58,421 nt of DNA. Origin: a virus. The stretch is taken from IMG/VR virus record IMGVR_UViG_3300017963_000308, positions 1-58,421 of that record, one strand, 5' to 3'. Shown one piece after another: positions 1 to 58,421 of this stretch. Position numbers and translations under genes: made by a program. Under the pieces are notes generated by a model that was not told where the DNA came from, searched no databases, and saw nothing but the letters and a program-made list of their open reading frames with translations. Position 1 is the first letter of the stretch, and each line of letters starts with the position of its first letter.

Positions 1-3
1 AGA

Positions 4-95
4 TTCTCCTATAGCTAACAATTTGAATAGATTAATTGCTTAACAATCTTCACAAGGCAGGATTATATCTTGTGAAGACTATAAGGAATCAATCC
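4..95 (-). repeat. Type B intergenic hairpin repeat, copy 1
   Basis: This 92-bp stretch is identical to 686-777. It contains a 10-bp perfect stem, TCTTCACAAG at 47-56 pairing with CTTGTGAAGA at 69-78, with a 12-nt loop. On the minus strand it lies between the stop of the gene at 89-301 and the start of a further gene beyond the left edge, and it carries that gene's TATAGGAGAA ribosome binding site. There is no U-tract after the stem, so it is not a classic intrinsic terminator. Confidence 0.9.
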
Positions 96-301
96 AGGAA
101 ACTCGATACAATAATGCTATTGTCTTCTCTATCCCAAAGATAGGTATAATTAAAACGGAATCTCCACGGAGAATATTCCATGGTTTGTCTAATTGCCGCG
201 ATTCTGTTTGGCGGCGAATTATTAAACCCAAACTCCATCGATCTTATTACATCAGCCCACATGGGACATGGGTATAATAATCCCTTATGATAAAAAGCCA
301 T
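89..301 (-). CDS. Small hypothetical protein (70 aa), accessory operon
   Basis: Unrecognised 70-residue protein rich in aromatic residues (Tyr, Phe, Trp), with no membrane segment or zinc motif. The ATG follows a strong TATAGGAGAA Shine-Dalgarno leader shared with most genes of this minus-strand array, which supports both the start and the reality of the gene. A type A hairpin lies upstream and a type B hairpin starts at its stop codon. Small size and cassette-like spacing fit phage early or host-takeover genes, but nothing in the sequence gives a function. Confidence 0.65.
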   Translation of the reverse strand: MAFYHKGLLYPCPMWADVIRSMEFGFNNSPPNRIAAIRQTMEYSPWRFRFNYTYLWDREDNSIIVSSFLD

Positions 302-333
302 TTTATTTTCTCCTATAACTAACCTGCTTTTAA

Positions 334-387
334 TTAATCGCTCAATAAGATAGACAATGGATCCATTGTCTACCCTATGAAAGATTA
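334..387 (-). repeat. Type A intergenic palindrome repeat, copy 1
   Basis: Unit of about 55 bp centred on the perfect 20-bp palindrome AGACAATGGATCCATTGTCT at 352-371, extended by imperfect outer pairing (TTAATC with GATTAA). It overlaps the stop codon of the upstream minus-strand gene (385-678) and precedes the ribosome binding site of the next gene. The same unit occurs six times in the first 3.4 kb. Confidence 0.95.
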
Positions 388-678
388 ATCGCGCTTAACG
401 GTTTCCCATGCCAGCGTAAACTTCTCGCGCCATGTTTCTGGCACCACTTCAAGATTAAACCTCACGTTTTGACGGTGCTTATTTTTCAATCCTTGCACCA
501 CTGCCACAATAGCCGCATCGAGGCTGAATCCGCTAGCCATTAGCATGCCAACTACCGCGACCACCACGCCGCGCTGATAATCAGCATTCGCTCCGGAATC
601 TGTTTCCAATAATTCGAGAGTATCATGAAAAATATTTTTGTTTTTAATACTCTGATACTTCTTATTTTTCAATTCCAT
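385..678 (-). CDS. Small hypothetical protein with Ala/Val-rich central helix (97 aa)
   Basis: Unrecognised 97-residue protein. The N-terminal third is Lys/Asn-rich, the middle (about residues 37-64) is an Ala/Val/Gly-rich stretch that could form a helical hairpin or a weak membrane segment, and the C-terminus is basic with a Trp-containing tail. The start is fixed by the TATAGGAGAA leader seven or eight bases upstream of ATG. It sits between a type B repeat (upstream on its own strand) and a type A repeat (downstream). No function can be assigned. Confidence 0.65.
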   Translation of the reverse strand: MELKNKKYQSIKNKNIFHDTLELLETDSGANADYQRGVVVAVVGMLMASGFSLDAAIVAVVQGLKNKHRQNVRFNLEVVPETWREKFTLAWETVKRD

Positions 679-685
679 TTTATTT

Positions 686-777
686 TTCTCCTATAGCTAA
701 CAATTTGAATAGATTAATTGCTTAACAATCTTCACAAGGCAGGATTATATCTTGTGAAGACTATAAGGAATCAATCC
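686..777 (-). repeat. Type B intergenic hairpin repeat, copy 2
   Basis: Identical over 92 bp to 4-95, with the same 10-bp stem. It lies between the stop of the gene at 778-993 and the start of the gene at 385-678 and includes the latter's GGAGAA ribosome binding site. Perfect identity over 92 bp implies a recent duplication or continuing homogenisation. Confidence 0.95.
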
Positions 778-993
778 TTAATAAGTGACTACAATGTTAA
801 GTTCTTTGCCCAAAATAATCATATTCGATATATTTTGAGCTAAGAAAACATGGGGTGATTCATTGCCCACAGAAAACAAACCATTGTCTAATTCTGCAAG
901 AATCCCATAATCGATTCTACTTGTTCTATGCAAGGTAACATTTTCACCCGCATGCTTTTTTAATTCGTTAATAATAATAATATTTTGGTTCAT
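778..993 (-). CDS. Small hypothetical protein (71 aa)
   Basis: Unrecognised 71-residue protein beginning MNQNIIIINELKKH. The chosen ATG at 993 sits just past the stop of the preceding gene (TAA at 995-997), and the Shine-Dalgarno GGAG lies inside that gene's last codons. A longer reading frame extends upstream but would overlap the preceding gene in another frame, so the short start is preferred. The pair 995-1252 and 778-993 is the only one in the array without an intervening hairpin, so the two products may act together. Confidence 0.65.
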   Translation of the reverse strand: MNQNIIIINELKKHAGENVTLHRTSRIDYGILAELDNGLFSVGNESPHVFLAQNISNMIILGKELNIVVTY

Positions 994-994
994 T

Positions 995-1252
995 TTATGC
1001 TCCATATAAAGCCAAGATCTTAGCGCATGCGATTCTTTTATCTGTGTCTTCTCTTGTATCCCAATTCCTAAAAGCGGTATAATATCCATTGTCATAGAAA
1101 ACAGAGCAAACCTTGATTCCGTCAATAGTTGCGCAAACATCACCGTAAATAATATAGTCTTCATTGTTTATAGTGAACGAATCCTTACCAGATAAGACAA
1201 CACTCATGGTGTCATCAGCCCAGTTTTCCGGATTGATAGTAACAGTTTGCAT
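995..1252 (-). CDS. Small hypothetical protein (85 aa)
   Basis: Unrecognised 85-residue protein with many Asp, Tyr and Asn residues and a predicted beta-rich middle (YIIYGDVCATIDGIKVC). ATG follows CTATAGGAGAATACC, a strong ribosome binding site. It is translationally coupled to 778-993 (four-base gap, ribosome site inside this gene). Upstream on its strand lies a third hairpin type (1292-1323). Confidence 0.65.
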   Translation of the reverse strand: MQTVTINPENWADDTMSVVLSGKDSFTINNEDYIIYGDVCATIDGIKVCSVFYDNGYYTAFRNWDTREDTDKRIACAKILALYGA

Positions 1253-1291
1253 GGTATTCTCCTATAGTCTAATGGGTTAAAATCTTAATAA

Positions 1292-1323
1292 ATTACTCAA
1301 GATTTTATGGTTTCTTGAGTAAT
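1292..1323 (-). repeat. Type C intergenic hairpin
   Basis: An 11-bp perfect stem, ATTACTCAAGA at 1292-1302 with TCTTGAGTAAT at 1313-1323, and a 10-nt loop. It sits just downstream of the stop of the minus-strand gene 1334-1627, the place where types A and B sit after other genes, but shares no stem sequence with them. It therefore looks like a functional equivalent with different sequence. Confidence 0.8.
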
Positions 1324-1333
1324 CTATAAAATG

Positions 1334-1627
1334 TCAACCGTAATACCATCCAACTACAACGAAATCATTGTCATCTGTAAAATGCACCAGAATTCCAGAA
1401 AAGAAGGAATCTGACGCATAACCATGCCAGTAGTCGGGAAACATGCCGCTAGGGAATCTCGTAAACTCTCCCAAAGAATAGATATTACCTTTGTACCTAA
1501 AGAATGACATCTCCTCTATTTCTTCGGGAGTCGCCCAGTCAAATTTTTCCTTTTCTTCTTCAGTCAACTCGAAACCGCAGACCACTTCACGCTCATGGTA
1601 ATTGCTAGTGATTTTTAACTCACTCAT
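1334..1627 (-). CDS. Small acidic hypothetical protein (97 aa)
   Basis: Unrecognised 97-residue acidic protein (N-terminal half Glu-rich, C-terminal half rich in Phe, Tyr, Trp and Asp). Its ATG follows the TTAGCTATAGGAGAATCT leader with ideal spacing. Acidic, aromatic-rich small proteins are common among phage early inhibitors, including DNA mimics, but that is only an analogy here. It is followed by hairpin type C and preceded by hairpin type A. Confidence 0.65.
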   Translation of the reverse strand: MSELKITSNYHEREVVCGFELTEEEKEKFDWATPEEIEEMSFFRYKGNIYSLGEFTRFPSGMFPDYWHGYASDSFFSGILVHFTDDNDFVVVGWYYG

Positions 1628-1661
1628 TTTAGATTCTCCTATAGCTAATAACTTTTTAACA

Positions 1662-1715
1662 TTAATCGCTCAATAAGATAGACAATGGATCCATTGTCTA
1701 CCCTATGAAAGATTA
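1662..1715 (-). repeat. Type A intergenic palindrome repeat, copy 2
   Basis: Palindrome core at 1680-1699, identical to the other copies, and the flanking CGCTCAATAAGAT and ACCCTATGAAA segments are also conserved. It overlaps the stop of the gene 1713-1994. Confidence 0.95.
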
Positions 1716-1994
1716 ATCAGAGCAATAGCCTACTATGCCACGATAATATTCCCATGGGTCAATCTTGTTTTTAACGACATGCCAGCCATGCTCCAAATCG
1801 CGAATATCGCGGCGAGTCAATCGCAAAACATAAACATTGTTTTCGAGGTTGTAGTCTTCAATATAGTGTTCATGTCGTACCATCGCTCCTATGTCCTGAT
1901 ATTTTGCAAGGTGATTCTCTATTTCTTTTTGCATCTTTTTGGACGTGGGTTTAACAGTATATCCACAAAAAACCGGTTCAATAATTACTTGCAT
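1713..1994 (-). CDS. Small hypothetical protein (93 aa)
   Basis: Unrecognised 93-residue protein starting MQVIIEPVFCGYTVK, with a basic, helical centre (SKKMQKEIENHLAKYQ) and an Arg-rich segment RLTRRDIRDLEHGWHVVK that could bind nucleic acid. The frame stays open further upstream, but the ATG at 1994 is chosen because it follows the conserved TATAGGAGAA leader and avoids overlap with 2086-2526. Type A hairpins flank it. Confidence 0.65.
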   Translation of the reverse strand: MQVIIEPVFCGYTVKPTSKKMQKEIENHLAKYQDIGAMVRHEHYIEDYNLENNVYVLRLTRRDIRDLEHGWHVVKNKIDPWEYYRGIVGYCSD

Positions 1995-2026
1995 TTTATT
2001 TTCTCCTATAGCTAATCTGCTTTTAA

Positions 2027-2082
2027 TTAATCGCTCAATAAGATAGACAATGGATCCATTGTCTACCCTATGAAAGATTAAT
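2027..2082 (-). repeat. Type A intergenic palindrome repeat, copy 3
   Basis: Palindrome core at 2045-2064, identical in sequence to the other copies. It lies four bases past the stop codon of the gene 2086-2526. Confidence 0.95.
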
Positions 2083-2085
2083 TTT

Positions 2086-2526
2086 TTATTCCCAAAGATC
2101 AGAATCCTCAAACGGCCAAAATCCATAGTCTGCCCCATCTCCAGGATGACTCCCGAAGTAACAATCTTCTGGGGCAATTTCATTTAGCATATCGAAGCAC
2201 TCATCTAGTAGCCACGTAGAATCCTCTTCAGAAACATCATGGTAGTACCAAAAATCCCCATGCTCTTCCGGCGACATATCGCGATACAATTTGGTGCCGA
2301 ATACTTGGGTCAACCAATTTTGAGCAAATGGACGAGTCTGCACCACCAGATAATTATGTTCTGTTTGCATCTTAGCGACTCGTTCCGCGTCTTCTCCATC
2401 GATATAACCCAATTCCGCGGCCGCGGTCAGCGCGTCCAAAAAGGATGGTAATAAGTCTTCAGTTTTCATAGTGGCAGTGGATAAACTCGAGCAAACATCA
2501 CTTTGGGGTAATTGCTTAAAACTCAT
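2086..2526 (-). CDS. Acidic hypothetical protein (146 aa)
   Basis: The largest gene of the minus-strand array, 146 residues. It has an N-terminal helical half (KTEDLLPSFLDALTAAAELG) and a strongly acidic, Trp- and Tyr-rich C-terminus (WPFEDSDLWE end). No family is recognised. Start supported by the conserved TAGGAGAATCT leader. The acidic aromatic tail resembles that of some phage inhibitor proteins in composition only. Confidence 0.65.
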   Translation of the reverse strand: MSFKQLPQSDVCSSLSTATMKTEDLLPSFLDALTAAAELGYIDGEDAERVAKMQTEHNYLVVQTRPFAQNWLTQVFGTKLYRDMSPEEHGDFWYYHDVSEEDSTWLLDECFDMLNEIAPEDCYFGSHPGDGADYGFWPFEDSDLWE

Positions 2527-2560
2527 TTTAGATTCTCCTATAGCTAATAACTTTTTAACA

Positions 2561-2616
2561 TTAATCGCTCAATAAGATAGACAATGGATCCATTGTCTAC
2601 CCTATGAAAGATTAAT
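2561..2616 (-). repeat. Type A intergenic palindrome repeat, copy 4
   Basis: Palindrome core at 2579-2598. The unit overlaps the TAA stop of the 35-residue gene 2612-2719. Copies 2, 4 and 6 are also alike in the segment towards the next gene, so the repeat includes leader sequence. Confidence 0.95.
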
Positions 2617-2719
2617 TACCATGCCACCCAAAAATTGCCCATTTGGTTTGTTTCCAGAGGCAATATAGAGAAACAAGAAGCCCGATAGTACCTAATAATT
2701 CTGTATAATTGATATCCAC
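2612..2719 (-). CDS. 35-residue membrane peptide, GTG start
   Basis: Found by reading the gap between 2723 and the type A repeat. GTG start at 2719 with an AGGAG ribosome site in CATAGGAGTATAAAAA. The product has one hydrophobic segment (LLGTIGLLVSLYCLW) followed by a positively charged, Trp-rich tail. The start lies four bases from the stop of 2723-2938, so the two are coupled. It is probably an inner-membrane micropeptide; its function is unknown. Confidence 0.5.
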   Translation of the reverse strand: MDINYTELLGTIGLLVSLYCLWKQTKWAIFGWHGN

Positions 2720-2722
2720 TTT

Positions 2723-2938
2723 TTATACTCCTATGCTTTGCACCAGATTAATTCTTTTCCTTAAGCTGTTTGGAATTGATAACAAACTATGGTCAATAGT
2801 TAACAAATCGTTGTCATAATCGAATACCAACGCGTTATTAACCTTTTTAAGCAACGTTTCCGCACCTTTTTGTAATCCCTTAATATCATAAGCGATTGGA
2901 CCAAAGATTTCGTTATTCTCAGCATATATCTTAATCAT
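2723..2938 (-). CDS. Small hypothetical protein (71 aa)
   Basis: Unrecognised 71-residue protein (begins MIKIYAENNEIFGPI) with mixed alpha/beta character and no clear motif. The ribosome site is AAAAGGAATTAAACC, different from the TAGGAGAA leader of its neighbours. It is followed at once by the GTG of the 35-residue membrane peptide. Confidence 0.6.
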   Translation of the reverse strand: MIKIYAENNEIFGPIAYDIKGLQKGAETLLKKVNNALVFDYDNDLLTIDHSLLSIPNSLRKRINLVQSIGV

Positions 2939-2959
2939 GGTTTAATTCCTTTTGCTTAA

Positions 2960-3015
2960 TTAATCGCTCAATAAGATAGACAATGGATCCATTGTCTACC
3001 CTATGAAAAATTAAT
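2960..3015 (-). repeat. Type A intergenic palindrome repeat, copy 5
   Basis: Palindrome core at 2978-2997. It lies between the stop of 3015-3233 and the start of 2723-2938. Confidence 0.95.
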
Positions 3016-3233
3016 TAGCGTCGGGTAATATCTGTGACCCCAACATTAATCGAATTCGTGTTATAATCCCAACTTAAAATACTGTTTTGACTGAATTCGA
3101 ATCCAAACGTATCAGAATTGATATACAAATTTTCGTTTTCTAGTACCTTAAGTTTGCCCACGCAATAACCAAATGGGTGATAAATTATAACAGTATACAA
3201 TTCTAAAAAAGCTTGTAGGGTTTCTTGGTTCAT
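3015..3233 (-). CDS. Small hypothetical protein (72 aa)
   Basis: Unrecognised 72-residue, beta-rich protein starting MNQETLQAFLELYTV. Several predicted strands around a Tyr/Phe-rich centre and Asn-rich turns could suggest a small barrel, but no family is recognised. ATG follows CTATAGGAGATTATAAA. It is flanked by type A repeats. Confidence 0.6.
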   Translation of the reverse strand: MNQETLQAFLELYTVIIYHPFGYCVGKLKVLENENLYINSDTFGFEFSQNSILSWDYNTNSINVGVTDITRR

Positions 3234-3267
3234 TTTATAATCTCCTATAGCTAATAACTTTTTAACA

Positions 3268-3323
3268 TTAATCGCTCAATAAGATAGACAATGGATCCAT
3301 TGTCTACCCTATGAAAAATTAAT
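3268..3323 (-). repeat. Type A intergenic palindrome repeat, copy 6
   Basis: Palindrome core at 3286-3305. This is the most promoter-proximal copy in the minus-strand array, 17 bases after the stop of the gene 3340-3453. Confidence 0.95.
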
Positions 3324-3339
3324 TACTTGTGCTTCTTTA

Positions 3340-3453
3340 CTACATCCCTAAAAGCGAGAAAACAATAGCAGCATAAGAATCAGCCCAGTTAATTCCAATA
3401 ACCAAAATACCCAATAGGGCAGCAGAAATGCCAAATTTGATTAAGCTTAACAT
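3340..3453 (-). CDS. 37-residue hydrophobic peptide, first gene of left operon
   Basis: ATG at 3453 preceded by CCATAGGAGAAACTAAA, the same leader type as the other genes. The 37-residue product has one long hydrophobic span (ISAALLGILVIGINWA) and a hydrophobic end, so it is likely a single-span membrane peptide. It is the first gene transcribed leftwards from the 2-kb control region. Small phage membrane peptides can be holins, antiholins or exclusion factors; none can be chosen from sequence. Confidence 0.5.
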   Translation of the reverse strand: MLSLIKFGISAALLGILVIGINWADSYAAIVFSLLGM

Positions 3454-3494
3454 TTTAGTTTCTCCTATGGTTAATAATTGCGTTTTATTTTTTA

Positions 3495-3608
3495 TGCTCT
3501 ATTGCGCGCGATTACTTGCTTGGGTTTAGGCAAGCTTATATATTAATCCGATTAAGGTATATATTTTTGATGTTTAATCAGCCCATTAATATCGCGCGCA
3601 ACAGAGCA
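3495..3608. repeat. Large inverted repeat around an AT-rich core
   Basis: TGCTCTATTGCGCGCGAT at 3495-3512 is the reverse complement of 3591-3608 with one mismatch, and pairing continues partly into T-rich flanks. The 78-bp interior is AT-rich with a nested GATTAA/TTAATC pair. Such structures occur at phage origins and as operators. Confidence 0.75.
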
Positions 3609-4027
3609 CAAAAATTGTGTCTGTTGTGTTTAGTATTTTATTCCCCAGGGGTCAAACGATTGTTTTCAATCGTGGCTGTTTCACCAGCCGTGAAAAACCT
3701 TCCGTCTAGGATTACTAACAATTCCCAAAAATTCGACTAAAATTTTGGCGGTACCGATTGCCGCGTTCGTGTGAGCAAGGTTACCTATGAGATTTGGGGA
3801 CAAGTCACCCGACCGTTAATGCATTGCCGATTGTCATCACACGTTACAAAAAATCAGCGTAAAATCCAGAAGATTGTTACAAAGGCGGAAGCACAATTGC
3901 CTGGAGTTTTCTGCGAATTAAGGGCAGCTATTGCTGTTTGGATTTCACCCGGCCGGTCAGCCCCGCTTTGTCAGTTTGCCCTACTTGCAAACTCATATTC
4001 AATTCGATGTTACGGTGTTACGTGTAT

Positions 4028-4056
4028 AGAGTATCATATAGTCAAGATGTAGTCAA
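4028..4056 (-). promoter_or_regulatory. Possible leftward sigma70-like promoter
   Basis: On the minus strand TTGACT (4051-4056) is followed after 17 bp by TACTCT (4028-4033). The -35 is good and the -10 is weak. It would drive the leftward array with a leader of about 570 nt through the inverted repeat. I found no better candidate nearer the first gene. Confidence 0.3.
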
Positions 4057-4096
4057 TACCTTTGTACGAATTAGATAAAATCTCGCTAAAAATAGG

Positions 4097-4115
4097 CCAA
4101 AATAGGCTATTTTGG
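4097..4115. repeat. Short perfect inverted repeat
   Basis: CCAAAATA and TATTTTGG flank a GGC centre. It lies in the AT-rich part of the control region upstream of the phased A-tracts and could be an operator or part of an origin. Confidence 0.6.
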
Positions 4116-4183
4116 AAAGTATTCCGTACAATTATGCAAGTCCAAAATTGCGATTTGACTATTTCGAGTGTTAAGATTGACCT

Positions 4184-4264
4184 AAAATTGTACCGTAAAT
4201 TGGCCCAAATTAACCCAAAAGCCACCCAAATTACCAAAATTCCGCCCAAAATACGACTAAAAAA
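4184..4264. other. Phased A-tracts, probable intrinsically curved DNA
   Basis: A-tracts of three to six bases start at 4184, 4197, 4207, 4217, 4228, 4236, 4248 and 4259, a mean spacing close to one helical turn. They are separated by short C-rich spacers (CCC repeatedly). Regularly phased A-tracts bend DNA and are found at origins and strong promoters. Confidence 0.6.
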
Positions 4265-4474
4265 TAGTCAATACTGGGATAAAATCCAAAAAATCGGTAC
4301 AAATTTAGCCGAATTCACAATAAATTGTGAAATATTAAGCTTGTTTTACTACGCATAATGTATTTTTAGCGAAGTAAAATTTTTAGTCTAGGCTAAATTA
4401 CCAATATATGGGATCGTTGCCAGTAGAATGTCAGTATAAATAAGACATCCCTATGTAGGGTGCCGTACAATTAC

Positions 4475-4643
4475 CCATAGGACGCACTACAATGCGATAT
4501 AAGCGGATTATATGGCAGATAGGGACCATATGTCCTATGGCATATGTCAGCCCGTATAAGCTATTGTGTGGCATATAATGAAGGAACACAGAAAAGCGAG
4601 AAGAAAAGCAGCAGAAATAGAATGAAGATAGATTAAGTGTAAG
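4475..4643. repeat. Diverged repeat unit A, possible structured RNA
   Basis: Contains a 9-bp inverted repeat, CCATAGGAC at 4475-4483 with GTCCTATGG at 4532-4540, enclosing the core TAAGCGGATT plus an AGATAGG motif. It ends with a segment reading GAATGAAGATAGATTAAG that recurs in unit B. Orientation of any transcript is not known. Confidence 0.55.
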
Positions 4644-4726
4644 ATAACACGTGGCATAATCTGCCAACATAATCCGGCGGATTGCATCACATTGCAATGA
4701 TGATAACAGACTGGTATTAATCGGTA

Positions 4727-4980
4727 CTTAGGACGCGCTAGGATGTAATCTAAGCGGATTGTATGATAGATAGGTATGATTACATCTGTTTGTTATAATC
4801 TGGCCTACAATGAAGCAGGTAAGATAAAGCGTATAATTCGGTAGACTGTAGGCCAGAAGAAAAGCGGATTAATTAGTATGCTCCATTGTAGGGTACCTAT
4901 GCTATGGATCCATATGATTAACAGTGTGAGGCAGTGTAGTGGATAGAATAGAAATAGAATGAAGATAGATTAAGTGTAGT
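4727..4980. repeat. Diverged repeat unit B, possible structured RNA
   Basis: Shares with unit A the order AGGACGC, CTA, TAAGCGGATT, AGATAGG and, at its end, GAATGAAGATAGATTAAG. The enclosing stem differs in sequence: GATGTAATC (4742-4750) with GATTACATC (4778-4786). A further 11-bp perfect stem, TCTGGCCTACA (4799-4809) with TGTAGGCCAGA (4847-4857), follows an extended -10-like TGTTATAAT (4792-4799... on the plus strand). Confidence 0.55.
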
Positions 4981-5066
4981 GTAGTGTAGTGCAACATAGT
5001 CAGTATATAGTCAGGTTATAATCGAGTAGTGTATAAATGTATAAGTGAGAATAAAAAGAGTAGTCG

Positions 5067-5260
5067 AAAAAAAAAGGGGGGGGATCGAAAAAATCGGGCG
5101 GTACTTTGCGTACAGGCTCAACCCCCGCTCTCGTTTCCGCGCCACGCGCATGCGGAGCCGTCCGATCTCCCTGGGGGTCACAAGGAAAAGCAAAGCCCCC
5201 TGCCCTGGGTCGTGGGGGTGAAACGAAGTAGGGGCGTGGGGTCAGCAGCAGTAAGCAGCA
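5067..5260. other. GC-rich island with A9G8 tract
   Basis: Nine A residues followed by eight G residues (5067-5083) introduce about 170 bp of strongly GC-rich sequence with several short hairpins, unlike the AT-rich DNA before it. Overlapping frames on both strands are open but their low-complexity, basic or Pro-rich translations lack ribosome sites. Possible foreign insert or structured RNA. Confidence 0.45.
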
Positions 5261-5303
5261 GTGGTTTAATGTGGGTGTTTGTGTATATATGTTTGGGTTA
5301 GGG

Positions 5304-5332
5304 TTGACGCTTGTAAAGGTTTATGGTATAGT
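5304..5332 (+). promoter_or_regulatory. Rightward sigma70 promoter of early operon
   Basis: TTGACG (5304-5309), 17-bp spacer, TATAGT (5327-5332). The spacer contains TGTAAAGGTTT, which also occurs in the spacer of the promoter at 17646. Expected transcription start near 5339, giving a leader of about 190 nt before the first gene at 5528. Confidence 0.8.
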
Positions 5333-5371
5333 GTTTAAGCGGGTGTTGAGTACGCCTGCGGATAGGGAGCA

Positions 5372-5398
5372 GGGGGGCGGCTTGGGAAACCGCCCCCC
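5372..5398 (+). promoter_or_regulatory. Very stable GC hairpin in the 5' leader
   Basis: GGGGGGCGG (5372-5380) pairs perfectly with CCGCCCCCC (5390-5398) around a 9-nt loop. It has no following U-tract, so it is more likely an RNA-stabilising or regulatory leader element than a terminator. Confidence 0.65.
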
Positions 5399-5527
5399 GA
5401 GAAATTACAGGGAGAATTGATTGGTATGATTTGTGGGTAGGGGCATATATTGATACGAAAATGCGAAAGATATATATTTGCCCGTTGCCCACTTTGGTTA
5501 TAGAGATTCGGCTTTAGGGGAAGAGAA

Positions 5528-5752
5528 ATGAGGAAACAACCAGATCCGCAGCTAGTGGAATTTCTTAAAGAGTTTGTTGAAAGGACCGGGGGAAGTTCTT
5601 TCACGCTAATTACTCCCCGCGTTTGTGATCGGTGTGGGGATGACAGTAGGGAAGCTTTTCCCTCATTGTGGGGATTTGAGGGTGACTGGGAAGATCTGTG
5701 CAATGATTGTTTTGAAAAGTTAATGCTGATTGAGGAGTCTGAAGGTGGATGA
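5528..5752 (+). CDS. Small zinc-ribbon-like protein (74 aa)
   Basis: Unrecognised 74-residue acidic protein with two Cys pairs, CDRC near residue 33 and CNDC near residue 58, spaced as in a small zinc ribbon. ATG follows GGGGAAGAGAA. First gene of the rightward operon, after the promoter at 5304; its end overlaps the GTG start of the next gene. Zinc ribbons in this position of phage genomes often belong to regulators, but no target can be inferred. Confidence 0.65.
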   Translation: MRKQPDPQLVEFLKEFVERTGGSSFTLITPRVCDRCGDDSREAFPSLWGFEGDWEDLCNDCFEKLMLIEESEGG

Positions 5753-6230
5753 TTCTGTAAGGCAGGCTATTTATAAATATGAGGCCGAATACTGGCGCGC
5801 TAACGGCAAGATAGCCCGGTTGCGGTATAACCGGGGCTGGTATTGGCTAATACATCCCAATGGGCAGGAAGAAGATCGGGCTTGGCGGTATGGTGAGGTT
5901 AGAACTAGAACAGAAACATTAAAAAATCGTCCTTCATTTGTACTTGGGCGTGGCGTGGATGACAAGGAAGCCCGGGAGATTTACCACAAGCTGCTTGATG
6001 GTACTTATTGGGAAGGAAGGGAACGGGGAGATACGGAGAGGGCTTTTATCAGGGATCTTGAGCAAGTATTGAATCGAATGCCTTCGCAATTATGGCTATT
6101 TGCTACTGGCAACTTGCATGTGATGCGGAAGGATGAAAAGGGGCAAAGGGCTATTACCCAAGAGGGCGGCATGGATCCTGAATACATAGTTGATTCCCTT
6201 ATTGCCGATTGTGATGGGGGTGATTGGTGA
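5745..6230 (+). CDS. Hypothetical protein (161 aa), GTG start
   Basis: Unrecognised basic protein with an N-terminal Tyr/Trp/Arg-rich half and a helical C-terminal half. The GTG at 5745 is chosen because GAGGAG lies seven bases upstream. It overlaps the stop of the previous gene by eight bases, and its own TGA overlaps the next ATG (TGATG). A TTG fifteen bases further upstream is the only other in-frame choice nearby. Confidence 0.65.
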   Translation: MDDSVRQAIYKYEAEYWRANGKIARLRYNRGWYWLIHPNGQEEDRAWRYGEVRTRTETLKNRPSFVLGRGVDDKEAREIYHKLLDGTYWEGRERGDTERAFIRDLEQVLNRMPSQLWLFATGNLHVMRKDEKGQRAITQEGGMDPEYIVDSLIADCDGGDW

Positions 6231-6577
6231 TGACTGATCTGAGAATTATCGATCAGATGCGTTGGGTTATGGCCGAAACTAAGGCTGACGATGTTGATTT
6301 CAAGATGGGTATCGATGGGGTGATAGTTGTAGGGGTTGGTTGGTGTTTTGGTAGTAAAATAGCCAGCTTCCAACGGGCATATACTTTAGAGGCGATTTTG
6401 CGTAATGGGACAGATGATTTTTGGGGGCATTTCGTGAATTTAGCCAAGGAACAACGGAAAATTCTGGTAAATCGGTATTGCTTGAAATGTGGTGAGGAAT
6501 TTAGCGAGATGGGATGGTGCCATTATTGCGACAATCACAGTACCAAACAAAATAAGATGGAAGAGGGGATAGAATGA
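6230..6577 (+). CDS. Hypothetical protein with C-terminal zinc knuckle (115 aa)
   Basis: Unrecognised 115-residue protein. The C-terminus carries CLKCGEEF...WCHYC, a CxxC-x9-CxxC zinc-binding arrangement (about residues 84-99). The N-terminal part is alpha/beta. ATG overlaps the preceding stop, with GGGGG about a dozen bases upstream. Start further upstream (TTG at 6224) is possible but less likely. Confidence 0.65.
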   Translation: MTDLRIIDQMRWVMAETKADDVDFKMGIDGVIVVGVGWCFGSKIASFQRAYTLEAILRNGTDDFWGHFVNLAKEQRKILVNRYCLKCGEEFSEMGWCHYCDNHSTKQNKMEEGIE

Positions 6578-6816
6578 GCTACGATTTTGATACTTTGGAG
6601 TATAAAGTTTCTGAGATTTCTAAGCATTTTGATAAACTGGAAAAATTGTTGAAGCGCAAAAATACCTACATCAAGGCGTTAAAAGCCAATGCCAGATACT
6701 TCGACGCGATACTGGCAGAGGTAAATCATGGCTACATAGCTGAATTATGTCGGGATGCCTTGAAAGAATTGGCGATGTTGAAACAAGAGTATGAAAAGGA
6801 TGATAATAATGTTTGA
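6574..6816 (+). CDS. Small helical protein (80 aa)
   Basis: Unrecognised 80-residue protein, almost entirely helical and charged (KVSEISKHFDKLEKLLKRK), probably a coiled coil or helical bundle. ATGA overlap with the previous gene and GAGGGG upstream support the start. Confidence 0.65.
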   Translation: MSYDFDTLEYKVSEISKHFDKLEKLLKRKNTYIKALKANARYFDAILAEVNHGYIAELCRDALKELAMLKQEYEKDDNNV

Positions 6817-7408
6817 TCACTATCAGTATCAACAACAGTTTGTAGAAAATCATAAGGAGGGGAATCCCCCCATAAATGACGCGATTGAGTATGGAGTAGC
6901 GATTGAGCCATGTCGTCCGGAAGAGGGCGAGTTCTATTGGAAGATCATTGGGCTTCACCATCTAACACCCGAAGAGAATGTTGGCAAACATAACCTGTTT
7001 ATGGATGTATTGGACGCGGCCGGGGGTCGAGTTGAGCCATTCTTTGAGGTTGATTGGACCTGGGAAGGGCGGCGGCCAGATGAGGCGGCTCCGCCTGTAA
7101 GATTGGACAAACCTCAAAATGAGCCGGGGGGCAATTTGTCTGTCTGGATTAATCAAACTGTTTCGGCTTGGGTTACAGACGACAATGAATGTAGTGATAC
7201 TATTGGCAATGTCCATACTCGCCATGCCGATGAATCTGGGGGGAATACCGTGGGCCACCATAGCTTTTATGTGGTGTGGATGCTGGCAGAAGCGGGTGAA
7301 GAGCCTGATCCCCCATTGCCGCCACTCCCCGAACCATCGGATGATTGTGAAAAGGTGCTGCTCCAGATCAAGGAACTGATTGATGGTTATTTCGAAAACC
7401 AAACTTGA
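6809..7408 (+). CDS. Beta-rich domain protein, wall-hydrolase-associated type (199 aa)
   Basis: A 199-residue protein with an N-terminal helical segment, a long beta-rich domain (about residues 25-165, motifs WKIIGLHHLTPEEN, FEVDWTWEGR, DKPQNEPGGN, GHHSFYVVW) and a Pro-rich linker before a short C-terminal helix. From memory, similar domains occur beside glycoside hydrolase or peptidase domains in Chloroflexota secreted proteins; here it stands alone and has no visible signal peptide. The ATG at 6809 has AAAGGA upstream; an in-frame ATG at 6791 is also possible. Confidence 0.55.
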   Translation: MFDHYQYQQQFVENHKEGNPPINDAIEYGVAIEPCRPEEGEFYWKIIGLHHLTPEENVGKHNLFMDVLDAAGGRVEPFFEVDWTWEGRRPDEAAPPVRLDKPQNEPGGNLSVWINQTVSAWVTDDNECSDTIGNVHTRHADESGGNTVGHHSFYVVWMLAEAGEEPDPPLPPLPEPSDDCEKVLLQIKELIDGYFENQT

Positions 7409-7432
7409 CACTCGTTAGGGTTATGATATAAT
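7405..7432 (+). promoter_or_regulatory. Sigma70 promoter before RHH gene
   Basis: TTGACA (7405-7410), 16-bp spacer, TATAAT (7427-7432). Consensus match is near perfect. The -35 overlaps the stop codon of the preceding gene. The transcript would start near 7439. Confidence 0.8.
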
Positions 7433-7443
7433 GAGAACGTGTG

Positions 7444-7459
7444 TTCGGTTTTTGCCGAA
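7444..7459 (+). promoter_or_regulatory. 5'-leader hairpin abutting the ribosome site
   Basis: TTCGG (7444-7448) pairs with CCGAA (7455-7459) over a 6-nt loop and ends right at the AGGGAG ribosome binding site of the gene at 7469. Its place at the very 5' end of the mRNA suggests an RNA-stability or translational-control role. Confidence 0.5.
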
Positions 7460-7468
7460 GGGAGAACC

Positions 7469-7804
7469 ATGGACAAAAAGAAGTTTGTTCCAACTCCAAT
7501 GGAAAAGGGGAGAGCCAGGGTAAACGATTGGGAAGAGCAGTTGTTTTTATATATGTGTGAACAAGAGGACGCTTCCCAGTCTGAAATGGTGAGAAACGCT
7601 ATCCGGCATTATGCCTTAACTTTAGGCTATTTGCCGGATTTGCTTAATGAAAACAGGCGGCTTAGGGAAAATCTTGAAGACGTGCATTGTCGGATAATAG
7701 ATTTGAAGAAAGCGTCGATTAAAGTTGGGCTGTACCAACAATCAAACAGGCTTGCGGAATTAGAGAATATTGTACTGGGTTATTTGAAATATGAGGATGG
7801 GTGA
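7469..7804 (+). CDS. Ribbon-helix-helix-like regulator with coiled coil (111 aa)
   Basis: Residues about 16-50 (RARVNDWEEQLFLYM, then ASQSEMVRNAIRHYA) match the strand-helix-turn-helix pattern of ribbon-helix-helix DNA-binding proteins. The rest is a coiled coil (LNENRRLRENLEDV...). ATG at 7469 follows GAAGGGAGAACC; frames open upstream to GTG 7439 but would start at the mRNA 5' end. It has its own promoter (7405), consistent with an autoregulated repressor. Target sites are not known; the related promoter spacers at 5304 and 17646 are candidates. Confidence 0.65.
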   Translation: MDKKKFVPTPMEKGRARVNDWEEQLFLYMCEQEDASQSEMVRNAIRHYALTLGYLPDLLNENRRLRENLEDVHCRIIDLKKASIKVGLYQQSNRLAELENIVLGYLKYEDG

Positions 7805-7841
7805 GGATGGAAGGGTGCCCGATAATTAAGGAGAATTTGAG

Positions 7842-8333
7842 ATGATAACCACGAAAGAAGTAGAAAAGTTGGTTACCGAAAAGTGGCGAACCTTCGATAC
7901 CCAAACTCCGCTTTTTTATGAAATTGTTGATTTTGCTCTTGAGATGTACAACCGGGGTCACGAAGATAATCCCCATACCAGGGGCGCGCTTGACTTAACT
8001 TCCCCGGCCAAAAAGGTTGTTTGGCAGCAATCCCAACATCCCATGAATAATCTGGAAGAGGCTGCTTTCTTGGCAATCGCCAAGGTTTTTGGTGATTTGC
8101 TTATGGAAAAGCAGGCGGAGTTTACCCGGCGAACTGCTAACCGCTCCGCAGATGAAATGAGTCTTACCGAAGTTGCCGAACAGCAGGAAAAGGTGATCGA
8201 AACCCTGATGGACTATATTGAAGAGGCTTATCAATTATTGAAAACAATTAAAATCATGGATGACCAATGGCATACATCGGAAAAAGTTTGGATGAGTCGG
8301 GCCGAGTCGTTGCTTTTTGGCGGAGATGAATAG
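7842..8333 (+). CDS. Helical hypothetical protein (163 aa)
   Basis: Unrecognised, predominantly helical 163-residue protein, acidic, with long charged helices in the C-terminal half. ATG follows AAGGAGAATTTGAG. It sits between the RHH regulator and the lipoprotein gene. Confidence 0.65.
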   Translation: MITTKEVEKLVTEKWRTFDTQTPLFYEIVDFALEMYNRGHEDNPHTRGALDLTSPAKKVVWQQSQHPMNNLEEAAFLAIAKVFGDLLMEKQAEFTRRTANRSADEMSLTEVAEQQEKVIETLMDYIEEAYQLLKTIKIMDDQWHTSEKVWMSRAESLLFGGDE

Positions 8334-8345
8334 GGGCGATTGGTG

Positions 8346-9326
8346 ATGAAAACAAATTATTATAGTGTAATAATTAGTTCGATCTTGTTTTTTGTTTCGC
8401 TGGCCTTGCTTTTCTTTACAACCGGGTGCGCGGTACCAGAGGGCGATTTTTCTTTCTCAGAGGCACCCACGGCTACGGTAGTGCCTACTCCGATGCCATC
8501 ACGTGAGATAAGCATGCCAGATAGCCAATTGGCGAATCTGTTAAAAGTTGTTGGGTTAGTAGTGGTGGGGTTGATTGCGATGGGGCTAATAGCGGCGGGG
8601 CTGATCGCCGGAGCAAAGTGGATTGCCAAATGGATTGATGGATTATTCGAGAAGCCAGATCTACCGCCAGGAATGGAGCCTAACGCAAAGAAAGTAGAGA
8701 GAGCCACGAAAAGCATTGATCGGGAGTTAAAGCGGGTAGATGCTAATTTAAGAGATATCGAGCGGGAATCGGCGGTATTGTTGGATGGCATTTACGCTTT
8801 ACTTAGCTTCGCGGCCGGGTTGCGGGCATTGTATGACCTGTATGAGCGGGCACTTGAAATAATTTCCGCAGATCCAATTGATGCTCTCGAATTGGCAAAG
8901 ATTCGCGGTCAGTTAAAGCCAAGGGATCCCATCGCGGCGGGCTATTTGGATAGTCCTCACTTGTGGACAAACACATATCGCATTCAAATAGCGGAAAATA
9001 TGGCTGAATTGCTTGGGCAAGCGGTTGAGTGGTCTAGGCAGTATGTGGAACATGCCGCCAAGTTGCAAAGAGTTTTGCACGGCTACAAAACAAGCGCGGA
9101 AAGCCTTCGGTTTAGCAAGAATTACGGAGCCAACGCCAAGCCTGTTTTGGCGATAGGGCAAAAGATAAGCGATGCGTTGACCGCAGTTATGGTGATCCGG
9201 GGATTATTCCCCATTGAGCATCGAAGCGAGCGGCGGTTAGCTGATTTGTTTAGCCGCGAACCGGCTAGACTCGCTCCGGTTTCTAAGGCAACCAGGGAAA
9301 ATATGGAAGTGATATTGGGAGAATAA
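8346..9326 (+). CDS. Phage lipoprotein with internal membrane span (326 aa)
   Basis: N-terminal signal peptide with lipobox ending TTGC (Cys near residue 29) followed by a Pro/Thr/Ser linker (PTATVVPTPMPS), then a Gly/Ala/Leu-rich membrane segment at about residues 66-90 and a long helical, charged domain to the end. The product is likely lipidated at the cell surface and re-inserted in the membrane. Phage-encoded lipoproteins commonly act in superinfection exclusion; here that is inference from topology only. ATG at 8346 preferred over TTG/GTG just upstream because AGGGG lies about ten bases ahead. Confidence 0.7.
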   Translation: MKTNYYSVIISSILFFVSLALLFFTTGCAVPEGDFSFSEAPTATVVPTPMPSREISMPDSQLANLLKVVGLVVVGLIAMGLIAAGLIAGAKWIAKWIDGLFEKPDLPPGMEPNAKKVERATKSIDRELKRVDANLRDIERESAVLLDGIYALLSFAAGLRALYDLYERALEIISADPIDALELAKIRGQLKPRDPIAAGYLDSPHLWTNTYRIQIAENMAELLGQAVEWSRQYVEHAAKLQRVLHGYKTSAESLRFSKNYGANAKPVLAIGQKISDALTAVMVIRGLFPIEHRSERRLADLFSREPARLAPVSKATRENMEVILGE

Positions 9327-9327
9327 G

Positions 9328-9546
9328 ATGAAATTTGGGCTAAATTTTTTTGTGATATCTCTGATTTTTATCGTGCTTGCGGTCTTCTTCGAAATTTTAG
9401 CCGCGAAGAGCAATGATGAAAAAATGGAAGCGGCTGAATTGTGGTGTTTCCAGCATGGCTACCCATATGTCAAGGAGACTCAAGATCAGTATTTTTGCTT
9501 TACTCCGGTCGATGTAACGCCGGTACCTGGAGAGATAATACCATGA
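9328..9546 (+). CDS. Small membrane-anchored protein (72 aa)
   Basis: N-terminal hydrophobic helix (about residues 5-25, FFVISLIFIVLAVFFEIL) followed by a short extracellular-type domain with two Cys (WCFQ and YFCF) and a Pro-rich end. ATG follows GGGAGAATAAG. The next gene has the same architecture (helix, then two Cys), so the two may be diverged duplicates. Confidence 0.65.
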   Translation: MKFGLNFFVISLIFIVLAVFFEILAAKSNDEKMEAAELWCFQHGYPYVKETQDQYFCFTPVDVTPVPGEIIP

Positions 9547-9770
9547 CCTATGATCAAACATTTAAGTGGATGTCGGTTGGTTTTTGGGCGTTTATCGTGC
9601 TTTTGGCCCTGATTGGTGTTTTTATCCAGTTCAATTATTCCTTTCAGCATTGGCCGCAACTTCAGTCGGCGGAAGAGCAATGCCAGAGGATGAATGAAGC
9701 ATATCATGCTAAGTGGGTCGATGGAGAACTTTATTGTTTGGTGCCTGTAGTATCTCACAAAGGAGAATGA
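9543..9770 (+). CDS. Small membrane-anchored protein (75 aa)
   Basis: One hydrophobic helix (about residues 11-31, VGFWAFIVLLALIGVFI) and a C-terminal domain with two Cys (EEQCQRM and LYCLV). ATGA overlap with the previous gene. Same organisation as 9328-9546 (single span plus Cys pair, similar spacing), suggesting a duplicated pair acting in the cell envelope, perhaps with the lipoprotein at 8346. Confidence 0.65.
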   Translation: MTYDQTFKWMSVGFWAFIVLLALIGVFIQFNYSFQHWPQLQSAEEQCQRMNEAYHAKWVDGELYCLVPVVSHKGE

Positions 9771-9772
9771 CT

Positions 9773-10147
9773 ATGTTGATCAATGGTAAAGAGTATGAGG
9801 TTAAGTTTTATCGGGAATTTGTTTACCAGGGGAGAGAAAATAGAAATGGTGATCTCGAATCAACACCCCAAACCGAATGCCAGATATTTACGGATCCCGA
9901 AGGAGCGATTGGTTATGGGGTGACTGTTAAAAATCCCGATGATCCGATTGATGACCGGGATTACGGGCGGCGAGTCGCCTTTAAGCGCGCTCTTGAACAT
10001 GCCGAGTTTGACAGACAAGAGCGCACTCAAGCTTGGGCGTGGTATAACCGGAATTACGAAACTCTTAAGCAGCGTATTAAGCGGCGGGCGTTGATGAGAA
10101 ATTTGCGATCAAGCATATTTTCCACGTATTTCCAGGTGCCCCGATAA
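9773..10147 (+). CDS. Hypothetical protein (124 aa)
   Basis: Unrecognised protein with beta-rich N-terminal half (MLINGKEYEVKFYREF) and a strongly basic, helical C-terminus (RIKRRALMRNLR). ATG 9773 chosen over ATG 9767 because AGGAG at 9761-9765 gives proper spacing only to the former. The basic tail could bind nucleic acid. Confidence 0.65.
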   Translation: MLINGKEYEVKFYREFVYQGRENRNGDLESTPQTECQIFTDPEGAIGYGVTVKNPDDPIDDRDYGRRVAFKRALEHAEFDRQERTQAWAWYNRNYETLKQRIKRRALMRNLRSSIFSTYFQVPR

Positions 10148-10186
10148 AATTGTGAAATTAGATAGCAGAACATTACGCGTTGACAG

Positions 10187-11143
10187 ATGGCTAAAGATGC
10201 AAGGGTGGTTTGCCCACATTGTAACCGAATAATTATTTTGGGGATTGAGGTTAGAAAGCCCCGGAGTGGGTTTTTTCGGCAAAAAGGTTCGCCGTCCAAG
10301 CCTAAAATGGGAATCATGCAGATGACCAAGAAAAACATTTTTTCCGATGCGGCGGCCGCGCCACCAATGACGGCCAGAACGCCTACTTATGGAATGTCAT
10401 CGACCGGGCCGACTACCGAAGAGGTTAACGAGAATATACGACAGTTGCCGACTAATTTTAGCGCGTATAGAAGTTCCCTGGATTTGGAACCTACAGTAGC
10501 GAATCAGGTTGGACTTCCCCTGGTTGAAGCGATTGTTTATGGCGGATTTTTCTTTATTGGGGGAGTTGTCGTGGCATGGTTATTCGATATTTTTACGCCA
10601 AGTTACAAAATCTATGTTCTTGAAAAAGTTTCTTTTGGGTTTGTGGTCGGATTTGTGGCGGCCTTTTTTCGGTATATTGGTAACGGGGAGTTCTACAGGG
10701 ATGTTATTCAAAAGGTAGAAGAGGTTACCAAGCGTGATATCAATCAAGATGGGTACGTGGGGCCGCCCCCTCAACCAACCGTTAATGTAACCATTCCGCA
10801 ACCGGGGCCAGGGGTTAGCAGGCAATTGGCCGACTTGCCGGGTGACCTGGATTCGCTTAGGGAATTTAGTCGATATGTTGTCATGGGTGAAATCACCTTT
10901 TCTGAGCAGGGCGCACTTGCTTCTGGCTACGGCCAAAAGAATTTCATGAAACTGCGAAAGATTTTTTTGGATAGGGGTTGGGCCAGATGGAAGAATGAAG
11001 AAGCGCACACAGAGGGAGTCCAATTGCTAAAGGCTGGTAGTTTGATCATCAGGGAGTTATCAAGGTTAAACGATGAGCAAGTAGAATCGGATCCGCCCGA
11101 AGAGGATACTCAATATGGGCGATTTGCTCATATCGATTATTAG
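10187..11143 (+). CDS. Membrane protein with zinc knuckle and EF-hand-like loop (318 aa)
   Basis: Begins with a CPHC motif (residues 9-12), a basic/Pro-rich segment, two membrane helices (about residues 111-132 and 146-166), then DINQDGYVG, which has the spacing of an EF-hand or dockerin calcium loop, a Pro-rich linker and a C-terminal helical domain (about residues 215-300) that looks like a winged helix. I do not recognise the family. The ATG lacks a good ribosome site, so the start is uncertain. Confidence 0.6.
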   Translation: MAKDARVVCPHCNRIIILGIEVRKPRSGFFRQKGSPSKPKMGIMQMTKKNIFSDAAAAPPMTARTPTYGMSSTGPTTEEVNENIRQLPTNFSAYRSSLDLEPTVANQVGLPLVEAIVYGGFFFIGGVVVAWLFDIFTPSYKIYVLEKVSFGFVVGFVAAFFRYIGNGEFYRDVIQKVEEVTKRDINQDGYVGPPPQPTVNVTIPQPGPGVSRQLADLPGDLDSLREFSRYVVMGEITFSEQGALASGYGQKNFMKLRKIFLDRGWARWKNEEAHTEGVQLLKAGSLIIRELSRLNDEQVESDPPEEDTQYGRFAHIDY

Positions 11144-11591
11144 GGCTTGTAATGGGGGAAACTTGTTATCAACAATTAAAACTTTCTTTCGTTTTATGTC
11201 TGGCGAAAACCCATATGACGAATTAGTTAAATGGGAATCTGAGCGAAGATTCTGGGATGTAGCTAAATATCAAATTCCCGGATTGATTCCCCAACGTAAG
11301 ATCCGCCCTTATATTGCGGACTTCTCTGTTTGGGCTGACAAGATGCCCCTTGGCCTAATCATTGAGATTCAGGGAAAAAAATACCACGGCGGCGATATGT
11401 CAGAAGAGATTGCCGAAAATTGGTATAAGATTGTAGATGACTGGGAGAGGGCCAGGGAGATCTTGATTAAGGCCGGTTGGGTAGTGGTGTTCTTTCCGGC
11501 CGCGGATTGCTTTTCGCGGCCGCAGTATATGGTTAATCAGGTTAAACAAATGATTAAATCTATGGAAAAGAAAAGGAGAATTCCAAAATGA
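11115..11591 (+). CDS. PD-(D/E)XK-like endonuclease, Vsr/DUF559 type
   Basis: The 158-residue protein has RKIRPYIADFSVW followed about a dozen residues later by LIIEIQGKKYH, the D...ExQ(G)K pattern of PD-(D/E)XK nucleases related to very-short-patch-repair/DUF559 proteins, then a long helix and a VVFF strand. Probable role in phage recombination, DNA processing or host DNA attack. Start overlaps the previous gene by 29 bases and has GAGGAT upstream; a shorter start at the MSGENPYD Met is possible. Directly precedes the sliding clamp. Confidence 0.6.
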   Translation: MGDLLISIIRACNGGNLLSTIKTFFRFMSGENPYDELVKWESERRFWDVAKYQIPGLIPQRKIRPYIADFSVWADKMPLGLIIEIQGKKYHGGDMSEEIAENWYKIVDDWERAREILIKAGWVVVFFPAADCFSRPQYMVNQVKQMIKSMEKKRRIPK

Positions 11592-12706
11592 AATTAATTA
11601 TCAATACTGGCGACTTGAAAGCGGGGCTTGACGTAGTTGGGGCAGCCGTGGCCGGTGCCACTACTATTCCTGTTTTGTCCGGGGTATTGCTGGAAGTTTC
11701 CGAAAATGTATTGAGACTTTCGGCAAGTGATCTGGAAAAAGACATTACTACGCTGCTAAAATGCCAGGGTGAGGATGGGGCGATAGTTTTACCCTATAAG
11801 CTACTTAGTGGTCTGATAGGTGGGCTTAATGGGGCGATTGAAATGAATCTCAATCCATCTAATCTTACCATGAAATGGGAAAGCGGGGAACAGAATGGGT
11901 CTATCAAGGGGCTAGATCCTGGGTTATTTCCGGATGTGACATATGGAGATAGTGACTATGACATCACTTTTGAGGGAGAACAATTAGCCGAAGCGATTGC
12001 TCGGGTCGTTGTATCGAGTGGCGACGATTCTGGACGAGAGTGGCTTGCTTCAGTCAATATGCGATTGAATGATGAGACTGAGGGGAAATTGTTTTTGCAG
12101 GGGGCTAATGGGTTTAAGGCTTCAATTCAGACTATGGCGGCTCCGGGTATGTCGTCGTGTGAAGCAGTAATCCCTGTTCAAAGCATTAGTCGAATTACTC
12201 AACTTGCCTCAAAAAGCAAAAATGTTGGGATCAGGTTTGTCGGCAAAGATGTCATTTTTGTTTTCGATCAGGTTGTTTGGTTGCGTAGTTCAACCCTGGA
12301 AGCAAAGTACCCCGATTTAACTGTTTTTATCCCGGAATCGAGTCTCACATCGATTAGGGTTGATAAGGTAGAATTGCTCCGCAAGCTGAATACGGCTAGA
12401 TTGTTTTGCTCTGAAACCAGTATGGTTGAGGTAAAGGTCGGGGAAGATACGCTATTAATTCAAACGCGATCTGCGGAATTGGGCGACTATTCCGGCGACG
12501 TGCAATGTTCCCTTAAGGGCGATCCAATTTTCTTTGGAGCAAATATCAACTATTTTATTCAGGGGGTAGCCGTTATCCCGGGTGATGAGGTCCTTGTCGA
12601 AGCGAAAGACGCCGATAGCATTATTGCTATGAGGCCGGGAGAAGATGTTGGGTTTATTTTTTGCATGACTCCAATGCATGTTGTGGGGAGTAACCAAAAT
12701 GACTGA
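11588..12706 (+). CDS. dnaN: DNA polymerase III beta subunit (sliding clamp)
   Basis: 372 residues, the normal length of bacterial beta clamps. Recognisable features include the N-terminal KLIINTGDLKAGLDVV, an internal TIPVLSGVLLEV (the IPILSNVLI-type motif of the first domain), three repeated domains and the C-terminal FCMTPMHVV corresponding to the MPM peptide that lines the protein-binding pocket. Acts as a ring around DNA to tether polymerase. Strong AAAAGGAG site. No polymerase gene is in the window, so it may recruit the host enzyme or a phage polymerase encoded elsewhere. Confidence 0.93.
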   Translation: MKLIINTGDLKAGLDVVGAAVAGATTIPVLSGVLLEVSENVLRLSASDLEKDITTLLKCQGEDGAIVLPYKLLSGLIGGLNGAIEMNLNPSNLTMKWESGEQNGSIKGLDPGLFPDVTYGDSDYDITFEGEQLAEAIARVVVSSGDDSGREWLASVNMRLNDETEGKLFLQGANGFKASIQTMAAPGMSSCEAVIPVQSISRITQLASKSKNVGIRFVGKDVIFVFDQVVWLRSSTLEAKYPDLTVFIPESSLTSIRVDKVELLRKLNTARLFCSETSMVEVKVGEDTLLIQTRSAELGDYSGDVQCSLKGDPIFFGANINYFIQGVAVIPGDEVLVEAKDADSIIAMRPGEDVGFIFCMTPMHVVGSNQND

Positions 12707-13118
12707 GCCAGAACATCACGAAATTTGGAAAATGGTAGAAGATGGCTATGAGGGGATATTAAACGAGCTACATCAATTTCGATTTGACATTCCCATTGAA
12801 TGGGTGTCCAGGGATGTACCGATAACGGATGGAGTATCGCTAAATATAGAGGACATTGCGGATCCGGTGAAATTTGCTTCGATTATATTGTCGATTACAA
12901 GCATCCTGCACCATCAGCAAGTATTGATTTTCAGTTTTGACCTTGCTCTTGAGCATAGGCCAGATCCAGTATCCGATGACCCTCTTCGGAGAAAAAGAGT
13001 ATTGAATATAGGGCTTGGGTGTATCGGGTCTTGGAATAAAATAACCGTGACATCGTATCTGGGGATGAACAGAAGCCGAATGTCACTAGACGATCCGGGA
13101 GAGTTAGGCGATGAATGA
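12699..13118 (+). CDS. Hypothetical protein (139 aa)
   Basis: Unrecognised acidic alpha/beta protein overlapping the clamp gene by eight bases, with GGGAG upstream. The coupling with dnaN suggests a replication-related accessory role, but no clamp-binding motif is obvious. A longer start at 12678 is possible. Confidence 0.6.
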   Translation: MTEPEHHEIWKMVEDGYEGILNELHQFRFDIPIEWVSRDVPITDGVSLNIEDIADPVKFASIILSITSILHHQQVLIFSFDLALEHRPDPVSDDPLRRKRVLNIGLGCIGSWNKITVTSYLGMNRSRMSLDDPGELGDE

Positions 13119-13323
13119 CGATGAGTTGAGGCGTAGATTGAAAGAGAATGATGCCAAACTAAAACGGGAGAGGGCTATGTCTGGAGTACAATTTGCGGTT
13201 ATCTTTTTTATCCTGATGCTTATTGCCCAAATTGGTATGGAGTCTCTGACTCCCGTGGGTTGTGTTTTCGGGATTGGGTTTTTTTGGTCTTTGGGCTATG
13301 CTTTGATAGAGTTTTTTACATAA
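13111..13323 (+). CDS. Small membrane protein (70 aa)
   Basis: Charged N-terminal helix (RRRLKENDAKLKRER) and two hydrophobic segments (about residues 26-42 and 48-66). Ends the operon just before a strong terminator. Two-span small membrane proteins in this size range can be holins, but the distance from any lysis gene makes that doubtful. Confidence 0.6.
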   Translation: MNDDELRRRLKENDAKLKRERAMSGVQFAVIFFILMLIAQIGMESLTPVGCVFGIGFFWSLGYALIEFFT

Positions 13324-13356
13324 GCAATTTGGGATAGTCAATAGTCATCTTGCCGC

Positions 13357-13381
13357 AAGCCCCCATTTGGGGGCTTTTTTT
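13357..13381 (+). terminator. Intrinsic terminator of early operon
   Basis: AGCCCCCATTTGGGGGCT forms a 7-bp GC-rich stem with a 4-nt loop followed by seven T residues. It separates the left replication/unknown genes from the packaging module. Confidence 0.92.
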
Positions 13382-13401
13382 ATTACACTATAATATCAGG
13401 C

Positions 13402-13430
13402 TTGATTTAGCTACATAAGTATGATACTAT
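13402..13430 (+). promoter_or_regulatory. Promoter of packaging operon; leaderless start
   Basis: TTGATT (13402-13407), 17-bp spacer, TACTAT (13425-13430). The ATG of the next gene begins only seven bases after the -10 (13437), where transcription should start, and no Shine-Dalgarno precedes it, so the mRNA is probably leaderless. Confidence 0.7.
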
Positions 13431-13436
13431 AGCTAT

Positions 13437-14000
13437 ATGGATAACAGGCTTAATGGTAAACGACTCCCGGGTAGTATAGATGAAGTAGACCCTAGCGCGC
13501 TCAATCTACTTGTCGATCATCAATTTGGTTTTGTGGCCGGGTTGATGGAATCTCAGGCCAGTGAAGTAGAAGAGTTGATGCGGTCAGAGGTTGGGGCAAA
13601 TGCGGTTAAGGCAGCATTGGCGGAATATATGGCTACGGCCAGGATCCGGTTAATGTTGTTGTCGACTCAGGCTATGACTACCCTGGATGAAGTGATGCAA
13701 GATGAAAAAGAAGACAGCAAAACGGCTACGGCTCGCGTTCGGGCCGCGGAAGCCATTTTAGACAGAGCGGGATTCCCCAAAGCCTTGCAGCAATTTCGGG
13801 TGAATGCCGATTTGCAAGAAAGCGATAGGATTTTGCCGTCAATGGAGGATGTGTTAAAAAATGTTCCGCCTGAAGACGTTCCAAGTGTTATGGCAAAATT
13901 TCGAGAAGCTTCCGTGATGATCGATGAGCTAAGGGCCGGGGGAATGATTGTAGATGGTGAAAAAATGGACTCTGACAGCGAAAAAGGATCGCCCCAGTAA
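13437..14000 (+). CDS. Putative terminase small subunit
   Basis: 187-residue helical protein immediately upstream of the packaging genes. The central SKTATARVRAAEAILDRAGFP is typical of TerS-like or terminase-associated proteins. TerS binds DNA at the packaging start and hands it to TerL. The assignment rests mainly on position and the helical pattern; no helix-turn-helix is obvious. Translation appears to start from the first base of a leaderless transcript. The end overlaps the next gene by 47 bases. Confidence 0.55.
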   Translation: MDNRLNGKRLPGSIDEVDPSALNLLVDHQFGFVAGLMESQASEVEELMRSEVGANAVKAALAEYMATARIRLMLLSTQAMTTLDEVMQDEKEDSKTATARVRAAEAILDRAGFPKALQQFRVNADLQESDRILPSMEDVLKNVPPEDVPSVMAKFREASVMIDELRAGGMIVDGEKMDSDSEKGSPQ

Positions 14001-14385
14001 GGTACTTGCCACTCATCGCGGCAAGGTGGTTTCTACTTATACCCTGGATAGGACATATGTCCACACTTATGAACTTACCGGCGACTACTGGCAAACCAGG
14101 AAAGTCCAGCCTTTGGGGTCAATAGTCGCCCTGGATCCGACTACTCAAAAAGTTGTTCCTAACTATACGGCATATAATTTTGGTCCTTTGGGGGTTATTT
14201 TGCATGATGTAGATGCAACCGAAGCTGATCAAGAGGTTGGCGTATTGGTCAAGGGCTATGCGATTGAGGACCGGTGTTGGGATAACGGTGATTACGGCTC
14301 CATTACGGCCGCGACAAAACAAGCTTTGTATCCCCGCATAATCTTTGTCAAGGTTGGCGGCCAGGGGCTTAAAACAATCAAATGA
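13954..14385 (+). CDS. Paralogue of the head decoration protein (143 aa)
   Basis: Aligns with the decoration-like protein at 38476-38883: both contain KVVPNYTAY, then F..(L/I)G(V/I), and a C-terminal DNG.YG.I.AATK.AL..R pattern. Both are beta-rich, of lambda gpD-like size. It lies between TerS and TerL rather than next to the capsid gene. It could be a second, minor decoration protein or a head-completion factor. The start is uncertain because it overlaps TerS; GGGGGA lies about ten bases upstream of ATG 13954. Confidence 0.7.
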   Translation: MVKKWTLTAKKDRPSKVLATHRGKVVSTYTLDRTYVHTYELTGDYWQTRKVQPLGSIVALDPTTQKVVPNYTAYNFGPLGVILHDVDATEADQEVGVLVKGYAIEDRCWDNGDYGSITAATKQALYPRIIFVKVGGQGLKTIK

Positions 14386-16214
14386 CCACATTGGTTGAGG
14401 ATGTCCAATTACTTCCCATTGACGAGAAAATTTTAACCGTCGATGAAGAGAAATGGTATCAAGAAAAGGCTGAAGCGGTAAAAGCCCTTTATGACGCTGG
14501 ACTTGAATACCCGGCTTGGTCTGATGAACGGGCCAAGTTTCATTTTGAATCTATCACCTATTTTGTTGACGAATTTATAAAACCCGATTTAGATCGCCCC
14601 CCATTTCATGATGATTGGTATTGGTGGATGGTGAGGGAATCGGCTTATCTTAATTTAAGCCCCCGTGATCATGCCAAAACAACGTTGCATAGTATCATTA
14701 AGCCGGTGTGGGAAATATGTTGTGATCGCAATGTGACTTATTTTATCGTTTTTGCCACTACCGATGTAGCCAAGCTAATTCTTTCCCAGATCAAATCACA
14801 ATTGACCGTCAACCCCCGCATTTTGGCGGGGTTTGGCACTTTTAATCCAATGGATCTGCCCGCAGAAGAAAGATTGGTCGACCAGGATTGGAGTCAATAT
14901 TCGATTACGGTCAATCGCACAAATTTTTCCATCAAAGATCCTACTGTGGCTGTAGCTGGATCGTTGACCAACGTCCTCTCTCGCCGTGTGTCGCGGTTGG
15001 TAGTGGATGACTTGCTTAATGACAAGATAGCCTCTTCGGTAGCAGAATCAGAACGTTTGGAAAGTTGGTATGTTAATGACGTGCAACCGATTCTGTTAGC
15101 CGATGGGCAAGAAATTATCACTGGCACCCGATACCGGTCGGGTGATTTTTATGCCAAGATCATTGAATTATCCAAAGAAGAAGGATTGTACAAGGTCTTT
15201 ATTGGTGATGCGATAATTAATGAGGTTTCTCAGGAAGTTTTGTGGCCGGAACGCTGGTCATGGAATGGCCTGATGCGCCAACGGGCCAAGATGGGTAAAA
15301 CCAAATTCAATAGAAACTATCGAAATATGATTATTTCTGATGAAGATTCGGTATTCCCCATGCTTTGGTTCAAAGGTGGAGTAGATGAAAAAACAGGTCT
15401 ATATTATCCAGGGTGTTTTGATCCAAGTTTAGTTCTGGGGATGGGACCGAAAATCGACAAGCGTCGTTGGTTGCGATATATAACTATAGGGGTTGATCCA
15501 GCCATAGGGGAAACGGCTGAAAGCAAATATTTTGGATTAGTTGTTCTGGGATTGGATATGAAGGGGCGATTGATTATCGCTGATATAGTCAGAGGGAAAT
15601 TCAGTTTTCCTAATCAGAAACGAATAGTGCTCCAGAAAAGTCAGTTTTGGAATCCGAATTTTGTGGTAGTAGAAACCAACTCATATCAAAAAGCACTTCT
15701 GGAAGGGTTAGGGGAAGAGTCCAAGTTTATCCCTGCGGTACCATGGCTAACTACCGGGGGCGTAAGATCTAAACCGGATATTGGGGTACCGGCAATGGAT
15801 GTTCATTTTGAGCAAGGCCGGTTTAGGGTGCCGCGGGGTAACAGAGATTCGGAAAAGCTAACAGATATATTGGTAGAAGAGTTGCATTTTTGGGGTAAGC
15901 ATGATACCTCAGACTTAACCATGGCCTTATGGTTCTCTTATGAGCGGATTCGTCCTGAGCTAGAGCGGTTGGGAGTATTGCCGCCTCTTGAGGATATGGT
16001 ATTTTTGGATCGACAGCAAAGGGAACATGCCGCCATGATTGGGATTAGTAATAAAATGCTACCAAGATCTACCGTTACACATATTAGAAATAGGGTGATG
16101 GGTGCTCCTTTGGCGCATCTATCTATTATGAAGAGGCTATCGAAAAATGATCACAAACAAAGAGCTAAGAAGATTAGACGTGTCGGGCCATATGGCAGAA
16201 ATGACGATGCCTAA
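14382..16214 (+). CDS. terL: Terminase large subunit (ATPase and nuclease)
   Basis: 610 residues. ATPase: Walker A-like SPRDHAKTT (about 93-101), Walker B RLVVDD (205-210), coupling motif ITGTR (246-250). Nuclease (RNase H fold): first Asp in TIGVDPAIGE (D372), second acid in FVVVETNSY (E431), last Asp in HDTSDLTMAL (D511). Translocates DNA into the prohead and cuts it. ATGA overlap with the previous gene. All key residues appear present. Confidence 0.95.
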   Translation: MTTLVEDVQLLPIDEKILTVDEEKWYQEKAEAVKALYDAGLEYPAWSDERAKFHFESITYFVDEFIKPDLDRPPFHDDWYWWMVRESAYLNLSPRDHAKTTLHSIIKPVWEICCDRNVTYFIVFATTDVAKLILSQIKSQLTVNPRILAGFGTFNPMDLPAEERLVDQDWSQYSITVNRTNFSIKDPTVAVAGSLTNVLSRRVSRLVVDDLLNDKIASSVAESERLESWYVNDVQPILLADGQEIITGTRYRSGDFYAKIIELSKEEGLYKVFIGDAIINEVSQEVLWPERWSWNGLMRQRAKMGKTKFNRNYRNMIISDEDSVFPMLWFKGGVDEKTGLYYPGCFDPSLVLGMGPKIDKRRWLRYITIGVDPAIGETAESKYFGLVVLGLDMKGRLIIADIVRGKFSFPNQKRIVLQKSQFWNPNFVVVETNSYQKALLEGLGEESKFIPAVPWLTTGGVRSKPDIGVPAMDVHFEQGRFRVPRGNRDSEKLTDILVEELHFWGKHDTSDLTMALWFSYERIRPELERLGVLPPLEDMVFLDRQQREHAAMIGISNKMLPRSTVTHIRNRVMGAPLAHLSIMKRLSKNDHKQRAKKIRRVGPYGRNDDA

Positions 16215-17634
16215 GAGGTATAGAAAGAAGCCCAAACTAAATTTCTTGCAAAGGGCGATATCGCTTGCGCGCCCCGGTCCTAAGCCGGTTGGTAAGCAGA
16301 TCACCTATCGGATTCAGGGTAGCAATTTTCAGGCCGCCGTGATGCGAATGGGTGAGATGCGTAAGGGGCGCATTAGCTTTGATGATATGGAGCTAATGAG
16401 ACATCATCCCATCGTAAAACTGGGATTGATTGTCAGGGCGGCTCCGGTGTTGGCCGCGCTCAAGCAAGCCCGGGTTGAGTGTGAGGATCGTAACATTGCC
16501 GAATTCGTTAAAGCGGTTTTTGTCAAAGAATGGCTCCATAAGGTAGGCAACACATCAATTGTGCCAAGCTATATCTATGGCGTGGCACCCCACGAAAAGG
16601 TATGGGAAACCAAGCCGGTAAAGGTGAATTATACTGATGAAGAGGGGATTGAAAAAACCGCTTACAATGGCGATGCTTCGGTTTACAAGAAGATCAAGTT
16701 TGTTCATCCGAAAACAGTCGAAAAAATGCACATTGACGAAGAGGATGATTTTGCCGGATTTGAACAGTTTAAGCGTCCAGGGGATAAACAAGATCGACTT
16801 GTCGAGCCGTGGAAAGCGTTTATGCTGGTCAATAAATATTTATATTCCGGATTATGGGGAGAGCCGGAAACAGATGATATTTACGCATACTGGTATTACT
16901 CCGAGTTGTTAGAGGCTCTTCGGGTCGACTATCTACGTTTCCGTACTATCCCTCCCATCGTGGGCCATGCCCCGGTTGGGGTGACCGAAAACACGGATGG
17001 CGAAGAGGTTGATCAGGTTACTTATGCTGGCGAAATCCTGAAATCTGCTCTCGAAAATTTGATCGTTGTTTTCCCATATGAGGTTGATGAACGCGGTAAC
17101 CAAAAATGGGGCTTCCGGGAAATGGAGTTTGGCAATCGGGGCCAAGAGATTTTCACTCGCGCAATTGAAGAGTTGCACGTTATGATCCTAAGAGGGCTAA
17201 TTGTGCCTGAGCGCACCGTCACTCAGAACATGGCCGCCGTGGGATCCTACAATCAGGCGGAAATTCACGCGGAAATGATGCTCGAATTCGCGAAAGGTGA
17301 ATTGGATCGTTTTATCGATGCCTGTAACACGTGGTTGGTACCTCAGTTGGTTGAAGACAATTTTGGGGCCAATGCCCCGCCCTGTAAGATCAAGGTATCG
17401 GCATTTCCGGAAGCTTTGATGGAAAAAATGTATAACATTGTCATCACCCTACTGCAAAATGACAAGACCGGGGTACTCAATACCAGAGTTGCGTTTACTG
17501 AATTGCTGGATATTCTTGATATTCCGTGGCAAGAGGGAATCGCTTTCCCAGAACCAGGGGGAGAGATAGGTGGCGACGGCCAGGATGATAGCGATAATGA
17601 TGATAACGGCGGGGATGACGACGAAGAAGATTAA
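16147..17634 (+). CDS. Portal protein
   Basis: 495 residues, directly after TerL. The pattern HHPIVKLGLIVRAAPVLAAL near residue 80 and SYIYGVAPHEKVWE near residue 140 resembles the DUF935/Mu gp29-like portal group. The C-terminus is a long Asp-rich tail (GDGQDDSDNDDNGGDDDEED), which is unusual in length. It forms the dodecameric channel at the head vertex. The start is uncertain: ATG 16147 has GAGG upstream but overlaps terL by 68 bases; ATGs at 16192, 16201 and 16207 are alternatives. Confidence 0.8.
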   Translation: MITNKELRRLDVSGHMAEMTMPKRYRKKPKLNFLQRAISLARPGPKPVGKQITYRIQGSNFQAAVMRMGEMRKGRISFDDMELMRHHPIVKLGLIVRAAPVLAALKQARVECEDRNIAEFVKAVFVKEWLHKVGNTSIVPSYIYGVAPHEKVWETKPVKVNYTDEEGIEKTAYNGDASVYKKIKFVHPKTVEKMHIDEEDDFAGFEQFKRPGDKQDRLVEPWKAFMLVNKYLYSGLWGEPETDDIYAYWYYSELLEALRVDYLRFRTIPPIVGHAPVGVTENTDGEEVDQVTYAGEILKSALENLIVVFPYEVDERGNQKWGFREMEFGNRGQEIFTRAIEELHVMILRGLIVPERTVTQNMAAVGSYNQAEIHAEMMLEFAKGELDRFIDACNTWLVPQLVEDNFGANAPPCKIKVSAFPEALMEKMYNIVITLLQNDKTGVLNTRVAFTELLDILDIPWQEGIAFPEPGGEIGGDGQDDSDNDDNGGDDDEED

Positions 17635-17645
17635 GAGTGTTAAGG

Positions 17646-17674
17646 TTGACACGTGTAAAGGTTTCTGTTATAAT
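17646..17674 (+). promoter_or_regulatory. Sigma70 promoter after portal
   Basis: TTGACA (17646-17651), 17-bp spacer containing TGTAAAGGTTT, TATAAT (17669-17674). Consensus hexamers. The spacer match to the promoter at 5304 suggests common control. It would drive the genes from 17695 into the glycan block. Confidence 0.85.
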
Positions 17675-17694
17675 CCTTGTTATGGAAAGAACAA

Positions 17695-17952
17695 ATGAGC
17701 TATAATTGGGATGGGCCATTCGATCCTGTTGGAGATCTGCAAAAAATGCAACAAGAAGTTGCGGAAGATAAAATGGTTGATTGGGGTTATTTACCCGTTT
17801 TTTACGAAACCATTAGAGCGATGTGCTTAATAAATGTACCTATGCCTGTTATAATTAGCGAAGCCAAGGGAATTAGTTACCAGATTGCTAAGACTCATGC
17901 TGAAATTACCAGAAAACAGATTGAGGATTATTTGAATGGTCTGGATTTGTAA
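17695..17952 (+). CDS. Small helical protein, HTH-like (85 aa)
   Basis: Unrecognised 85-residue helical protein. The segment MPVIISEAKGISYQIAKTHAEITRKQIEDYL could form a helix-turn-helix. ATG 17695 chosen over TTG 17677 because GGAAAG is well placed and the promoter at 17646 would start the mRNA near 17681. First gene of its operon. Confidence 0.6.
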   Translation: MSYNWDGPFDPVGDLQKMQQEVAEDKMVDWGYLPVFYETIRAMCLINVPMPVIISEAKGISYQIAKTHAEITRKQIEDYLNGLDL

Positions 17953-18184
17953 ATCCTGCGGGCACGAAAACAACCGACCTGGGAATATGTACAATGTTCG
18001 TTGCGATGAGTGCAACAGATATTGGGAAGGTAACGCAACTTGGGTACAGGGGGCCGTAGCGAGTGATGGGAGTGAGATGATTCCTATTGCCACTGGCAAA
18101 CCGCTAGAACATCCTAAGCCGGATTTGTGGAAGATGACTAAAGAGGCGATTGGGGCATTAATTGACCGAACAAACTTTACATGA
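17936..18184 (+). CDS. Zinc-ribbon protein (82 aa)
   Basis: N-terminal CKSC and CDEC pairs (about residues 5-8 and 23-26) form a RanBP2/zinc-ribbon-like knuckle, followed by an acidic, unstructured region. AGGA precedes ATG by eight bases. Overlaps both neighbours, so translation is coupled to the nuclease that follows. Confidence 0.65.
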   Translation: MVWICKSCGHENNRPGNMYNVRCDECNRYWEGNATWVQGAVASDGSEMIPIATGKPLEHPKPDLWKMTKEAIGALIDRTNFT

Positions 18185-18662
18185 GAACTTTGCGGAATAT
18201 TTGATAGCTCAATACCCCCGGGCGGTATTTCGGTCGGATCTGGGGGGCTATACCAAACGACAAACCGCAGTTCAAAAATCTCCTGGGTATCCAGATGTGA
18301 CCATATTGGTACCGGTACCCCCTTATCATGCATGCCTCATAGAATTAAAAGACGGCTTAGGTAAATTATTCAATCAGGATGGAAGCGTAGCCAAAAAACG
18401 ACGACAAGCCCATACTCAGCAGGCAGCCACGTTATGGTATTTATTCCGGCATAATTATTTTTGTGATTTCGCAACATCTTTCGAAGAGGCCAGAAGGATA
18501 GCTGATTCATATTTAGATCCAGAAGCGGTAAACTGGCGGCCAAGTTACGCCACTAAGCTTCTGGATTATATGTTTACTGAGCTAACACATGAGTTGTTTG
18601 ACCATATAAAACATCCTTATGTATACGCTTATTGGGAGTTTAGGCATGGCCGTCCTTTTTAG
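18162..18662 (+). CDS. VRR-NUC-like PD-(D/E)XK nuclease (166 aa)
   Basis: Contains SPGYPDVTIL, then CLIELKDG, then AHTQQAATLWYLFRHNY, the GxPD...ExK...Q order of VRR-NUC domains (phage Holliday-junction-type or structure-specific nucleases). Catalytic D, E and K are present. TTG at 18162 is the likely start, with GGGG eight bases upstream; it overlaps the preceding zinc-ribbon gene by 23 bases. Probable role in resolving DNA before or during packaging. Confidence 0.75.
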   Translation: MTEQTLHENFAEYLIAQYPRAVFRSDLGGYTKRQTAVQKSPGYPDVTILVPVPPYHACLIELKDGLGKLFNQDGSVAKKRRQAHTQQAATLWYLFRHNYFCDFATSFEEARRIADSYLDPEAVNWRPSYATKLLDYMFTELTHELFDHIKHPYVYAYWEFRHGRPF

Positions 18663-18900
18663 AAAAATGATAGTTCCCCTGGAAGAAGGGGATGAAGCAT
18701 TACAGGATAACGATGGGCGTATATTGTTATTTATCAAAGAGGCTGATTTTGTAGCAACTGCGGCTTTCTTGGGCTACCCAAAGGCAAATCAAGAATATGC
18801 TTGGTTCCCGTTTGATGATGTAGAGAATGGGCCACAGATTAATCAAGTGCAGACCTATGTAGAGAAAGCGAAAAAGGATGAAAAAGTTACAAGCGAATAG
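18646..18900 (+). CDS. Small hypothetical protein (84 aa)
   Basis: Unrecognised 84-residue acidic protein. ATG 18646 chosen because GGGAG and TAGG lie just upstream; it overlaps the nuclease gene by 17 bases. Confidence 0.6.
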   Translation: MAVLFRKMIVPLEEGDEALQDNDGRILLFIKEADFVATAAFLGYPKANQEYAWFPFDDVENGPQINQVQTYVEKAKKDEKVTSE

Positions 18901-19150
18901 GCGTGGGGGAAGATTAACCTATGTTGATTACGAAAAACGTTATAATTGGTTGGTAGAATTTTTCCAGGAAAATGAAGGGCGCGCTCCATCATATGATGAG
19001 GTTAGCGAAGGATGGGGTGTGTCTAAAACTTCAGTTGCAGCTACATTAAAGCGATTTGAAATGAAGGGATGGATTACTTTAGCCCGGAATGACAACGGCC
19101 ATGTTATCCCCGGTTCGATGAGATTAAAGAAAGGTGTTGTTGATGGTTAG
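18878..19150 (+). CDS. LexA-type winged helix-turn-helix protein (90 aa)
   Basis: Residues about 20-80 match the DNA-binding domain of LexA: RYNWLVEFFQENEGRAPSYDEV, then GVSKTSVAATLKRFEMKGWI and a wing ending HVIPGS. There is no C-terminal self-cleaving peptidase, so it is not SOS-cleavable by itself. Likely a small phage regulator. Confidence 0.7.
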   Translation: MKKLQANRRGGRLTYVDYEKRYNWLVEFFQENEGRAPSYDEVSEGWGVSKTSVAATLKRFEMKGWITLARNDNGHVIPGSMRLKKGVVDG

Positions 19151-19427
19151 CATTCTTGATATCTATGACGAATTACCGGAAGACGAAAAGGAGATTATAA
19201 CGGAACATGTTTTATTTCTTATTAGGGAAAACAAGGAATCCAAAACGGCTATAAAAAGTATTCCAGAGGGTTTTAGGAAGTATTTTAGCCTTGAATTTGG
19301 GTTGGGGATTGGTAATAAAGAGGGTCAATTTATCGGCCTTGCTTGCAAATCTTGTAATGCTTTTCACCCAAGACATAGCGAAGATTGTCCAACACAGGAG
19401 TTGATGAATGCAATACCCCAAAGTTAG
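19143..19427 (+). CDS. Small hypothetical protein with Cys cluster (94 aa)
   Basis: Unrecognised. Helical N-terminal half and a C-terminal CKSC...HPRHSEDC segment (about residues 69-83), a possible zinc site. ATG 19143 has AAGG nine bases upstream and overlaps the previous stop. Confidence 0.6.
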   Translation: MVSILDIYDELPEDEKEIITEHVLFLIRENKESKTAIKSIPEGFRKYFSLEFGLGIGNKEGQFIGLACKSCNAFHPRHSEDCPTQELMNAIPQS

Positions 19428-20145
19428 CGTAGTTGTCACCACGTACAATCGTCCCAAGTCCTTGCAAGCTATGTTGGAGCATCTTAGAGCGCAACAGCAT
19501 ATCAACTGGGATGATTTGGAAGTCATCATTATGGATGACGGAAGCGTAACAGATCCCATTAAATTTCATTCCCCCGAATTATGGCCGTTTGAAATTGTTT
19601 ACGAATATCATCAGCGCGGCGAAGGGCCACAGCTTTATAGTCTCAAAAACCGGGCTGTTGACATAGCGAAAAACCCTGTTATTTGGATGTTGGATGACGA
19701 TCTGATCTTTGATCGGCATACATTGATTATTCTTAGAACTATTCACGCGTTACTTGAAGACATTCGTCCTGTAGTACTTCCGCATTATAGCGATGCGGCG
19801 GAGCCTCATCATTTCCAAAATCCTTTTCCCCTGGACGTTAGCCCGGAAGAAAAAACCCATTGGGTATCTTTTGCCGGATTGTCGTTGTGGAAAAAGGATT
19901 TTTTGAAAGTCGGCGGCATTGACGAAAATTACGATGGGGCAATGGGGTTTGCCGATTTGGATTTGGGGATCCGGCTTCACAAGGATGGATGTTGTAATAT
20001 CATGGTTGATGGGGTGACCTGTCATATTGACGATGCTGAAACCGGCTCTTGGCGTCATCAGTTTTTGGAAAACCACCAAAACGGCAAGTATTTTCTGAAT
20101 AAGTGGGGATTGGAAGAGGCGGCCAAGTACGACATAACTCCATGA
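19408..20145 (+). CDS. Glycosyltransferase family 2
   Basis: 245 residues. N-terminal SVVVTTYNRPKSLQAML and IIMDDGS are the nucleotide-binding start of the GT-A fold; LDDDL near residue 95 is the metal-binding DxD; GGIDENYDGAMGFADLDLGIRL is the acceptor-side motif with the catalytic acid. It would add a sugar from a UDP- or dTDP-donor to a glycan or protein. AGGAG precedes the ATG. First gene of the glycan block. Confidence 0.88.
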   Translation: MQYPKVSVVVTTYNRPKSLQAMLEHLRAQQHINWDDLEVIIMDDGSVTDPIKFHSPELWPFEIVYEYHQRGEGPQLYSLKNRAVDIAKNPVIWMLDDDLIFDRHTLIILRTIHALLEDIRPVVLPHYSDAAEPHHFQNPFPLDVSPEEKTHWVSFAGLSLWKKDFLKVGGIDENYDGAMGFADLDLGIRLHKDGCCNIMVDGVTCHIDDAETGSWRHQFLENHQNGKYFLNKWGLEEAAKYDITP

Positions 20146-20783
20146 TCGTAGTTTGTCACGTTCCTAAATCGGCTGGAAATAGCTTTAAGAGGGCGTTGCG
20201 GAAAATTATGGGTGATAAGGTATTATCGATTTCCGCCGCCGCTTATGCCATGATAGATCCGGCGACTAAGGCTCTCGAAGATAGGCATTTAAGAAATTAT
20301 GAAGTTATTTTCGGCCATCTTCTCCCCGCTCCATATCTCCCGTTAAAAGGAAAGTACAATATTACTTTCATAACGTGGATGCGGGATCCGGTTGACCGGG
20401 TTATTTCGCATTACAACTTTCTGGGATTAGTGTACAATAACTCAGGCTCGCTACAACAACAGGTGGTAGATGAAGAGTGGAGTTTGATGGAGTTCGCTTT
20501 GCATCCCAGAATTCGCAATCTATATAGCCGGTATTACGAAGGGTTTGGGCTGGAAAGGTTTGATTTTGTTGGAATCTTGGAGCACTATCGGGAAGATCTT
20601 GATTGGCTTTCCAAGAACTTCTTTAATGGCGAATTGGGTTATGGGGGGAATTTGGAGCACTATCATACCCTAAAAAACCCAAGCGACTCTATCGGTACCG
20701 TTGAGCGAAGTAAGATTCGTGACTATCATAGTAGGGATATGCGATTATATGAAAAGGCATTAAGGTTGAGAGATGGTCGGTAA
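20142..20783 (+). CDS. Sulfotransferase family 2-like protein
   Basis: 213 residues. HVPKSAGNSFKRAL (residues 6-19) is the 5'-phosphosulfate loop and WMRDPVDRVISHY (79-91) the 3'-phosphate motif of PAPS-dependent carbohydrate sulfotransferases. ATGA overlap with the glycosyltransferase indicates a shared pathway, probably sulfation of the glycan. Supplied PAPS would have to come from the host. Confidence 0.8.
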   Translation: MIVVCHVPKSAGNSFKRALRKIMGDKVLSISAAAYAMIDPATKALEDRHLRNYEVIFGHLLPAPYLPLKGKYNITFITWMRDPVDRVISHYNFLGLVYNNSGSLQQQVVDEEWSLMEFALHPRIRNLYSRYYEGFGLERFDFVGILEHYREDLDWLSKNFFNGELGYGGNLEHYHTLKNPSDSIGTVERSKIRDYHSRDMRLYEKALRLRDGR

Positions 20784-21054
20784 ATCTTACTTTCTTAGTC
20801 GGGGCTTGCTTAACTTGGCTATAAAGACAACATTTTCTTTTGTCAATCTCATTATTGCTATCGAAGTTTGCATAGCAGTTAAACAACATGGGCTAATCGG
20901 GATCTTAGGGATGATAGATTGGGTTTTGGTTATGCTTGTGCTTGGTACTGCGGCCGCGTGGTTTCACGTAAGGCAAGTTGAATTAGATAAGGCGCATCAA
21001 TTAATGGGGAGTCCATTGGGGCATGCCAAAAATACCAGAAATGCTAGAAAATGA
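20773..21054 (+). CDS. Two-span membrane protein (93 aa)
   Basis: Two hydrophobic segments (about residues 15-36 and 42-64) and a polar C-terminus. No family recognised. Overlaps both neighbours. Confidence 0.55.
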   Translation: MVGKSYFLSRGLLNLAIKTTFSFVNLIIAIEVCIAVKQHGLIGILGMIDWVLVMLVLGTAAAWFHVRQVELDKAHQLMGSPLGHAKNTRNARK

Positions 21055-21433
21055 GTGGCCGGAGTATCCGGGCGATTCTGAAATCAAAATACCGCCCTAT
21101 GTAAGCCAAATTGAAAGAATTCTGGGTTTAACTTCATACGATATTTACCAGACAGCTTACGAAAAAGGATGGTGGGATGAGCCGCGCTCGTTTGGTGATA
21201 TTATCGCCTTAATTCATTCTGAATTATCAGAAGCATTAGAGGCTTTCAGGAAACATAATCCCCCTAGCGAGAAGATTCCTGGTTTTACTCAAATTGAAGA
21301 AGAATTGGCTGATGCTGTTATCAGGATTTTGGATGCTAGTGCAAAGCATGGGTGGGGGGTACCGGGGGCAATTGTAGCTAAAATGGAATACAACAAAACT
21401 CGCCCGCATAGGCATGGGGGTAAGGCATTATAA
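21023..21433 (+). CDS. MazG-like nucleoside triphosphate pyrophosphohydrolase (136 aa)
   Basis: All-helical. IIALIHSELSEALEAFR and IEEELADAVIRILD carry the ExxE...ExxD metal-binding pattern of the all-alpha NTP-PPase (MazG/dUTPase) superfamily. It would hydrolyse NTPs or dNTPs and so affect nucleotide pools or alarmone levels; phage MazG-like enzymes are common. Confidence 0.8.
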   Translation: MPKIPEMLENEWPEYPGDSEIKIPPYVSQIERILGLTSYDIYQTAYEKGWWDEPRSFGDIIALIHSELSEALEAFRKHNPPSEKIPGFTQIEEELADAVIRILDASAKHGWGVPGAIVAKMEYNKTRPHRHGGKAL

Positions 21434-22203
21434 TGACAGGAAAAGTTGTTGCGGTTGTGGCCGACTGGGGAGATGGTTTTGCTCAATTACATGCCTCAAA
21501 AATATCGGATTTTTGCGGCATAGAAGCGATTGCCGTTCGCGGATATGATCATGAGCCTGTTGTCCTCAACAGGATGATTGAAGAGGCCGATGGGGATTAT
21601 GTATGGTTTACGGATATAGATGATACAATCATCTACCCTGATACGGCGCATGTGTTGGCTACATTTTTGGACAGATACCCTCAAGTTGGTATAGCCTGCC
21701 CCCATCGCTCAAGTGAACCGCGGGGAGCTAACCAACCTTACGTGTGGTACCTGGAAGACAATACCTGTGCAATGTATCGCAAATCAGTCGGGGCTAAGTT
21801 TGATCCCGACTTTATTTTTACCGGTTGGAATGATCTGGATTTCGGAGAAGAGGTTAAGCATCTGGGTTTTCAGGTGGTGAAGTACGGGTTAATCAGTGTC
21901 CAGAAGAGCCATACGCCTTATGGCGATTGGAGTAATTTTAGATCGGCCTACAATGCCCGGAATCGATTGCTACTTGAAGCAAAATGGTATTGGGTTGGTC
22001 GCGCCAAGTGGCAAGGTGTTGATCATTATAACGAGTTGCAGGCAGAGCATGGTAAGGAAATTCCAACCATGTTTGAATTAGCATGGTGGTCGGAAGACAA
22101 ACTTAATCGGTTTGCAGCCAGTATTGATATGGAACACCCTCAGATTTACGAATTGGCCGATAAAGGGCCGGGGAATGAAGAATGGAGCATCAACAATATT
22201 TAG
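21433..22203 (+). CDS. Divergent GT2-type glycosyltransferase (256 aa)
   Basis: Weak N-terminal GT-A features, then WFTDIDDTI (metal-binding acids, about residues 58-66), a CAMYRKSVGAKF segment and FTGWNDLDFGEEV, corresponding to the acceptor motif of family 2 enzymes. The TAATG junction couples it to the MazG-like gene. Confidence 0.65.
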   Translation: MTGKVVAVVADWGDGFAQLHASKISDFCGIEAIAVRGYDHEPVVLNRMIEEADGDYVWFTDIDDTIIYPDTAHVLATFLDRYPQVGIACPHRSSEPRGANQPYVWYLEDNTCAMYRKSVGAKFDPDFIFTGWNDLDFGEEVKHLGFQVVKYGLISVQKSHTPYGDWSNFRSAYNARNRLLLEAKWYWVGRAKWQGVDHYNELQAEHGKEIPTMFELAWWSEDKLNRFAASIDMEHPQIYELADKGPGNEEWSINNI

Positions 22204-22781
22204 TCAATTGGGCGATTGAGGTTCAAAGAACAGAATCTTCATTTGTAAAGAACAGTCTGGGTTGGCTGATTTATGGCTACGTAAGAGCCTACAAGCCTCA
22301 ACGTTGTGTGGAGTTCGGGGTACTTCATGGCTATTCTACCTTGTTTATTGGCGGAGCACTCAGAGATAACGACCTGCCTGCAATGCTAGAATCTTTTGAT
22401 CGATGGCCGGGGCATTTGCCGGGTTTGAGGGATCAGGTTGCGGCCAGGATTGAAGCGTGTGGTATGAATGATCTGATTACGCTTACCACATTGGATGTAC
22501 TTATCAACCCCCCAGATTTGGATGATATTGATTTTTTAATGGTTGACCTAAATAATACGGCGGAAACCCTTGAATGGATCATGAATAGATTTGCTCCAAA
22601 AATGAGCGAAAAGGGATTTATGATTTTCGAAGGGGGATCGGAAGAGCGGGATCATGAGGTTTGGATTGAGCAAAACCGGCTTACTCCCATCAAAGAAGCA
22701 TTTCAAAACTGGGTTTGGGATAATTGGCAATTTCATGTAATAGAGCCGTGGCCTAGTATGACCGTGATAACCAGGAGATAA
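22182..22781 (+). CDS. Class I SAM-dependent methyltransferase-like (199 aa)
   Basis: Motif I CVEFGVLHGYSTLFI (residues about 42-56) and strand LDDIDFLMVDLN match Methyltransf_24/CmcI-like enzymes. Likely O-methylates a sugar. It overlaps the preceding gene by 22 bases. Confidence 0.65.
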   Translation: MEHQQYLVNWAIEVQRTESSFVKNSLGWLIYGYVRAYKPQRCVEFGVLHGYSTLFIGGALRDNDLPAMLESFDRWPGHLPGLRDQVAARIEACGMNDLITLTTLDVLINPPDLDDIDFLMVDLNNTAETLEWIMNRFAPKMSEKGFMIFEGGSEERDHEVWIEQNRLTPIKEAFQNWVWDNWQFHVIEPWPSMTVITRR

Positions 22782-22786
22782 AAGAC

Positions 22787-23911
22787 ATGATCAAGTCGCG
22801 GCAAGTTCCGCTATTTAAGCCATATGTCAATCAAAAGGCGATAGCCAATGCTATAAAAGTGCTTCAATCGGGCTGGATTGGGGAAGGGCCAGTTTCAGAA
22901 GAGTTTGAAAGGAAAGTTGGAGATGTGTTAGGGGTCAGTTACCCGGTTTTAACAAACTCCGGTACCGCGGCCTTGCATTTGGCATTAATCTTGGCTGGAG
23001 TACATCCCGGCGATGAAGTGATTACTACGGCGATGACATGTACCGCAACCAATCACCCCATTTTGATGTGTGGGGCTACTCCGATTTTCGCAGATATCGA
23101 TTATCAAACCGGCAATGTGGATCCGGCTGATATCGAGAGGCGAATAACTGAGCAAACCAAAGCTATTCTGGTTACCCATTGGGGCGGATATCCCTGTGAT
23201 ATGGAATCCATAAATCAAATTGGACCTAAACTGGACAAACATATTGCGATTATCCAGGATGGGGCGCATGCTCAGGGAGCTTATCTTAATGGCTATCCTA
23301 TAGCTAGATGGTCTGATTTTTTTATGACCAGTTTTCAGGCCATTAAAACTGTCACTATGGTTGACGGCGGTTTGCTTGGTTGCAGGTTTCCGGGTGATGC
23401 GGAAGAGGCCAAGCGGTTGCGTTGGTTTGCCATTGATCGCCAGCATCGGGAGCTTGCCCCAGATGGATACTACAATCATCGTGATATAGACAGGGTTGGA
23501 TACAAATACCAACCTAACGATGTGGCGGCCGCGATTGGTTTGGGGAACTTGGAAGATTTTGTAGAACTTGTAAAACAACGCCAACGAATCGCCAAGATGT
23601 ATGAAAACAAGTTAAGAGGCGTGTCGGGGGTAACCCCGTTTAAGAATGATCCCGGTTACGATAGTGCATATTGGTTGTTTTCCATCCACGTAGAAAACAG
23701 AGATGATTTTATTGCCGCCATGAAAGATCGTGGGGTAGGGGCGGGGGTTGTCCATCGTCGCAATGATGTCTATGGGGTTTTTGGTGGTCGCCGTAGTGAC
23801 TTGCCGAATTTAGACCGTTATGAAAAAACTTATGTTAGTATCCCTATCCATAATATGATGACCTATGAAGATGCCGGATACGTTATCGAGTGCATCAAAA
23901 GAGGTTGGTAA
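22787..23911 (+). CDS. DegT/DnrJ/EryC1/StrS aminotransferase
   Basis: 374 residues, full family length. PLP site: TNSGTAALHLAL (57-68), Asp in IIQDGAHAQGA (D158) and the Schiff-base Lys in SFQAIKTVTMVDGG (K187). These enzymes transfer an amino group from glutamate to a keto-sugar nucleotide, giving amino sugars such as perosamine or 3-amino deoxysugars. No dehydratase is encoded nearby, so the keto-sugar must come from the host. Confidence 0.92.
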   Translation: MIKSRQVPLFKPYVNQKAIANAIKVLQSGWIGEGPVSEEFERKVGDVLGVSYPVLTNSGTAALHLALILAGVHPGDEVITTAMTCTATNHPILMCGATPIFADIDYQTGNVDPADIERRITEQTKAILVTHWGGYPCDMESINQIGPKLDKHIAIIQDGAHAQGAYLNGYPIARWSDFFMTSFQAIKTVTMVDGGLLGCRFPGDAEEAKRLRWFAIDRQHRELAPDGYYNHRDIDRVGYKYQPNDVAAAIGLGNLEDFVELVKQRQRIAKMYENKLRGVSGVTPFKNDPGYDSAYWLFSIHVENRDDFIAAMKDRGVGAGVVHRRNDVYGVFGGRRSDLPNLDRYEKTYVSIPIHNMMTYEDAGYVIECIKRGW

Positions 23912-24678
23912 TGAGTCAAAACTTAGTTAACCATTATCTTAACTTGGTTATGGCTTGTTTGTGTGATTACGTCTATCCCGATCCAGATGAGATGCAAATT
24001 AGAACAGAACAGGATAAATGGTTTGGGAGATATCACCCTCGCAAAGCGCATGCCATGACTGGCATGGCAAGGTTGCATAACGTAGTAAAACTATCCCAAC
24101 GAATTTTTGATGCCGATGTTCCCGGTGATTTTATGGAGTGTGGAGTTTGGCGGGGCGGAGCATCTATACTTATGAAAGCCTGTTTGGTGGCCGCCGATTG
24201 CAGGAATAGAAACTTGTGGGTAGCTGATTCTTTTGATGGTTTGCCGGAGCCGAATTTGGAAAAGTGGCCTAAAGATCGCTTCAAAATCAAAATCTGGGAA
24301 GACCCTAAGCTTTCTGTTTCTTTATCAGAGGTACAAGAAAATTTCAAGAAATATGGGCTATTAGATTCGTCGGTTAAATTTCTTGAGGGTTGGTTTGAAG
24401 ATACTATCCCCTCGGCTCCGGTAGAGCAGCTTGCCTTGTTACGGCTAGATGGGGATATGTACGGCTCTACCTGGGTTTGTTTAGAGCATTTATATCCCAA
24501 ATTGGCCGTGGGGGGGTATATCATAATTGATGATTATTATGCTTTACGACAAGCAACACAGGCAACCGATGATTATCGCAAAAAGCATAAAATCGAAACA
24601 GGGTTAACGTCCTGTGAAGAAAATGCCCCAGATGGAAAAGGTTGGGGTGTTTTTTGGAGAAAAGAAGATGACGTTTAA
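23911..24678 (+). CDS. TylF/MycF-family sugar O-methyltransferase
   Basis: 255 residues. FMECGVWRGGASILM is the SAM-binding motif I of TylF-type enzymes, followed by WVADSFDGLP, RLDGDMYGST and GGYIIIDDYY carrying the metal-binding acids. Macrocin/mycinamicin O-methyltransferases methylate deoxysugars, which fits the neighbouring DegT enzyme. GAGG six bases before ATG. Confidence 0.88.
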   Translation: MSQNLVNHYLNLVMACLCDYVYPDPDEMQIRTEQDKWFGRYHPRKAHAMTGMARLHNVVKLSQRIFDADVPGDFMECGVWRGGASILMKACLVAADCRNRNLWVADSFDGLPEPNLEKWPKDRFKIKIWEDPKLSVSLSEVQENFKKYGLLDSSVKFLEGWFEDTIPSAPVEQLALLRLDGDMYGSTWVCLEHLYPKLAVGGYIIIDDYYALRQATQATDDYRKKHKIETGLTSCEENAPDGKGWGVFWRKEDDV

Positions 24679-24925
24679 AACAAGCAAGTTAATTAACGAA
24701 TCCGTATCCTCTGATCACGCAGGGATGCCATTGTGTCCAGGACAAGGTTTGGAGCATGATTGGGTTGATATGGAGATAACCAATTCCACAGATGCCCCCT
24801 TTGGATCCGGATATAAATTTCGCACATGGACAAGAGAAGTTTGTCGGAATTGTAAAGCCATCAGGCGACAGGTTTGGGATAATGATGGTTATGGGGGTCA
24901 GGGTATCCCCACGGTGCAATTGTGA
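24668..24925 (+). CDS. Small hypothetical protein (85 aa)
   Basis: Unrecognised. It has Cys in PLCPGQG and a CRNC pair (about residues 60-63) and may bind one metal. ATG 24668 follows GGAGAAAAGAAG. Confidence 0.6.
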   Translation: MTFKTSKLINESVSSDHAGMPLCPGQGLEHDWVDMEITNSTDAPFGSGYKFRTWTREVCRNCKAIRRQVWDNDGYGGQGIPTVQL

Positions 24926-25866
24926 GAAACAAGTTTTTCCCGTTTGCCTATGATACAGTTGTGGCGGTAGTTTCCGATTTGCACGCCGGGGGAACAACTG
25001 CTCTATGCCCGCCCGCGGTAACGATGAATGAGGGCGGTACTTATCGACAAAGCAAGTTGCAAGGTTGGCTATGGGTTAATTATCTTGCTTACTGGGACAT
25101 GATAGACGAATTGTTAGCTGCTCCAGAAACGCAACCGCGATTTATTATGGTGCTGTTGGGTGATCTGATTGAAGGGTTGCATCACAAGCGGACTCAGCTA
25201 TGGACTACTAATCTTAACACTCAGGGAAAAGCGGCGGAAGAGGCGTTGCAAGAAGGATACAAGAGGAATCCAGATCACATGTTTTTCGTGAGAGGGACGG
25301 CGACTCACGTGGGGGATGAAGGATTAATGGAAGAGGCTATCGCCCAAAATTTCGGGGCCGTGGGGCCAAGGGAAGGAGTGTATTCGTGGTACCACTTGCA
25401 GTTAGATATTAACAGCATAATATCTGATTATTTGCATCACGGGAGTGGATCTGGGAGAGAATGGACCAAAGCGAATCCGGTTAACAACCAAGCTGCGGAT
25501 CTGGGGTTGAATTACTTCGAGAGGGGAGAAAAGCCGCCAGATGTCGCTTTTCGCGCTCATGTGCATCAAAAAGGCGATAGCTACGATAACTTCAAAATAC
25601 GCGTTATATCATTACCATCTTGGCAATTAAGTACGGAATTCGGCCACAAGATAGGCCGGGGTAAGCAGTTGCCAATTGGCAGCGTTGCGTTATTAATAGG
25701 CGATAGCATCTATGACGTAGAATCGTATTACAGATGGTCGCCGGGAGTCGAACCTTGGAAGATAGAGTCGAAAGATACGAGCGGCAACATGGGATTGATG
25801 GTCAAGAAATTCTCCGGCTTCTGGAAGAAGCAAAGAGAGAATCCCCCGAATCGCCAGGGGGAATGA
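24922..25866 (+). CDS. Metallophosphoesterase-like protein (314 aa)
   Basis: Calcineurin-like pattern: VVSDLHAGG (D, H), VLLGDLIEG (GDxxEG), FVRGTATHVGDEG in the place of GNHD/E, DYLHHGSGS, and RAHVHQKGD in place of GHxH. Most metal ligands are kept, although the GNH motif is altered. Substrate unknown; phage relatives may act on DNA or on sugar/nucleotide phosphates. GTG start overlaps the preceding stop (GTGA). Confidence 0.75.
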   Translation: MRNKFFPFAYDTVVAVVSDLHAGGTTALCPPAVTMNEGGTYRQSKLQGWLWVNYLAYWDMIDELLAAPETQPRFIMVLLGDLIEGLHHKRTQLWTTNLNTQGKAAEEALQEGYKRNPDHMFFVRGTATHVGDEGLMEEAIAQNFGAVGPREGVYSWYHLQLDINSIISDYLHHGSGSGREWTKANPVNNQAADLGLNYFERGEKPPDVAFRAHVHQKGDSYDNFKIRVISLPSWQLSTEFGHKIGRGKQLPIGSVALLIGDSIYDVESYYRWSPGVEPWKIESKDTSGNMGLMVKKFSGFWKKQRENPPNRQGE

Positions 25867-26102
25867 CTACTAGCCAAATGCTCAGGGCATTGGGTTGGAA
25901 AAGAAATAGTCACAGGTTTGGAAAATTACGCGAATGGATCAGGGAATTAATAGATGACGGATTAATTGAGCCATGTTCGGTAAGAATAACAACGGTAGGG
26001 GGGGATGAAATGACTACAAGGGGATATCGGCCAACGGGAAAGGGGTTGAATCTTTTAGATGATATCGAAATTGGAGAGGACGGCCAGGGCGATAGTCGGT
26101 GA
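25863..26102 (+). CDS. Small winged-helix-like protein (79 aa)
   Basis: Residues about 1-60 (SQMLRALGWKR, FGKLREWIRELIDDGLIEP, then a wing with two strands) resemble a winged helix. ATG 25863 with GGGGGA upstream and an ATGA overlap is preferred to the open frame extending back to 25734, which would overlap the phosphoesterase by 130 bases. Confidence 0.55.
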   Translation: MTTSQMLRALGWKRNSHRFGKLREWIRELIDDGLIEPCSVRITTVGGDEMTTRGYRPTGKGLNLLDDIEIGEDGQGDSR

Positions 26103-26244
26103 ACATACTGGTCGCGATACGTCTGCTTGGTCGGTTGCCCGCACAACCGGCCAACCTAAAAAGACTACCCGAATCGAATGCGGCGAGTGGATTTTATATG
26201 TTAACCTAGAAAACGAAAGTATCTATATCGCGAAAAGCCCATGA
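26059..26244 (+). CDS. Small hypothetical protein (61 aa)
   Basis: Unrecognised basic protein overlapping the previous gene by 44 bases. Composition is protein-like and it fills the gap before a methyltransferase, but the start is weakly supported. Confidence 0.45.
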   Translation: MISKLERTARAIVGEHTGRDTSAWSVARTTGQPKKTTRIECGEWILYVNLENESIYIAKSP

Positions 26245-26777
26245 AAGAACTTGTACATCGATCAAGATCGCAGGCAATGAGAAAAAGAAAAGATTTTATT
26301 GATCTGCCAGAAGCCTATGAAAAATACTACAAATTTCTATACTTTTTGGTTAAGAATTTCAACCCTATTCATATATTAGAGTTGGGTGTATATAAGGGTA
26401 TTTCATTGCATCATATGTGTTTGGCGGCGCATCCCGCCACTAAAATTGTGGGGGTAGATATCGATTTAACGCAAATTCACCCCAGAGCGAATCTTGGTGA
26501 TGTCAGACTGGTTAATTCCGATAGCATTAAATATCTGGCAACACTCCCAACCGGAAGTATGGATGCGGCCATAGTGCATCTTGACACAGTACATGAGTTT
26601 GAGCACGTGCGAGTTGAACTTGCGGAAGTAGAAAGGGTATGTTGTTCACCGTCAATAGTTTGTATTGATGATATCGATATATCGTCAGATATGTCTCGAT
26701 GGTGGGGTAGCCTGCAAAGAAAAAAAGTTTATATGCCCGAATTGCATGTAACGGGTTACGGGTGCGTGCTCATATGA
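26241..26777 (+). CDS. Class I SAM methyltransferase (178 aa)
   Basis: HILELGVYKGISLHHM is motif I; VGVDIDLTQI is the acidic end of the second strand; IVCIDDIDI carries possible metal ligands as in Methyltransf_24-type enzymes. Probably modifies a sugar or amino sugar of the glycan. Confidence 0.7.
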   Translation: MKELVHRSRSQAMRKRKDFIDLPEAYEKYYKFLYFLVKNFNPIHILELGVYKGISLHHMCLAAHPATKIVGVDIDLTQIHPRANLGDVRLVNSDSIKYLATLPTGSMDAAIVHLDTVHEFEHVRVELAEVERVCCSPSIVCIDDIDISSDMSRWWGSLQRKKVYMPELHVTGYGCVLI

Positions 26778-27313
26778 TGGATTTGGAATATTGGAGAGGT
26801 CATATAAATGGAGTAATTCTTACCCAGTACAGGCAGTACATTCAGGGACGTGTATCCGATTGGGGTTGTGGGGCCGGTTATATAACCAGAATTATAGCCG
26901 AATCTCCAAAGGTGGATAGTGTTTTGGGAATAGATATAGATGATAGCAAATTCCCCGAAAAAACAAGCAAGATGTCTTTTTCAAAAGAAGATATTTGCCA
27001 TCTAAATTATGTTAAGGCTTTTGATACAATTGTTTCCTTCCACACGTTGGAACACGTTATCGCCCCCCTGTCTGCTATTCGCAATATGTTTAGGGCTATG
27101 GATACGGGTTTTGTGATAATTAGCGTTCCTTATGGCCGGGCCTATTTTAACCCCGACCATCGCCACTTTTTTACCGTACAAGACATTGTTTCTTTGTTAA
27201 CCAAGGTAGGGTTTATAGAGATAGAATGCTACCATGATCGAAGGGTAGATGTCCATGGCGATCAGCATGATTGCGTAACCGGATTATTCCTAAAACGAAA
27301 GGCGTCGGAATGA
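26774..27313 (+). CDS. Methyltransferase type 11 (179 aa)
   Basis: VSDWGCGAGYITRII (motif I), VLGIDIDD (second strand acid), FDTIVSFHTLEHVI and HFFTVQDIVSLLTKVGF follow the type-11/Methyltransf_23 SAM fold found in polysaccharide gene clusters. ATG 26774 overlaps the preceding TGA; ATG 26777 is also possible. Confidence 0.8.
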   Translation: MMDLEYWRGHINGVILTQYRQYIQGRVSDWGCGAGYITRIIAESPKVDSVLGIDIDDSKFPEKTSKMSFSKEDICHLNYVKAFDTIVSFHTLEHVIAPLSAIRNMFRAMDTGFVIISVPYGRAYFNPDHRHFFTVQDIVSLLTKVGFIEIECYHDRRVDVHGDQHDCVTGLFLKRKASE

Positions 27314-27933
27314 CTTGTATACTTGTCCTTGGTCACCCCAGAAGCGGAGCATCGTTAGTTGCTTCTTTGCTTCATAATCTTGGAGTCTACATGAATCCCA
27401 CGGCGGGGGATGAAATAGGAAATTCTTTTGAAGACAAGGAATTTAGCGATCTCCATAAAGAAATGTTGGGGGGATCTTGGCTTTATCCTACTCCATATGA
27501 TTTTTCCGAATATCATGATCGCTATGAAGTATTAATCAAAGGGCGGGCTAAACGTGATTCATGGGGTTACAAAAATATCGGAACTTCATTTGTTTTTCAG
27601 GATATTATACCTCTAATCAGGAAGTATGATGGTGATATACGGATAATAGTTGTGAGGCGGGCGGCGGAAGAATCTGTTGCCAGTTTAACAAGAAGACTAA
27701 GGCTATTGCCGTTTGAGTCAACGGAAACGGTAACCAAGTACATAGCTGCGGTTGACCGGGCCGCCAATAAATTCAATGGTCCTATCCTTACCGTGTCTTA
27801 CAGGCAGATATTGAAAACTCCGCCGCACCACATTATGCGATTGGCCGAATTTGCTGGAGTTTCCAATGATCCCGGTGTATGCGATATAGTTAAGCCAGCG
27901 TTGTGTCATTTTAAGTGGGAGTATTTGCAATGA
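27310..27933 (+). CDS. Sulfotransferase-like P-loop protein (207 aa)
   Basis: VLGHPRSGASLVASLLHNLG (about residues 6-25) is a PAPS-binding-type P-loop as in the Sulfotransfer_3 group; IIVVRRAAEESVASL takes the place of the 3'-phosphate motif. Phage and bacterial relatives occur in glycan loci. ATGA overlap with the methyltransferase. Confidence 0.7.
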   Translation: MTCILVLGHPRSGASLVASLLHNLGVYMNPTAGDEIGNSFEDKEFSDLHKEMLGGSWLYPTPYDFSEYHDRYEVLIKGRAKRDSWGYKNIGTSFVFQDIIPLIRKYDGDIRIIVVRRAAEESVASLTRRLRLLPFESTETVTKYIAAVDRAANKFNGPILTVSYRQILKTPPHHIMRLAEFAGVSNDPGVCDIVKPALCHFKWEYLQ

Positions 27934-28127
27934 CCGCGATTGAAGCGATGAATCTTACCAAGGAATTATCGATAAAACAGCAAAAGTTAAAATACTTGTA
28001 TTGGATTAATGGTGATTTTAAGATATTTTCAGTTTTCCGGGAAAATTGGTTGTTTTTGGCTTATCCAAATGGTGTATCGACAATAAGCAAAAAGGGGAAA
28101 GAAATTTTGGCAGGAGAATTGAGCTAG
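27930..28127 (+). CDS. Small hypothetical protein (65 aa)
   Basis: Unrecognised, basic, aromatic-rich. ATGA overlap at the start and TAGTG overlap at the end make it part of the same translational unit as its neighbours. Confidence 0.55.
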   Translation: MTAIEAMNLTKELSIKQQKLKYLYWINGDFKIFSVFRENWLFLAYPNGVSTISKKGKEILAGELS

Positions 28128-29119
28128 TGAAAATATTACTTGTTAGTACGGCCGCGATAAGAACACCCCCAGAAGGTTACGGGGGGATGGAAAGGGAAGT
28201 TGATTGGCTCAGGCGTGGGATCTTGGAAATGCAAGAGGGGCTAACGTCAGACTGGTCGATTCAGGTTGATTTGGTTGCCGCCCCTGGATCCCCAGAAGCA
28301 AAATTTACTGCTGATGACGAAGCGGCATTCCCCAAGTTGGTAGAAGACTCGATTGACGATTATGACATCGTTATCGACTTCTCTCATGATAAGCAGATTG
28401 GCCGCCGTTGGCCCGAGTTGCCTCAGATCAATGTTTATCAGGTTATGACGGTTGGCTGGCCGGTTAACCCTGTTTACATCTCTAAGGCTCAAAGAGACTA
28501 TATCGGAATCGATGGACCTGTGATATACTACGGCATAGATCGCGATGCCTATCCGCCGAATTTGAGCGATGTTAGAAAAAATTACATGCTTTACATAGGC
28601 AGCTTAATTCAAGAAAAGCGTGTTCACTGGGTAGCGGAAGCTGCTCAGATTCTACGGCAAGGGGGTGATAATGTTCGGGTCATTATCGCCGGTCCACGTT
28701 GGCAGGCGGAATATTGGCCCACATTAGACGTATTGGCAGGGTTGGATTTCGTTACGATGATTAACGAAGTCGCCGGAGAGCAAAAGCTAAAAGTAATTCA
28801 AAATGCGGGCGCGTTGGTACATCCCGTGGGCGGAGCCGGATGGATTGAAGCAGGTGCGATTATTGCCCTGGAAGCATTAACATGCGGTATCCCGGTTATC
28901 GCTACTCCCAACGGGTGTTTACCGGAGTATATCAGGCCAAATATCAATGGGTTTTTGGTTGATTCGCCCCAAGCGATTGCTATGGCATACAAACAAATAA
29001 ATGGGATTAGACCGCGTGATTGTCACGCGTCTACGGCCAACTACGATTATCGTAGGATGGCAGAAGAATATCTTGAATTGGCCGGACAGGTGATGACCGG
29101 CAAGAGATGGGGAGAATAG
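28127..29119 (+). CDS. Glycosyltransferase family 4 (330 aa), GTG start
   Basis: GT-B fold: N-terminal VKILLVSTAAIRTPPEGYGGMEREV, middle MLYIGSLIQEKRVHWVAEAAQIL, C-terminal GAGWIEAGAIIALEALTCGIPVIA carrying the donor-binding E-x7-E pattern. GTG 28127 chosen because AGGAG lies ten bases upstream; an ATG at 28046 would overlap the previous gene. Confidence 0.85.
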   Translation: MKILLVSTAAIRTPPEGYGGMEREVDWLRRGILEMQEGLTSDWSIQVDLVAAPGSPEAKFTADDEAAFPKLVEDSIDDYDIVIDFSHDKQIGRRWPELPQINVYQVMTVGWPVNPVYISKAQRDYIGIDGPVIYYGIDRDAYPPNLSDVRKNYMLYIGSLIQEKRVHWVAEAAQILRQGGDNVRVIIAGPRWQAEYWPTLDVLAGLDFVTMINEVAGEQKLKVIQNAGALVHPVGGAGWIEAGAIIALEALTCGIPVIATPNGCLPEYIRPNINGFLVDSPQAIAMAYKQINGIRPRDCHASTANYDYRRMAEEYLELAGQVMTGKRWGE

Positions 29120-29128
29120 GAGTAAACA

Positions 29129-29584
29129 ATGAAACTCAAGATCTTTCTTATGTTAGGGTTACTTATATTGGCGTTTGGTTTAATGACCGGAGTCGCTTTT
29201 GCTCAGGATGTACCCCCGGAAGCCCCGCCTACGGCGGTTGAGGGAGTCCAGTGGTTGGCGATATTCCTTACTGCGGTAGTGGGACTTTTCGCCAACCGGG
29301 TTGTGGAGTTTATTTCCGGGTTGGGTTTTCTGAGTGGGGATGATAAAGAAAAGCTTCGCCAACCGGTACTTGATCTTATCGCCGCGGCGGGAGCAATTGG
29401 TTTGGGTTATGTGGTTGCTTTCCTTACCCCGGTCGCGGAGATGTTTGATGAACGTGGCTTGTGGGCTATCGTGATCGCCGCATGGCCGGTTGTATATGCA
29501 TGGTATCTAGCTCAGAAAGCTACGGGGCCGAAACGAGTTGTGGAAACAATTCTCGAACTTTTGCCAGAAACGGCGGATAAGTAA
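29129..29584 (+). CDS. Secreted or membrane protein with signal peptide; holin-like possibility (151 aa)
   Basis: Cleavable-type signal peptide ending GVAFAQD (about residues 1-26), then hydrophobic helices (about 41-62, 84-102, 109-127) and a basic C-terminus. The topology resembles some holins with signal-arrest-like N-termini but no lysis gene is adjacent. AGGAG before ATG. Sits inside the glycan block, so a glycan export or anchoring role is equally possible. Confidence 0.5.
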   Translation: MKLKIFLMLGLLILAFGLMTGVAFAQDVPPEAPPTAVEGVQWLAIFLTAVVGLFANRVVEFISGLGFLSGDDKEKLRQPVLDLIAAAGAIGLGYVVAFLTPVAEMFDERGLWAIVIAAWPVVYAWYLAQKATGPKRVVETILELLPETADK

Positions 29585-30267
29585 TGATTGGCCTAGTTGT
29601 TCCAAGTTACAATGATAGGCGATTTTTGGAACAACTTTTCACGGGCCTAGTAACCACTTGGGCGGGGTATTCGTACTCCGCCCTTGTGGTTGACGATCTA
29701 TCTACGGACGGCACCAGAGAATGGCTTATCGATTCTGGTATAGACACGTTGGCCCTGGAAAGTAAAGGATATTTTACCGGTGCATGTAATGCCGGGATCG
29801 ACTATTGGATGAAAAATAGTCAAAATCTCGAATTAATTCTTTTGCTTAATTCGGATACTATTCCGATTCACAGGTGGGCAATCGAATTAATTTCTACCGT
29901 TAAAAAGATGGATGCCGGTATAACGGGATGCACTTTGCTTAACCCAGATGGCACGCTGCAGCATGCCGGGGGATATGATGCCGGTTATCACTTTGACATT
30001 AATAAGCCATGGATGCGATTTCATCAAGATCGCTATGTGCCATGGGTAACCGGGGCGGCAATGGCGATCAGGCCGGATGTTATACGAAAGATTGGCCTAC
30101 TGCCATCCAAGCGGGGGGAACAATATGATGCGTCTGATAGAAATTATTGCGCCAAAGTTTGGTTGGGTGGATTCCAGATCGCGGTAAGCGCGCTCAGTAA
30201 TTTTTATCATCATACTCATGAGGCCAGGGCGATCAGGTTGCCTAGAGGGGATTACGTGTTACGGTGA
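29584..30267 (+). CDS. Glycosyltransferase family 2 (227 aa)
   Basis: IGLVVPSYNDRRFLEQL and LVVDDLSTDGT at the N-terminus, LLNSDTIPIH as the DxD-type motif (SDT) and WVTGAAMAIRPDVIRKIGLL, as in rhamnosyl-type GT2 enzymes. TAATG overlap with the upstream gene, GTGA with the next. Confidence 0.88.
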   Translation: MIGLVVPSYNDRRFLEQLFTGLVTTWAGYSYSALVVDDLSTDGTREWLIDSGIDTLALESKGYFTGACNAGIDYWMKNSQNLELILLLNSDTIPIHRWAIELISTVKKMDAGITGCTLLNPDGTLQHAGGYDAGYHFDINKPWMRFHQDRYVPWVTGAAMAIRPDVIRKIGLLPSKRGEQYDASDRNYCAKVWLGGFQIAVSALSNFYHHTHEARAIRLPRGDYVLR

Positions 30268-30806
30268 AATACTATGATTTGGGTGATGATTTACGAAAAC
30301 AATATCAAGATGCCCTGCAAAAGCATATAAAATCGGTCCAAGAGGCCGGGAAAGAATTAGGTGTTTCTCCCCATTTGTTAATGATACATGACCTGAGTAA
30401 GTGGTCAGAAGAGGAATTTGTTCCATATGCCTTGCACTTTTTCGGGGGTGGCGCGCCTAATTTGTTTGCTCCGGCATGGTTACATCACATTCACTACAAC
30501 CCCCATCACTGGCAACATTGGGTTTTCCCAGACAACTTTGAACTAAAGGGGGCAAATACTTTTCAGGGAACAGTTATGATGCCAGAAGAGTACGCTTTGG
30601 AAATGATTGCTGATTGGATTGGGGCAAGCAGGGTGTATAGCAATACCGATGATATGTCAAAGTGGCTTAGAAAAAGTGTTCCGAAGATCAAGTTGCACCC
30701 CGCAACACGTGAATATGTAACCAAAATTCTTAAAGACATAGGGTACAAGTCTTTATTCGAAGAAATTCAATTCTCGGATTTAAGGGAAGGTAATGGCGAT
30801 GACTAA
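30264..30806 (+). CDS. DUF5662-like protein (180 aa)
   Basis: HDLSKWSEEEFVPYALHFFGG and AWLHHIHYNPHHWQHWV match my memory of the phage/bacterial DUF5662 family, whose His/Asp pattern suggests an HD-type metal enzyme. Function unknown. GTG start overlapping the preceding stop. Confidence 0.7.
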   Translation: MKYYDLGDDLRKQYQDALQKHIKSVQEAGKELGVSPHLLMIHDLSKWSEEEFVPYALHFFGGGAPNLFAPAWLHHIHYNPHHWQHWVFPDNFELKGANTFQGTVMMPEEYALEMIADWIGASRVYSNTDDMSKWLRKSVPKIKLHPATREYVTKILKDIGYKSLFEEIQFSDLREGNGDD

Positions 30807-31827
30807 ATTGGCCTTAGTTCGCGATAAGCATCTTAACTTACATGATATCGGCAATTACTATGGGCTGACCAAACTGGGAGTAGACCTGCTTTTGTGTGGT
30901 ACGCGCAAAGCCCCATGGGATCAAATAATGGAAATGTACCCGTTAGCTACACCGGTTTGTTACTCTGAGTTGTATGAAGTATTTCACCATGATCCTGATG
31001 TCATCGATGTCCCTGATGCCTTTTATGATTTTAGCAGATATTTTGTTGATCGGTTTGAAAAAACCGTTGTGGTAACCTGGGAGAATCTACCGGGGAAAGT
31101 TAGTCTAAATCCTGTTGCACTTGAGACATTGCGTAAAGCGTGGAAGGTAACGGCTAGAAGTGGATTGGCCTTGTATACTGATATTCGTATGCATGAAATA
31201 GATTTCAATAAAATCTTTTATATTCCGGGGGCGGTTGATACGGACTTTTTTCAGCCCCCCCCAACTCCGCCAAAAAACAACGTTGTTTTATTTGTGGGTC
31301 GATTGACCCAAGAAAAAGGCATTTTAGATTTAATTTGGGCGGCCAGCGTAACCGATGATATACACGTTAATGTTATTGGTGAGGGGGATCCGATTTACGA
31401 ATCGTTGGCAAATCACTATGCGCCCGGAAAATTTAATTTTCTTGGTCATGTTGACCGAAAATATTTACCCCAATGGTACCAACAGGCCAGTGTATTTTGC
31501 TTACCAACTCTTCCTTTGCTTAATGATCATGATCCTTTTGGGCAATGGGTTGAACAGTTTGGGCAGGTTTATATAGAAGCCATGGCCTGCGGTTTGCCTA
31601 TTATTACGTATTCAAGTCCAGTTGTGCAAACCATTATTCCCCGAGACACTCCCATGATAGCTCCGCGTGATTGGGGGGGATTGGCTTATATGCTTGCTAC
31701 CTATTCAGATCCAAATAATATTACATATGATTGGAAAGCCAATTCTGAGGCAAGTCGCAAGCGTGCTCTTGAAAAATTTTCGCAAATAGAAGTTGCCAAG
31801 CGAATCAAGGATTGGTATGAATTATGA
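30793..31827 (+). CDS. Glycosyltransferase family 4 (344 aa)
   Basis: GT-B enzyme: NVVLFVGRLTQEKGILDLIWA, then EGDPIYESL, and FGQVYIEAMACGLPIITY containing the donor-site E-x7-type motif (Q-V-Y-I-E-A-M). Likely elongates the same surface glycan. ATG 30793 or 30799 both have AAGG nearby. Confidence 0.85.
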   Translation: MAMTKLALVRDKHLNLHDIGNYYGLTKLGVDLLLCGTRKAPWDQIMEMYPLATPVCYSELYEVFHHDPDVIDVPDAFYDFSRYFVDRFEKTVVVTWENLPGKVSLNPVALETLRKAWKVTARSGLALYTDIRMHEIDFNKIFYIPGAVDTDFFQPPPTPPKNNVVLFVGRLTQEKGILDLIWAASVTDDIHVNVIGEGDPIYESLANHYAPGKFNFLGHVDRKYLPQWYQQASVFCLPTLPLLNDHDPFGQWVEQFGQVYIEAMACGLPIITYSSPVVQTIIPRDTPMIAPRDWGGLAYMLATYSDPNNITYDWKANSEASRKRALEKFSQIEVAKRIKDWYEL

Positions 31828-32549
31828 ATATAGCCGTATGTATGATCGTGTTAAATGACGAAGATAATATCGGCCGCGCTCTACATAGTATTTATTGGGC
31901 AGACAGGTTGATTATTGTTGATGGCGGATCGGTCGATGGTACGGTAGACATTATTCAGAATCATTGTCCAATCCCGTATACGCTGATAAGGCAGGAGTGG
32001 GATAACCATTTCTCTAAACAACGTCAGTTTGCTAATAATGAGATGGCTAATTTAGAGAACTTATCACAAAATGTTTTTGTCGATGAAGGAGATTGGTGGT
32101 GGGTTAGGCTCGATTCCGATGAGCGATTTCCCAGAGAATGGGAGCAAATAACCCAACTTATCCCAACATTTCCCAAAGAGGTTGTTTGTGTCCGGGTCAG
32201 GCAGGTTAATTTATATCCAGATGTAGACACTTACTCAGCACGCCATGGGGGATGGGAAACGCACCCCAGACTATTTAAGAATATATTGCTTCCGAATGGG
32301 GGATCAGCTTGGAGATGGCAGGGGCAGGTACATGAATACCCTGAATTGATGACAACCCGGGGATTGCATTATCCCGATGGGGGAGAAATTATTGATGTTA
32401 GCTTGCCGGTTGATCATTATGGTTGGCTAGATCCTGAACGCAGGGCGGATCGAGAGTCGTTATACCTAGAAATGCCGGGATCTAATTTTCAGGCAGGTCA
32501 AATCACAAACAGAAAGCACGTAGTTAGAAAGGTTCCCAAATGCGAGTAG
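31824..32549 (+). CDS. Glycosyltransferase family 2 (241 aa)
   Basis: IAVCMIVLNDEDNIGRALHS and LIIVDGGSVDGT followed by WVRLDSDERFP (metal-binding DSD) resemble the LPS-core/SunS-like GT2 subgroup. ATGA overlap with the previous gene. Confidence 0.88.
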   Translation: MNIAVCMIVLNDEDNIGRALHSIYWADRLIIVDGGSVDGTVDIIQNHCPIPYTLIRQEWDNHFSKQRQFANNEMANLENLSQNVFVDEGDWWWVRLDSDERFPREWEQITQLIPTFPKEVVCVRVRQVNLYPDVDTYSARHGGWETHPRLFKNILLPNGGSAWRWQGQVHEYPELMTTRGLHYPDGGEIIDVSLPVDHYGWLDPERRADRESLYLEMPGSNFQAGQITNRKHVVRKVPKCE

Positions 32550-34963
32550 CGGTATATTGCGATCACGTTGGTAGTTCCGGGATTGCCCCAAACGACCAGT
32601 ATGGCGGCGGAGAATTTTTAACATTGGGGTATCTACACATCCTAAGTCAGCACTATGATGTAATCCCAATTGTCAATAATTATATATATCCCAATTTCGA
32701 CCATCCCGGTCGTTATGGATTGCCGGAAGCAAACTATAAGTGGAAGCCAATTGGCACCGATATGGGTTGGATCCGTAATTTTGATGTTTTTATCAATATC
32801 AGCCATGGTCGCATCTTGCCCCCGATTTGTCGCCGGAATATTCTGGTAGTGATGTTCCCCCAACACAAGGATTGGGACGTGTCCGGCTACGATACAATCA
32901 TCTCTATTAGCGAATATACTGCTAAATGGGTAAAGCGATACTGGGGTCGGGATAGTGATGTTGTGTATCCCCCATTGCCGGTACAGGCCATGACCACTAC
33001 AGAAGTCCAGAAATACCCTCAAATTATATCGGTTGGCAGATTCTTCCGGGTACCAGGGGGGAACAACAAAGGCCATGAAGTGCTTATCAAGTCTTTTCAA
33101 AACCTGTTTTTAGAAGACTGGAAATTAAAATTGGTTGGCAGTATTCAGGACAGAGCTTATTACAATGAAATGAGAGCCTTGGCCGGAGATGATCAGCGAA
33201 TAGAATTTGTCCATGATTTGTCAAGAGAGCAATACATGGATGAAATGCGAAGATCTCAGTTTTTGTGGGCGGCTACAGGATATCAATCGCTCGCTCCGTC
33301 CAGCAAAGAGCACTTTGGCATTATTGCGGTTGAAGCTATGGCTTCTGGTACTGTGCCCATTGTTAACAATTCTGGGGGCACTCCCGAAACCGGTGCGCTT
33401 ACTTGGGACAAACCAGTCGATCTAACCGAAATGACCCGGAAACTAATTGAAGATCGTGACAGGTGGATGGATGTTATTAAGGGTCAGATGCAAGGGGTAA
33501 TGAAGTTTGATTTGTCTAATAACAAACCCCTGTTGGATGTAATGGAAAAAGTGGTTGTGATTCAAAATGATCCAAGCAAGGGGCGAATCTATTCCGATTA
33601 CTCAACCCCGGACAAAGTTAAGATTGGGATATTATCAGATAGCCCTAATAGCACATTGGGGTTTGGTGTGGTGACCAGATCTTTGATCAGGGAATGGCAA
33701 AAAATGGGTTTTAGGATTGCTGCTTTTGGTCGCCATGATCCCCCCTCGCCTCATCCAAAACTTCCCCCAGAAGATATAATGGCTATGTTTAATCAAGTAA
33801 TTAACGATGATAGATTGGTTACCGGTCCTCAACAAATGGCCGTGCTTCGGGAGAAGTTAGCAGACAGGGGGGAGATTTGTACAATTTGGCGGGATCCTCG
33901 AGATGGATGGGATGGTGTTATCGATTTCATCAAACACGAAAAACCCGACGTGCTCTATATGAACTATGACATAGGAAACATAAGGTCTATTATAGACACA
34001 ATAAGGGCGGCCAGTATGACAATGCCGCCTTTTGTGGCTTATTTTCCGGTAGAGGGATTTCCCCTGCTTCATCAATACAATGAAACAATTCGCCTTATTC
34101 GATTACTTAATGGTGTTCCGGTAACCTATACCAAATTTGGGGCTATGGCTATCGCTCAGTCTGGTGGGCCACAAGTGGATTACGTGTGGCACGGGGCCGA
34201 TCATGCCAACTTCAGGAGATTAGATGAGCAGACTCGTAATGAATTGCGCTTTAGTGTAGGTGTTCATGATAAGTTTGTTTGTATGTTTGTGGGGCGAAAT
34301 AAGCGCACTAAAGGCATTCTTGGTTTAATCGAAGCGATCAAGGTGTTGAAAAATATGGGTAGGCATGATATAGTGTTTTATATCCATACATGGCCTAATG
34401 ATCGCATGCCCAATTCTTCGGCTCCGCTTGAAGAAATCGTGCGAATTGAGGGTATCGAAGACATGGTTATTTTTCCGGATGAAGATTTTAATCAAGTGTC
34501 TGGGGTACCCTTTGACAAAGAAATAATTATTCATGCTCAGGACACAAATGATCTAAAAGAAGTTCAAAGAATTAATTTGAAGTCCATGAACATGGTTGAG
34601 CGTTATAATTTGGCAGATTTGTATGTGAACTGTAGCGAGATTGGTGGATTTGAGTTGCCGTTGGTAGAAGCAATGGGTTGCGGTCTACCGATTTTAAGTG
34701 TAGACGACAAGGCCGCCCAAAGAGAAGTTTTGGGAGATACGGCCATGTATGTCGACGTGGCGCATTGGGACAGGTTCCATACATGGGCAAAGCTGGCGCA
34801 ATTTAACCCGGAACAAATGGCACAGGCCATACATGAAATATCCATGGATCCTAAAACACTGGCCGAATTTAGGTTGAAATCATCGAATCGATGGCAGCAG
34901 TTCAAATGGAAAGATACGGCCAAGGTATTAGCAGATGAGATATTGGAGCAACATTTATTATGA
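32540..34963 (+). CDS. Two-domain GT4-GT4 fusion glycosyltransferase (807 aa)
   Basis: Two complete GT-B modules in one chain. First (about 1-340): N-terminal MRVAVYCDHVG, QIISVGRFFRVPGGNNKGHE, EHFGIIAVEAMASGTVPIVN. Second (about 360-807): VKIGILSDSPNSTLGFGVV, VCMFVGRNKRTKGILGLIEA, GGFELPLVEAMGCGLPIL. Each has its own donor-site E-x7-E. It may add two sugars in sequence, as in bifunctional polymerising enzymes. Largest enzyme and last member of the glycan block. Confidence 0.85.
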   Translation: MRVAVYCDHVGSSGIAPNDQYGGGEFLTLGYLHILSQHYDVIPIVNNYIYPNFDHPGRYGLPEANYKWKPIGTDMGWIRNFDVFINISHGRILPPICRRNILVVMFPQHKDWDVSGYDTIISISEYTAKWVKRYWGRDSDVVYPPLPVQAMTTTEVQKYPQIISVGRFFRVPGGNNKGHEVLIKSFQNLFLEDWKLKLVGSIQDRAYYNEMRALAGDDQRIEFVHDLSREQYMDEMRRSQFLWAATGYQSLAPSSKEHFGIIAVEAMASGTVPIVNNSGGTPETGALTWDKPVDLTEMTRKLIEDRDRWMDVIKGQMQGVMKFDLSNNKPLLDVMEKVVVIQNDPSKGRIYSDYSTPDKVKIGILSDSPNSTLGFGVVTRSLIREWQKMGFRIAAFGRHDPPSPHPKLPPEDIMAMFNQVINDDRLVTGPQQMAVLREKLADRGEICTIWRDPRDGWDGVIDFIKHEKPDVLYMNYDIGNIRSIIDTIRAASMTMPPFVAYFPVEGFPLLHQYNETIRLIRLLNGVPVTYTKFGAMAIAQSGGPQVDYVWHGADHANFRRLDEQTRNELRFSVGVHDKFVCMFVGRNKRTKGILGLIEAIKVLKNMGRHDIVFYIHTWPNDRMPNSSAPLEEIVRIEGIEDMVIFPDEDFNQVSGVPFDKEIIIHAQDTNDLKEVQRINLKSMNMVERYNLADLYVNCSEIGGFELPLVEAMGCGLPILSVDDKAAQREVLGDTAMYVDVAHWDRFHTWAKLAQFNPEQMAQAIHEISMDPKTLAEFRLKSSNRWQQFKWKDTAKVLADEILEQHLL

Positions 34964-35373
34964 GGGATTTTACGCCTCCAATTAAAAAAACGAGATACAT
35001 TAAGCCGGAAATGAATCCTGAGCCACCCCCGGAAGGTACCCAATTTAGGTGCAATGGATGCAACAGAGAATTGTTTGGGGTGTTTGATGGAGTGGGAAGG
35101 CTTGTCATCAGATACGGGAATCGAGTAACCACTATTACCGGGATAGTTAATTGCGAGTGTCGCAAATGTGGAGTAGTAAACAGCATCGATACCAGAAAAG
35201 TGTCATACAAGATCGATGTTACCTATGGCACCATGTTAGCGGAACCACTTGCAACACAGGCAGCTATCCAATATGCGGAAAAGCATAACATCGATTTGAG
35301 GGAAATCCCGGCAAATGGCAAAGTCACCATCTCAGAAGTTAGACAGTTCCACGAAAGAGAGTCAGGAAGTTAG
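34960..35373 (+). CDS. Zinc ribbon plus E3-binding-like domain (137 aa)
   Basis: CNGC and CRKC pairs (about residues 31-34 and 68-71) form a Com-like zinc ribbon. The C-terminus, ATQAAIQYAEKHNIDL then IPANGKVTISEVRQF, follows the peripheral-subunit-binding/Rho-N-like helical pattern. In Mu, Com regulates translation of Mom. Here the role is unknown. Confidence 0.6.
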   Translation: MRDFTPPIKKTRYIKPEMNPEPPPEGTQFRCNGCNRELFGVFDGVGRLVIRYGNRVTTITGIVNCECRKCGVVNSIDTRKVSYKIDVTYGTMLAEPLATQAAIQYAEKHNIDLREIPANGKVTISEVRQFHERESGS

Positions 35374-35800
35374 GGCTATTCAAGCCTTAGTAGAAATCCT
35401 GAGTGAAAAGCTACAAGAAATTCATGTCATCACTAATCAATTAGCTGGCGTTGATGACGTTTTACGAGAAACATCTGAATATCTTGTTGAAAACTTTGCA
35501 AGAATAGATGAATCGTTGTTATTGATTCTTAGAAAATTAAACGGTGACGGAAAATTAACCAAAGCCCAACGTGACGATATCAAGAGAGATACTAAGGAAC
35601 TGGAAGCACAGGCGATCAAAAGTCGTATTCGCTCTTTAAGAATTCAGATATTACAACATCAAGAAAATCTCAACCGGCTAGAAGAAAAACAGTCTAGGGA
35701 AGGCGATGACTTTGCGACTACAAATGAAATTATCAGACAGCAAAGATTTATTAACGAGAAGCAGGAAAAAATTCTCGAATTGGAACGGGATCTCAAATGA
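35315..35800 (+). CDS. Coiled-coil protein (161 aa)
   Basis: Almost entirely charged helices with heptad character (LQEIHVITNQL, LEAQAIKSRIRSLRIQIL, NEKQEKILELERDL). It overlaps the preceding gene by 59 bases, so the start is uncertain. Possible partner of the membrane protein that follows. Confidence 0.6.
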   Translation: MAKSPSQKLDSSTKESQEVRAIQALVEILSEKLQEIHVITNQLAGVDDVLRETSEYLVENFARIDESLLLILRKLNGDGKLTKAQRDDIKRDTKELEAQAIKSRIRSLRIQILQHQENLNRLEEKQSREGDDFATTNEIIRQQRFINEKQEKILELERDLK

Positions 35801-36135
35801 TTTTTTTGTACATCTTCTTTAGCATTTTAGCCCTTGGCGGTAAACTGACGTTTTTCGGATGGCTTTTGTATGAGAAGTTGAGGGGTGCTAATTCGGTTAC
35901 GTTATTACTTATGGCCTTTTTCGCTCTGTTGTCAATAGAGCATCTTCTTATTTTAAGCACGCTGCTTACACATATTGGGATGCCCAATTTGTTAGTTAGA
36001 CATTTCGAGCTTCCCATTGTAGCGTTATATGCCATGGGAATTCTAAACTCGATTTTCTTGGTTTTTGTTATGATCGGAATTATCGTTGTTTTGTTGGAAG
36101 CACAGGAAAACAGGAGTGCAGTAAATGTTGACTAA
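35797..36135 (+). CDS. Three-span membrane protein, possible holin (112 aa)
   Basis: Three hydrophobic segments (about residues 1-22, 34-58 and 74-101) with a short charged C-terminus. Size and topology fit a class I holin, but no endolysin is adjacent, so the assignment is open. ATGA overlap with the coiled-coil gene. Confidence 0.5.
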   Translation: MIFLYIFFSILALGGKLTFFGWLLYEKLRGANSVTLLLMAFFALLSIEHLLILSTLLTHIGMPNLLVRHFELPIVALYAMGILNSIFLVFVMIGIIVVLLEAQENRSAVNVD

Positions 36136-36547
36136 AGCTTTTGTGAGAGCGGTTCGCGGCCGGGTAGAAGATGGAATTCAAGATCATGATGTAAGACAAC
36201 GGCTTGTAAAACGCCTGAAAACAATGGAAAGGCAAGTAGACAATTCCGCTCGATTGTTAGGGGAAGTGATAAGTATTTTGCAAGAGGGCCATGACTTCAC
36301 CAAAGATATTCGGGATGAAATTGCGGAATTGATTACTGACCAACAACACATGGACCAAAAAGAACTTGCCCGGATGCACCAAATTGGGTTGATGCTGGAT
36401 TTGGGGATGAATGATGTTTTGGTGCCATTTACCGAAGATGAGTGGACCAAGATGTTTATGCTTGTTAGTCCGGAAGTGTTTACTTCTGCCTTTAACGCAC
36501 TCCCCGTAGATAAGCGGGCCGCATTGATGGAGAACGTATTAATTTGA
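36125..36547 (+). CDS. Helical hypothetical protein (140 aa)
   Basis: Unrecognised, highly helical and charged, with a coiled-coil middle. Last gene before the tandem promoter-hairpin region; its TGA stop lies inside a TTGACA -35 element. Confidence 0.6.
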   Translation: MLTKAFVRAVRGRVEDGIQDHDVRQRLVKRLKTMERQVDNSARLLGEVISILQEGHDFTKDIRDEIAELITDQQHMDQKELARMHQIGLMLDLGMNDVLVPFTEDEWTKMFMLVSPEVFTSAFNALPVDKRAALMENVLI

Positions 36548-36572
36548 CAACAGTCAGGGGACGAGCTAGAAT
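36544..36572 (+). promoter_or_regulatory. Tandem promoter 1
   Basis: TTGACA (36544-36549), 17-bp spacer, TAGAAT (36567-36572). Expected start near 36579, giving a transcript of about 65-70 nt to the first hairpin's T-tract. Confidence 0.7.
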
Positions 36573-36601
36573 ACAAGTACATTTTGGTTTTTCCTTTGCT
36601 A

Positions 36602-36646
36602 GAGAGCTACCGCTTTGGGCCACAGGGCGGTAGCTCTCACTTTTTG
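36602..36646 (+). terminator. Hairpin 1, intrinsic terminator or small RNA 3' end
   Basis: GAGAGCTACCGC (36602-36613) pairs perfectly over 12 bp with GCGGTAGCTCTC (36627-36638), loop TTTGGGCCACAGG, followed by ACTTTTT. The last T residues belong to the -35 box of the next promoter. Confidence 0.85.
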
Positions 36647-36671
36647 ACATCTATAAGTAGCATGGTATAAT
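36644..36671 (+). promoter_or_regulatory. Tandem promoter 2
   Basis: TTGACA (36644-36649), 16-bp spacer, TATAAT (36666-36671). The spacer contains CTATAAGTAGCAT, repeated at 38442-38454 before the decoration gene. Confidence 0.8.
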
Positions 36672-36709
36672 TTTCTTAGTTTTCAGCATAGGGTTTCCCT
36701 CCAAGTCCA

Positions 36710-36750
36710 AGAAGTCGCCTCTAGGCCACGGGGCGACTTCTGCCTTTTCT
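36710..36750 (+). terminator. Hairpin 2, intrinsic terminator or small RNA 3' end
   Basis: AGAAGTCGCC pairs with GGCGACTTCT over 10 bp around a loop TCTAGGCCACGG, followed by GCCTTTTCTC. The loop GGCCAC is shared with hairpin 1 although the stems differ. Confidence 0.75.
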
Positions 36751-36751
36751 C

Positions 36752-36780
36752 TTGACAGCAAAGAACAAGTGTGCTATTAT
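36752..36780 (+). promoter_or_regulatory. Tandem promoter 3, for the capsid operon
   Basis: TTGACA (36752-36757), 17-bp spacer, TATTAT (36775-36780). Drives a leader of about 125 nt that includes hairpin 3 and then the protease gene. Confidence 0.8.
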
Positions 36781-36868
36781 TACAATGTAATATCTGTTGA
36801 TCAGCAAACAAGCCAAGGTATTTTTATAGCGCATAACTAAAAAAAATATCATAGTAAGACAGAGCGCA

Positions 36869-36904
36869 CGGACGCCACTAGCAGCCGTGCGCTCTTTGTA
36901 TTTT
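36869..36904 (+). promoter_or_regulatory. Hairpin 3 in the leader of the capsid operon
   Basis: AGAGCGCACGG pairs with CCGTGCGCTCT over 11 bp around a loop ACGCCACTAGCAG, followed by TTGTATTTTG and then the GGGAGAA ribosome site at 36905. Could be an attenuator or mRNA-stabilising element. Confidence 0.7.
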
Positions 36905-36914
36905 GGGAGAATTT

Positions 36915-38447
36915 ATGACGGTTTACACCGCTACAACTGTAAACTTGGATCGGGCAGACGACATGCGGGCGCAAGAGGACCGGTCGCGCCGGTATCGGAT
37001 TCAAATTAGGGAAGATGGCAATTTGGTTAAGCCCTCAGATTGGGCAGATTTGACCGACTCTCAGTGGGGAGATCCGGTCAATTATTTTTTCCCTGTGCCT
37101 GATAGGGAATATGCTGAAAGAGCCAAGATTGAGTTTACCGGTAGCCTGGAAGAATATGATGAAGAAAGCAGGCGCGTTATCGTTTCCAGGATTAATCGAT
37201 TGGCCCGGAAGTATAGCGTTGACCCAATTAGAAATACGGCCAATGAGTTGAGGTTTGATACTTCGGATGAGGGGCACAATATACGTGCTTCCATTACCGG
37301 TGAAGTAGTTATGACTGAAGATCCTGTGTCTAACGAAAGTGGTCCGGTAATGCAAATCGCCGCCGCCCGAAGAGCCGTATTGTATCATCCCTGGTTTGGT
37401 AAGATGATCCTGGATGATGACTTCTTTGAAAGCATGATTGACAACTGGGAAAGCCGCTTGCTTGGGGTTGACGTTGCTATTGATGCGGAACATCGCAATG
37501 GACCGACCGGGGGGATGGCCTTGGCTTGGGTAACCGGAGTTCATATGGAGCGCGATAAATTCATGTTGTCGGTTAAGCCGACGCAAACAGGCGCACCGCT
37601 TCTGGGTAATGAGTACCGGTATACCAGTATTGAATTTTTTACCAATTATTTTGAGCGAGAAATCATGGCCTATTACGGTCCTGCTTTGGTCGCATGCGCC
37701 GCGACTAATCTCCCCTTTGTGCATCGCAATGATCCTATCCAACCACGATTTCAGGTTTCCCAGTCTGATGTAGGGTTGCCGGTTGCATCTGTAATTGTGA
37801 GCGGTAATGGGTATACAACAACGGGTAGCACAACTAACGTGACTATTCAAGACAATAGTCAGGTCGCCGCTAGAGAGGCGGAAGATACTGGCGAGTCAAT
37901 AGAACCGGGCGAAACTGCCCAAGAAGGAGTTGAACAAATGACTGACCAAGCAACCGAAGTTATGCCGGAAGTTATTCACGCTGAAACCCTGGTCGTCGGT
38001 GATCGCGAATTTTCGGCTGATGATGTAAATGCGCTATTGCAGCAGCAAGCGGAATTGGAAAGGCAACGCGAGAAAGATGTCCTGGCATTACTGCAAGCTG
38101 AAGTTGATGCCGTGAGAGCCGCCGCTAATGACCGCGGTGTTCCGCCCGTGGCGATCCGCTATGCCTGTTCTTTGATGGCCGCGTTGGGCCGGGAACAAAC
38201 CGCCACTATCGTTATGGAAGATGGTAGCGAAAAAGAAATGACGACTTTTGAAGCTTTGAAAGCTTTGCTTGAAGCAATCCCGGGCAAAGCTGGAGAAGTA
38301 ACGCCGCGTGTAATTGAGGGTGAACGCCCCGATGACACCCATAACGGCGAAGAAAATATGACCTTGGAACAAGCTGAAGCCGCCGCCAAAGAAGCCCGCC
38401 GGAAATATAAGATCGGCAATTTAGGCGATCAGCAAGTGTCCCTATAA
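36915..38447 (+). CDS. Prohead protease fused to scaffold, Mu gpI-like (510 aa)
   Basis: Protease part: LGVDVAIDAEHRNG (about residues 183-196), GGMALAWVTGV and EYRYTSIEFF (233-242) follow the Mu I/phage protease pattern with His and Ser-containing motif. The C-terminal part from about residue 325 is acidic and coiled-coil (LLQQQAELERQREKDVLALLQ), typical of a scaffold fused to the protease. Matures the procapsid. GGGAGAATTT precedes the ATG. Confidence 0.82.
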   Translation: MTVYTATTVNLDRADDMRAQEDRSRRYRIQIREDGNLVKPSDWADLTDSQWGDPVNYFFPVPDREYAERAKIEFTGSLEEYDEESRRVIVSRINRLARKYSVDPIRNTANELRFDTSDEGHNIRASITGEVVMTEDPVSNESGPVMQIAAARRAVLYHPWFGKMILDDDFFESMIDNWESRLLGVDVAIDAEHRNGPTGGMALAWVTGVHMERDKFMLSVKPTQTGAPLLGNEYRYTSIEFFTNYFEREIMAYYGPALVACAATNLPFVHRNDPIQPRFQVSQSDVGLPVASVIVSGNGYTTTGSTTNVTIQDNSQVAAREAEDTGESIEPGETAQEGVEQMTDQATEVMPEVIHAETLVVGDREFSADDVNALLQQQAELERQREKDVLALLQAEVDAVRAAANDRGVPPVAIRYACSLMAALGREQTATIVMEDGSEKEMTTFEALKALLEAIPGKAGEVTPRVIEGERPDDTHNGEENMTLEQAEAAAKEARRKYKIGNLGDQQVSL

Positions 38448-38464
38448 GTAGCATAGGCTATAAA
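38442..38464 (+). promoter_or_regulatory. Possible late promoter sharing a 13-bp motif
   Basis: CTATAAGTAGCAT (38442-38454) followed by TATAAA (38459-38464). The 13-mer is identical to that inside tandem promoter 2 (36651-36663). No good -35. It overlaps the stop of the protease gene and may allow extra transcription of decoration and capsid genes. Confidence 0.4.
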
Positions 38465-38475
38465 GGAGTAATAAT

Positions 38476-38883
38476 ATGCCTCTGTCACCAAGTATTACTA
38501 GCTACGAATTTACTAGGGATGACTTTGTATTAAACCCCCATGATGCCATTGTTGCAACGTATACCGCGGATTCGAACTACGTGGCGACTGAAACATTGGT
38601 AGATGGATCGACTCCGAAGCTGCTCCGGCAAGGAACGGTTTTGGCGATGAATCCGGCGAACTACAAAGTTGTTCCCAATTATACCGCTTACGGCTTTGCG
38701 GCCATCGGTATTTTGTATCAGGACTACAACGCGGACGACGGCGATGATGTTGTGCCGGTTGTGTTGGCCGCAGAAGTCCAAGAAGATGTGCTAGTCGATA
38801 ATGGCGTTTACGGTACCATTCTGGCCGCGACAAAAACCGCGTTGGCCGGTCGGGTGACCTTCCACGCCAGTAACCGGTTATAA
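38476..38883 (+). CDS. Head decoration protein (135 aa)
   Basis: Beta-rich protein of lambda gpD-like size placed between protease/scaffold and capsid, the usual place of decoration genes. Paralogous to 13954-14385 (shared KVVPNYTAY and AATK.AL segments). Stabilises the expanded capsid. Strong AAAGGAG site. Confidence 0.78.
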   Translation: MPLSPSITSYEFTRDDFVLNPHDAIVATYTADSNYVATETLVDGSTPKLLRQGTVLAMNPANYKVVPNYTAYGFAAIGILYQDYNADDGDDVVPVVLAAEVQEDVLVDNGVYGTILAATKTALAGRVTFHASNRL

Positions 38884-38906
38884 GGCCGGATAGGAGTTTA
38901 TAGAAA

Positions 38907-39980
38907 ATGGCTAAATACACCATCCCTGCCTTTCTGCGAAATCCGCAAATTTCCGGCATTGTGCGTACCACGGAACTACCTACCACGTATCTGTTTGACA
39001 GGTGGTTTCCTTATGACCCGGTTACCGCGGACGAGTTTGAAAGTCTGATTGTTCTCGATCAGGTAGATCTCGCCCCGTTTGTGGCGGTTGACGCCGCTAC
39101 GCCAACGATGCATGGCGATCTGATGTCCCAATTCAAATGGGAAGTCGCCTATATCCGATACAAGAAAGCCTTTAAGGAGAGTGATTTTCGGGGCTTCTTT
39201 GAACCGGGTGTTGGCGATCCTGGTACGCTGGCCTATGCTAATGCACAGGCCGCAGAAGCTAAAATTCGCCGCTATATCGATGCGTTGTCTTTGTCGGTTG
39301 ATGCCCGGAAAGAGTGGATCTTTACCAATGCGATTGCCGGGGCTATTTCGTACGACGATGATAACGTCCAGTTTGACCTGACTTTTGACGGTGCCTATAT
39401 GGGTGCTTCGCGGCGCAAAACCCCCTCGACTCTTTGGTCCGCCGCTTCGCCTACCATCGTAGCCGACCTGTCCAACTGGGTTGAAGAGATTTCCGACGAA
39501 ACCGGCATTGACGATTGGACCATGATGACCACTCCCAAGGTAATTGGCCTGATGGCCCGTGATTCCGGCATTCAACGCTTGTGGCAGAATACCAGTCGTA
39601 TTCCGGCTCCCCAAGATCCCGGCTCCCTGGATCCGGTAATGGGCACTCAACTACCCGGGGCTTTGTCGTTGCTTAACATCAACGGCTTGATCAAATACAC
39701 GGCGAAGTATTCTACCCTGAGCCAAACTGCTCTTGGGGCCGCTTCCAGAACTAAGACCCGTTTTATCAACGATAACGATGTTTTCTTGCTCCCGACCAAT
39801 GAGCCGCTTGGCCGATTCGCTTCGGCTCCGGCGCAACCCAACGAATGGCAACCCGGAAAGTTTGGGTGGACCAAAGAGCAAGTGGATCCGTGGGTCATAG
39901 AAGTTGGAGCGGGCGAATATACGTGGATTGATTTTCCGCCGCCCAATCATAATAAGGTTTTGCAAGCGCGAGTGGCCTAA
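38907..39980 (+). CDS. Major capsid protein, lambda gpE family (357 aa)
   Basis: 357 residues with the N-terminal TYLFDRWFPYDPVTADEFE, a central helix (LAYANAQAAEAKIRRYIDAL), DDWTMMTTPKVIGLM and the C-terminal DPWVIEVGAGEYTWI arrangement of the Phage_cap_E (HK97-fold) family. Position after protease and decoration genes supports it. TAATG couples it to the connector gene. Confidence 0.9.
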   Translation: MAKYTIPAFLRNPQISGIVRTTELPTTYLFDRWFPYDPVTADEFESLIVLDQVDLAPFVAVDAATPTMHGDLMSQFKWEVAYIRYKKAFKESDFRGFFEPGVGDPGTLAYANAQAAEAKIRRYIDALSLSVDARKEWIFTNAIAGAISYDDDNVQFDLTFDGAYMGASRRKTPSTLWSAASPTIVADLSNWVEEISDETGIDDWTMMTTPKVIGLMARDSGIQRLWQNTSRIPAPQDPGSLDPVMGTQLPGALSLLNINGLIKYTAKYSTLSQTALGAASRTKTRFINDNDVFLLPTNEPLGRFASAPAQPNEWQPGKFGWTKEQVDPWVIEVGAGEYTWIDFPPPNHNKVLQARVA

Positions 39981-40510
39981 TGGCTAACAACGGGGATATC
40001 ACCCATACTGATATCGAATCGTTTCTTAAGATCGGTTCAGCGTTTCCGACCACATCTAACACAACGCTAACCGAAGATGATGTTGATGCGTTATGTACAT
40101 CCATAAATAGCGAAGTTAACCTAATCTTAACCGACCTTGGATTTTCGCTTCCGATTACCGCAACCGACTCTATCCAATGGCTTAAGATGGTTAAGCAGCA
40201 CGGGGCCGGATCGCTAGTCCTGGATGGGTTAGCCTCACAAGCAACAGAGGAAAACAATACCAGAGCACAACGTCTATGGGATCGTTACAGAAGTTGGCTA
40301 GACCAACTTATCGAGTCAGGGGGTGATATCCTCGATGCGCCAAAACAAACAGATCCGGTACCAAGTACCCTGCCTGTAGTTTTCGGTCAATATGATGAAG
40401 CACATCGCAAGCGATATCTCAGATTTCCGCAACGGGCCAGGGTAGATCACCTGGACAACGAAGAAGAGATAGCAGATAGTGACTTTGCCGGTCAGGTAAG
40501 GGGCTTTTAG
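39980..40510 (+). CDS. Head-tail connector/adaptor (176 aa)
   Basis: Helical protein directly after the capsid gene, with SAFPTTSNTTLTEDDVDALC at the N-terminus. By position and helical content it is the adaptor that binds the portal (HK97 gp6 type). The Pro-rich C-terminal third is probably flexible. Confidence 0.6.
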   Translation: MANNGDITHTDIESFLKIGSAFPTTSNTTLTEDDVDALCTSINSEVNLILTDLGFSLPITATDSIQWLKMVKQHGAGSLVLDGLASQATEENNTRAQRLWDRYRSWLDQLIESGGDILDAPKQTDPVPSTLPVVFGQYDEAHRKRYLRFPQRARVDHLDNEEEIADSDFAGQVRGF

Positions 40511-41022
40511 TGGCGTTTAATAACCCAGAAAGTGTAGCCAGAAATGTCCTTACTATTCATGAAAGCGATTATCCGGCAATCTTGGCAAGTGTGGTTTCTG
40601 AATGGGCCGCAACAGAGGATGTCGATCTCGAAGATTTTCATACACGCGTTCTCACGTCGCGGCCGAATGTTTTAGAGGAACATTGGATTTTACCGGCAAT
40701 GACGGTTGCGGTAATGGATCTAAAACCAACCGCTTCCGAACAGGCGTTTCAACAATACAAGAATTACTATGATCTGGAAATTGCAATAACTTACTTTTTC
40801 TCGCATGTGGATGCAAGAACGCTATCATTAATTATTTTAAGACACATGCAAGCAACCTTGCAATTTCTTGGCGAGAATCCAGGTGTTGGTTTAGCCGGTA
40901 GGGATGGAGTCCAAATCGAAACGGTGAGGATGACTCCGAGTTATACTGCCACATCTGGTAATGTGTACCGAAAAGGGTTGATGACCCTCTTCGATTTTAG
41001 AATGCTACAATATGGGCCTTAA
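40510..41022 (+). CDS. Tail completion/terminator-like protein (170 aa), GTG start
   Basis: Alpha/beta protein (YDLEIAITYFFSHVDA, then MTLFDFRMLQYGP) in the place of neck or tail terminator genes. The stop TAG of the previous gene overlaps the GTG start. Family not recognised with certainty. Confidence 0.55.
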   Translation: MAFNNPESVARNVLTIHESDYPAILASVVSEWAATEDVDLEDFHTRVLTSRPNVLEEHWILPAMTVAVMDLKPTASEQAFQQYKNYYDLEIAITYFFSHVDARTLSLIILRHMQATLQFLGENPGVGLAGRDGVQIETVRMTPSYTATSGNVYRKGLMTLFDFRMLQYGP

Positions 41023-41509
41023 CGTAGAGTACAATGTAGAAGATGCTGATGTCAAACATCTTTTGCAATTCTTAAAGGGCCAATGGCTTCTAATTATACA
41101 CAACGAAATGCATGATTGGGGCCAGGAATTACAAGCACTTGCCCAAAAATTAAGTCCAGAAGATAAGCTTCGTGGGATAGATTCCCGCCGCAGGCCGACA
41201 AAGGATAGGTTGGCTTTTTCGTGGGGATTTGATGTGGATACCGGGGGCGGAGCGTCGCGGCTAGAGATATTTTCGTCGGATGAACGCGCTCATTTGATCC
41301 TGTTTCCTACATCGGCTAAAGATGACGTGACGCCCCGGGGTGATGATCCGATGTTTTTCTATTTTGAGGATGGCAGGGCTGCTCAAGCTTGGTCGATTAA
41401 CAAACCTGCTACGCCGGGGCAACCTGTACACTTGTGGGCAATTGAAGAATTTGGGATCGATGCCCACGTTATGACATTGGCTAGGAAATTAGCCAAAGGA
41501 GTATTGTAA
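41012..41509 (+). CDS. HK97 gp10-like neck/tail-completion protein (165 aa)
   Basis: N-terminal helix (LLQFLKGQWLLIIHNEMHDWGQELQALA) followed by a beta-rich part, as in gp10-type proteins at this position. Overlaps the previous gene by eleven bases. Confidence 0.6.
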   Translation: MGLNVEYNVEDADVKHLLQFLKGQWLLIIHNEMHDWGQELQALAQKLSPEDKLRGIDSRRRPTKDRLAFSWGFDVDTGGGASRLEIFSSDERAHLILFPTSAKDDVTPRGDDPMFFYFEDGRAAQAWSINKPATPGQPVHLWAIEEFGIDAHVMTLARKLAKGVL

Positions 41510-41510
41510 G

Positions 41511-42125
41511 ATGCCTACTACCGCAGAATTTTGGAACCAAGGTACCGAAGAGGCTAACATCGTTGGTGGGCCAGCACGTATATTGGTTGCGGCCAGGGCT
41601 ACACAAGCCTATCCTGAGTTAATCAGCGATGTGATTAACCTGAGCACTTATGCGGCGCAATCCGGCTGGACAGACTTGGGACATAGTTCCACACCATTCG
41701 CCCAAACTTCGGGTTTTGATACCACGGAATGGGAGTCCCAACAGGCCGGTATCATTAACATCCAGGTTGGAAATTGGAATCGCACCATCACTGTTTCTCT
41801 GATGGAAAGCCGAAATGACAAGGTTATGGAAGTTGTTCATGAGGCGGGCGGCCAAACTGCCAACGCGGACGGTGATGATGTCAAATATATGTGGGACAAG
41901 AGTGACATTACCGAATGGCGTGTTGTGGCGATCAATTTGGAAGAGGCCGGTACAGCAGGATCCAATATCATTATGGATGTATTTCCGTTCTGTAAACGAT
42001 CCGGAGCCGATGCCGAAACCGCTTGGGATCGTGGTAATCCGCAGGTGCATTCGCTCGAATTACGTCCGTTCCCAGATTCCGGTGTGCCCAATCAGGCCAA
42101 TTGGTACCGAATCTCACAACAATAG
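41511..42125 (+). CDS. Major tail tube protein (204 aa)
   Basis: Beta-rich protein with N-terminal variable loop and GNWNRTITVSLMESRNDKVM and SNIIMDVFPFCKRSG strands typical of gpV/gp6-like tail tube proteins. Immediately upstream of the G/GT chaperones. AAAGGAG before the ATG. Confidence 0.8.
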   Translation: MPTTAEFWNQGTEEANIVGGPARILVAARATQAYPELISDVINLSTYAAQSGWTDLGHSSTPFAQTSGFDTTEWESQQAGIINIQVGNWNRTITVSLMESRNDKVMEVVHEAGGQTANADGDDVKYMWDKSDITEWRVVAINLEEAGTAGSNIIMDVFPFCKRSGADAETAWDRGNPQVHSLELRPFPDSGVPNQANWYRISQQ

Positions 42126-42140
42126 TAGAAAGGGAGAGTA

Positions 42141-42704
42141 ATGCCTAAACCCAGAGCGGTCAAAAAGGTCTTTGAGCCGGAGCGATATGAAGTAGAATTT
42201 GGCGACAAGACGCTTGTGGTAGAACCGCAACCAATGGAAGTTGTTATCGCCTTTTACGAAGCGGTTGAAGAAGAAATCGGATCGTTTAACTCTGCTCTTG
42301 AAGTTGATTGGTATGTAGAGGTTGACGGTGAGCGGATAGCCGGTCCATTCGAAGAAGAGGTTGATGCCGTAGACGCGGCGGGCGATCATAAAGATGGAAT
42401 CGTTGTAAGCGATGTGTCGTTTAAGACGGTGATTGAAAAATTGCTTGCCGCTCCTTACAAGCCATTGGTTGCGGTCATACCCGGGCTAGAAGAAGATGAC
42501 ATCAGACATATGACTTTCCCCCATTTGATGTTTGTGCTGGATCTGGTAATTGAGGTTAATGGCCTTAAGTTCTTCAAGTCATTTGTAAAAAAAACGTGGG
42601 GCGATCTGGGGCCGAAGATCATAAGTACATGGATTTCCTCAATCGTCGCGGATTTGAACAGTTTTACCGTGACACAGACGGCAACGAGTGGGGATCAGAC
42701 ATAG
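42141..42704 (+). CDS. Tail assembly chaperone G (187 aa)
   Basis: Unshifted product of the G/GT pair between tube and tape-measure genes. Mixed alpha/beta N-terminus with many acidic residues. It binds the tape measure during tail assembly. A slippery run of eight A at 42587-42594 lies near its end and allows a longer form. GGGAG before the ATG. Confidence 0.82.
   Translation: MPKPRAVKKVFEPERYEVEFGDKTLVVEPQPMEVVIAFYEAVEEEIGSFNSALEVDWYVEVDGERIAGPFEEEVDAVDAAGDHKDGIVVSDVSFKTVIEKLLAAPYKPLVAVIPGLEEDDIRHMTFPHLMFVLDLVIEVNGLKFFKSFVKKTWGDLGPKIISTWISSIVADLNSFTVTQTATSGDQT
42587..42593 (+). other. -1 ribosomal frameshift site A AAA AAA
   Basis: In frame the codons read GTA AAA AAA ACG, giving the heptamer A-AAA-AAA. 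A hairpin GATCT/AGATC (42603-42607 and 42616-42620) lies nine bases downstream. Slipping by -1 joins residue 151 of G to the downstream frame, making a GT fusion of about 301 residues. Confidence 0.82.
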
Positions 42705-43045
42705 ATGTAATCATTCGAGAGTTAGTTGGGCCGCCGTATTACCTTCCAATCGAAAAAATACTTACCGAAATGACTTTGCCTCAAGTGCTTTATATGCTAT
42801 TGGGCAAAAAGGAGCATGAAGCAGCCGATGCGCGCCAATTCTTCACCCTCACTATGGCGGCCATCGGCTCTTGTTTTGGTAAGGATGGTGAAAGATTGGC
42901 AAATAAGATACTCGATTCGCTTGATGGGCCGCCTGTTCCGATAGATGAGCTTATCAGAGATATGCCGCGCGAACAAGCGTTGATTATGTTTGGGGCAGCA
43001 AGGTTGGCGGAACTGGAAAATGGACAAGAAACGAATTCTGATTGA
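42593..43045 (+). CDS. Tail assembly chaperone T part (made as GT fusion)
   Basis: Open in the -1 frame relative to G from the slippery site to 43045, adding about 150 residues to G. There is no ribosome site for independent translation. Helical domain (LPQVLYMLLGKKEHEAADARQ). The GT fusion binds tape-measure protein while G binds tube subunits, as known from lambda. Confidence 0.8.
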   Translation, partial: NVGRSGAEDHKYMDFLNRRGFEQFYRDTDGNEWGSDIDVIIRELVGPPYYLPIEKILTEMTLPQVLYMLLGKKEHEAADARQFFTLTMAAIGSCFGKDGERLANKILDSLDGPPVPIDELIRDMPREQALIMFGAARLAELENGQETNSD

Positions 43046-46000
43046 GATCCTAACCAAATTTACTGACAGTGGAGTCAGGGCCGCCCGTGCTTCAGTTGAA
43101 ACACTGAATGCCGAAATGAAAGCTATGCAAAAGCAGCTTAATGCGGCGGTTAGGGCTGAAACCAACATCCCCAAAGTTCAACAAAGGCTAGATAAAGCTG
43201 TTACCCAAGAATTAAAGCAGCAAATTTCCGACCGCAGACGGTTGATTAGTCTTAGCAATCAACTTACCAAAGCGTTATCCAGAGAAGCCGCGGCCGCAAC
43301 CAAAGCAAGCCTATCATTCAAGAGTTTTCGGGGTGCGCTTAGGGGTACCGGCCAACAGCTAAAAGGCCTTCTGGGGAAATTGGGCGGGGTTACTTCTGCT
43401 TTTCGAGCACTCACTCTACAAAACACCCTGGTTGGTAGGGTTACGTTTGGTTTTCTGACTGTCCAATTTTGGCGTGCTATTGGTGATGCTATAGGGTTTG
43501 CTACTAACGCTATTGTCAAAGGCAACGCGGCCATGCAATCGGCCATTGGGACATTTACCGCCCTTAGTGGTGGCAATCGGGCTTCTGCGGATAAATTTAT
43601 AGCCATTCTAAAAAATCTGTCTGTAGAAACCGGTGTAGCTTTTGATACATTACTGGAAAATGCTAGACGTTTGCCGTCAAAGGTTGGGCAAAACTTTCAG
43701 GATTTTACCAAGCTAACCAAAGCCGCAATTGCTATCGGCATGATCGATCCGGCTCAGGGGGCTGAAGGTGCCTTCTTTGCTCTCACGAATGCCTTGGAAG
43801 GTGGAGCACAAGGGCTTAGATCCCTGATTCAAAGGTTTGAAATTGGGACGGTCAAGGATTTTAATGAGGAATTAGACAAAACCGGCAATGTGGTAGATGC
43901 CCTTTTGGGGTTGTTGGCTAGATCGAATATCGAAGTAGATGCTTTTATTAAAGCGCAACGCAACACATGGCCTGTAGTCGTAATGGGTCTGCAAACGATG
44001 CTCAAAGAGTTTTTGCGAGTATCTACATCCCCATTTTTCAATCGAATGACCGAAGATTTGGCTCGCTTGAGAGATTGGTTACAGGATAACGCGGCCGCGG
44101 TAGAGGCGTTGGCGCAAGTAATAGGCGACAAGCTAATGGTTGCCTATGAACTTTTCTTGTCATTTATCCGGGAACTAACAGGGGGAAAGGAAATAACCGC
44201 GGCTTCATTGTTTAATGGCGTTGTCAATGCGATTAATGGCTTCGTAGACTTTTTGCATAACGCTTTTGTAGCTATTGCTAACCTGATAGCCAACATTGCA
44301 AATCTAATTAGCATGTTGTTTGGTGGGCCACGGGTAGTAGAACAAGTCAAACAAGATGCAAGGACGGTGACTGATGAAGTTACGGCCGCGGCCAAAGAAA
44401 CCAGTAAAGCGGTCGAAGAAACGGTTGAATCCGCCGCCGAAGCAGCCCAAGAAATCCCGGAAAAAATAGTCAAACCTCTTGGGAGTGTGGTTTCTAGCCT
44501 TAAGGCTATTGGCGATATCGGCAAGCGCACAACAGAACAGATGGTAGCAGGGATTATAGAGGGGCTAAATACCGAAACCTTGGAAGCTGCTACCCAAGCT
44601 ATTTTGAGTAACGTAATTAATCTGGAAGCACAGGAGAAACGGCAAGAGGAATCCATTGATAAGTTGGAAGACTGGGTAAATGAAGCCGCGGCCGAAGTGG
44701 ACGCTGCTAAAGATCGATTAAAGCTGTTCGATCTGGCAACTGAGGACATCCCAGAGCGATTCACCCGGGCGCGTCGTCGCCAACTTGAATTAGAGATATT
44801 AAGGGCAGAGCAGGAAGAAAAGCGGCGCAAGGCCGCCTTAGATGCGGCAAAAGAGCAACTTAAAATCACAAAAGAACAACTGGCCGCCCAAGAAAAAGTA
44901 TTAGCTTTACTCGAACAGGCTCTAAAAGAGCAGGAAAAGGCCGGTCAGGGGGTGTTTACCGGTTTTAAGGATACGGACATCGATACAACCGGCTTTGCAG
45001 AAGAGGTTGATCGATTAAAAGATATTTTCTCAGACAGACTCCAGCCTACGTTTGATAATATTCGAGACTTATTCCGGGATATGGCCGATTTCGTGAGAGG
45101 TTTTGTTGGGGCCGATCCTGCGGGGCAAATTGAAGGAATGTGGGCCGCGGGCAAGAAACTACGTGAAGCAATTGCCGGGATCGCGGGTGGCTTGGGAGAT
45201 CTGATTAATAAGGTTGATTCCATTTTCGCCGGGTTTAGTGATGGATGGGCTAATCTTGATCCCAGTATGCGAAAATTCCTGCTTGTCCTTTTGGGGATTG
45301 GGGCACTTAAGAACGCCGGATTGATTACTGCGGCCATCAGACTTGTTTGGTCATTTGGGGGATTATTGGCTAATTCCGCGACGGTCGGGCTTAAGCTATT
45401 GGCCGCTCTTACCGGAGTAAGCGCGCTAACATTGGGCGCGCTAGCCGTTTCTATAGTGGTATTGGCAACTCTTATTTGGAAGGGTCGAGAGGAATTATCC
45501 AAGTGGATTACCGGCCAACGCCCGTTAGAACTACAAGTTGTGCTCATTACCAAAGGGATCGAAGCGATTAACAAATTGCTTGATTTTGTTGGGTCTGACA
45601 AGCAACTTGATGTTGGGGCAATAACTAAGCCATTTGCCGATCAAATTCAACAGATCAAGGATGAGGTTGCCCAAGATGAAGGGATCGTCCCATCACTTTT
45701 GAAGTGGTTAAGCGGGGTTAGGTTGGCGCAATTGGCCGGTAAGTTCTACTCCGCAATGCGCGACAATATGAAAAAACCCATCGTTGACGTGGCTCAGGAA
45801 ACAAGCGATGAAGTTGTTGGGAATTCGATTATCCCGGACATGCTATCAATGGTAGCTCAGGCTATCATCGATTCTACCCCCAGAATCAAGGGGGCTATGA
45901 TCGCCATGAGAGTTTCGATCATGATGGAAATGAACGCCTTCCGAGATGAATGGCTTTCCGATTGGGATGAAATGGCCGCGGCCGTCCGCAATACTATGGA

Positions 46001-46205
46001 TATGACTGATGAAGCCAGGGAAGAGAGCGGGCGAAGAACATCTAGCGCGGTACCCAAATCGGTTACGGAACGATTCAGGGAAGCCGCCCGGGAAAGCGAC
46101 TCCAGTGTCAATATCAGAATGGACGCTAACGAAACTCGCCGGTTTATGGAAGAGGGTTTTTACGAAAGATTAGCCGAATTTGGTCGGACGACTAGGGGGC
46201 GATAA
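43020..46205 (+). CDS. Tail tape measure protein (1061 aa)
   Basis: Longest gene of the window. Long helical and coiled-coil regions (about 460-640, LELEILRAEQEEKRRKAALDA), hydrophobic helices near residues 754-820 and an Ala/Gly-rich N-terminal third (LTNALEGGAQGLRSLIQRF). By the usual rule of about 0.15 nm per residue it predicts a tail of roughly 160 nm. ATG 43020 with GGAA upstream overlaps the T frame by 26 bases. Confidence 0.95.
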   Translation: MDKKRILIEILTKFTDSGVRAARASVETLNAEMKAMQKQLNAAVRAETNIPKVQQRLDKAVTQELKQQISDRRRLISLSNQLTKALSREAAAATKASLSFKSFRGALRGTGQQLKGLLGKLGGVTSAFRALTLQNTLVGRVTFGFLTVQFWRAIGDAIGFATNAIVKGNAAMQSAIGTFTALSGGNRASADKFIAILKNLSVETGVAFDTLLENARRLPSKVGQNFQDFTKLTKAAIAIGMIDPAQGAEGAFFALTNALEGGAQGLRSLIQRFEIGTVKDFNEELDKTGNVVDALLGLLARSNIEVDAFIKAQRNTWPVVVMGLQTMLKEFLRVSTSPFFNRMTEDLARLRDWLQDNAAAVEALAQVIGDKLMVAYELFLSFIRELTGGKEITAASLFNGVVNAINGFVDFLHNAFVAIANLIANIANLISMLFGGPRVVEQVKQDARTVTDEVTAAAKETSKAVEETVESAAEAAQEIPEKIVKPLGSVVSSLKAIGDIGKRTTEQMVAGIIEGLNTETLEAATQAILSNVINLEAQEKRQEESIDKLEDWVNEAAAEVDAAKDRLKLFDLATEDIPERFTRARRRQLELEILRAEQEEKRRKAALDAAKEQLKITKEQLAAQEKVLALLEQALKEQEKAGQGVFTGFKDTDIDTTGFAEEVDRLKDIFSDRLQPTFDNIRDLFRDMADFVRGFVGADPAGQIEGMWAAGKKLREAIAGIAGGLGDLINKVDSIFAGFSDGWANLDPSMRKFLLVLLGIGALKNAGLITAAIRLVWSFGGLLANSATVGLKLLAALTGVSALTLGALAVSIVVLATLIWKGREELSKWITGQRPLELQVVLITKGIEAINKLLDFVGSDKQLDVGAITKPFADQIQQIKDEVAQDEGIVPSLLKWLSGVRLAQLAGKFYSAMRDNMKKPIVDVAQETSDEVVGNSIIPDMLSMVAQAIIDSTPRIKGAMIAMRVSIMMEMNAFRDEWLSDWDEMAAAVRNTMDMTDEAREESGRRTSSAVPKSVTERFREAARESDSSVNIRMDANETRRFMEEGFYERLAEFGRTTRGR

Positions 46206-46207
46206 AA

Positions 46208-46615
46208 ATGCCTGATGATCTTGGGTATGATTGGGGCTTAAAGATCGGTACTACAAAATTCAATATGTTGCCCTTCAGGGTCACCCCCCATGTAGAGTTT
46301 CGGCCAGGGACAGAGCGGAAAAGAGATGCATGCGGGGGCAGCGTATGGACAGGACCGGCCAAGTGTGTTTTGACGTGGCCGGAGATGGAATTGGAAGGGG
46401 AACAGTTTTATCAGCTTCAAAGCATAGTTGGTAATAATCCCAGTGCGCGGGTATATATGGATATTCCTACGCAAACATTGAACACAACTACCTACCAACC
46501 AATTGTGTCTGCCTATACTGGCATACTTCAATGGCCGGATGAAGGGGTGATGATGACCCATTTCTATCGTTGGGAAATGCCGGAAGTTGAAGTAACGAAT
46601 CTGAGTCCAATCTAA
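46208..46615 (+). CDS. Minor tail protein (135 aa)
   Basis: Beta-rich protein directly after the tape measure (VTPHVEFRPGTERKRDACGG, PTQTLNTTTYQPIVSAYTGI), in the slot of gpM-like or distal tail proteins. Family not certain. Confidence 0.6.
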   Translation: MPDDLGYDWGLKIGTTKFNMLPFRVTPHVEFRPGTERKRDACGGSVWTGPAKCVLTWPEMELEGEQFYQLQSIVGNNPSARVYMDIPTQTLNTTTYQPIVSAYTGILQWPDEGVMMTHFYRWEMPEVEVTNLSPI

Positions 46616-47901
46616 TGACAAGATACAATCCGCACAACGATTTGGTTTATGACGCGGCAAGTGGCGATGGTACCTATCTTAAACCACTTGTTCCAAAAGT
46701 TGGGGTTAATAATTTGCCTCTTGACGCGTTTCAAAGAGTGAGAATTTCTAATTCTATTAATCGCTTTGATGCTCAATTTACATATAACTTGCAACCGCTT
46801 CTATATCAGCCGATCACCGCGGAAAGCGGTGCAACCATTACCCATGATGCAACCAATCGTTGCGCCCTGATGACATTTAGTAGCACTCCCACGGGCGGCC
46901 AAGCTTATATGCAAAGCTATCGCTGGACACATTACCAACCGGGTAACAGTCACTTGATTTTCGCAACCTTTAATTTTAGAGAACACGTGACCGGGGTAAC
47001 CAAGTTTGTTGGTTATGGCGATCTGAGTAACAACGGAGTTCATTTCATTAGTGACGGCGAAGGGTTTGCATGGCGAATTTTGAGCAATACCGACAACGGA
47101 GATCAAACAATTGAGCAAGCTAATTGGAATATAGATCCCCTGGATGGTACCGGAAGAAGCGGGTTTAGCCTAAATATTCAAGCAACCCATATTGCCGTTA
47201 TTGATTTTCAAGCCCTTTATGTTGGTCGGGTAAGAGTTGGTTTTGATATAGATGGTGAAGTCGTATGGTGCCACGAATTCGACCATGCGAATCGGGCTAA
47301 TTATCCCTATATCCAAACCGCTACATTACCTGTTATCTGTGGCATGACCTGTACGTCAACAGTCAGCACAACAATGCTGTTTATTTGCTCTACGGTTAGA
47401 TCAGAAGGATCGTCACTGGAAGAAGAAGGGTTTGGGTTTTCGGTTGAGGGAACGGCTACGGCGGCAAGCGGGGCGCGTACTCATGTTTTAAGCATTAGGC
47501 CAAAAACAACTTTCAATAGTATTGCTAATCGCTCTTTATTTATTTTGCAAGAGATAGATGTATTGGTAATTGGCAACAATCCGGTATTATGGGAATTGTG
47601 TATAGGGCAGGCGATTAGCGGTACCACTACCTATAACAACGTTAATGCAACTTACTCTGCTTTTGAATACAACACCGCGGGAACTATTAGCGGTTCTCCT
47701 TCTGTCGTGTTATCCAATGGGTATACGGCGGCCACCAATCAATCAAAGGGGGTAGCCAATGCGCAAATTTCAAATCAATATCCCATTACTTTAGACGCGG
47801 CCGGGGCGGTAAGATCCTTGGGTACCCTGAGTTTGATAGCAACCGGTATTGGGGCGGATTCAGTCATGAGAGCATCATTAAGCTGGAGAGAAATTAGATA
47901 A
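46615..47901 (+). CDS. Tail-tip structural protein (428 aa)
   Basis: Beta-rich, with N-terminal PLDAFQRVRISNSINRFDAQ and a concanavalin-like central part; many Thr/Ser/Asn. No known family. TAATG overlaps on both sides. Probably a tail-tip or baseplate structural protein of a type common in environmental siphoviruses. Confidence 0.6.
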   Translation: MTRYNPHNDLVYDAASGDGTYLKPLVPKVGVNNLPLDAFQRVRISNSINRFDAQFTYNLQPLLYQPITAESGATITHDATNRCALMTFSSTPTGGQAYMQSYRWTHYQPGNSHLIFATFNFREHVTGVTKFVGYGDLSNNGVHFISDGEGFAWRILSNTDNGDQTIEQANWNIDPLDGTGRSGFSLNIQATHIAVIDFQALYVGRVRVGFDIDGEVVWCHEFDHANRANYPYIQTATLPVICGMTCTSTVSTTMLFICSTVRSEGSSLEEEGFGFSVEGTATAASGARTHVLSIRPKTTFNSIANRSLFILQEIDVLVIGNNPVLWELCIGQAISGTTTYNNVNATYSAFEYNTAGTISGSPSVVLSNGYTAATNQSKGVANAQISNQYPITLDAAGAVRSLGTLSLIATGIGADSVMRASLSWREIR

Positions 47902-50600
47902 TGCCAGTAGTATCAGCCGGTGACCTAACAACTATACGTAGCAAGCGGCAATGGGGTAAACTTGGCTTGCTTGTTTTTCGTCCTGAAATTATTGCTACCG
48001 GCCAATCCGCCGTTGCTACCGGTTCGCGTAGCTTTTCTTTGGGTAGTTATTCGGCCACGGAAACACCCCAACAATATTACACTGTAATAGCCGGATCGTC
48101 AGCCGGGAATGATGATGGCGGTAAAACCCGGCTCAAGTCGATTACTGGCGGCGGAGCCATGGAAGTTGCTCCCAACAATATTGACTGGACTACCTATCCA
48201 TATGTAAGCATTCTCAGGGAAATTTTACCGTGGTCGATTTTACCGGATCTGGGTAACGATCTGATGGATTGGGACATCCCCTACAACGGCAACCAAACAA
48301 GCTTCCCCCCTATTGCCAGGATTGGGCCGCCCCCTTTTGCGATGGTAGGAGAAACGGTTAAGTTTTTCTCAGATAGTGAGGCAATCACCGGTTCAATTAG
48401 CTCTCATAGCTGGACATTTCCAGGGGGATCCCCATCTAGTTCATCAAGTGCTGGCACAGAAGGAAGCCCCATAGAAGTGACTTTTGCCACGGCCACGGGC
48501 CATGTTCCAAAGTATGTAAAGTACACGGTTACGGCCAGCAATGGTAAAAGCCACACTCGTTATAATCCAATTTGGATTTTAGATGAGTTTGATGATGCCT
48601 ATTGCCAGCTTGAGATAGATAGTTGTAGTGGGTCAGAAAGCGGGGGCGGTTGGGATGCCAAGTTTACCGTTCATGGCGATGCAACCACATCTGAGTTTCC
48701 TCAAGATTGCATGGTGATGGTAATTGCGGAAGACTATTACGACGACAACAAAACATCGGTTGGGGGCAATTGGGCCTACCGCGAAAATGTGGTTTATATC
48801 GGCTGGATTACCAATGGAACGGTTTTCAAAAACGCCGATACAGGCAGCGTGTCATTTGAAACAAAAGGGCCAATACCCATAGCGAAGGATCTGCTTTCAT
48901 GGCCTGCCAATCTTGAATATAAATCAAGTCCCAGTCAGTGGAATCACATTGCCGGGATGACTTGTGATCGAGCCGCTTTACACATTGTTAAAGAGCGATC
49001 AACGCTTGATCATATCGTTGACATCAATCTGACCGGCAATACCAAGCTTTTGCGTTATGTAGACATCCCGGAAACTGACTTGTCTACCCAGTTAGATGAC
49101 TATTGTCTATCTGCTATTGGGGCCAGGGCCATAAGTGATCGCCAGGGCCAAATATATTTTAGCCGGGATCCCAATAAGCGGCCTCTTGGAGAGCGATCCA
49201 GTATTCCAACAACGATGGATATCGAGTTAGCCGATATTAGGAGTGACCCGGGGGCCAACTATGAAGAAGAGATTCAATATCCAAGGGTGGCACAGGTTGA
49301 TTTTATTGGCTTCAATTATGATGGCAATGATGCTTCTCCCCTGTATTCGTTGGCTCCACAGTACCAGTTTGAGCATGGTAAAGTAGAAAAGGTGGATGGG
49401 GTATTATGTGATGACCAGACAGAAGCTAATGTTTTGTCTGGTATGTACTTGGCCGATTTCAATAACTTATGGACAAACATCAAATTCCCGATGTGGAACA
49501 TGCGGGTTTTTGATATCGTGCCCGAAGAGTATGCTACTCATTCGTTGGTAGCAACGGATACTAAGCGGGGGATAGTCTGGGATAGTCAAAAGCTGATTTG
49601 CCGGGAAGCATCGGTTGAATATGACCCGGAAACTTATGAACTATATTACAATGTCACCTTCGAGAAGGATTCGTTTGGGCCGCCAGGGGTTGGGGGCGGA
49701 TATTACACCCCATCTGCGGTGCCGAGTTCGGTGCCGGATCCGCCAGGGGAAGCATTAGCAGCTTGGGGAAGTTGGTATATACGCAAGAAAGGCGACAACG
49801 CATGGACCGACCGCTCAACTCAAGATGACGACTCGTTTATACACGGTTGCGTAGATCCATGGTGGTTTGTGCCAACCAAAGCTAACAGTCTCAACCCGGA
49901 TAAGTCATGGATTTACGGTGTGGGGGCTGGTGGAATATTCAAGCGATCACTCAACGGGGGTCAAAGTTGGTCAGATGTTACGGTAGATGCTCCGCCCAAT
50001 ACATGGAGTGACGCTACTGCACCCACGGCTACGAATATTGATTTAGTTTGGGTTATTGGTGACATCTACCAGATTAATCGTTTTTATGTGTTGGGGAGAT
50101 ACCAGGGTGACGGTGACGCTTACCGGGGTTGGGTTGGGATAACCGATGATAATTTCAACAATACAACGTGGTATGCCCTGTATGATGGGGTGACGTTAGT
50201 TGACGAAGTTAGACCTTTGGGCGCGGCCGTCAATGAGACAAATCTGCTCATTACTACCTGGGAAGATGATGGCGTAAATACCGAAATTCGCATGCAAGTC
50301 TGGAGTCCTTCGGAAAAAACCTATCAGGGTGATTGGGTATTGGGGGCGGCGAGTACCGGCGACATTCCGGCCACATTGACAGCATACCCATTTACGGTAA
50401 TCGACGCTAATGAGACTTGGTATGTTTACGGTAGAATGAGTAGCCCGACAACATTATCGGGAACACAACACGTAATTAAATACGCTGATGGTACCTGGAC
50501 ATCGGTAGAATCGACCTGGGGGAGTAGCGTTTGTAATACTTTTCATGCATCCAAAGCAGATGATCAAGGAAGGCGGAATCTTTATGCGGTTAGATCGTAG
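47901..50600 (+). CDS. Tail hub/tip protein with PKD-like and propeller-like domains (899 aa)
   Basis: N-terminal tail-associated region, a PKD-like Ig domain (about 143-214, MVGETVKFFSD...SHSWTFPGGS), a central region with hub-like DYCLSAIGARAISDRQGQIY, and a C-terminal part with GIFKRSLNGGQSWSDV (about 677-692), a BNR/Asp-box-like repeat of a beta propeller. May contact cell-surface polysaccharide. Confidence 0.65.
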   Translation: MPVVSAGDLTTIRSKRQWGKLGLLVFRPEIIATGQSAVATGSRSFSLGSYSATETPQQYYTVIAGSSAGNDDGGKTRLKSITGGGAMEVAPNNIDWTTYPYVSILREILPWSILPDLGNDLMDWDIPYNGNQTSFPPIARIGPPPFAMVGETVKFFSDSEAITGSISSHSWTFPGGSPSSSSSAGTEGSPIEVTFATATGHVPKYVKYTVTASNGKSHTRYNPIWILDEFDDAYCQLEIDSCSGSESGGGWDAKFTVHGDATTSEFPQDCMVMVIAEDYYDDNKTSVGGNWAYRENVVYIGWITNGTVFKNADTGSVSFETKGPIPIAKDLLSWPANLEYKSSPSQWNHIAGMTCDRAALHIVKERSTLDHIVDINLTGNTKLLRYVDIPETDLSTQLDDYCLSAIGARAISDRQGQIYFSRDPNKRPLGERSSIPTTMDIELADIRSDPGANYEEEIQYPRVAQVDFIGFNYDGNDASPLYSLAPQYQFEHGKVEKVDGVLCDDQTEANVLSGMYLADFNNLWTNIKFPMWNMRVFDIVPEEYATHSLVATDTKRGIVWDSQKLICREASVEYDPETYELYYNVTFEKDSFGPPGVGGGYYTPSAVPSSVPDPPGEALAAWGSWYIRKKGDNAWTDRSTQDDDSFIHGCVDPWWFVPTKANSLNPDKSWIYGVGAGGIFKRSLNGGQSWSDVTVDAPPNTWSDATAPTATNIDLVWVIGDIYQINRFYVLGRYQGDGDAYRGWVGITDDNFNNTTWYALYDGVTLVDEVRPLGAAVNETNLLITTWEDDGVNTEIRMQVWSPSEKTYQGDWVLGAASTGDIPATLTAYPFTVIDANETWYVYGRMSSPTTLSGTQHVIKYADGTWTSVESTWGSSVCNTFHASKADDQGRRNLYAVRS

Positions 50601-51282
50601 GGGTCAAAGCATGGTAGAGATGGCAATCCTATCACCCTTGCTTATTTTTATGTTGATTGGCTTGTTTGAGGTTGGTTACTACATCAGACATTGGATTACT
50701 TTGGAGAACTATACCAGGGAAATAGCCAGATATGCTACCAGATCTGATGTACTGGATTTCTATGGGGCTACGGTTGAACAAATTGGCTATGATCGAGTGA
50801 TCGAACATGCCGAAGGGATCGGTCATCAACTACCCAGTGATGTCGGGATTGTTATTTCGCTATATGATATCCCCGGCCAATACTCTTGTGATCCGGCTGA
50901 AAGGGAAGAACCGGAAGAGGGGAGTACCGATTTGTGGCCGAATTGTAATTGCACTTTGGCGATACTCAATCCATACACGGTTTCCCTATCCAGGTCGCCG
51001 GAGTTGGAGCCATGGCTTAGATATCGGACAGATCCAGAATTAGTATCGGCTATAGATGATCTGGTAATGGTACAAAAACTTACTTTGCAAAACCGTAAAT
51101 TTAATTGTGAGTTAGGAAAACAGAATCCGTACATTGGCACAAGTGATAATCGAGTTGTGGCGGTTGAGGTTTTTGCCAATCATAATCAACTATTTGGTTT
51201 TCCGTTTATCGCCAATCCGTATACAGATCCGTTGCCGATTCGTGCTCAGGCAATCATGCGGCAAACAAGGAATAGGGAATAA
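50584..51282 (+). CDS. TadE-like pseudopilin (232 aa)
   Basis: N-terminus MRLDRRGQSMVEMAILSPLL followed by IFMLIGLFEVGYYI is a TadE-type start: basic leader, Gly at -1, Glu at +5 of the mature form (E12), then a membrane helix and an outside domain with four or more Cys (about residues 98-120 and 180). TadE proteins are minor pseudopilins of Tad pili, cut by a prepilin peptidase. Here it is embedded between the tail-hub and fibre genes. ATG 50584 with AAGGAAGG upstream overlaps the hub gene by 17 bases. An N-terminal anchor of unrelated origin is the alternative. Confidence 0.75.
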   Translation: MRLDRRGQSMVEMAILSPLLIFMLIGLFEVGYYIRHWITLENYTREIARYATRSDVLDFYGATVEQIGYDRVIEHAEGIGHQLPSDVGIVISLYDIPGQYSCDPAEREEPEEGSTDLWPNCNCTLAILNPYTVSLSRSPELEPWLRYRTDPELVSAIDDLVMVQKLTLQNRKFNCELGKQNPYIGTSDNRVVAVEVFANHNQLFGFPFIANPYTDPLPIRAQAIMRQTRNRE

Positions 51283-52574
51283 TGGCTACTTGGTCATTAA
51301 AACAAACAGGGCTTAACGATTCGTCTACTACCGGCAAAACGATTTCGATTTTGGAAACCGGGGGCGTAAAAAAAGCCTACATTTATAACAATAATGGGCA
51401 TGTATTGGAATACAACGCCGCAACAGATTCTTTGGTTGCCATTTCTGATGCAACAAGTTGGGGCGGAGATACCATGCCTACCGCAATCGCAAACAGGCCG
51501 GGGCCGGTTGTTTTTGGTGGTGAGGTTTACGCATATGTTCACGATGCGGGGGCGGTTAATGATGGGGTTTGGAAATGGGATGGAACGGACGTAAGTGGAT
51601 GGACAAGGGTTTTTGATGCCGCGGGTACTGTTTACACATTCTTTTCACGAAGCGAAAATCATTTATTGCTTGCTGTTTACCCCGACGCTGGTAGCACTCA
51701 AAAGTATAGCACAGATGGATCAAGTTGGTCAGATGCGAATACTAGCGATGATTCTCCGGCCGCGTTGGGATTCAGCTATACCGCCGCTTCTTTTTATTCC
51801 GGCGATCATTCTCTTGGAGCATTCTTGAAAGATCGCTCAACTGATGGGGGGGCACCTGCGGGGTCGATTATAGTCAGATTGTTCAAATGGAGTGAAGCTA
51901 ACCTTAAGTGGGAGATCATAAATTCCGGAGATGATGCAACCGGGGTGAAAACCGGTGATTACTGGGTAGCCGATATTTATACAATAGGTACTTATTATTG
52001 GAGAAAAATCGCACTTGAGTATGAATTTTCTTCTAATTTGTCTTCCTGGACAACCCCTACTACTTTGCCGGAAGATGTTGATCCAGCCGATTGTAGCGGG
52101 TTGAGTGCGGTTACTGTTTCTGCGGGGGGATATGATGACTTAGTTGACGACAATTCGCTCTATTTGCTTGAAGATGGTGTTGATTGGAGCACTCCGGAAG
52201 AATTAGTATCAGTTGGCGCAAATCATTTGGTAAAATCGGTATTTATGTTTTCTGGGGATGGTACCGCTTTTGCTATTATTAGATCTGATGATGGAGTAGA
52301 GATATGGGGGCGTAGCGCGGCTTTTGTCGTCACGGTTGCTGCTACATTCTACCATGGCATAGACGAATTGATTTCGAAAGCAACGCTGGCCGTAACCGAA
52401 CCGGGGCCGCATGGCATGGCCGTCAACACTCAAGGGGAAGTTGTAATTGGCTCCGGCGAAGCCGGGGCTACGATGTCAGAGAAACTTACTAATGCTGATG
52501 ACTATGCCACAACGGAAGATTACACAAACGGACTCGATATAACCGAAGGGCTTAACGTGGTAAGGTACATCTAA
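51282..52574 (+). CDS. Propeller-like tail-tip protein (430 aa)
   Basis: Repeats of Tyr/Trp/Gly/Asp-rich blades (NGHVLEYNAATDSLVAISD, GVWKWDGTDVSGWTRVFDA, QKYSTDGSSWSDANTSDD) suggest a seven-bladed propeller or kelch-like fold. Ends with ILEG-type residues and TAATG into the fibre gene. Unrecognised family. Likely a receptor-contact subunit. Confidence 0.6.
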   Translation: MATWSLKQTGLNDSSTTGKTISILETGGVKKAYIYNNNGHVLEYNAATDSLVAISDATSWGGDTMPTAIANRPGPVVFGGEVYAYVHDAGAVNDGVWKWDGTDVSGWTRVFDAAGTVYTFFSRSENHLLLAVYPDAGSTQKYSTDGSSWSDANTSDDSPAALGFSYTAASFYSGDHSLGAFLKDRSTDGGAPAGSIIVRLFKWSEANLKWEIINSGDDATGVKTGDYWVADIYTIGTYYWRKIALEYEFSSNLSSWTTPTTLPEDVDPADCSGLSAVTVSAGGYDDLVDDNSLYLLEDGVDWSTPEELVSVGANHLVKSVFMFSGDGTAFAIIRSDDGVEIWGRSAAFVVTVAATFYHGIDELISKATLAVTEPGPHGMAVNTQGEVVIGSGEAGATMSEKLTNADDYATTEDYTNGLDITEGLNVVRYI

Positions 52575-55567
52575 TGGGCGCAAGAGAAGATGCCGCCAGA
52601 GCATGGCGAGAAATTTGGGATAACTTACAAGAGAAGATTGAAATAAAGCGGGGTATCCTGGGTAATGGGGCCGGTGTAGTTAGGGTGCCAAATCGCCCGG
52701 ACTTGTGCTATATGCGCCTTAATGCCAAATCTCAGGTGGTTTGGCAGGTCATTAATGACGAAGTTGCTGACGTTGATGGCCTGATGGTGCTGGCAGAAAA
52801 GAGGCCAGATTCGAAGTATTGGCAGATCGTAGACATCGACAAAGATGCCTATATTTCGATGGGTACCGGCTTTTCCGGAGTCAAATATAAGCCAACTCAC
52901 CATGAAGAACACGAATGGCCGGACTATACCCCCGGGCCTGATGCGGTAAATGTCTACAAGCGCGCTTTGGTCGACCTGAGAACGGATTATACCACCCCTT
53001 ATGGTTTAAACGTAATGGTCAGGCCAACTATCTACACTTACGACAATCAGGAGAAGCGGTATTTGGGTACAAGCTATTTGCCGTTGTCTTCATATGTACC
53101 AGGGTCGGGGAAACGACTGGTACTAACCTACCTGGATACAAGAGACAACTTGGTTTATGCCCTTCCAGGTCCAGTAACAGCATACAACATATTGTCGACT
53201 CCCGAAACCCCCTTCATCCCCCCATACTCAAAAGTTAGCGCGGTAGTGGAGTTACACGAAGGACAATCCGAAATTAAAGAAGCAGATATAGAGGATGTCC
53301 GGGATTGGTTTAACACAACTCCTATCAGGACTCAAACCAGGGCGCAACGATCCCCCTTAGTTACAGATGACAGAGATTTCGGATATGAGGCGGGAGCGGT
53401 TTGGGTTTATTATCCAGGAGCTAATGCTTACATATCGGTAGATGATACGCCGGGGGCGGCGGTTTGGAAAGACATAGTTTCTGGGAGCGGATCTGGGGGT
53501 TGGCCTTATACTGTTCTTAATGAGAGTACGGGAACAACTTACGATACTTTAACTTCGGCTGAAGCAGCAGCTAGTACCGGCGAAGTGCTTCGATTGGGGG
53601 ATGTCTCGTTAGCAGAAGCGGTGACGGTAGACGCCGACATAACTATAAAAGGTATCTCAGATGAAGCGTCAATTATTACCCGGAAATTAACCGTTACAAA
53701 CGGCGGTAATTTAGCCGATTTGAGAATTGACAATACTACCGATACTGAAGCATTGGAGTTTAATACGATTGATGATAGCGTCAATCGAAACTGCTATTTC
53801 TCAACGGTCGGTGTAGCTGATGGGGTTGGCGTTTATATTAATGGCACGTTTAGCGTTTTCTTTTATGATTGCCAGATGTTAGCTACTACCGGTTCGGGCA
53901 ATCGGTATGGGTTAAGATTAAATGGTGGTAGCGCGGCCGTATTTGGCGGGCGAATGAGCGGGGCTAGTGCTGACCTTAGAGTAGAAAATAGTGCAATTGT
54001 TCGATTATACAACATGCCGATTTTGGCAAATAATAATCTATCTATCGTTAGCGGAACAGTAAAAGGATTCTTTCAAAGCGGATTGGGAGATACTTATTAT
54101 ATTGACACAGACATAAGCACGACTCCTTTCAAGTTTGAAAGTGCTGCTTTTCCGGCTGATGGTTTTGCAATGATTGGTAGTGAGGTATATGCCACTATCG
54201 CCGCGGCAATTACCGCAGCAAGTACCGGCGATATTATCAAATTGGGGGCAGGTACATTTACAGAAGCCATAGATATTGATGAAAGCGTAACAATTGTCGG
54301 CTTAGGGCCGGACAGGACGAAGATTACTTCTAGCGGGGCTGACCACACTGTAGCCGTGTTAGCAAATGATGTTACGATTGAGGGAGTCGAAATTGAGAAT
54401 ACCGGAACAACATCTAACGTAGCTGCTTTAACTCTTGGCGGCTCTTCATCGACCGGAGCAACAATTAGAAATTGTCGGATAACCAGAAGTGGGGCAGCTA
54501 CAACATCTTGGGGAATGTATGTTGGTTATACTGGTCACGTTGTTGAGTATACCGAAATAGCTGCTTCGGGGGGAACAACGACTCATGCCGTAAGAAATGA
54601 TACGGCGGCCTGCAGCATTACTTTTAGGAACTGTACGATAGATGGTACAGATAGAGATGTGATAGGGGCTATAGACGCTTCTACCATTACCTTGCGAGAT
54701 ACGGAATGTGGAACAGGGGGAGTTGAGGTACTTGGTAATTCATCGATTTTAAACATAAATGGTGGTAGGGTTGCTGGCGGAGTTACGGTTACTTCTGGAA
54801 GCCCGACGATAAATCTAAGAGAAATTCCAACCTTGACCGGAACTATTTCAACTACGGCAACGGGGTTTTACCGGGATAGTTCTGGAAATATTCAGGGTTA
54901 TGGTGATGTAGACATCCTGCCATATGGGGATGCTTATGGTCTATGGTTTAGAAAAGTTGATTTCGGCCTTTCGTCAATTGATGAGCATTGGCACCAGGGT
55001 AGTGACGAATTAACATGGACAGGTTGGGCGGCTTATACCGGATACAACACCCCATCTACGGTTAGCCAAGCAAATTCAAAGCTAATTGCGGGTCATAGTA
55101 GCTCGTCACGGTTTTTCTATTATCGCTCCTATGCCAACGCTGATACAACTCTTGTTTGTTCTGCACTCACGTCATTGGCGAGTGAATGTGGGTTGATGGT
55201 TGACGATGGAGTAAATGCAGGAGATGGAGAAGGTGCTAATAACTTTATAAGGTTTTATGTTATCTGGTCTAGCGCAACCAGTAATGCCACGCTTGCCAGT
55301 GATTATAGGACCGGGGGTGGTGGCGTGACGAATGCGACTTATCTTTCGTTTCCCCCACAAGATTTTATTAGTTTTGCCTTAAGATATGGCAATGGTACAC
55401 GCTGGTCAAATTGGGGGGCTGTACTACGAATTGCAGGAGATGGGGGGGTAGTGAATAGTATTGTTATCCCGGTATCTGGTTTAAGCTGGACTCCTGCCCG
55501 ACACGGGCTTTATGGAAGGAATACTGTAGGTGGTCGCTTGGTGGCATGGGATTGGTTTATAGAATAA
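52574..55567 (+). CDS. Tail fibre/tailspike with two beta-helix domains (997 aa)
   Basis: N-terminal attachment domain (about 1-300), then pectate-lyase-type right-handed beta-helix segments (about 321-470 and 536-760: EVLRLGDVSLAEAVTVDADI; IIKLGAGTFTEAIDIDESV), and a beta-sandwich C-terminal domain (about 780-997). Beta-helix tailspikes often bind or degrade surface polysaccharide; catalytic residues cannot be assigned. Confidence 0.75.
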   Translation: MGAREDAARAWREIWDNLQEKIEIKRGILGNGAGVVRVPNRPDLCYMRLNAKSQVVWQVINDEVADVDGLMVLAEKRPDSKYWQIVDIDKDAYISMGTGFSGVKYKPTHHEEHEWPDYTPGPDAVNVYKRALVDLRTDYTTPYGLNVMVRPTIYTYDNQEKRYLGTSYLPLSSYVPGSGKRLVLTYLDTRDNLVYALPGPVTAYNILSTPETPFIPPYSKVSAVVELHEGQSEIKEADIEDVRDWFNTTPIRTQTRAQRSPLVTDDRDFGYEAGAVWVYYPGANAYISVDDTPGAAVWKDIVSGSGSGGWPYTVLNESTGTTYDTLTSAEAAASTGEVLRLGDVSLAEAVTVDADITIKGISDEASIITRKLTVTNGGNLADLRIDNTTDTEALEFNTIDDSVNRNCYFSTVGVADGVGVYINGTFSVFFYDCQMLATTGSGNRYGLRLNGGSAAVFGGRMSGASADLRVENSAIVRLYNMPILANNNLSIVSGTVKGFFQSGLGDTYYIDTDISTTPFKFESAAFPADGFAMIGSEVYATIAAAITAASTGDIIKLGAGTFTEAIDIDESVTIVGLGPDRTKITSSGADHTVAVLANDVTIEGVEIENTGTTSNVAALTLGGSSSTGATIRNCRITRSGAATTSWGMYVGYTGHVVEYTEIAASGGTTTHAVRNDTAACSITFRNCTIDGTDRDVIGAIDASTITLRDTECGTGGVEVLGNSSILNINGGRVAGGVTVTSGSPTINLREIPTLTGTISTTATGFYRDSSGNIQGYGDVDILPYGDAYGLWFRKVDFGLSSIDEHWHQGSDELTWTGWAAYTGYNTPSTVSQANSKLIAGHSSSSRFFYYRSYANADTTLVCSALTSLASECGLMVDDGVNAGDGEGANNFIRFYVIWSSATSNATLASDYRTGGGGVTNATYLSFPPQDFISFALRYGNGTRWSNWGAVLRIAGDGGVVNSIVIPVSGLSWTPARHGLYGRNTVGGRLVAWDWFIE

Positions 55568-55908
55568 TGACAGACTTTAGATATAAAAACATAACTATTA
55601 GAAACGCTGCTAATACCGAAGAAGCATACGAAAAAGCAGCAACCGCTTTTCTCCGTATAGAATTGGGCCAAGAGCCGACTCAGCAAGAAGTCGATACTTT
55701 GGTAGCCGATATATCAGATACCGAAACTAAGATGAGTCAGTTTTCTACTTTCGTTAACCAAGCTGATACCGAAGTTGCTTGGTTAGAAACAAACATCCCT
55801 AACATTGATACAATGGATGCTACTCAAGTTAGGGCGGTTGTTAAAAGATTGGCTCAAGAAAATTTAGAGATTATTAAAGCTTTAAGGTACATTGCTAAAC
55901 GTGTTTAA
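55567..55908 (+). CDS. Small helical tail-associated protein (113 aa)
   Basis: Helical, acidic, with VDTLVADISDTETKMSQF and VVKRLAQENLEIIKALRYI. Overlaps the fibre gene's stop. Possibly a fibre chaperone or assembly factor, based on place and size. Confidence 0.6.
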   Translation: MTDFRYKNITIRNAANTEEAYEKAATAFLRIELGQEPTQQEVDTLVADISDTETKMSQFSTFVNQADTEVAWLETNIPNIDTMDATQVRAVVKRLAQENLEIIKALRYIAKRV

Positions 55909-56296
55909 GATATTTTATCCGGACGGAAAAGAATACGATAGCCAAATCGATGAAGGACCGCCCCCGGCCAGGGGAGTACAGATAATTTTGCAGACACACC
56001 CCCAAATTGGCCCTTATATGCAACATCGGGGAGATTACTATATTTTCGATAACGGGTATTGGAGAGGGTGTGATATTTCCGGACTTAAGGATTTTTTGTT
56101 CGACAATGGTATCGTTAAGTTCGGGGATGTTTTTCATGAAATCCTGGTAAACAACACATGGCATAGGTGTGATATTTTTGGATTATTGGAGCGAATTCTT
56201 CAGACAGGATTGGTCCTGTTTGGGTTAACTATATCCAATGAAGAGTACCAATCTATCTATCAAAAAGCCAAGATCGAGCGGGATAGCTGGAAATGA
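55892..56296 (+). CDS. Small beta-rich protein (134 aa)
   Basis: Unrecognised, with Tyr, Trp and Cys pairs (GYWRGCDISGL, NTWHRCDIFGLL repeated motif of about 34 residues apart), suggesting an internal duplication. TTG 55892 or GTG 55901 are the likely starts; both overlap the previous gene. Confidence 0.55.
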   Translation: MLNVFKIFYPDGKEYDSQIDEGPPPARGVQIILQTHPQIGPYMQHRGDYYIFDNGYWRGCDISGLKDFLFDNGIVKFGDVFHEILVNNTWHRCDIFGLLERILQTGLVLFGLTISNEEYQSIYQKAKIERDSWK

Positions 56297-58421
56297 CAAA
56301 TCCAGTATACGACCAAGACAGATTTGCCAGAGTTTTTGATGATGGTGATTTAACAGGCTCAACATTGGGTACGGTCAATGCTGACTGGTCACAAGATGTT
56401 GACACAATATTTAGAATCCGGTTTCTAGTCCAGGAATCTAATAATAAAGCGACTAATAATGCCGATTTTCGATTGCGTTTTAATCATGGGGGAGCAGGAT
56501 ATATTGAAGTTGGATCTGCTACCGCGGTACAATATGCCTCAAGTGCGGAAACATCCTGGACATTAACCGATGGCGATGCTATTTCTACTGCTAGGCTTGG
56601 CGGCGGATCCATAAGTGGCGGCGAGTATGACGAAAATAACTCGTTTACTAATTTGGATTTTGGCGGTAATGATCAGGTTGAAATTGAATTCTGTCTTACC
56701 ATTGATAGTGCTTCGGTTAGCAACAATGATACGATTCTTTTCCAGGTTTATGAAGATGCGACAAATCCCCTCGATACATACACAAACACACCTACCGTCA
56801 CAGTAGTAGTCGCCGCCCCGGACGCGCTTACCGCCAGTGAAATAACGTTAGGTACCCCGAACTTTGAAACCCCAACGTTGACTCATATTCATGATTTAAC
56901 TGCGGTTGAGCTAACGTCGGGTGCGCCTGAGTTTGAAACCCCAACCATCGGGCAGAAGCATGCCCTTACCGCGACTGAAATAACATTAGGGGCACCTGAA
57001 TTTGCAATCCCTACTGTAGCAGAAGCTACCCCGGGCGACGTAAAAGTTAGAGTTGTGCAGGCAGCAGCAAATACAGGCGGCGGTGACCAAAGCTTTACAG
57101 ATTCCGGATTTGGGACTCCTAAAGCGGCCTTACTTTTCGTTAGTAAAGGTACAACTAATGGTACCGCGGCGGATCATGCTATTTTATCAGTAGGGGCTAC
57201 CGATGGCACAAATCAAATTGTAGTGGGGGCTAGATCCGCTCACGGGGTTAGCACGTCAGACGCGGATAGGCGGGGCGCAACTGACGAAGTTATAATGATG
57301 CTCGACAACACGGCTACTACTGTTGAGTGTGAAGCAAACTTCAAGCAGTGGGTGACGGATGGTATTCAAATTACTTGGGGGTCAAATCCCGATTCTGCCT
57401 ACTTGGTTACGGTTGTTCTTATCGGGGGCAGCGATGTCACCGCTAAGGTTGGTACATTAACGGCTAGCGGGGATGGAGTAGGAAATGATATAAATATTAG
57501 CGATACTCCAAACGTATTGTTCTACCTGGGTAATGGTACTGCCCTAAACGATACTACTGGGACATCTGCTCCATTCAATTATGGTTTTGCCTCAGACGTT
57601 ATTGCAAACCGGGCCGCTTCAATGGTTACCTCAAATGGGGAAACTGGTACAACTCAGACCGAAGCGATTATGTATGATACCCGGTCTTCCTTAAACCAGA
57701 CATCCTCTAATGGGGCATTAAATAGAGGTTTTGAAACAACCAATTTCTACACCAATCCCCCGGATTCGATTGATGGAATTGAAGTAACCTTAAGGGCTGG
57801 TGCTGGTTCGGCTGATTTAATTTCCGGTTATCTGTCCTTAAGTTTCAACGGCAATGCCAATTATGCGATTGGGACATACCAAACCCCAAGCTCTACCGGA
57901 AGTGATTCGTACAATGGCTTGAGTTTTACTCCGCAGTTTGTGATGTTTATTGCCAATCCGATTACTACGGCGTCTGTAAATTCCAATGACAGCAATCAAC
58001 CTGGGGCGATTGGTTTTGTCTTTGTTGATGCTGATGATAATGTTTTTTCAGTAGGTGTGGCAGATGAGGATGGAGTTAGTTTAGGAACAACTAATACCCA
58101 ATCCAGAACCGATAATGCAATTAGTTTTGCCGAAGATGACGGAACAATCAGCCATGATGCTACGCTAACCTCATTAGATAATGACGGCTGGACGTTTAGT
58201 TATTCTACCGCCAGCACGGTTTTCAATTGGCCGTTTTTGGCGATTGAATCGGTGGCCGGGGGTGGAACTGACGCCTTAACCTCCGTTGAGCTAACGTCCG
58301 GCGCGCCTGAGTTTGAAAACCCAACGTTAACCCATATCCACAATTTAACTGCGGTTGAACTGACATCCGGTGCTCCGGAGTTTGAAACCCCAACCATCGG
58401 GCAAGAACATGCGCTCACCGC
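56293..58421 (+). CDS. Fibre/receptor protein with tandem repeats, partial at right edge
   Basis: Open from ATG 56293 (overlap with the previous stop) to the end of the window, at least 709 residues. Contains repeats of about 22-24 residues of the form LTAxE(I/L)TxGAPEFExPT, followed by a linker such as IGQKHA; three copies near 56821-57020 and more near 58270-58421, with an intervening lectin-like beta domain (about residues 255-655). Repeats of this LTA...TPT...GQ.HA kind are common in phage virion proteins. The gene continues off the right edge. Confidence 0.8.
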   Translation, partial: MTNPVYDQDRFARVFDDGDLTGSTLGTVNADWSQDVDTIFRIRFLVQESNNKATNNADFRLRFNHGGAGYIEVGSATAVQYASSAETSWTLTDGDAISTARLGGGSISGGEYDENNSFTNLDFGGNDQVEIEFCLTIDSASVSNNDTILFQVYEDATNPLDTYTNTPTVTVVVAAPDALTASEITLGTPNFETPTLTHIHDLTAVELTSGAPEFETPTIGQKHALTATEITLGAPEFAIPTVAEATPGDVKVRVVQAAANTGGGDQSFTDSGFGTPKAALLFVSKGTTNGTAADHAILSVGATDGTNQIVVGARSAHGVSTSDADRRGATDEVIMMLDNTATTVECEANFKQWVTDGIQITWGSNPDSAYLVTVVLIGGSDVTAKVGTLTASGDGVGNDINISDTPNVLFYLGNGTALNDTTGTSAPFNYGFASDVIANRAASMVTSNGETGTTQTEAIMYDTRSSLNQTSSNGALNRGFETTNFYTNPPDSIDGIEVTLRAGAGSADLISGYLSLSFNGNANYAIGTYQTPSSTGSDSYNGLSFTPQFVMFIANPITTASVNSNDSNQPGAIGFVFVDADDNVFSVGVADEDGVSLGTTNTQSRTDNAISFAEDDGTISHDATLTSLDNDGWTFSYSTASTVFNWPFLAIESVAGGGTDALTSVELTSGAPEFENPTLTHIHNLTAVELTSGAPEFETPTIGQEHALT
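56816..57015 (+). repeat. Coding repeat block 1 of the terminal fibre gene
   Basis: Three imperfect copies of a unit of about 69-72 bp encoding LTA.E(I/L)T.G.PEFE.PT. DNA near 56908-56957 (GTTGAGCTAACGTC... and GAGTTTGAAACCCCAAC) is nearly identical to DNA near 58288-58325 and 58353-58395. Confidence 0.75.
58268..58421 (+). repeat. Coding repeat block 2 of the terminal fibre gene
   Basis: At least two copies of the same unit as block 1, almost identical in DNA, and the array runs past the end of the window. The two blocks bracket a non-repeated domain of about 1.2 kb. Confidence 0.75.

Follow-up and report, generated by a model that had tools for sequence, protein, structure and literature searches.

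A TadE-like gene in the tail-tip operon of a phage: apparent cargo possibly directed at the host pilus

Why would a tailed phage encode, between two genes of its tail tip, a protein resembling TadE, a minor pilin of bacterial Tad pili? The question is raised by the gene at 50584-51282 of the window, by which we mean the whole 58,421-nucleotide stretch of DNA that was analyzed, an IMG/VR virus contig. The virus is considered to be a tailed phage because the contig carries genes for a terminase, a Mu-type portal, a capsid E-type major head protein, and a tape measure protein; no tail-sheath gene was seen among the proteins checked. The original prediction described a prepilin-like N terminus (basic leader, Gly, Glu at +5, and hydrophobic helix) followed by a Cys-containing ectodomain, suggested comparison with TadE profiles and a search of related phages, and placed two readings side by side: a surface pseudopilin that changes host pilus assembly and a virion part that mimics a pilin.

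The gene and its predicted product

The tail-tip region, compared below with two other phage contigs, G026 and G031, contains the following features, all on the plus strand.

42990-46205, plus strand: tape measure protein, marker of the tail module (PHROG 167 and 305)
47901-50600, plus strand: putative tail hub or tip protein, 899 aa, upstream neighbor (located 3' of the tape measure gene; homologues in G026, G031, and Virus Rctr41k)
50566-50573, plus strand: AAGGAAGG, Shine-Dalgarno-like stretch 10 nt 5' of the ATG of the TadE-like gene (read from the sequence)
50584-51282, plus strand: phage TadE-like minor pilin gene, 232 aa (PF07811 match above the cut-off; homologues L033, L034, L042, and L043)
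50602-50619, plus strand: predicted prepilin-peptidase-type site, from Gly7 (50602-50604) to Glu12 (+5; 50617-50619), both invariant in five homologues
50620-50685, plus strand: hydrophobic N-terminal helix, residues 13-34, predicted membrane anchor or filament core (TadE model match, hydropathy, and a helix at 5-52 in the structure model)
50740-51279, plus strand: predicted exported ectodomain with Cys102, 121, 123, and 175 and the C-terminal 'NPYTDPLPIRAQAIMR' motif (five-homologue alignment; modeled strands)
51282-52574, plus strand: propeller-like protein, 430 aa, downstream neighbor (weak homologues occupy this position in G026 and directly follow the hub gene in G031)
52574-55567, plus strand: putative tail-fiber or beta-helix protein, 997 aa, next in the operon (weak Pfam Beta_helix match; 40% identity to G026)

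The open reading frame of the TadE-like gene extends from the ATG at 50584 to the TAA at 51280-51282. Its ATG lies 17 nt inside the 3' end of the hub gene (50600) and its stop codon shares 1 nt with the ATG of the propeller gene (51282), overlaps that make translational coupling to both neighbors plausible. A longer, mechanically called frame starts at 50545, but the start at 50584 is preferred because of the Shine-Dalgarno-like stretch and because the sister phage described below has a start with its own such stretch at the matching place. The GC content is uniform at the locus. The hub protein itself gave no significant match in Pfam or PHROG, and its identity to the homologue in Virus Rctr41k is 27%.

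The product begins with MRLDRRG-QSMVEMAILSPLLIFMLIGLFEVG, or MRLDRRG-QSMVEMAILSPLLIFMLIGLFEVGYY when a longer stretch is written out, in which Gly7 is followed by Glu12 at +5. Pfam PF07811 (TadE) matched the 232-residue product over model positions 1-43 of 43 with E=1.8e-11 and 44.4 bits, well above the curated cut-off of 22.9, and in the 58-kb record it matched this gene alone. When stop-to-stop frames of at least 70 residues were scanned for a basic leader, Gly-x4-Glu, and 16 hydrophobic residues, exactly one frame in the window, that of the TadE-like gene, had a prepilin-type N terminus. The protein found no match in NCBIfam or PADLOC, and its best match in PHROGs was insignificant (E=0.084). 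Judged from the sequence, assignment of the N terminus as TadE-like is firm, and that of the whole product is probable. The N-terminal features that were originally described are thus present, the ectodomain contains four Cys residues, and the suggested profile comparison gave a clear match.

Several other regions of the window were noted. At 11588-12706 the phage encodes a DNA polymerase III beta clamp in which the three Pfam domains are all present. The interval between the portal and capsid genes is occupied by a large block (19408-35800) of genes for glycosyltransferases, methyltransferases (one of TylF type), and a DegT aminotransferase, which is partly conserved in G026 and might be a phage glycan or decoration cluster. 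An open reading frame with repeats of the type 'HxLTAVELTSGAPEFETPT' runs off the contig end (56293-58419).

Phage homologues and their relation to cellular TadE

Searching the viral contigs with the single sequence (P0001) returned nothing, and relatives were seen only with alignments as queries; these scans gave the four full-length homologues, with 38-44% identity to the window protein in the alignment. A repeat scan with all five sequences added no further homologue, which leaves the family with five known members, and queries with the hub or capsid proteins revealed no new relative among the viral contigs. All four homologues scored above the cut-off of the TadE profile (43.9-55.8 bits). 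Gly7, Glu12, Cys121, Cys175, and a C-terminal G-x-P...N..TDP...MR pattern occur without variation in all five phage proteins, and the search of related phages has yielded the same gene, with the Gly/Glu(+5) site conserved, in four viral contigs. Selection against amino-acid change is clear in the closest pair, P0008 and P0009, which are 70% identical and show a dN of 0.24 versus a dS of 2.26, the latter being near saturation.

When 50,697 phage records were queried with the TadE-like protein and the TadE consensus, no TadE-type match was obtained; the consensus gave three weak matches with E values of 0.7-2, none of which extends over the Gly/Glu site. The same consensus recovered 12 plasmid records, several of them with annotated TadE genes, so the search of phage records has some but limited power. 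In the open-access literature, no description of a phage-encoded TadE or pilin was found. These empty searches agree with the original statement that a gene of this kind was not known from any described phage tail module.

Among cellular genomes, 26 of the 398 from one bacterial phylum gave an N-terminal match at E<=1e-12, the strong matches reaching profile positions 1-86 at most, and the 384 genomes of another phylum gave none at that threshold. No full-length relative of the phage protein was found in the cellular genomes searched. Because the matches are either N-terminal or absent, the phage ectodomain appears distinct from the cellular ones searched. An hhalign comparison restricted to the ectodomains, against five cellular TadE proteins, gave a weak similarity in the last 35 C-terminal columns (P=0.0023 as a single comparison; probability 12.5%). 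The AlphaFold2 model made from the five sequences (pLDDT 70, pTM 0.61) contains a long helix at 5-52 and strands at 87-96, 189-200, and 217-228, which could form a small sheet after the helix; single-sequence prediction was poor (pLDDT 46). With this model as query, Foldseek found nothing at E<=0.001 in the PDB or among viral models, and kinesin-like and other low-quality matches with TM of about 0.25 were discarded as meaningless.

Location of the gene in the sister phage and other carriers

The 83-kb contig G026, which holds L033, is largely collinear with the window, and their terminase, portal, capsid, tape measure, and hub proteins share 58%, 56%, 60%, 42%, and 57% identity, respectively. 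On these sequence comparisons, G026 is a true sister of the window phage. Its TadE protein, 42-44% identical to that of the window, is encoded at exactly the same hub/propeller junction; thus, the gene does lie inside a tail-tip cluster, as was originally claimed, in both phages. Because of this synteny, chance or assembly artefact is rejected. A recent accidental capture of a functionless host gene, or a chimeric contig, might be imagined since some bacteria commonly carry TadE genes, as the 26 of 398 genomes illustrate, but it is scarcely credible in view of the five phage copies, the shared junction in a diverged sister phage, the purifying selection and uniform GC, and the lack of a full-length relative in the cellular genomes searched.

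The remaining carriers have the gene elsewhere. In L034 and L043, which are short contigs, it is located 5' of a ParB/methyltransferase-like gene and terminase genes, and in the 79-kb contig G031, which holds L042, it is located 5' of the terminase and portal genes. G031 also encodes a hub homologue with 26% identity over residues 85-898 of the window hub and a weak propeller homologue (26%, E=6e-5), and the hub and propeller genes lie next to each other there, without an intervening TadE gene. Because they abut, the tail tip of G031 is complete without TadE at that place, and a fixed tail-tip position, which is found in G026, does not extend to G031, where the gene is near the terminase. That TadE resides at a different locus in phages with common tail genes is the main evidence for a cargo gene as opposed to a fixed virion part, and phage TadE appears to be mobile cargo under selection, not an obligate component of the tail tip.

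These locations bear directly on the reading that the protein is a tail-tip component, whose pilin-like helix would serve in assembly, cross or touch the host membrane, or mimic a pilin at adsorption. Such a role would fit the position between the hub and propeller genes, with overlaps on both sides, in the window and G026, but the gene is near the terminase in three carriers, and the homologous hub and propeller genes of G031 adjoin without it. In addition, a prepilin signal directs a protein to the membrane, while tails assemble in the cytoplasm. We consider a virion part quite unlikely, and this half of the original prediction is weakened. Because the location differs between phages, action on the host cell surface, perhaps on pili, is more probable than a fixed tail piece.

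Further features were noted next to the gene in two of the other carriers. In L042 (9647-10675) no stop codon separates the TadE frame from a membrane-protein-like frame upstream of it, in which hydropathy shows one clear segment, and the product might be either a fusion cut by prepilin peptidase or translated from an internal start. In L034 (569-925) a frame that overlaps the TadE start encodes a small protein, a possible partner of TadE there, that combines a single hydrophobic segment with a calcium-loop/dockerin-like motif. The continuous frame in L042 and the position among late genes would suit an aid to lysis or egress, in which a late protein is anchored in the membrane via the prepilin route without any role in pili; however, a bare anchor would not require the conservation seen in the TadE core and the C-terminal motif, and no lysis-gene neighbor was identified, making such a function very unlikely.

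A second insertion in the tail-tip operon of the window is a virion-type gene at 46615-47901 (PHROG 1645), for which no homologue was found in G026. It has relatives in 25 other viral contigs, mostly with about 30% identity and four with about 55-57%. As a marker of related phages the gene was misleading: none of the 25 contigs had a TadE match, and G026, which does carry TadE, is without a homologue.

Possible action on the host pilus

No prepilin peptidase domain (Peptidase_A24) was found in the five phage records, which is weak evidence as the contigs may be incomplete; the domain is present in both TadE-bearing cellular genomes tested. Because the phage records tested have no such peptidase, a host enzyme would be needed for processing. 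PF13400 (Tad) likewise gave no match above the cut-off in the five records, and one match below the threshold, in G027, coincides with the TadE gene. The pilin, ATPase, platform, and prepilin peptidase genes of a tad locus do not surround the phage gene, which stands in a tail or packaging context. A Chloroflexota host was considered on weak indications (the 'IYLPVIYN' C terminus of the L034 neighbor and a Thermomicrobium match in the plasmid set), and this assignment was not used; the 398 and 384 cellular genomes searched represent two phyla other than Chloroflexota.

The explanation that we tentatively favor, at somewhat less than an even chance, is that the protein is a captured minor pilin that is processed by the host and alters a Tad-type pilus of the host, resulting in superinfection exclusion or surface remodeling. 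The host-pilus reading is also the better supported of the two readings originally proposed. The gene would be ultimately of cellular origin and carried as cargo (a "moron") in a late operon, its late expression being deduced from gene position only. The protein would be made in the infected or lysogenic cell, have its leader removed by the host prepilin peptidase, and become anchored with the ectodomain outside the membrane, where it might join or compete with the host TadE/F/G minor pilins. The host pilus would then be altered, capped, or left unassembled, which might keep out rival pilus-dependent phages or change the attachment of the host. The location of the gene among virion genes in two phages counts against this explanation. 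Published work gives some background: TadE/F/G are proposed to make up the Tad pilus tip, and their homologues in Myxococcus form exchangeable tip complexes (PMC12075869); Tad pili serve as a phage receptor (PMC11067988); and shutdown of type IV pili by phage proteins gives superinfection exclusion (PMC8764522, PMC11436027).

G031 carries a serine recombinase, from which its phage may be temperate, and a temperate state would fit superinfection exclusion; in the window and in G026, searches for two integrase families gave no match. The same possible lysogeny could instead serve conversion, during lysogeny or infection, that helps the host without excluding phages: equipped by the phage with a new pilus tip or a surface pseudopilin, the cell would adhere or sense surfaces differently. 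The variable ectodomain with its conserved Cys residues and the exchangeable Tad tip modules of Myxococcus (PMC12075869) agree with this idea, but late-gene position suggests expression too late for a host near lysis, and neither integrase family was found in the window. We regard conversion of this kind as unlikely.

As for how an altered pilus might arise, what goes beyond a TadE-like protein with an export signal, encoded by a conserved cargo gene, is most economically inferred to be a decoy or substitute minor pilin. In its specific form, in which phage-encoded decoys processed by the host peptidase replace or cap the tip of the host Tad pilus and exclude superinfecting phages by substituting for a subunit instead of blocking the motor, the proposal is somewhat doubtful. 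The pilus-blocking phage proteins described in the papers cited (PMC8764522, PMC11436027) act on the assembly platform, motor, or expression and not as decoy pilins, so that among them the mechanism would be without precedent. If it operates, a selected, relocating pilin-type gene would add a new route by which phages act on type IV filaments, Tad-type pili would be a battleground between the phages of this host, and phage TadE would be a small protein that may reprogram the pilus tip.

The closest known relatives are the TadE/TadF/TadG minor pilins of Tad (type IVc) pili, which have the same 43-residue N-terminal domain, with the Gly/Glu(+5) site and hydrophobic helix, and a weak C-terminal similarity in the same order. 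In contrast to these, the phage proteins are encoded alone, without tad genes, are longer (212-242 aa versus 132-147 aa in the five cellular proteins compared), and contain a Cys-bearing middle part that is unmatched in the cellular genomes searched. The Tip minor pilins KilL/KilM/KilN of Myxococcus are also of the TadE/F/G type with added domains and show how such a protein can change a Tad pilus at its tip (PMC12075869), but they belong to a bacterial predation system with three partner pilins, while the phages yielded no partner pilin. PfsE of Pf4, Gp05 of D3112, and Aqs1 of DMS3 resemble phage TadE in the proposed outcome, namely disturbance of host type IV filaments and superinfection exclusion (PMC8764522, PMC11436027). 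By their descriptions they are set apart, since PfsE binds PilC, Gp05 and Aqs1 act on the PilB side, and none of them is described as a pilin or prepilin.
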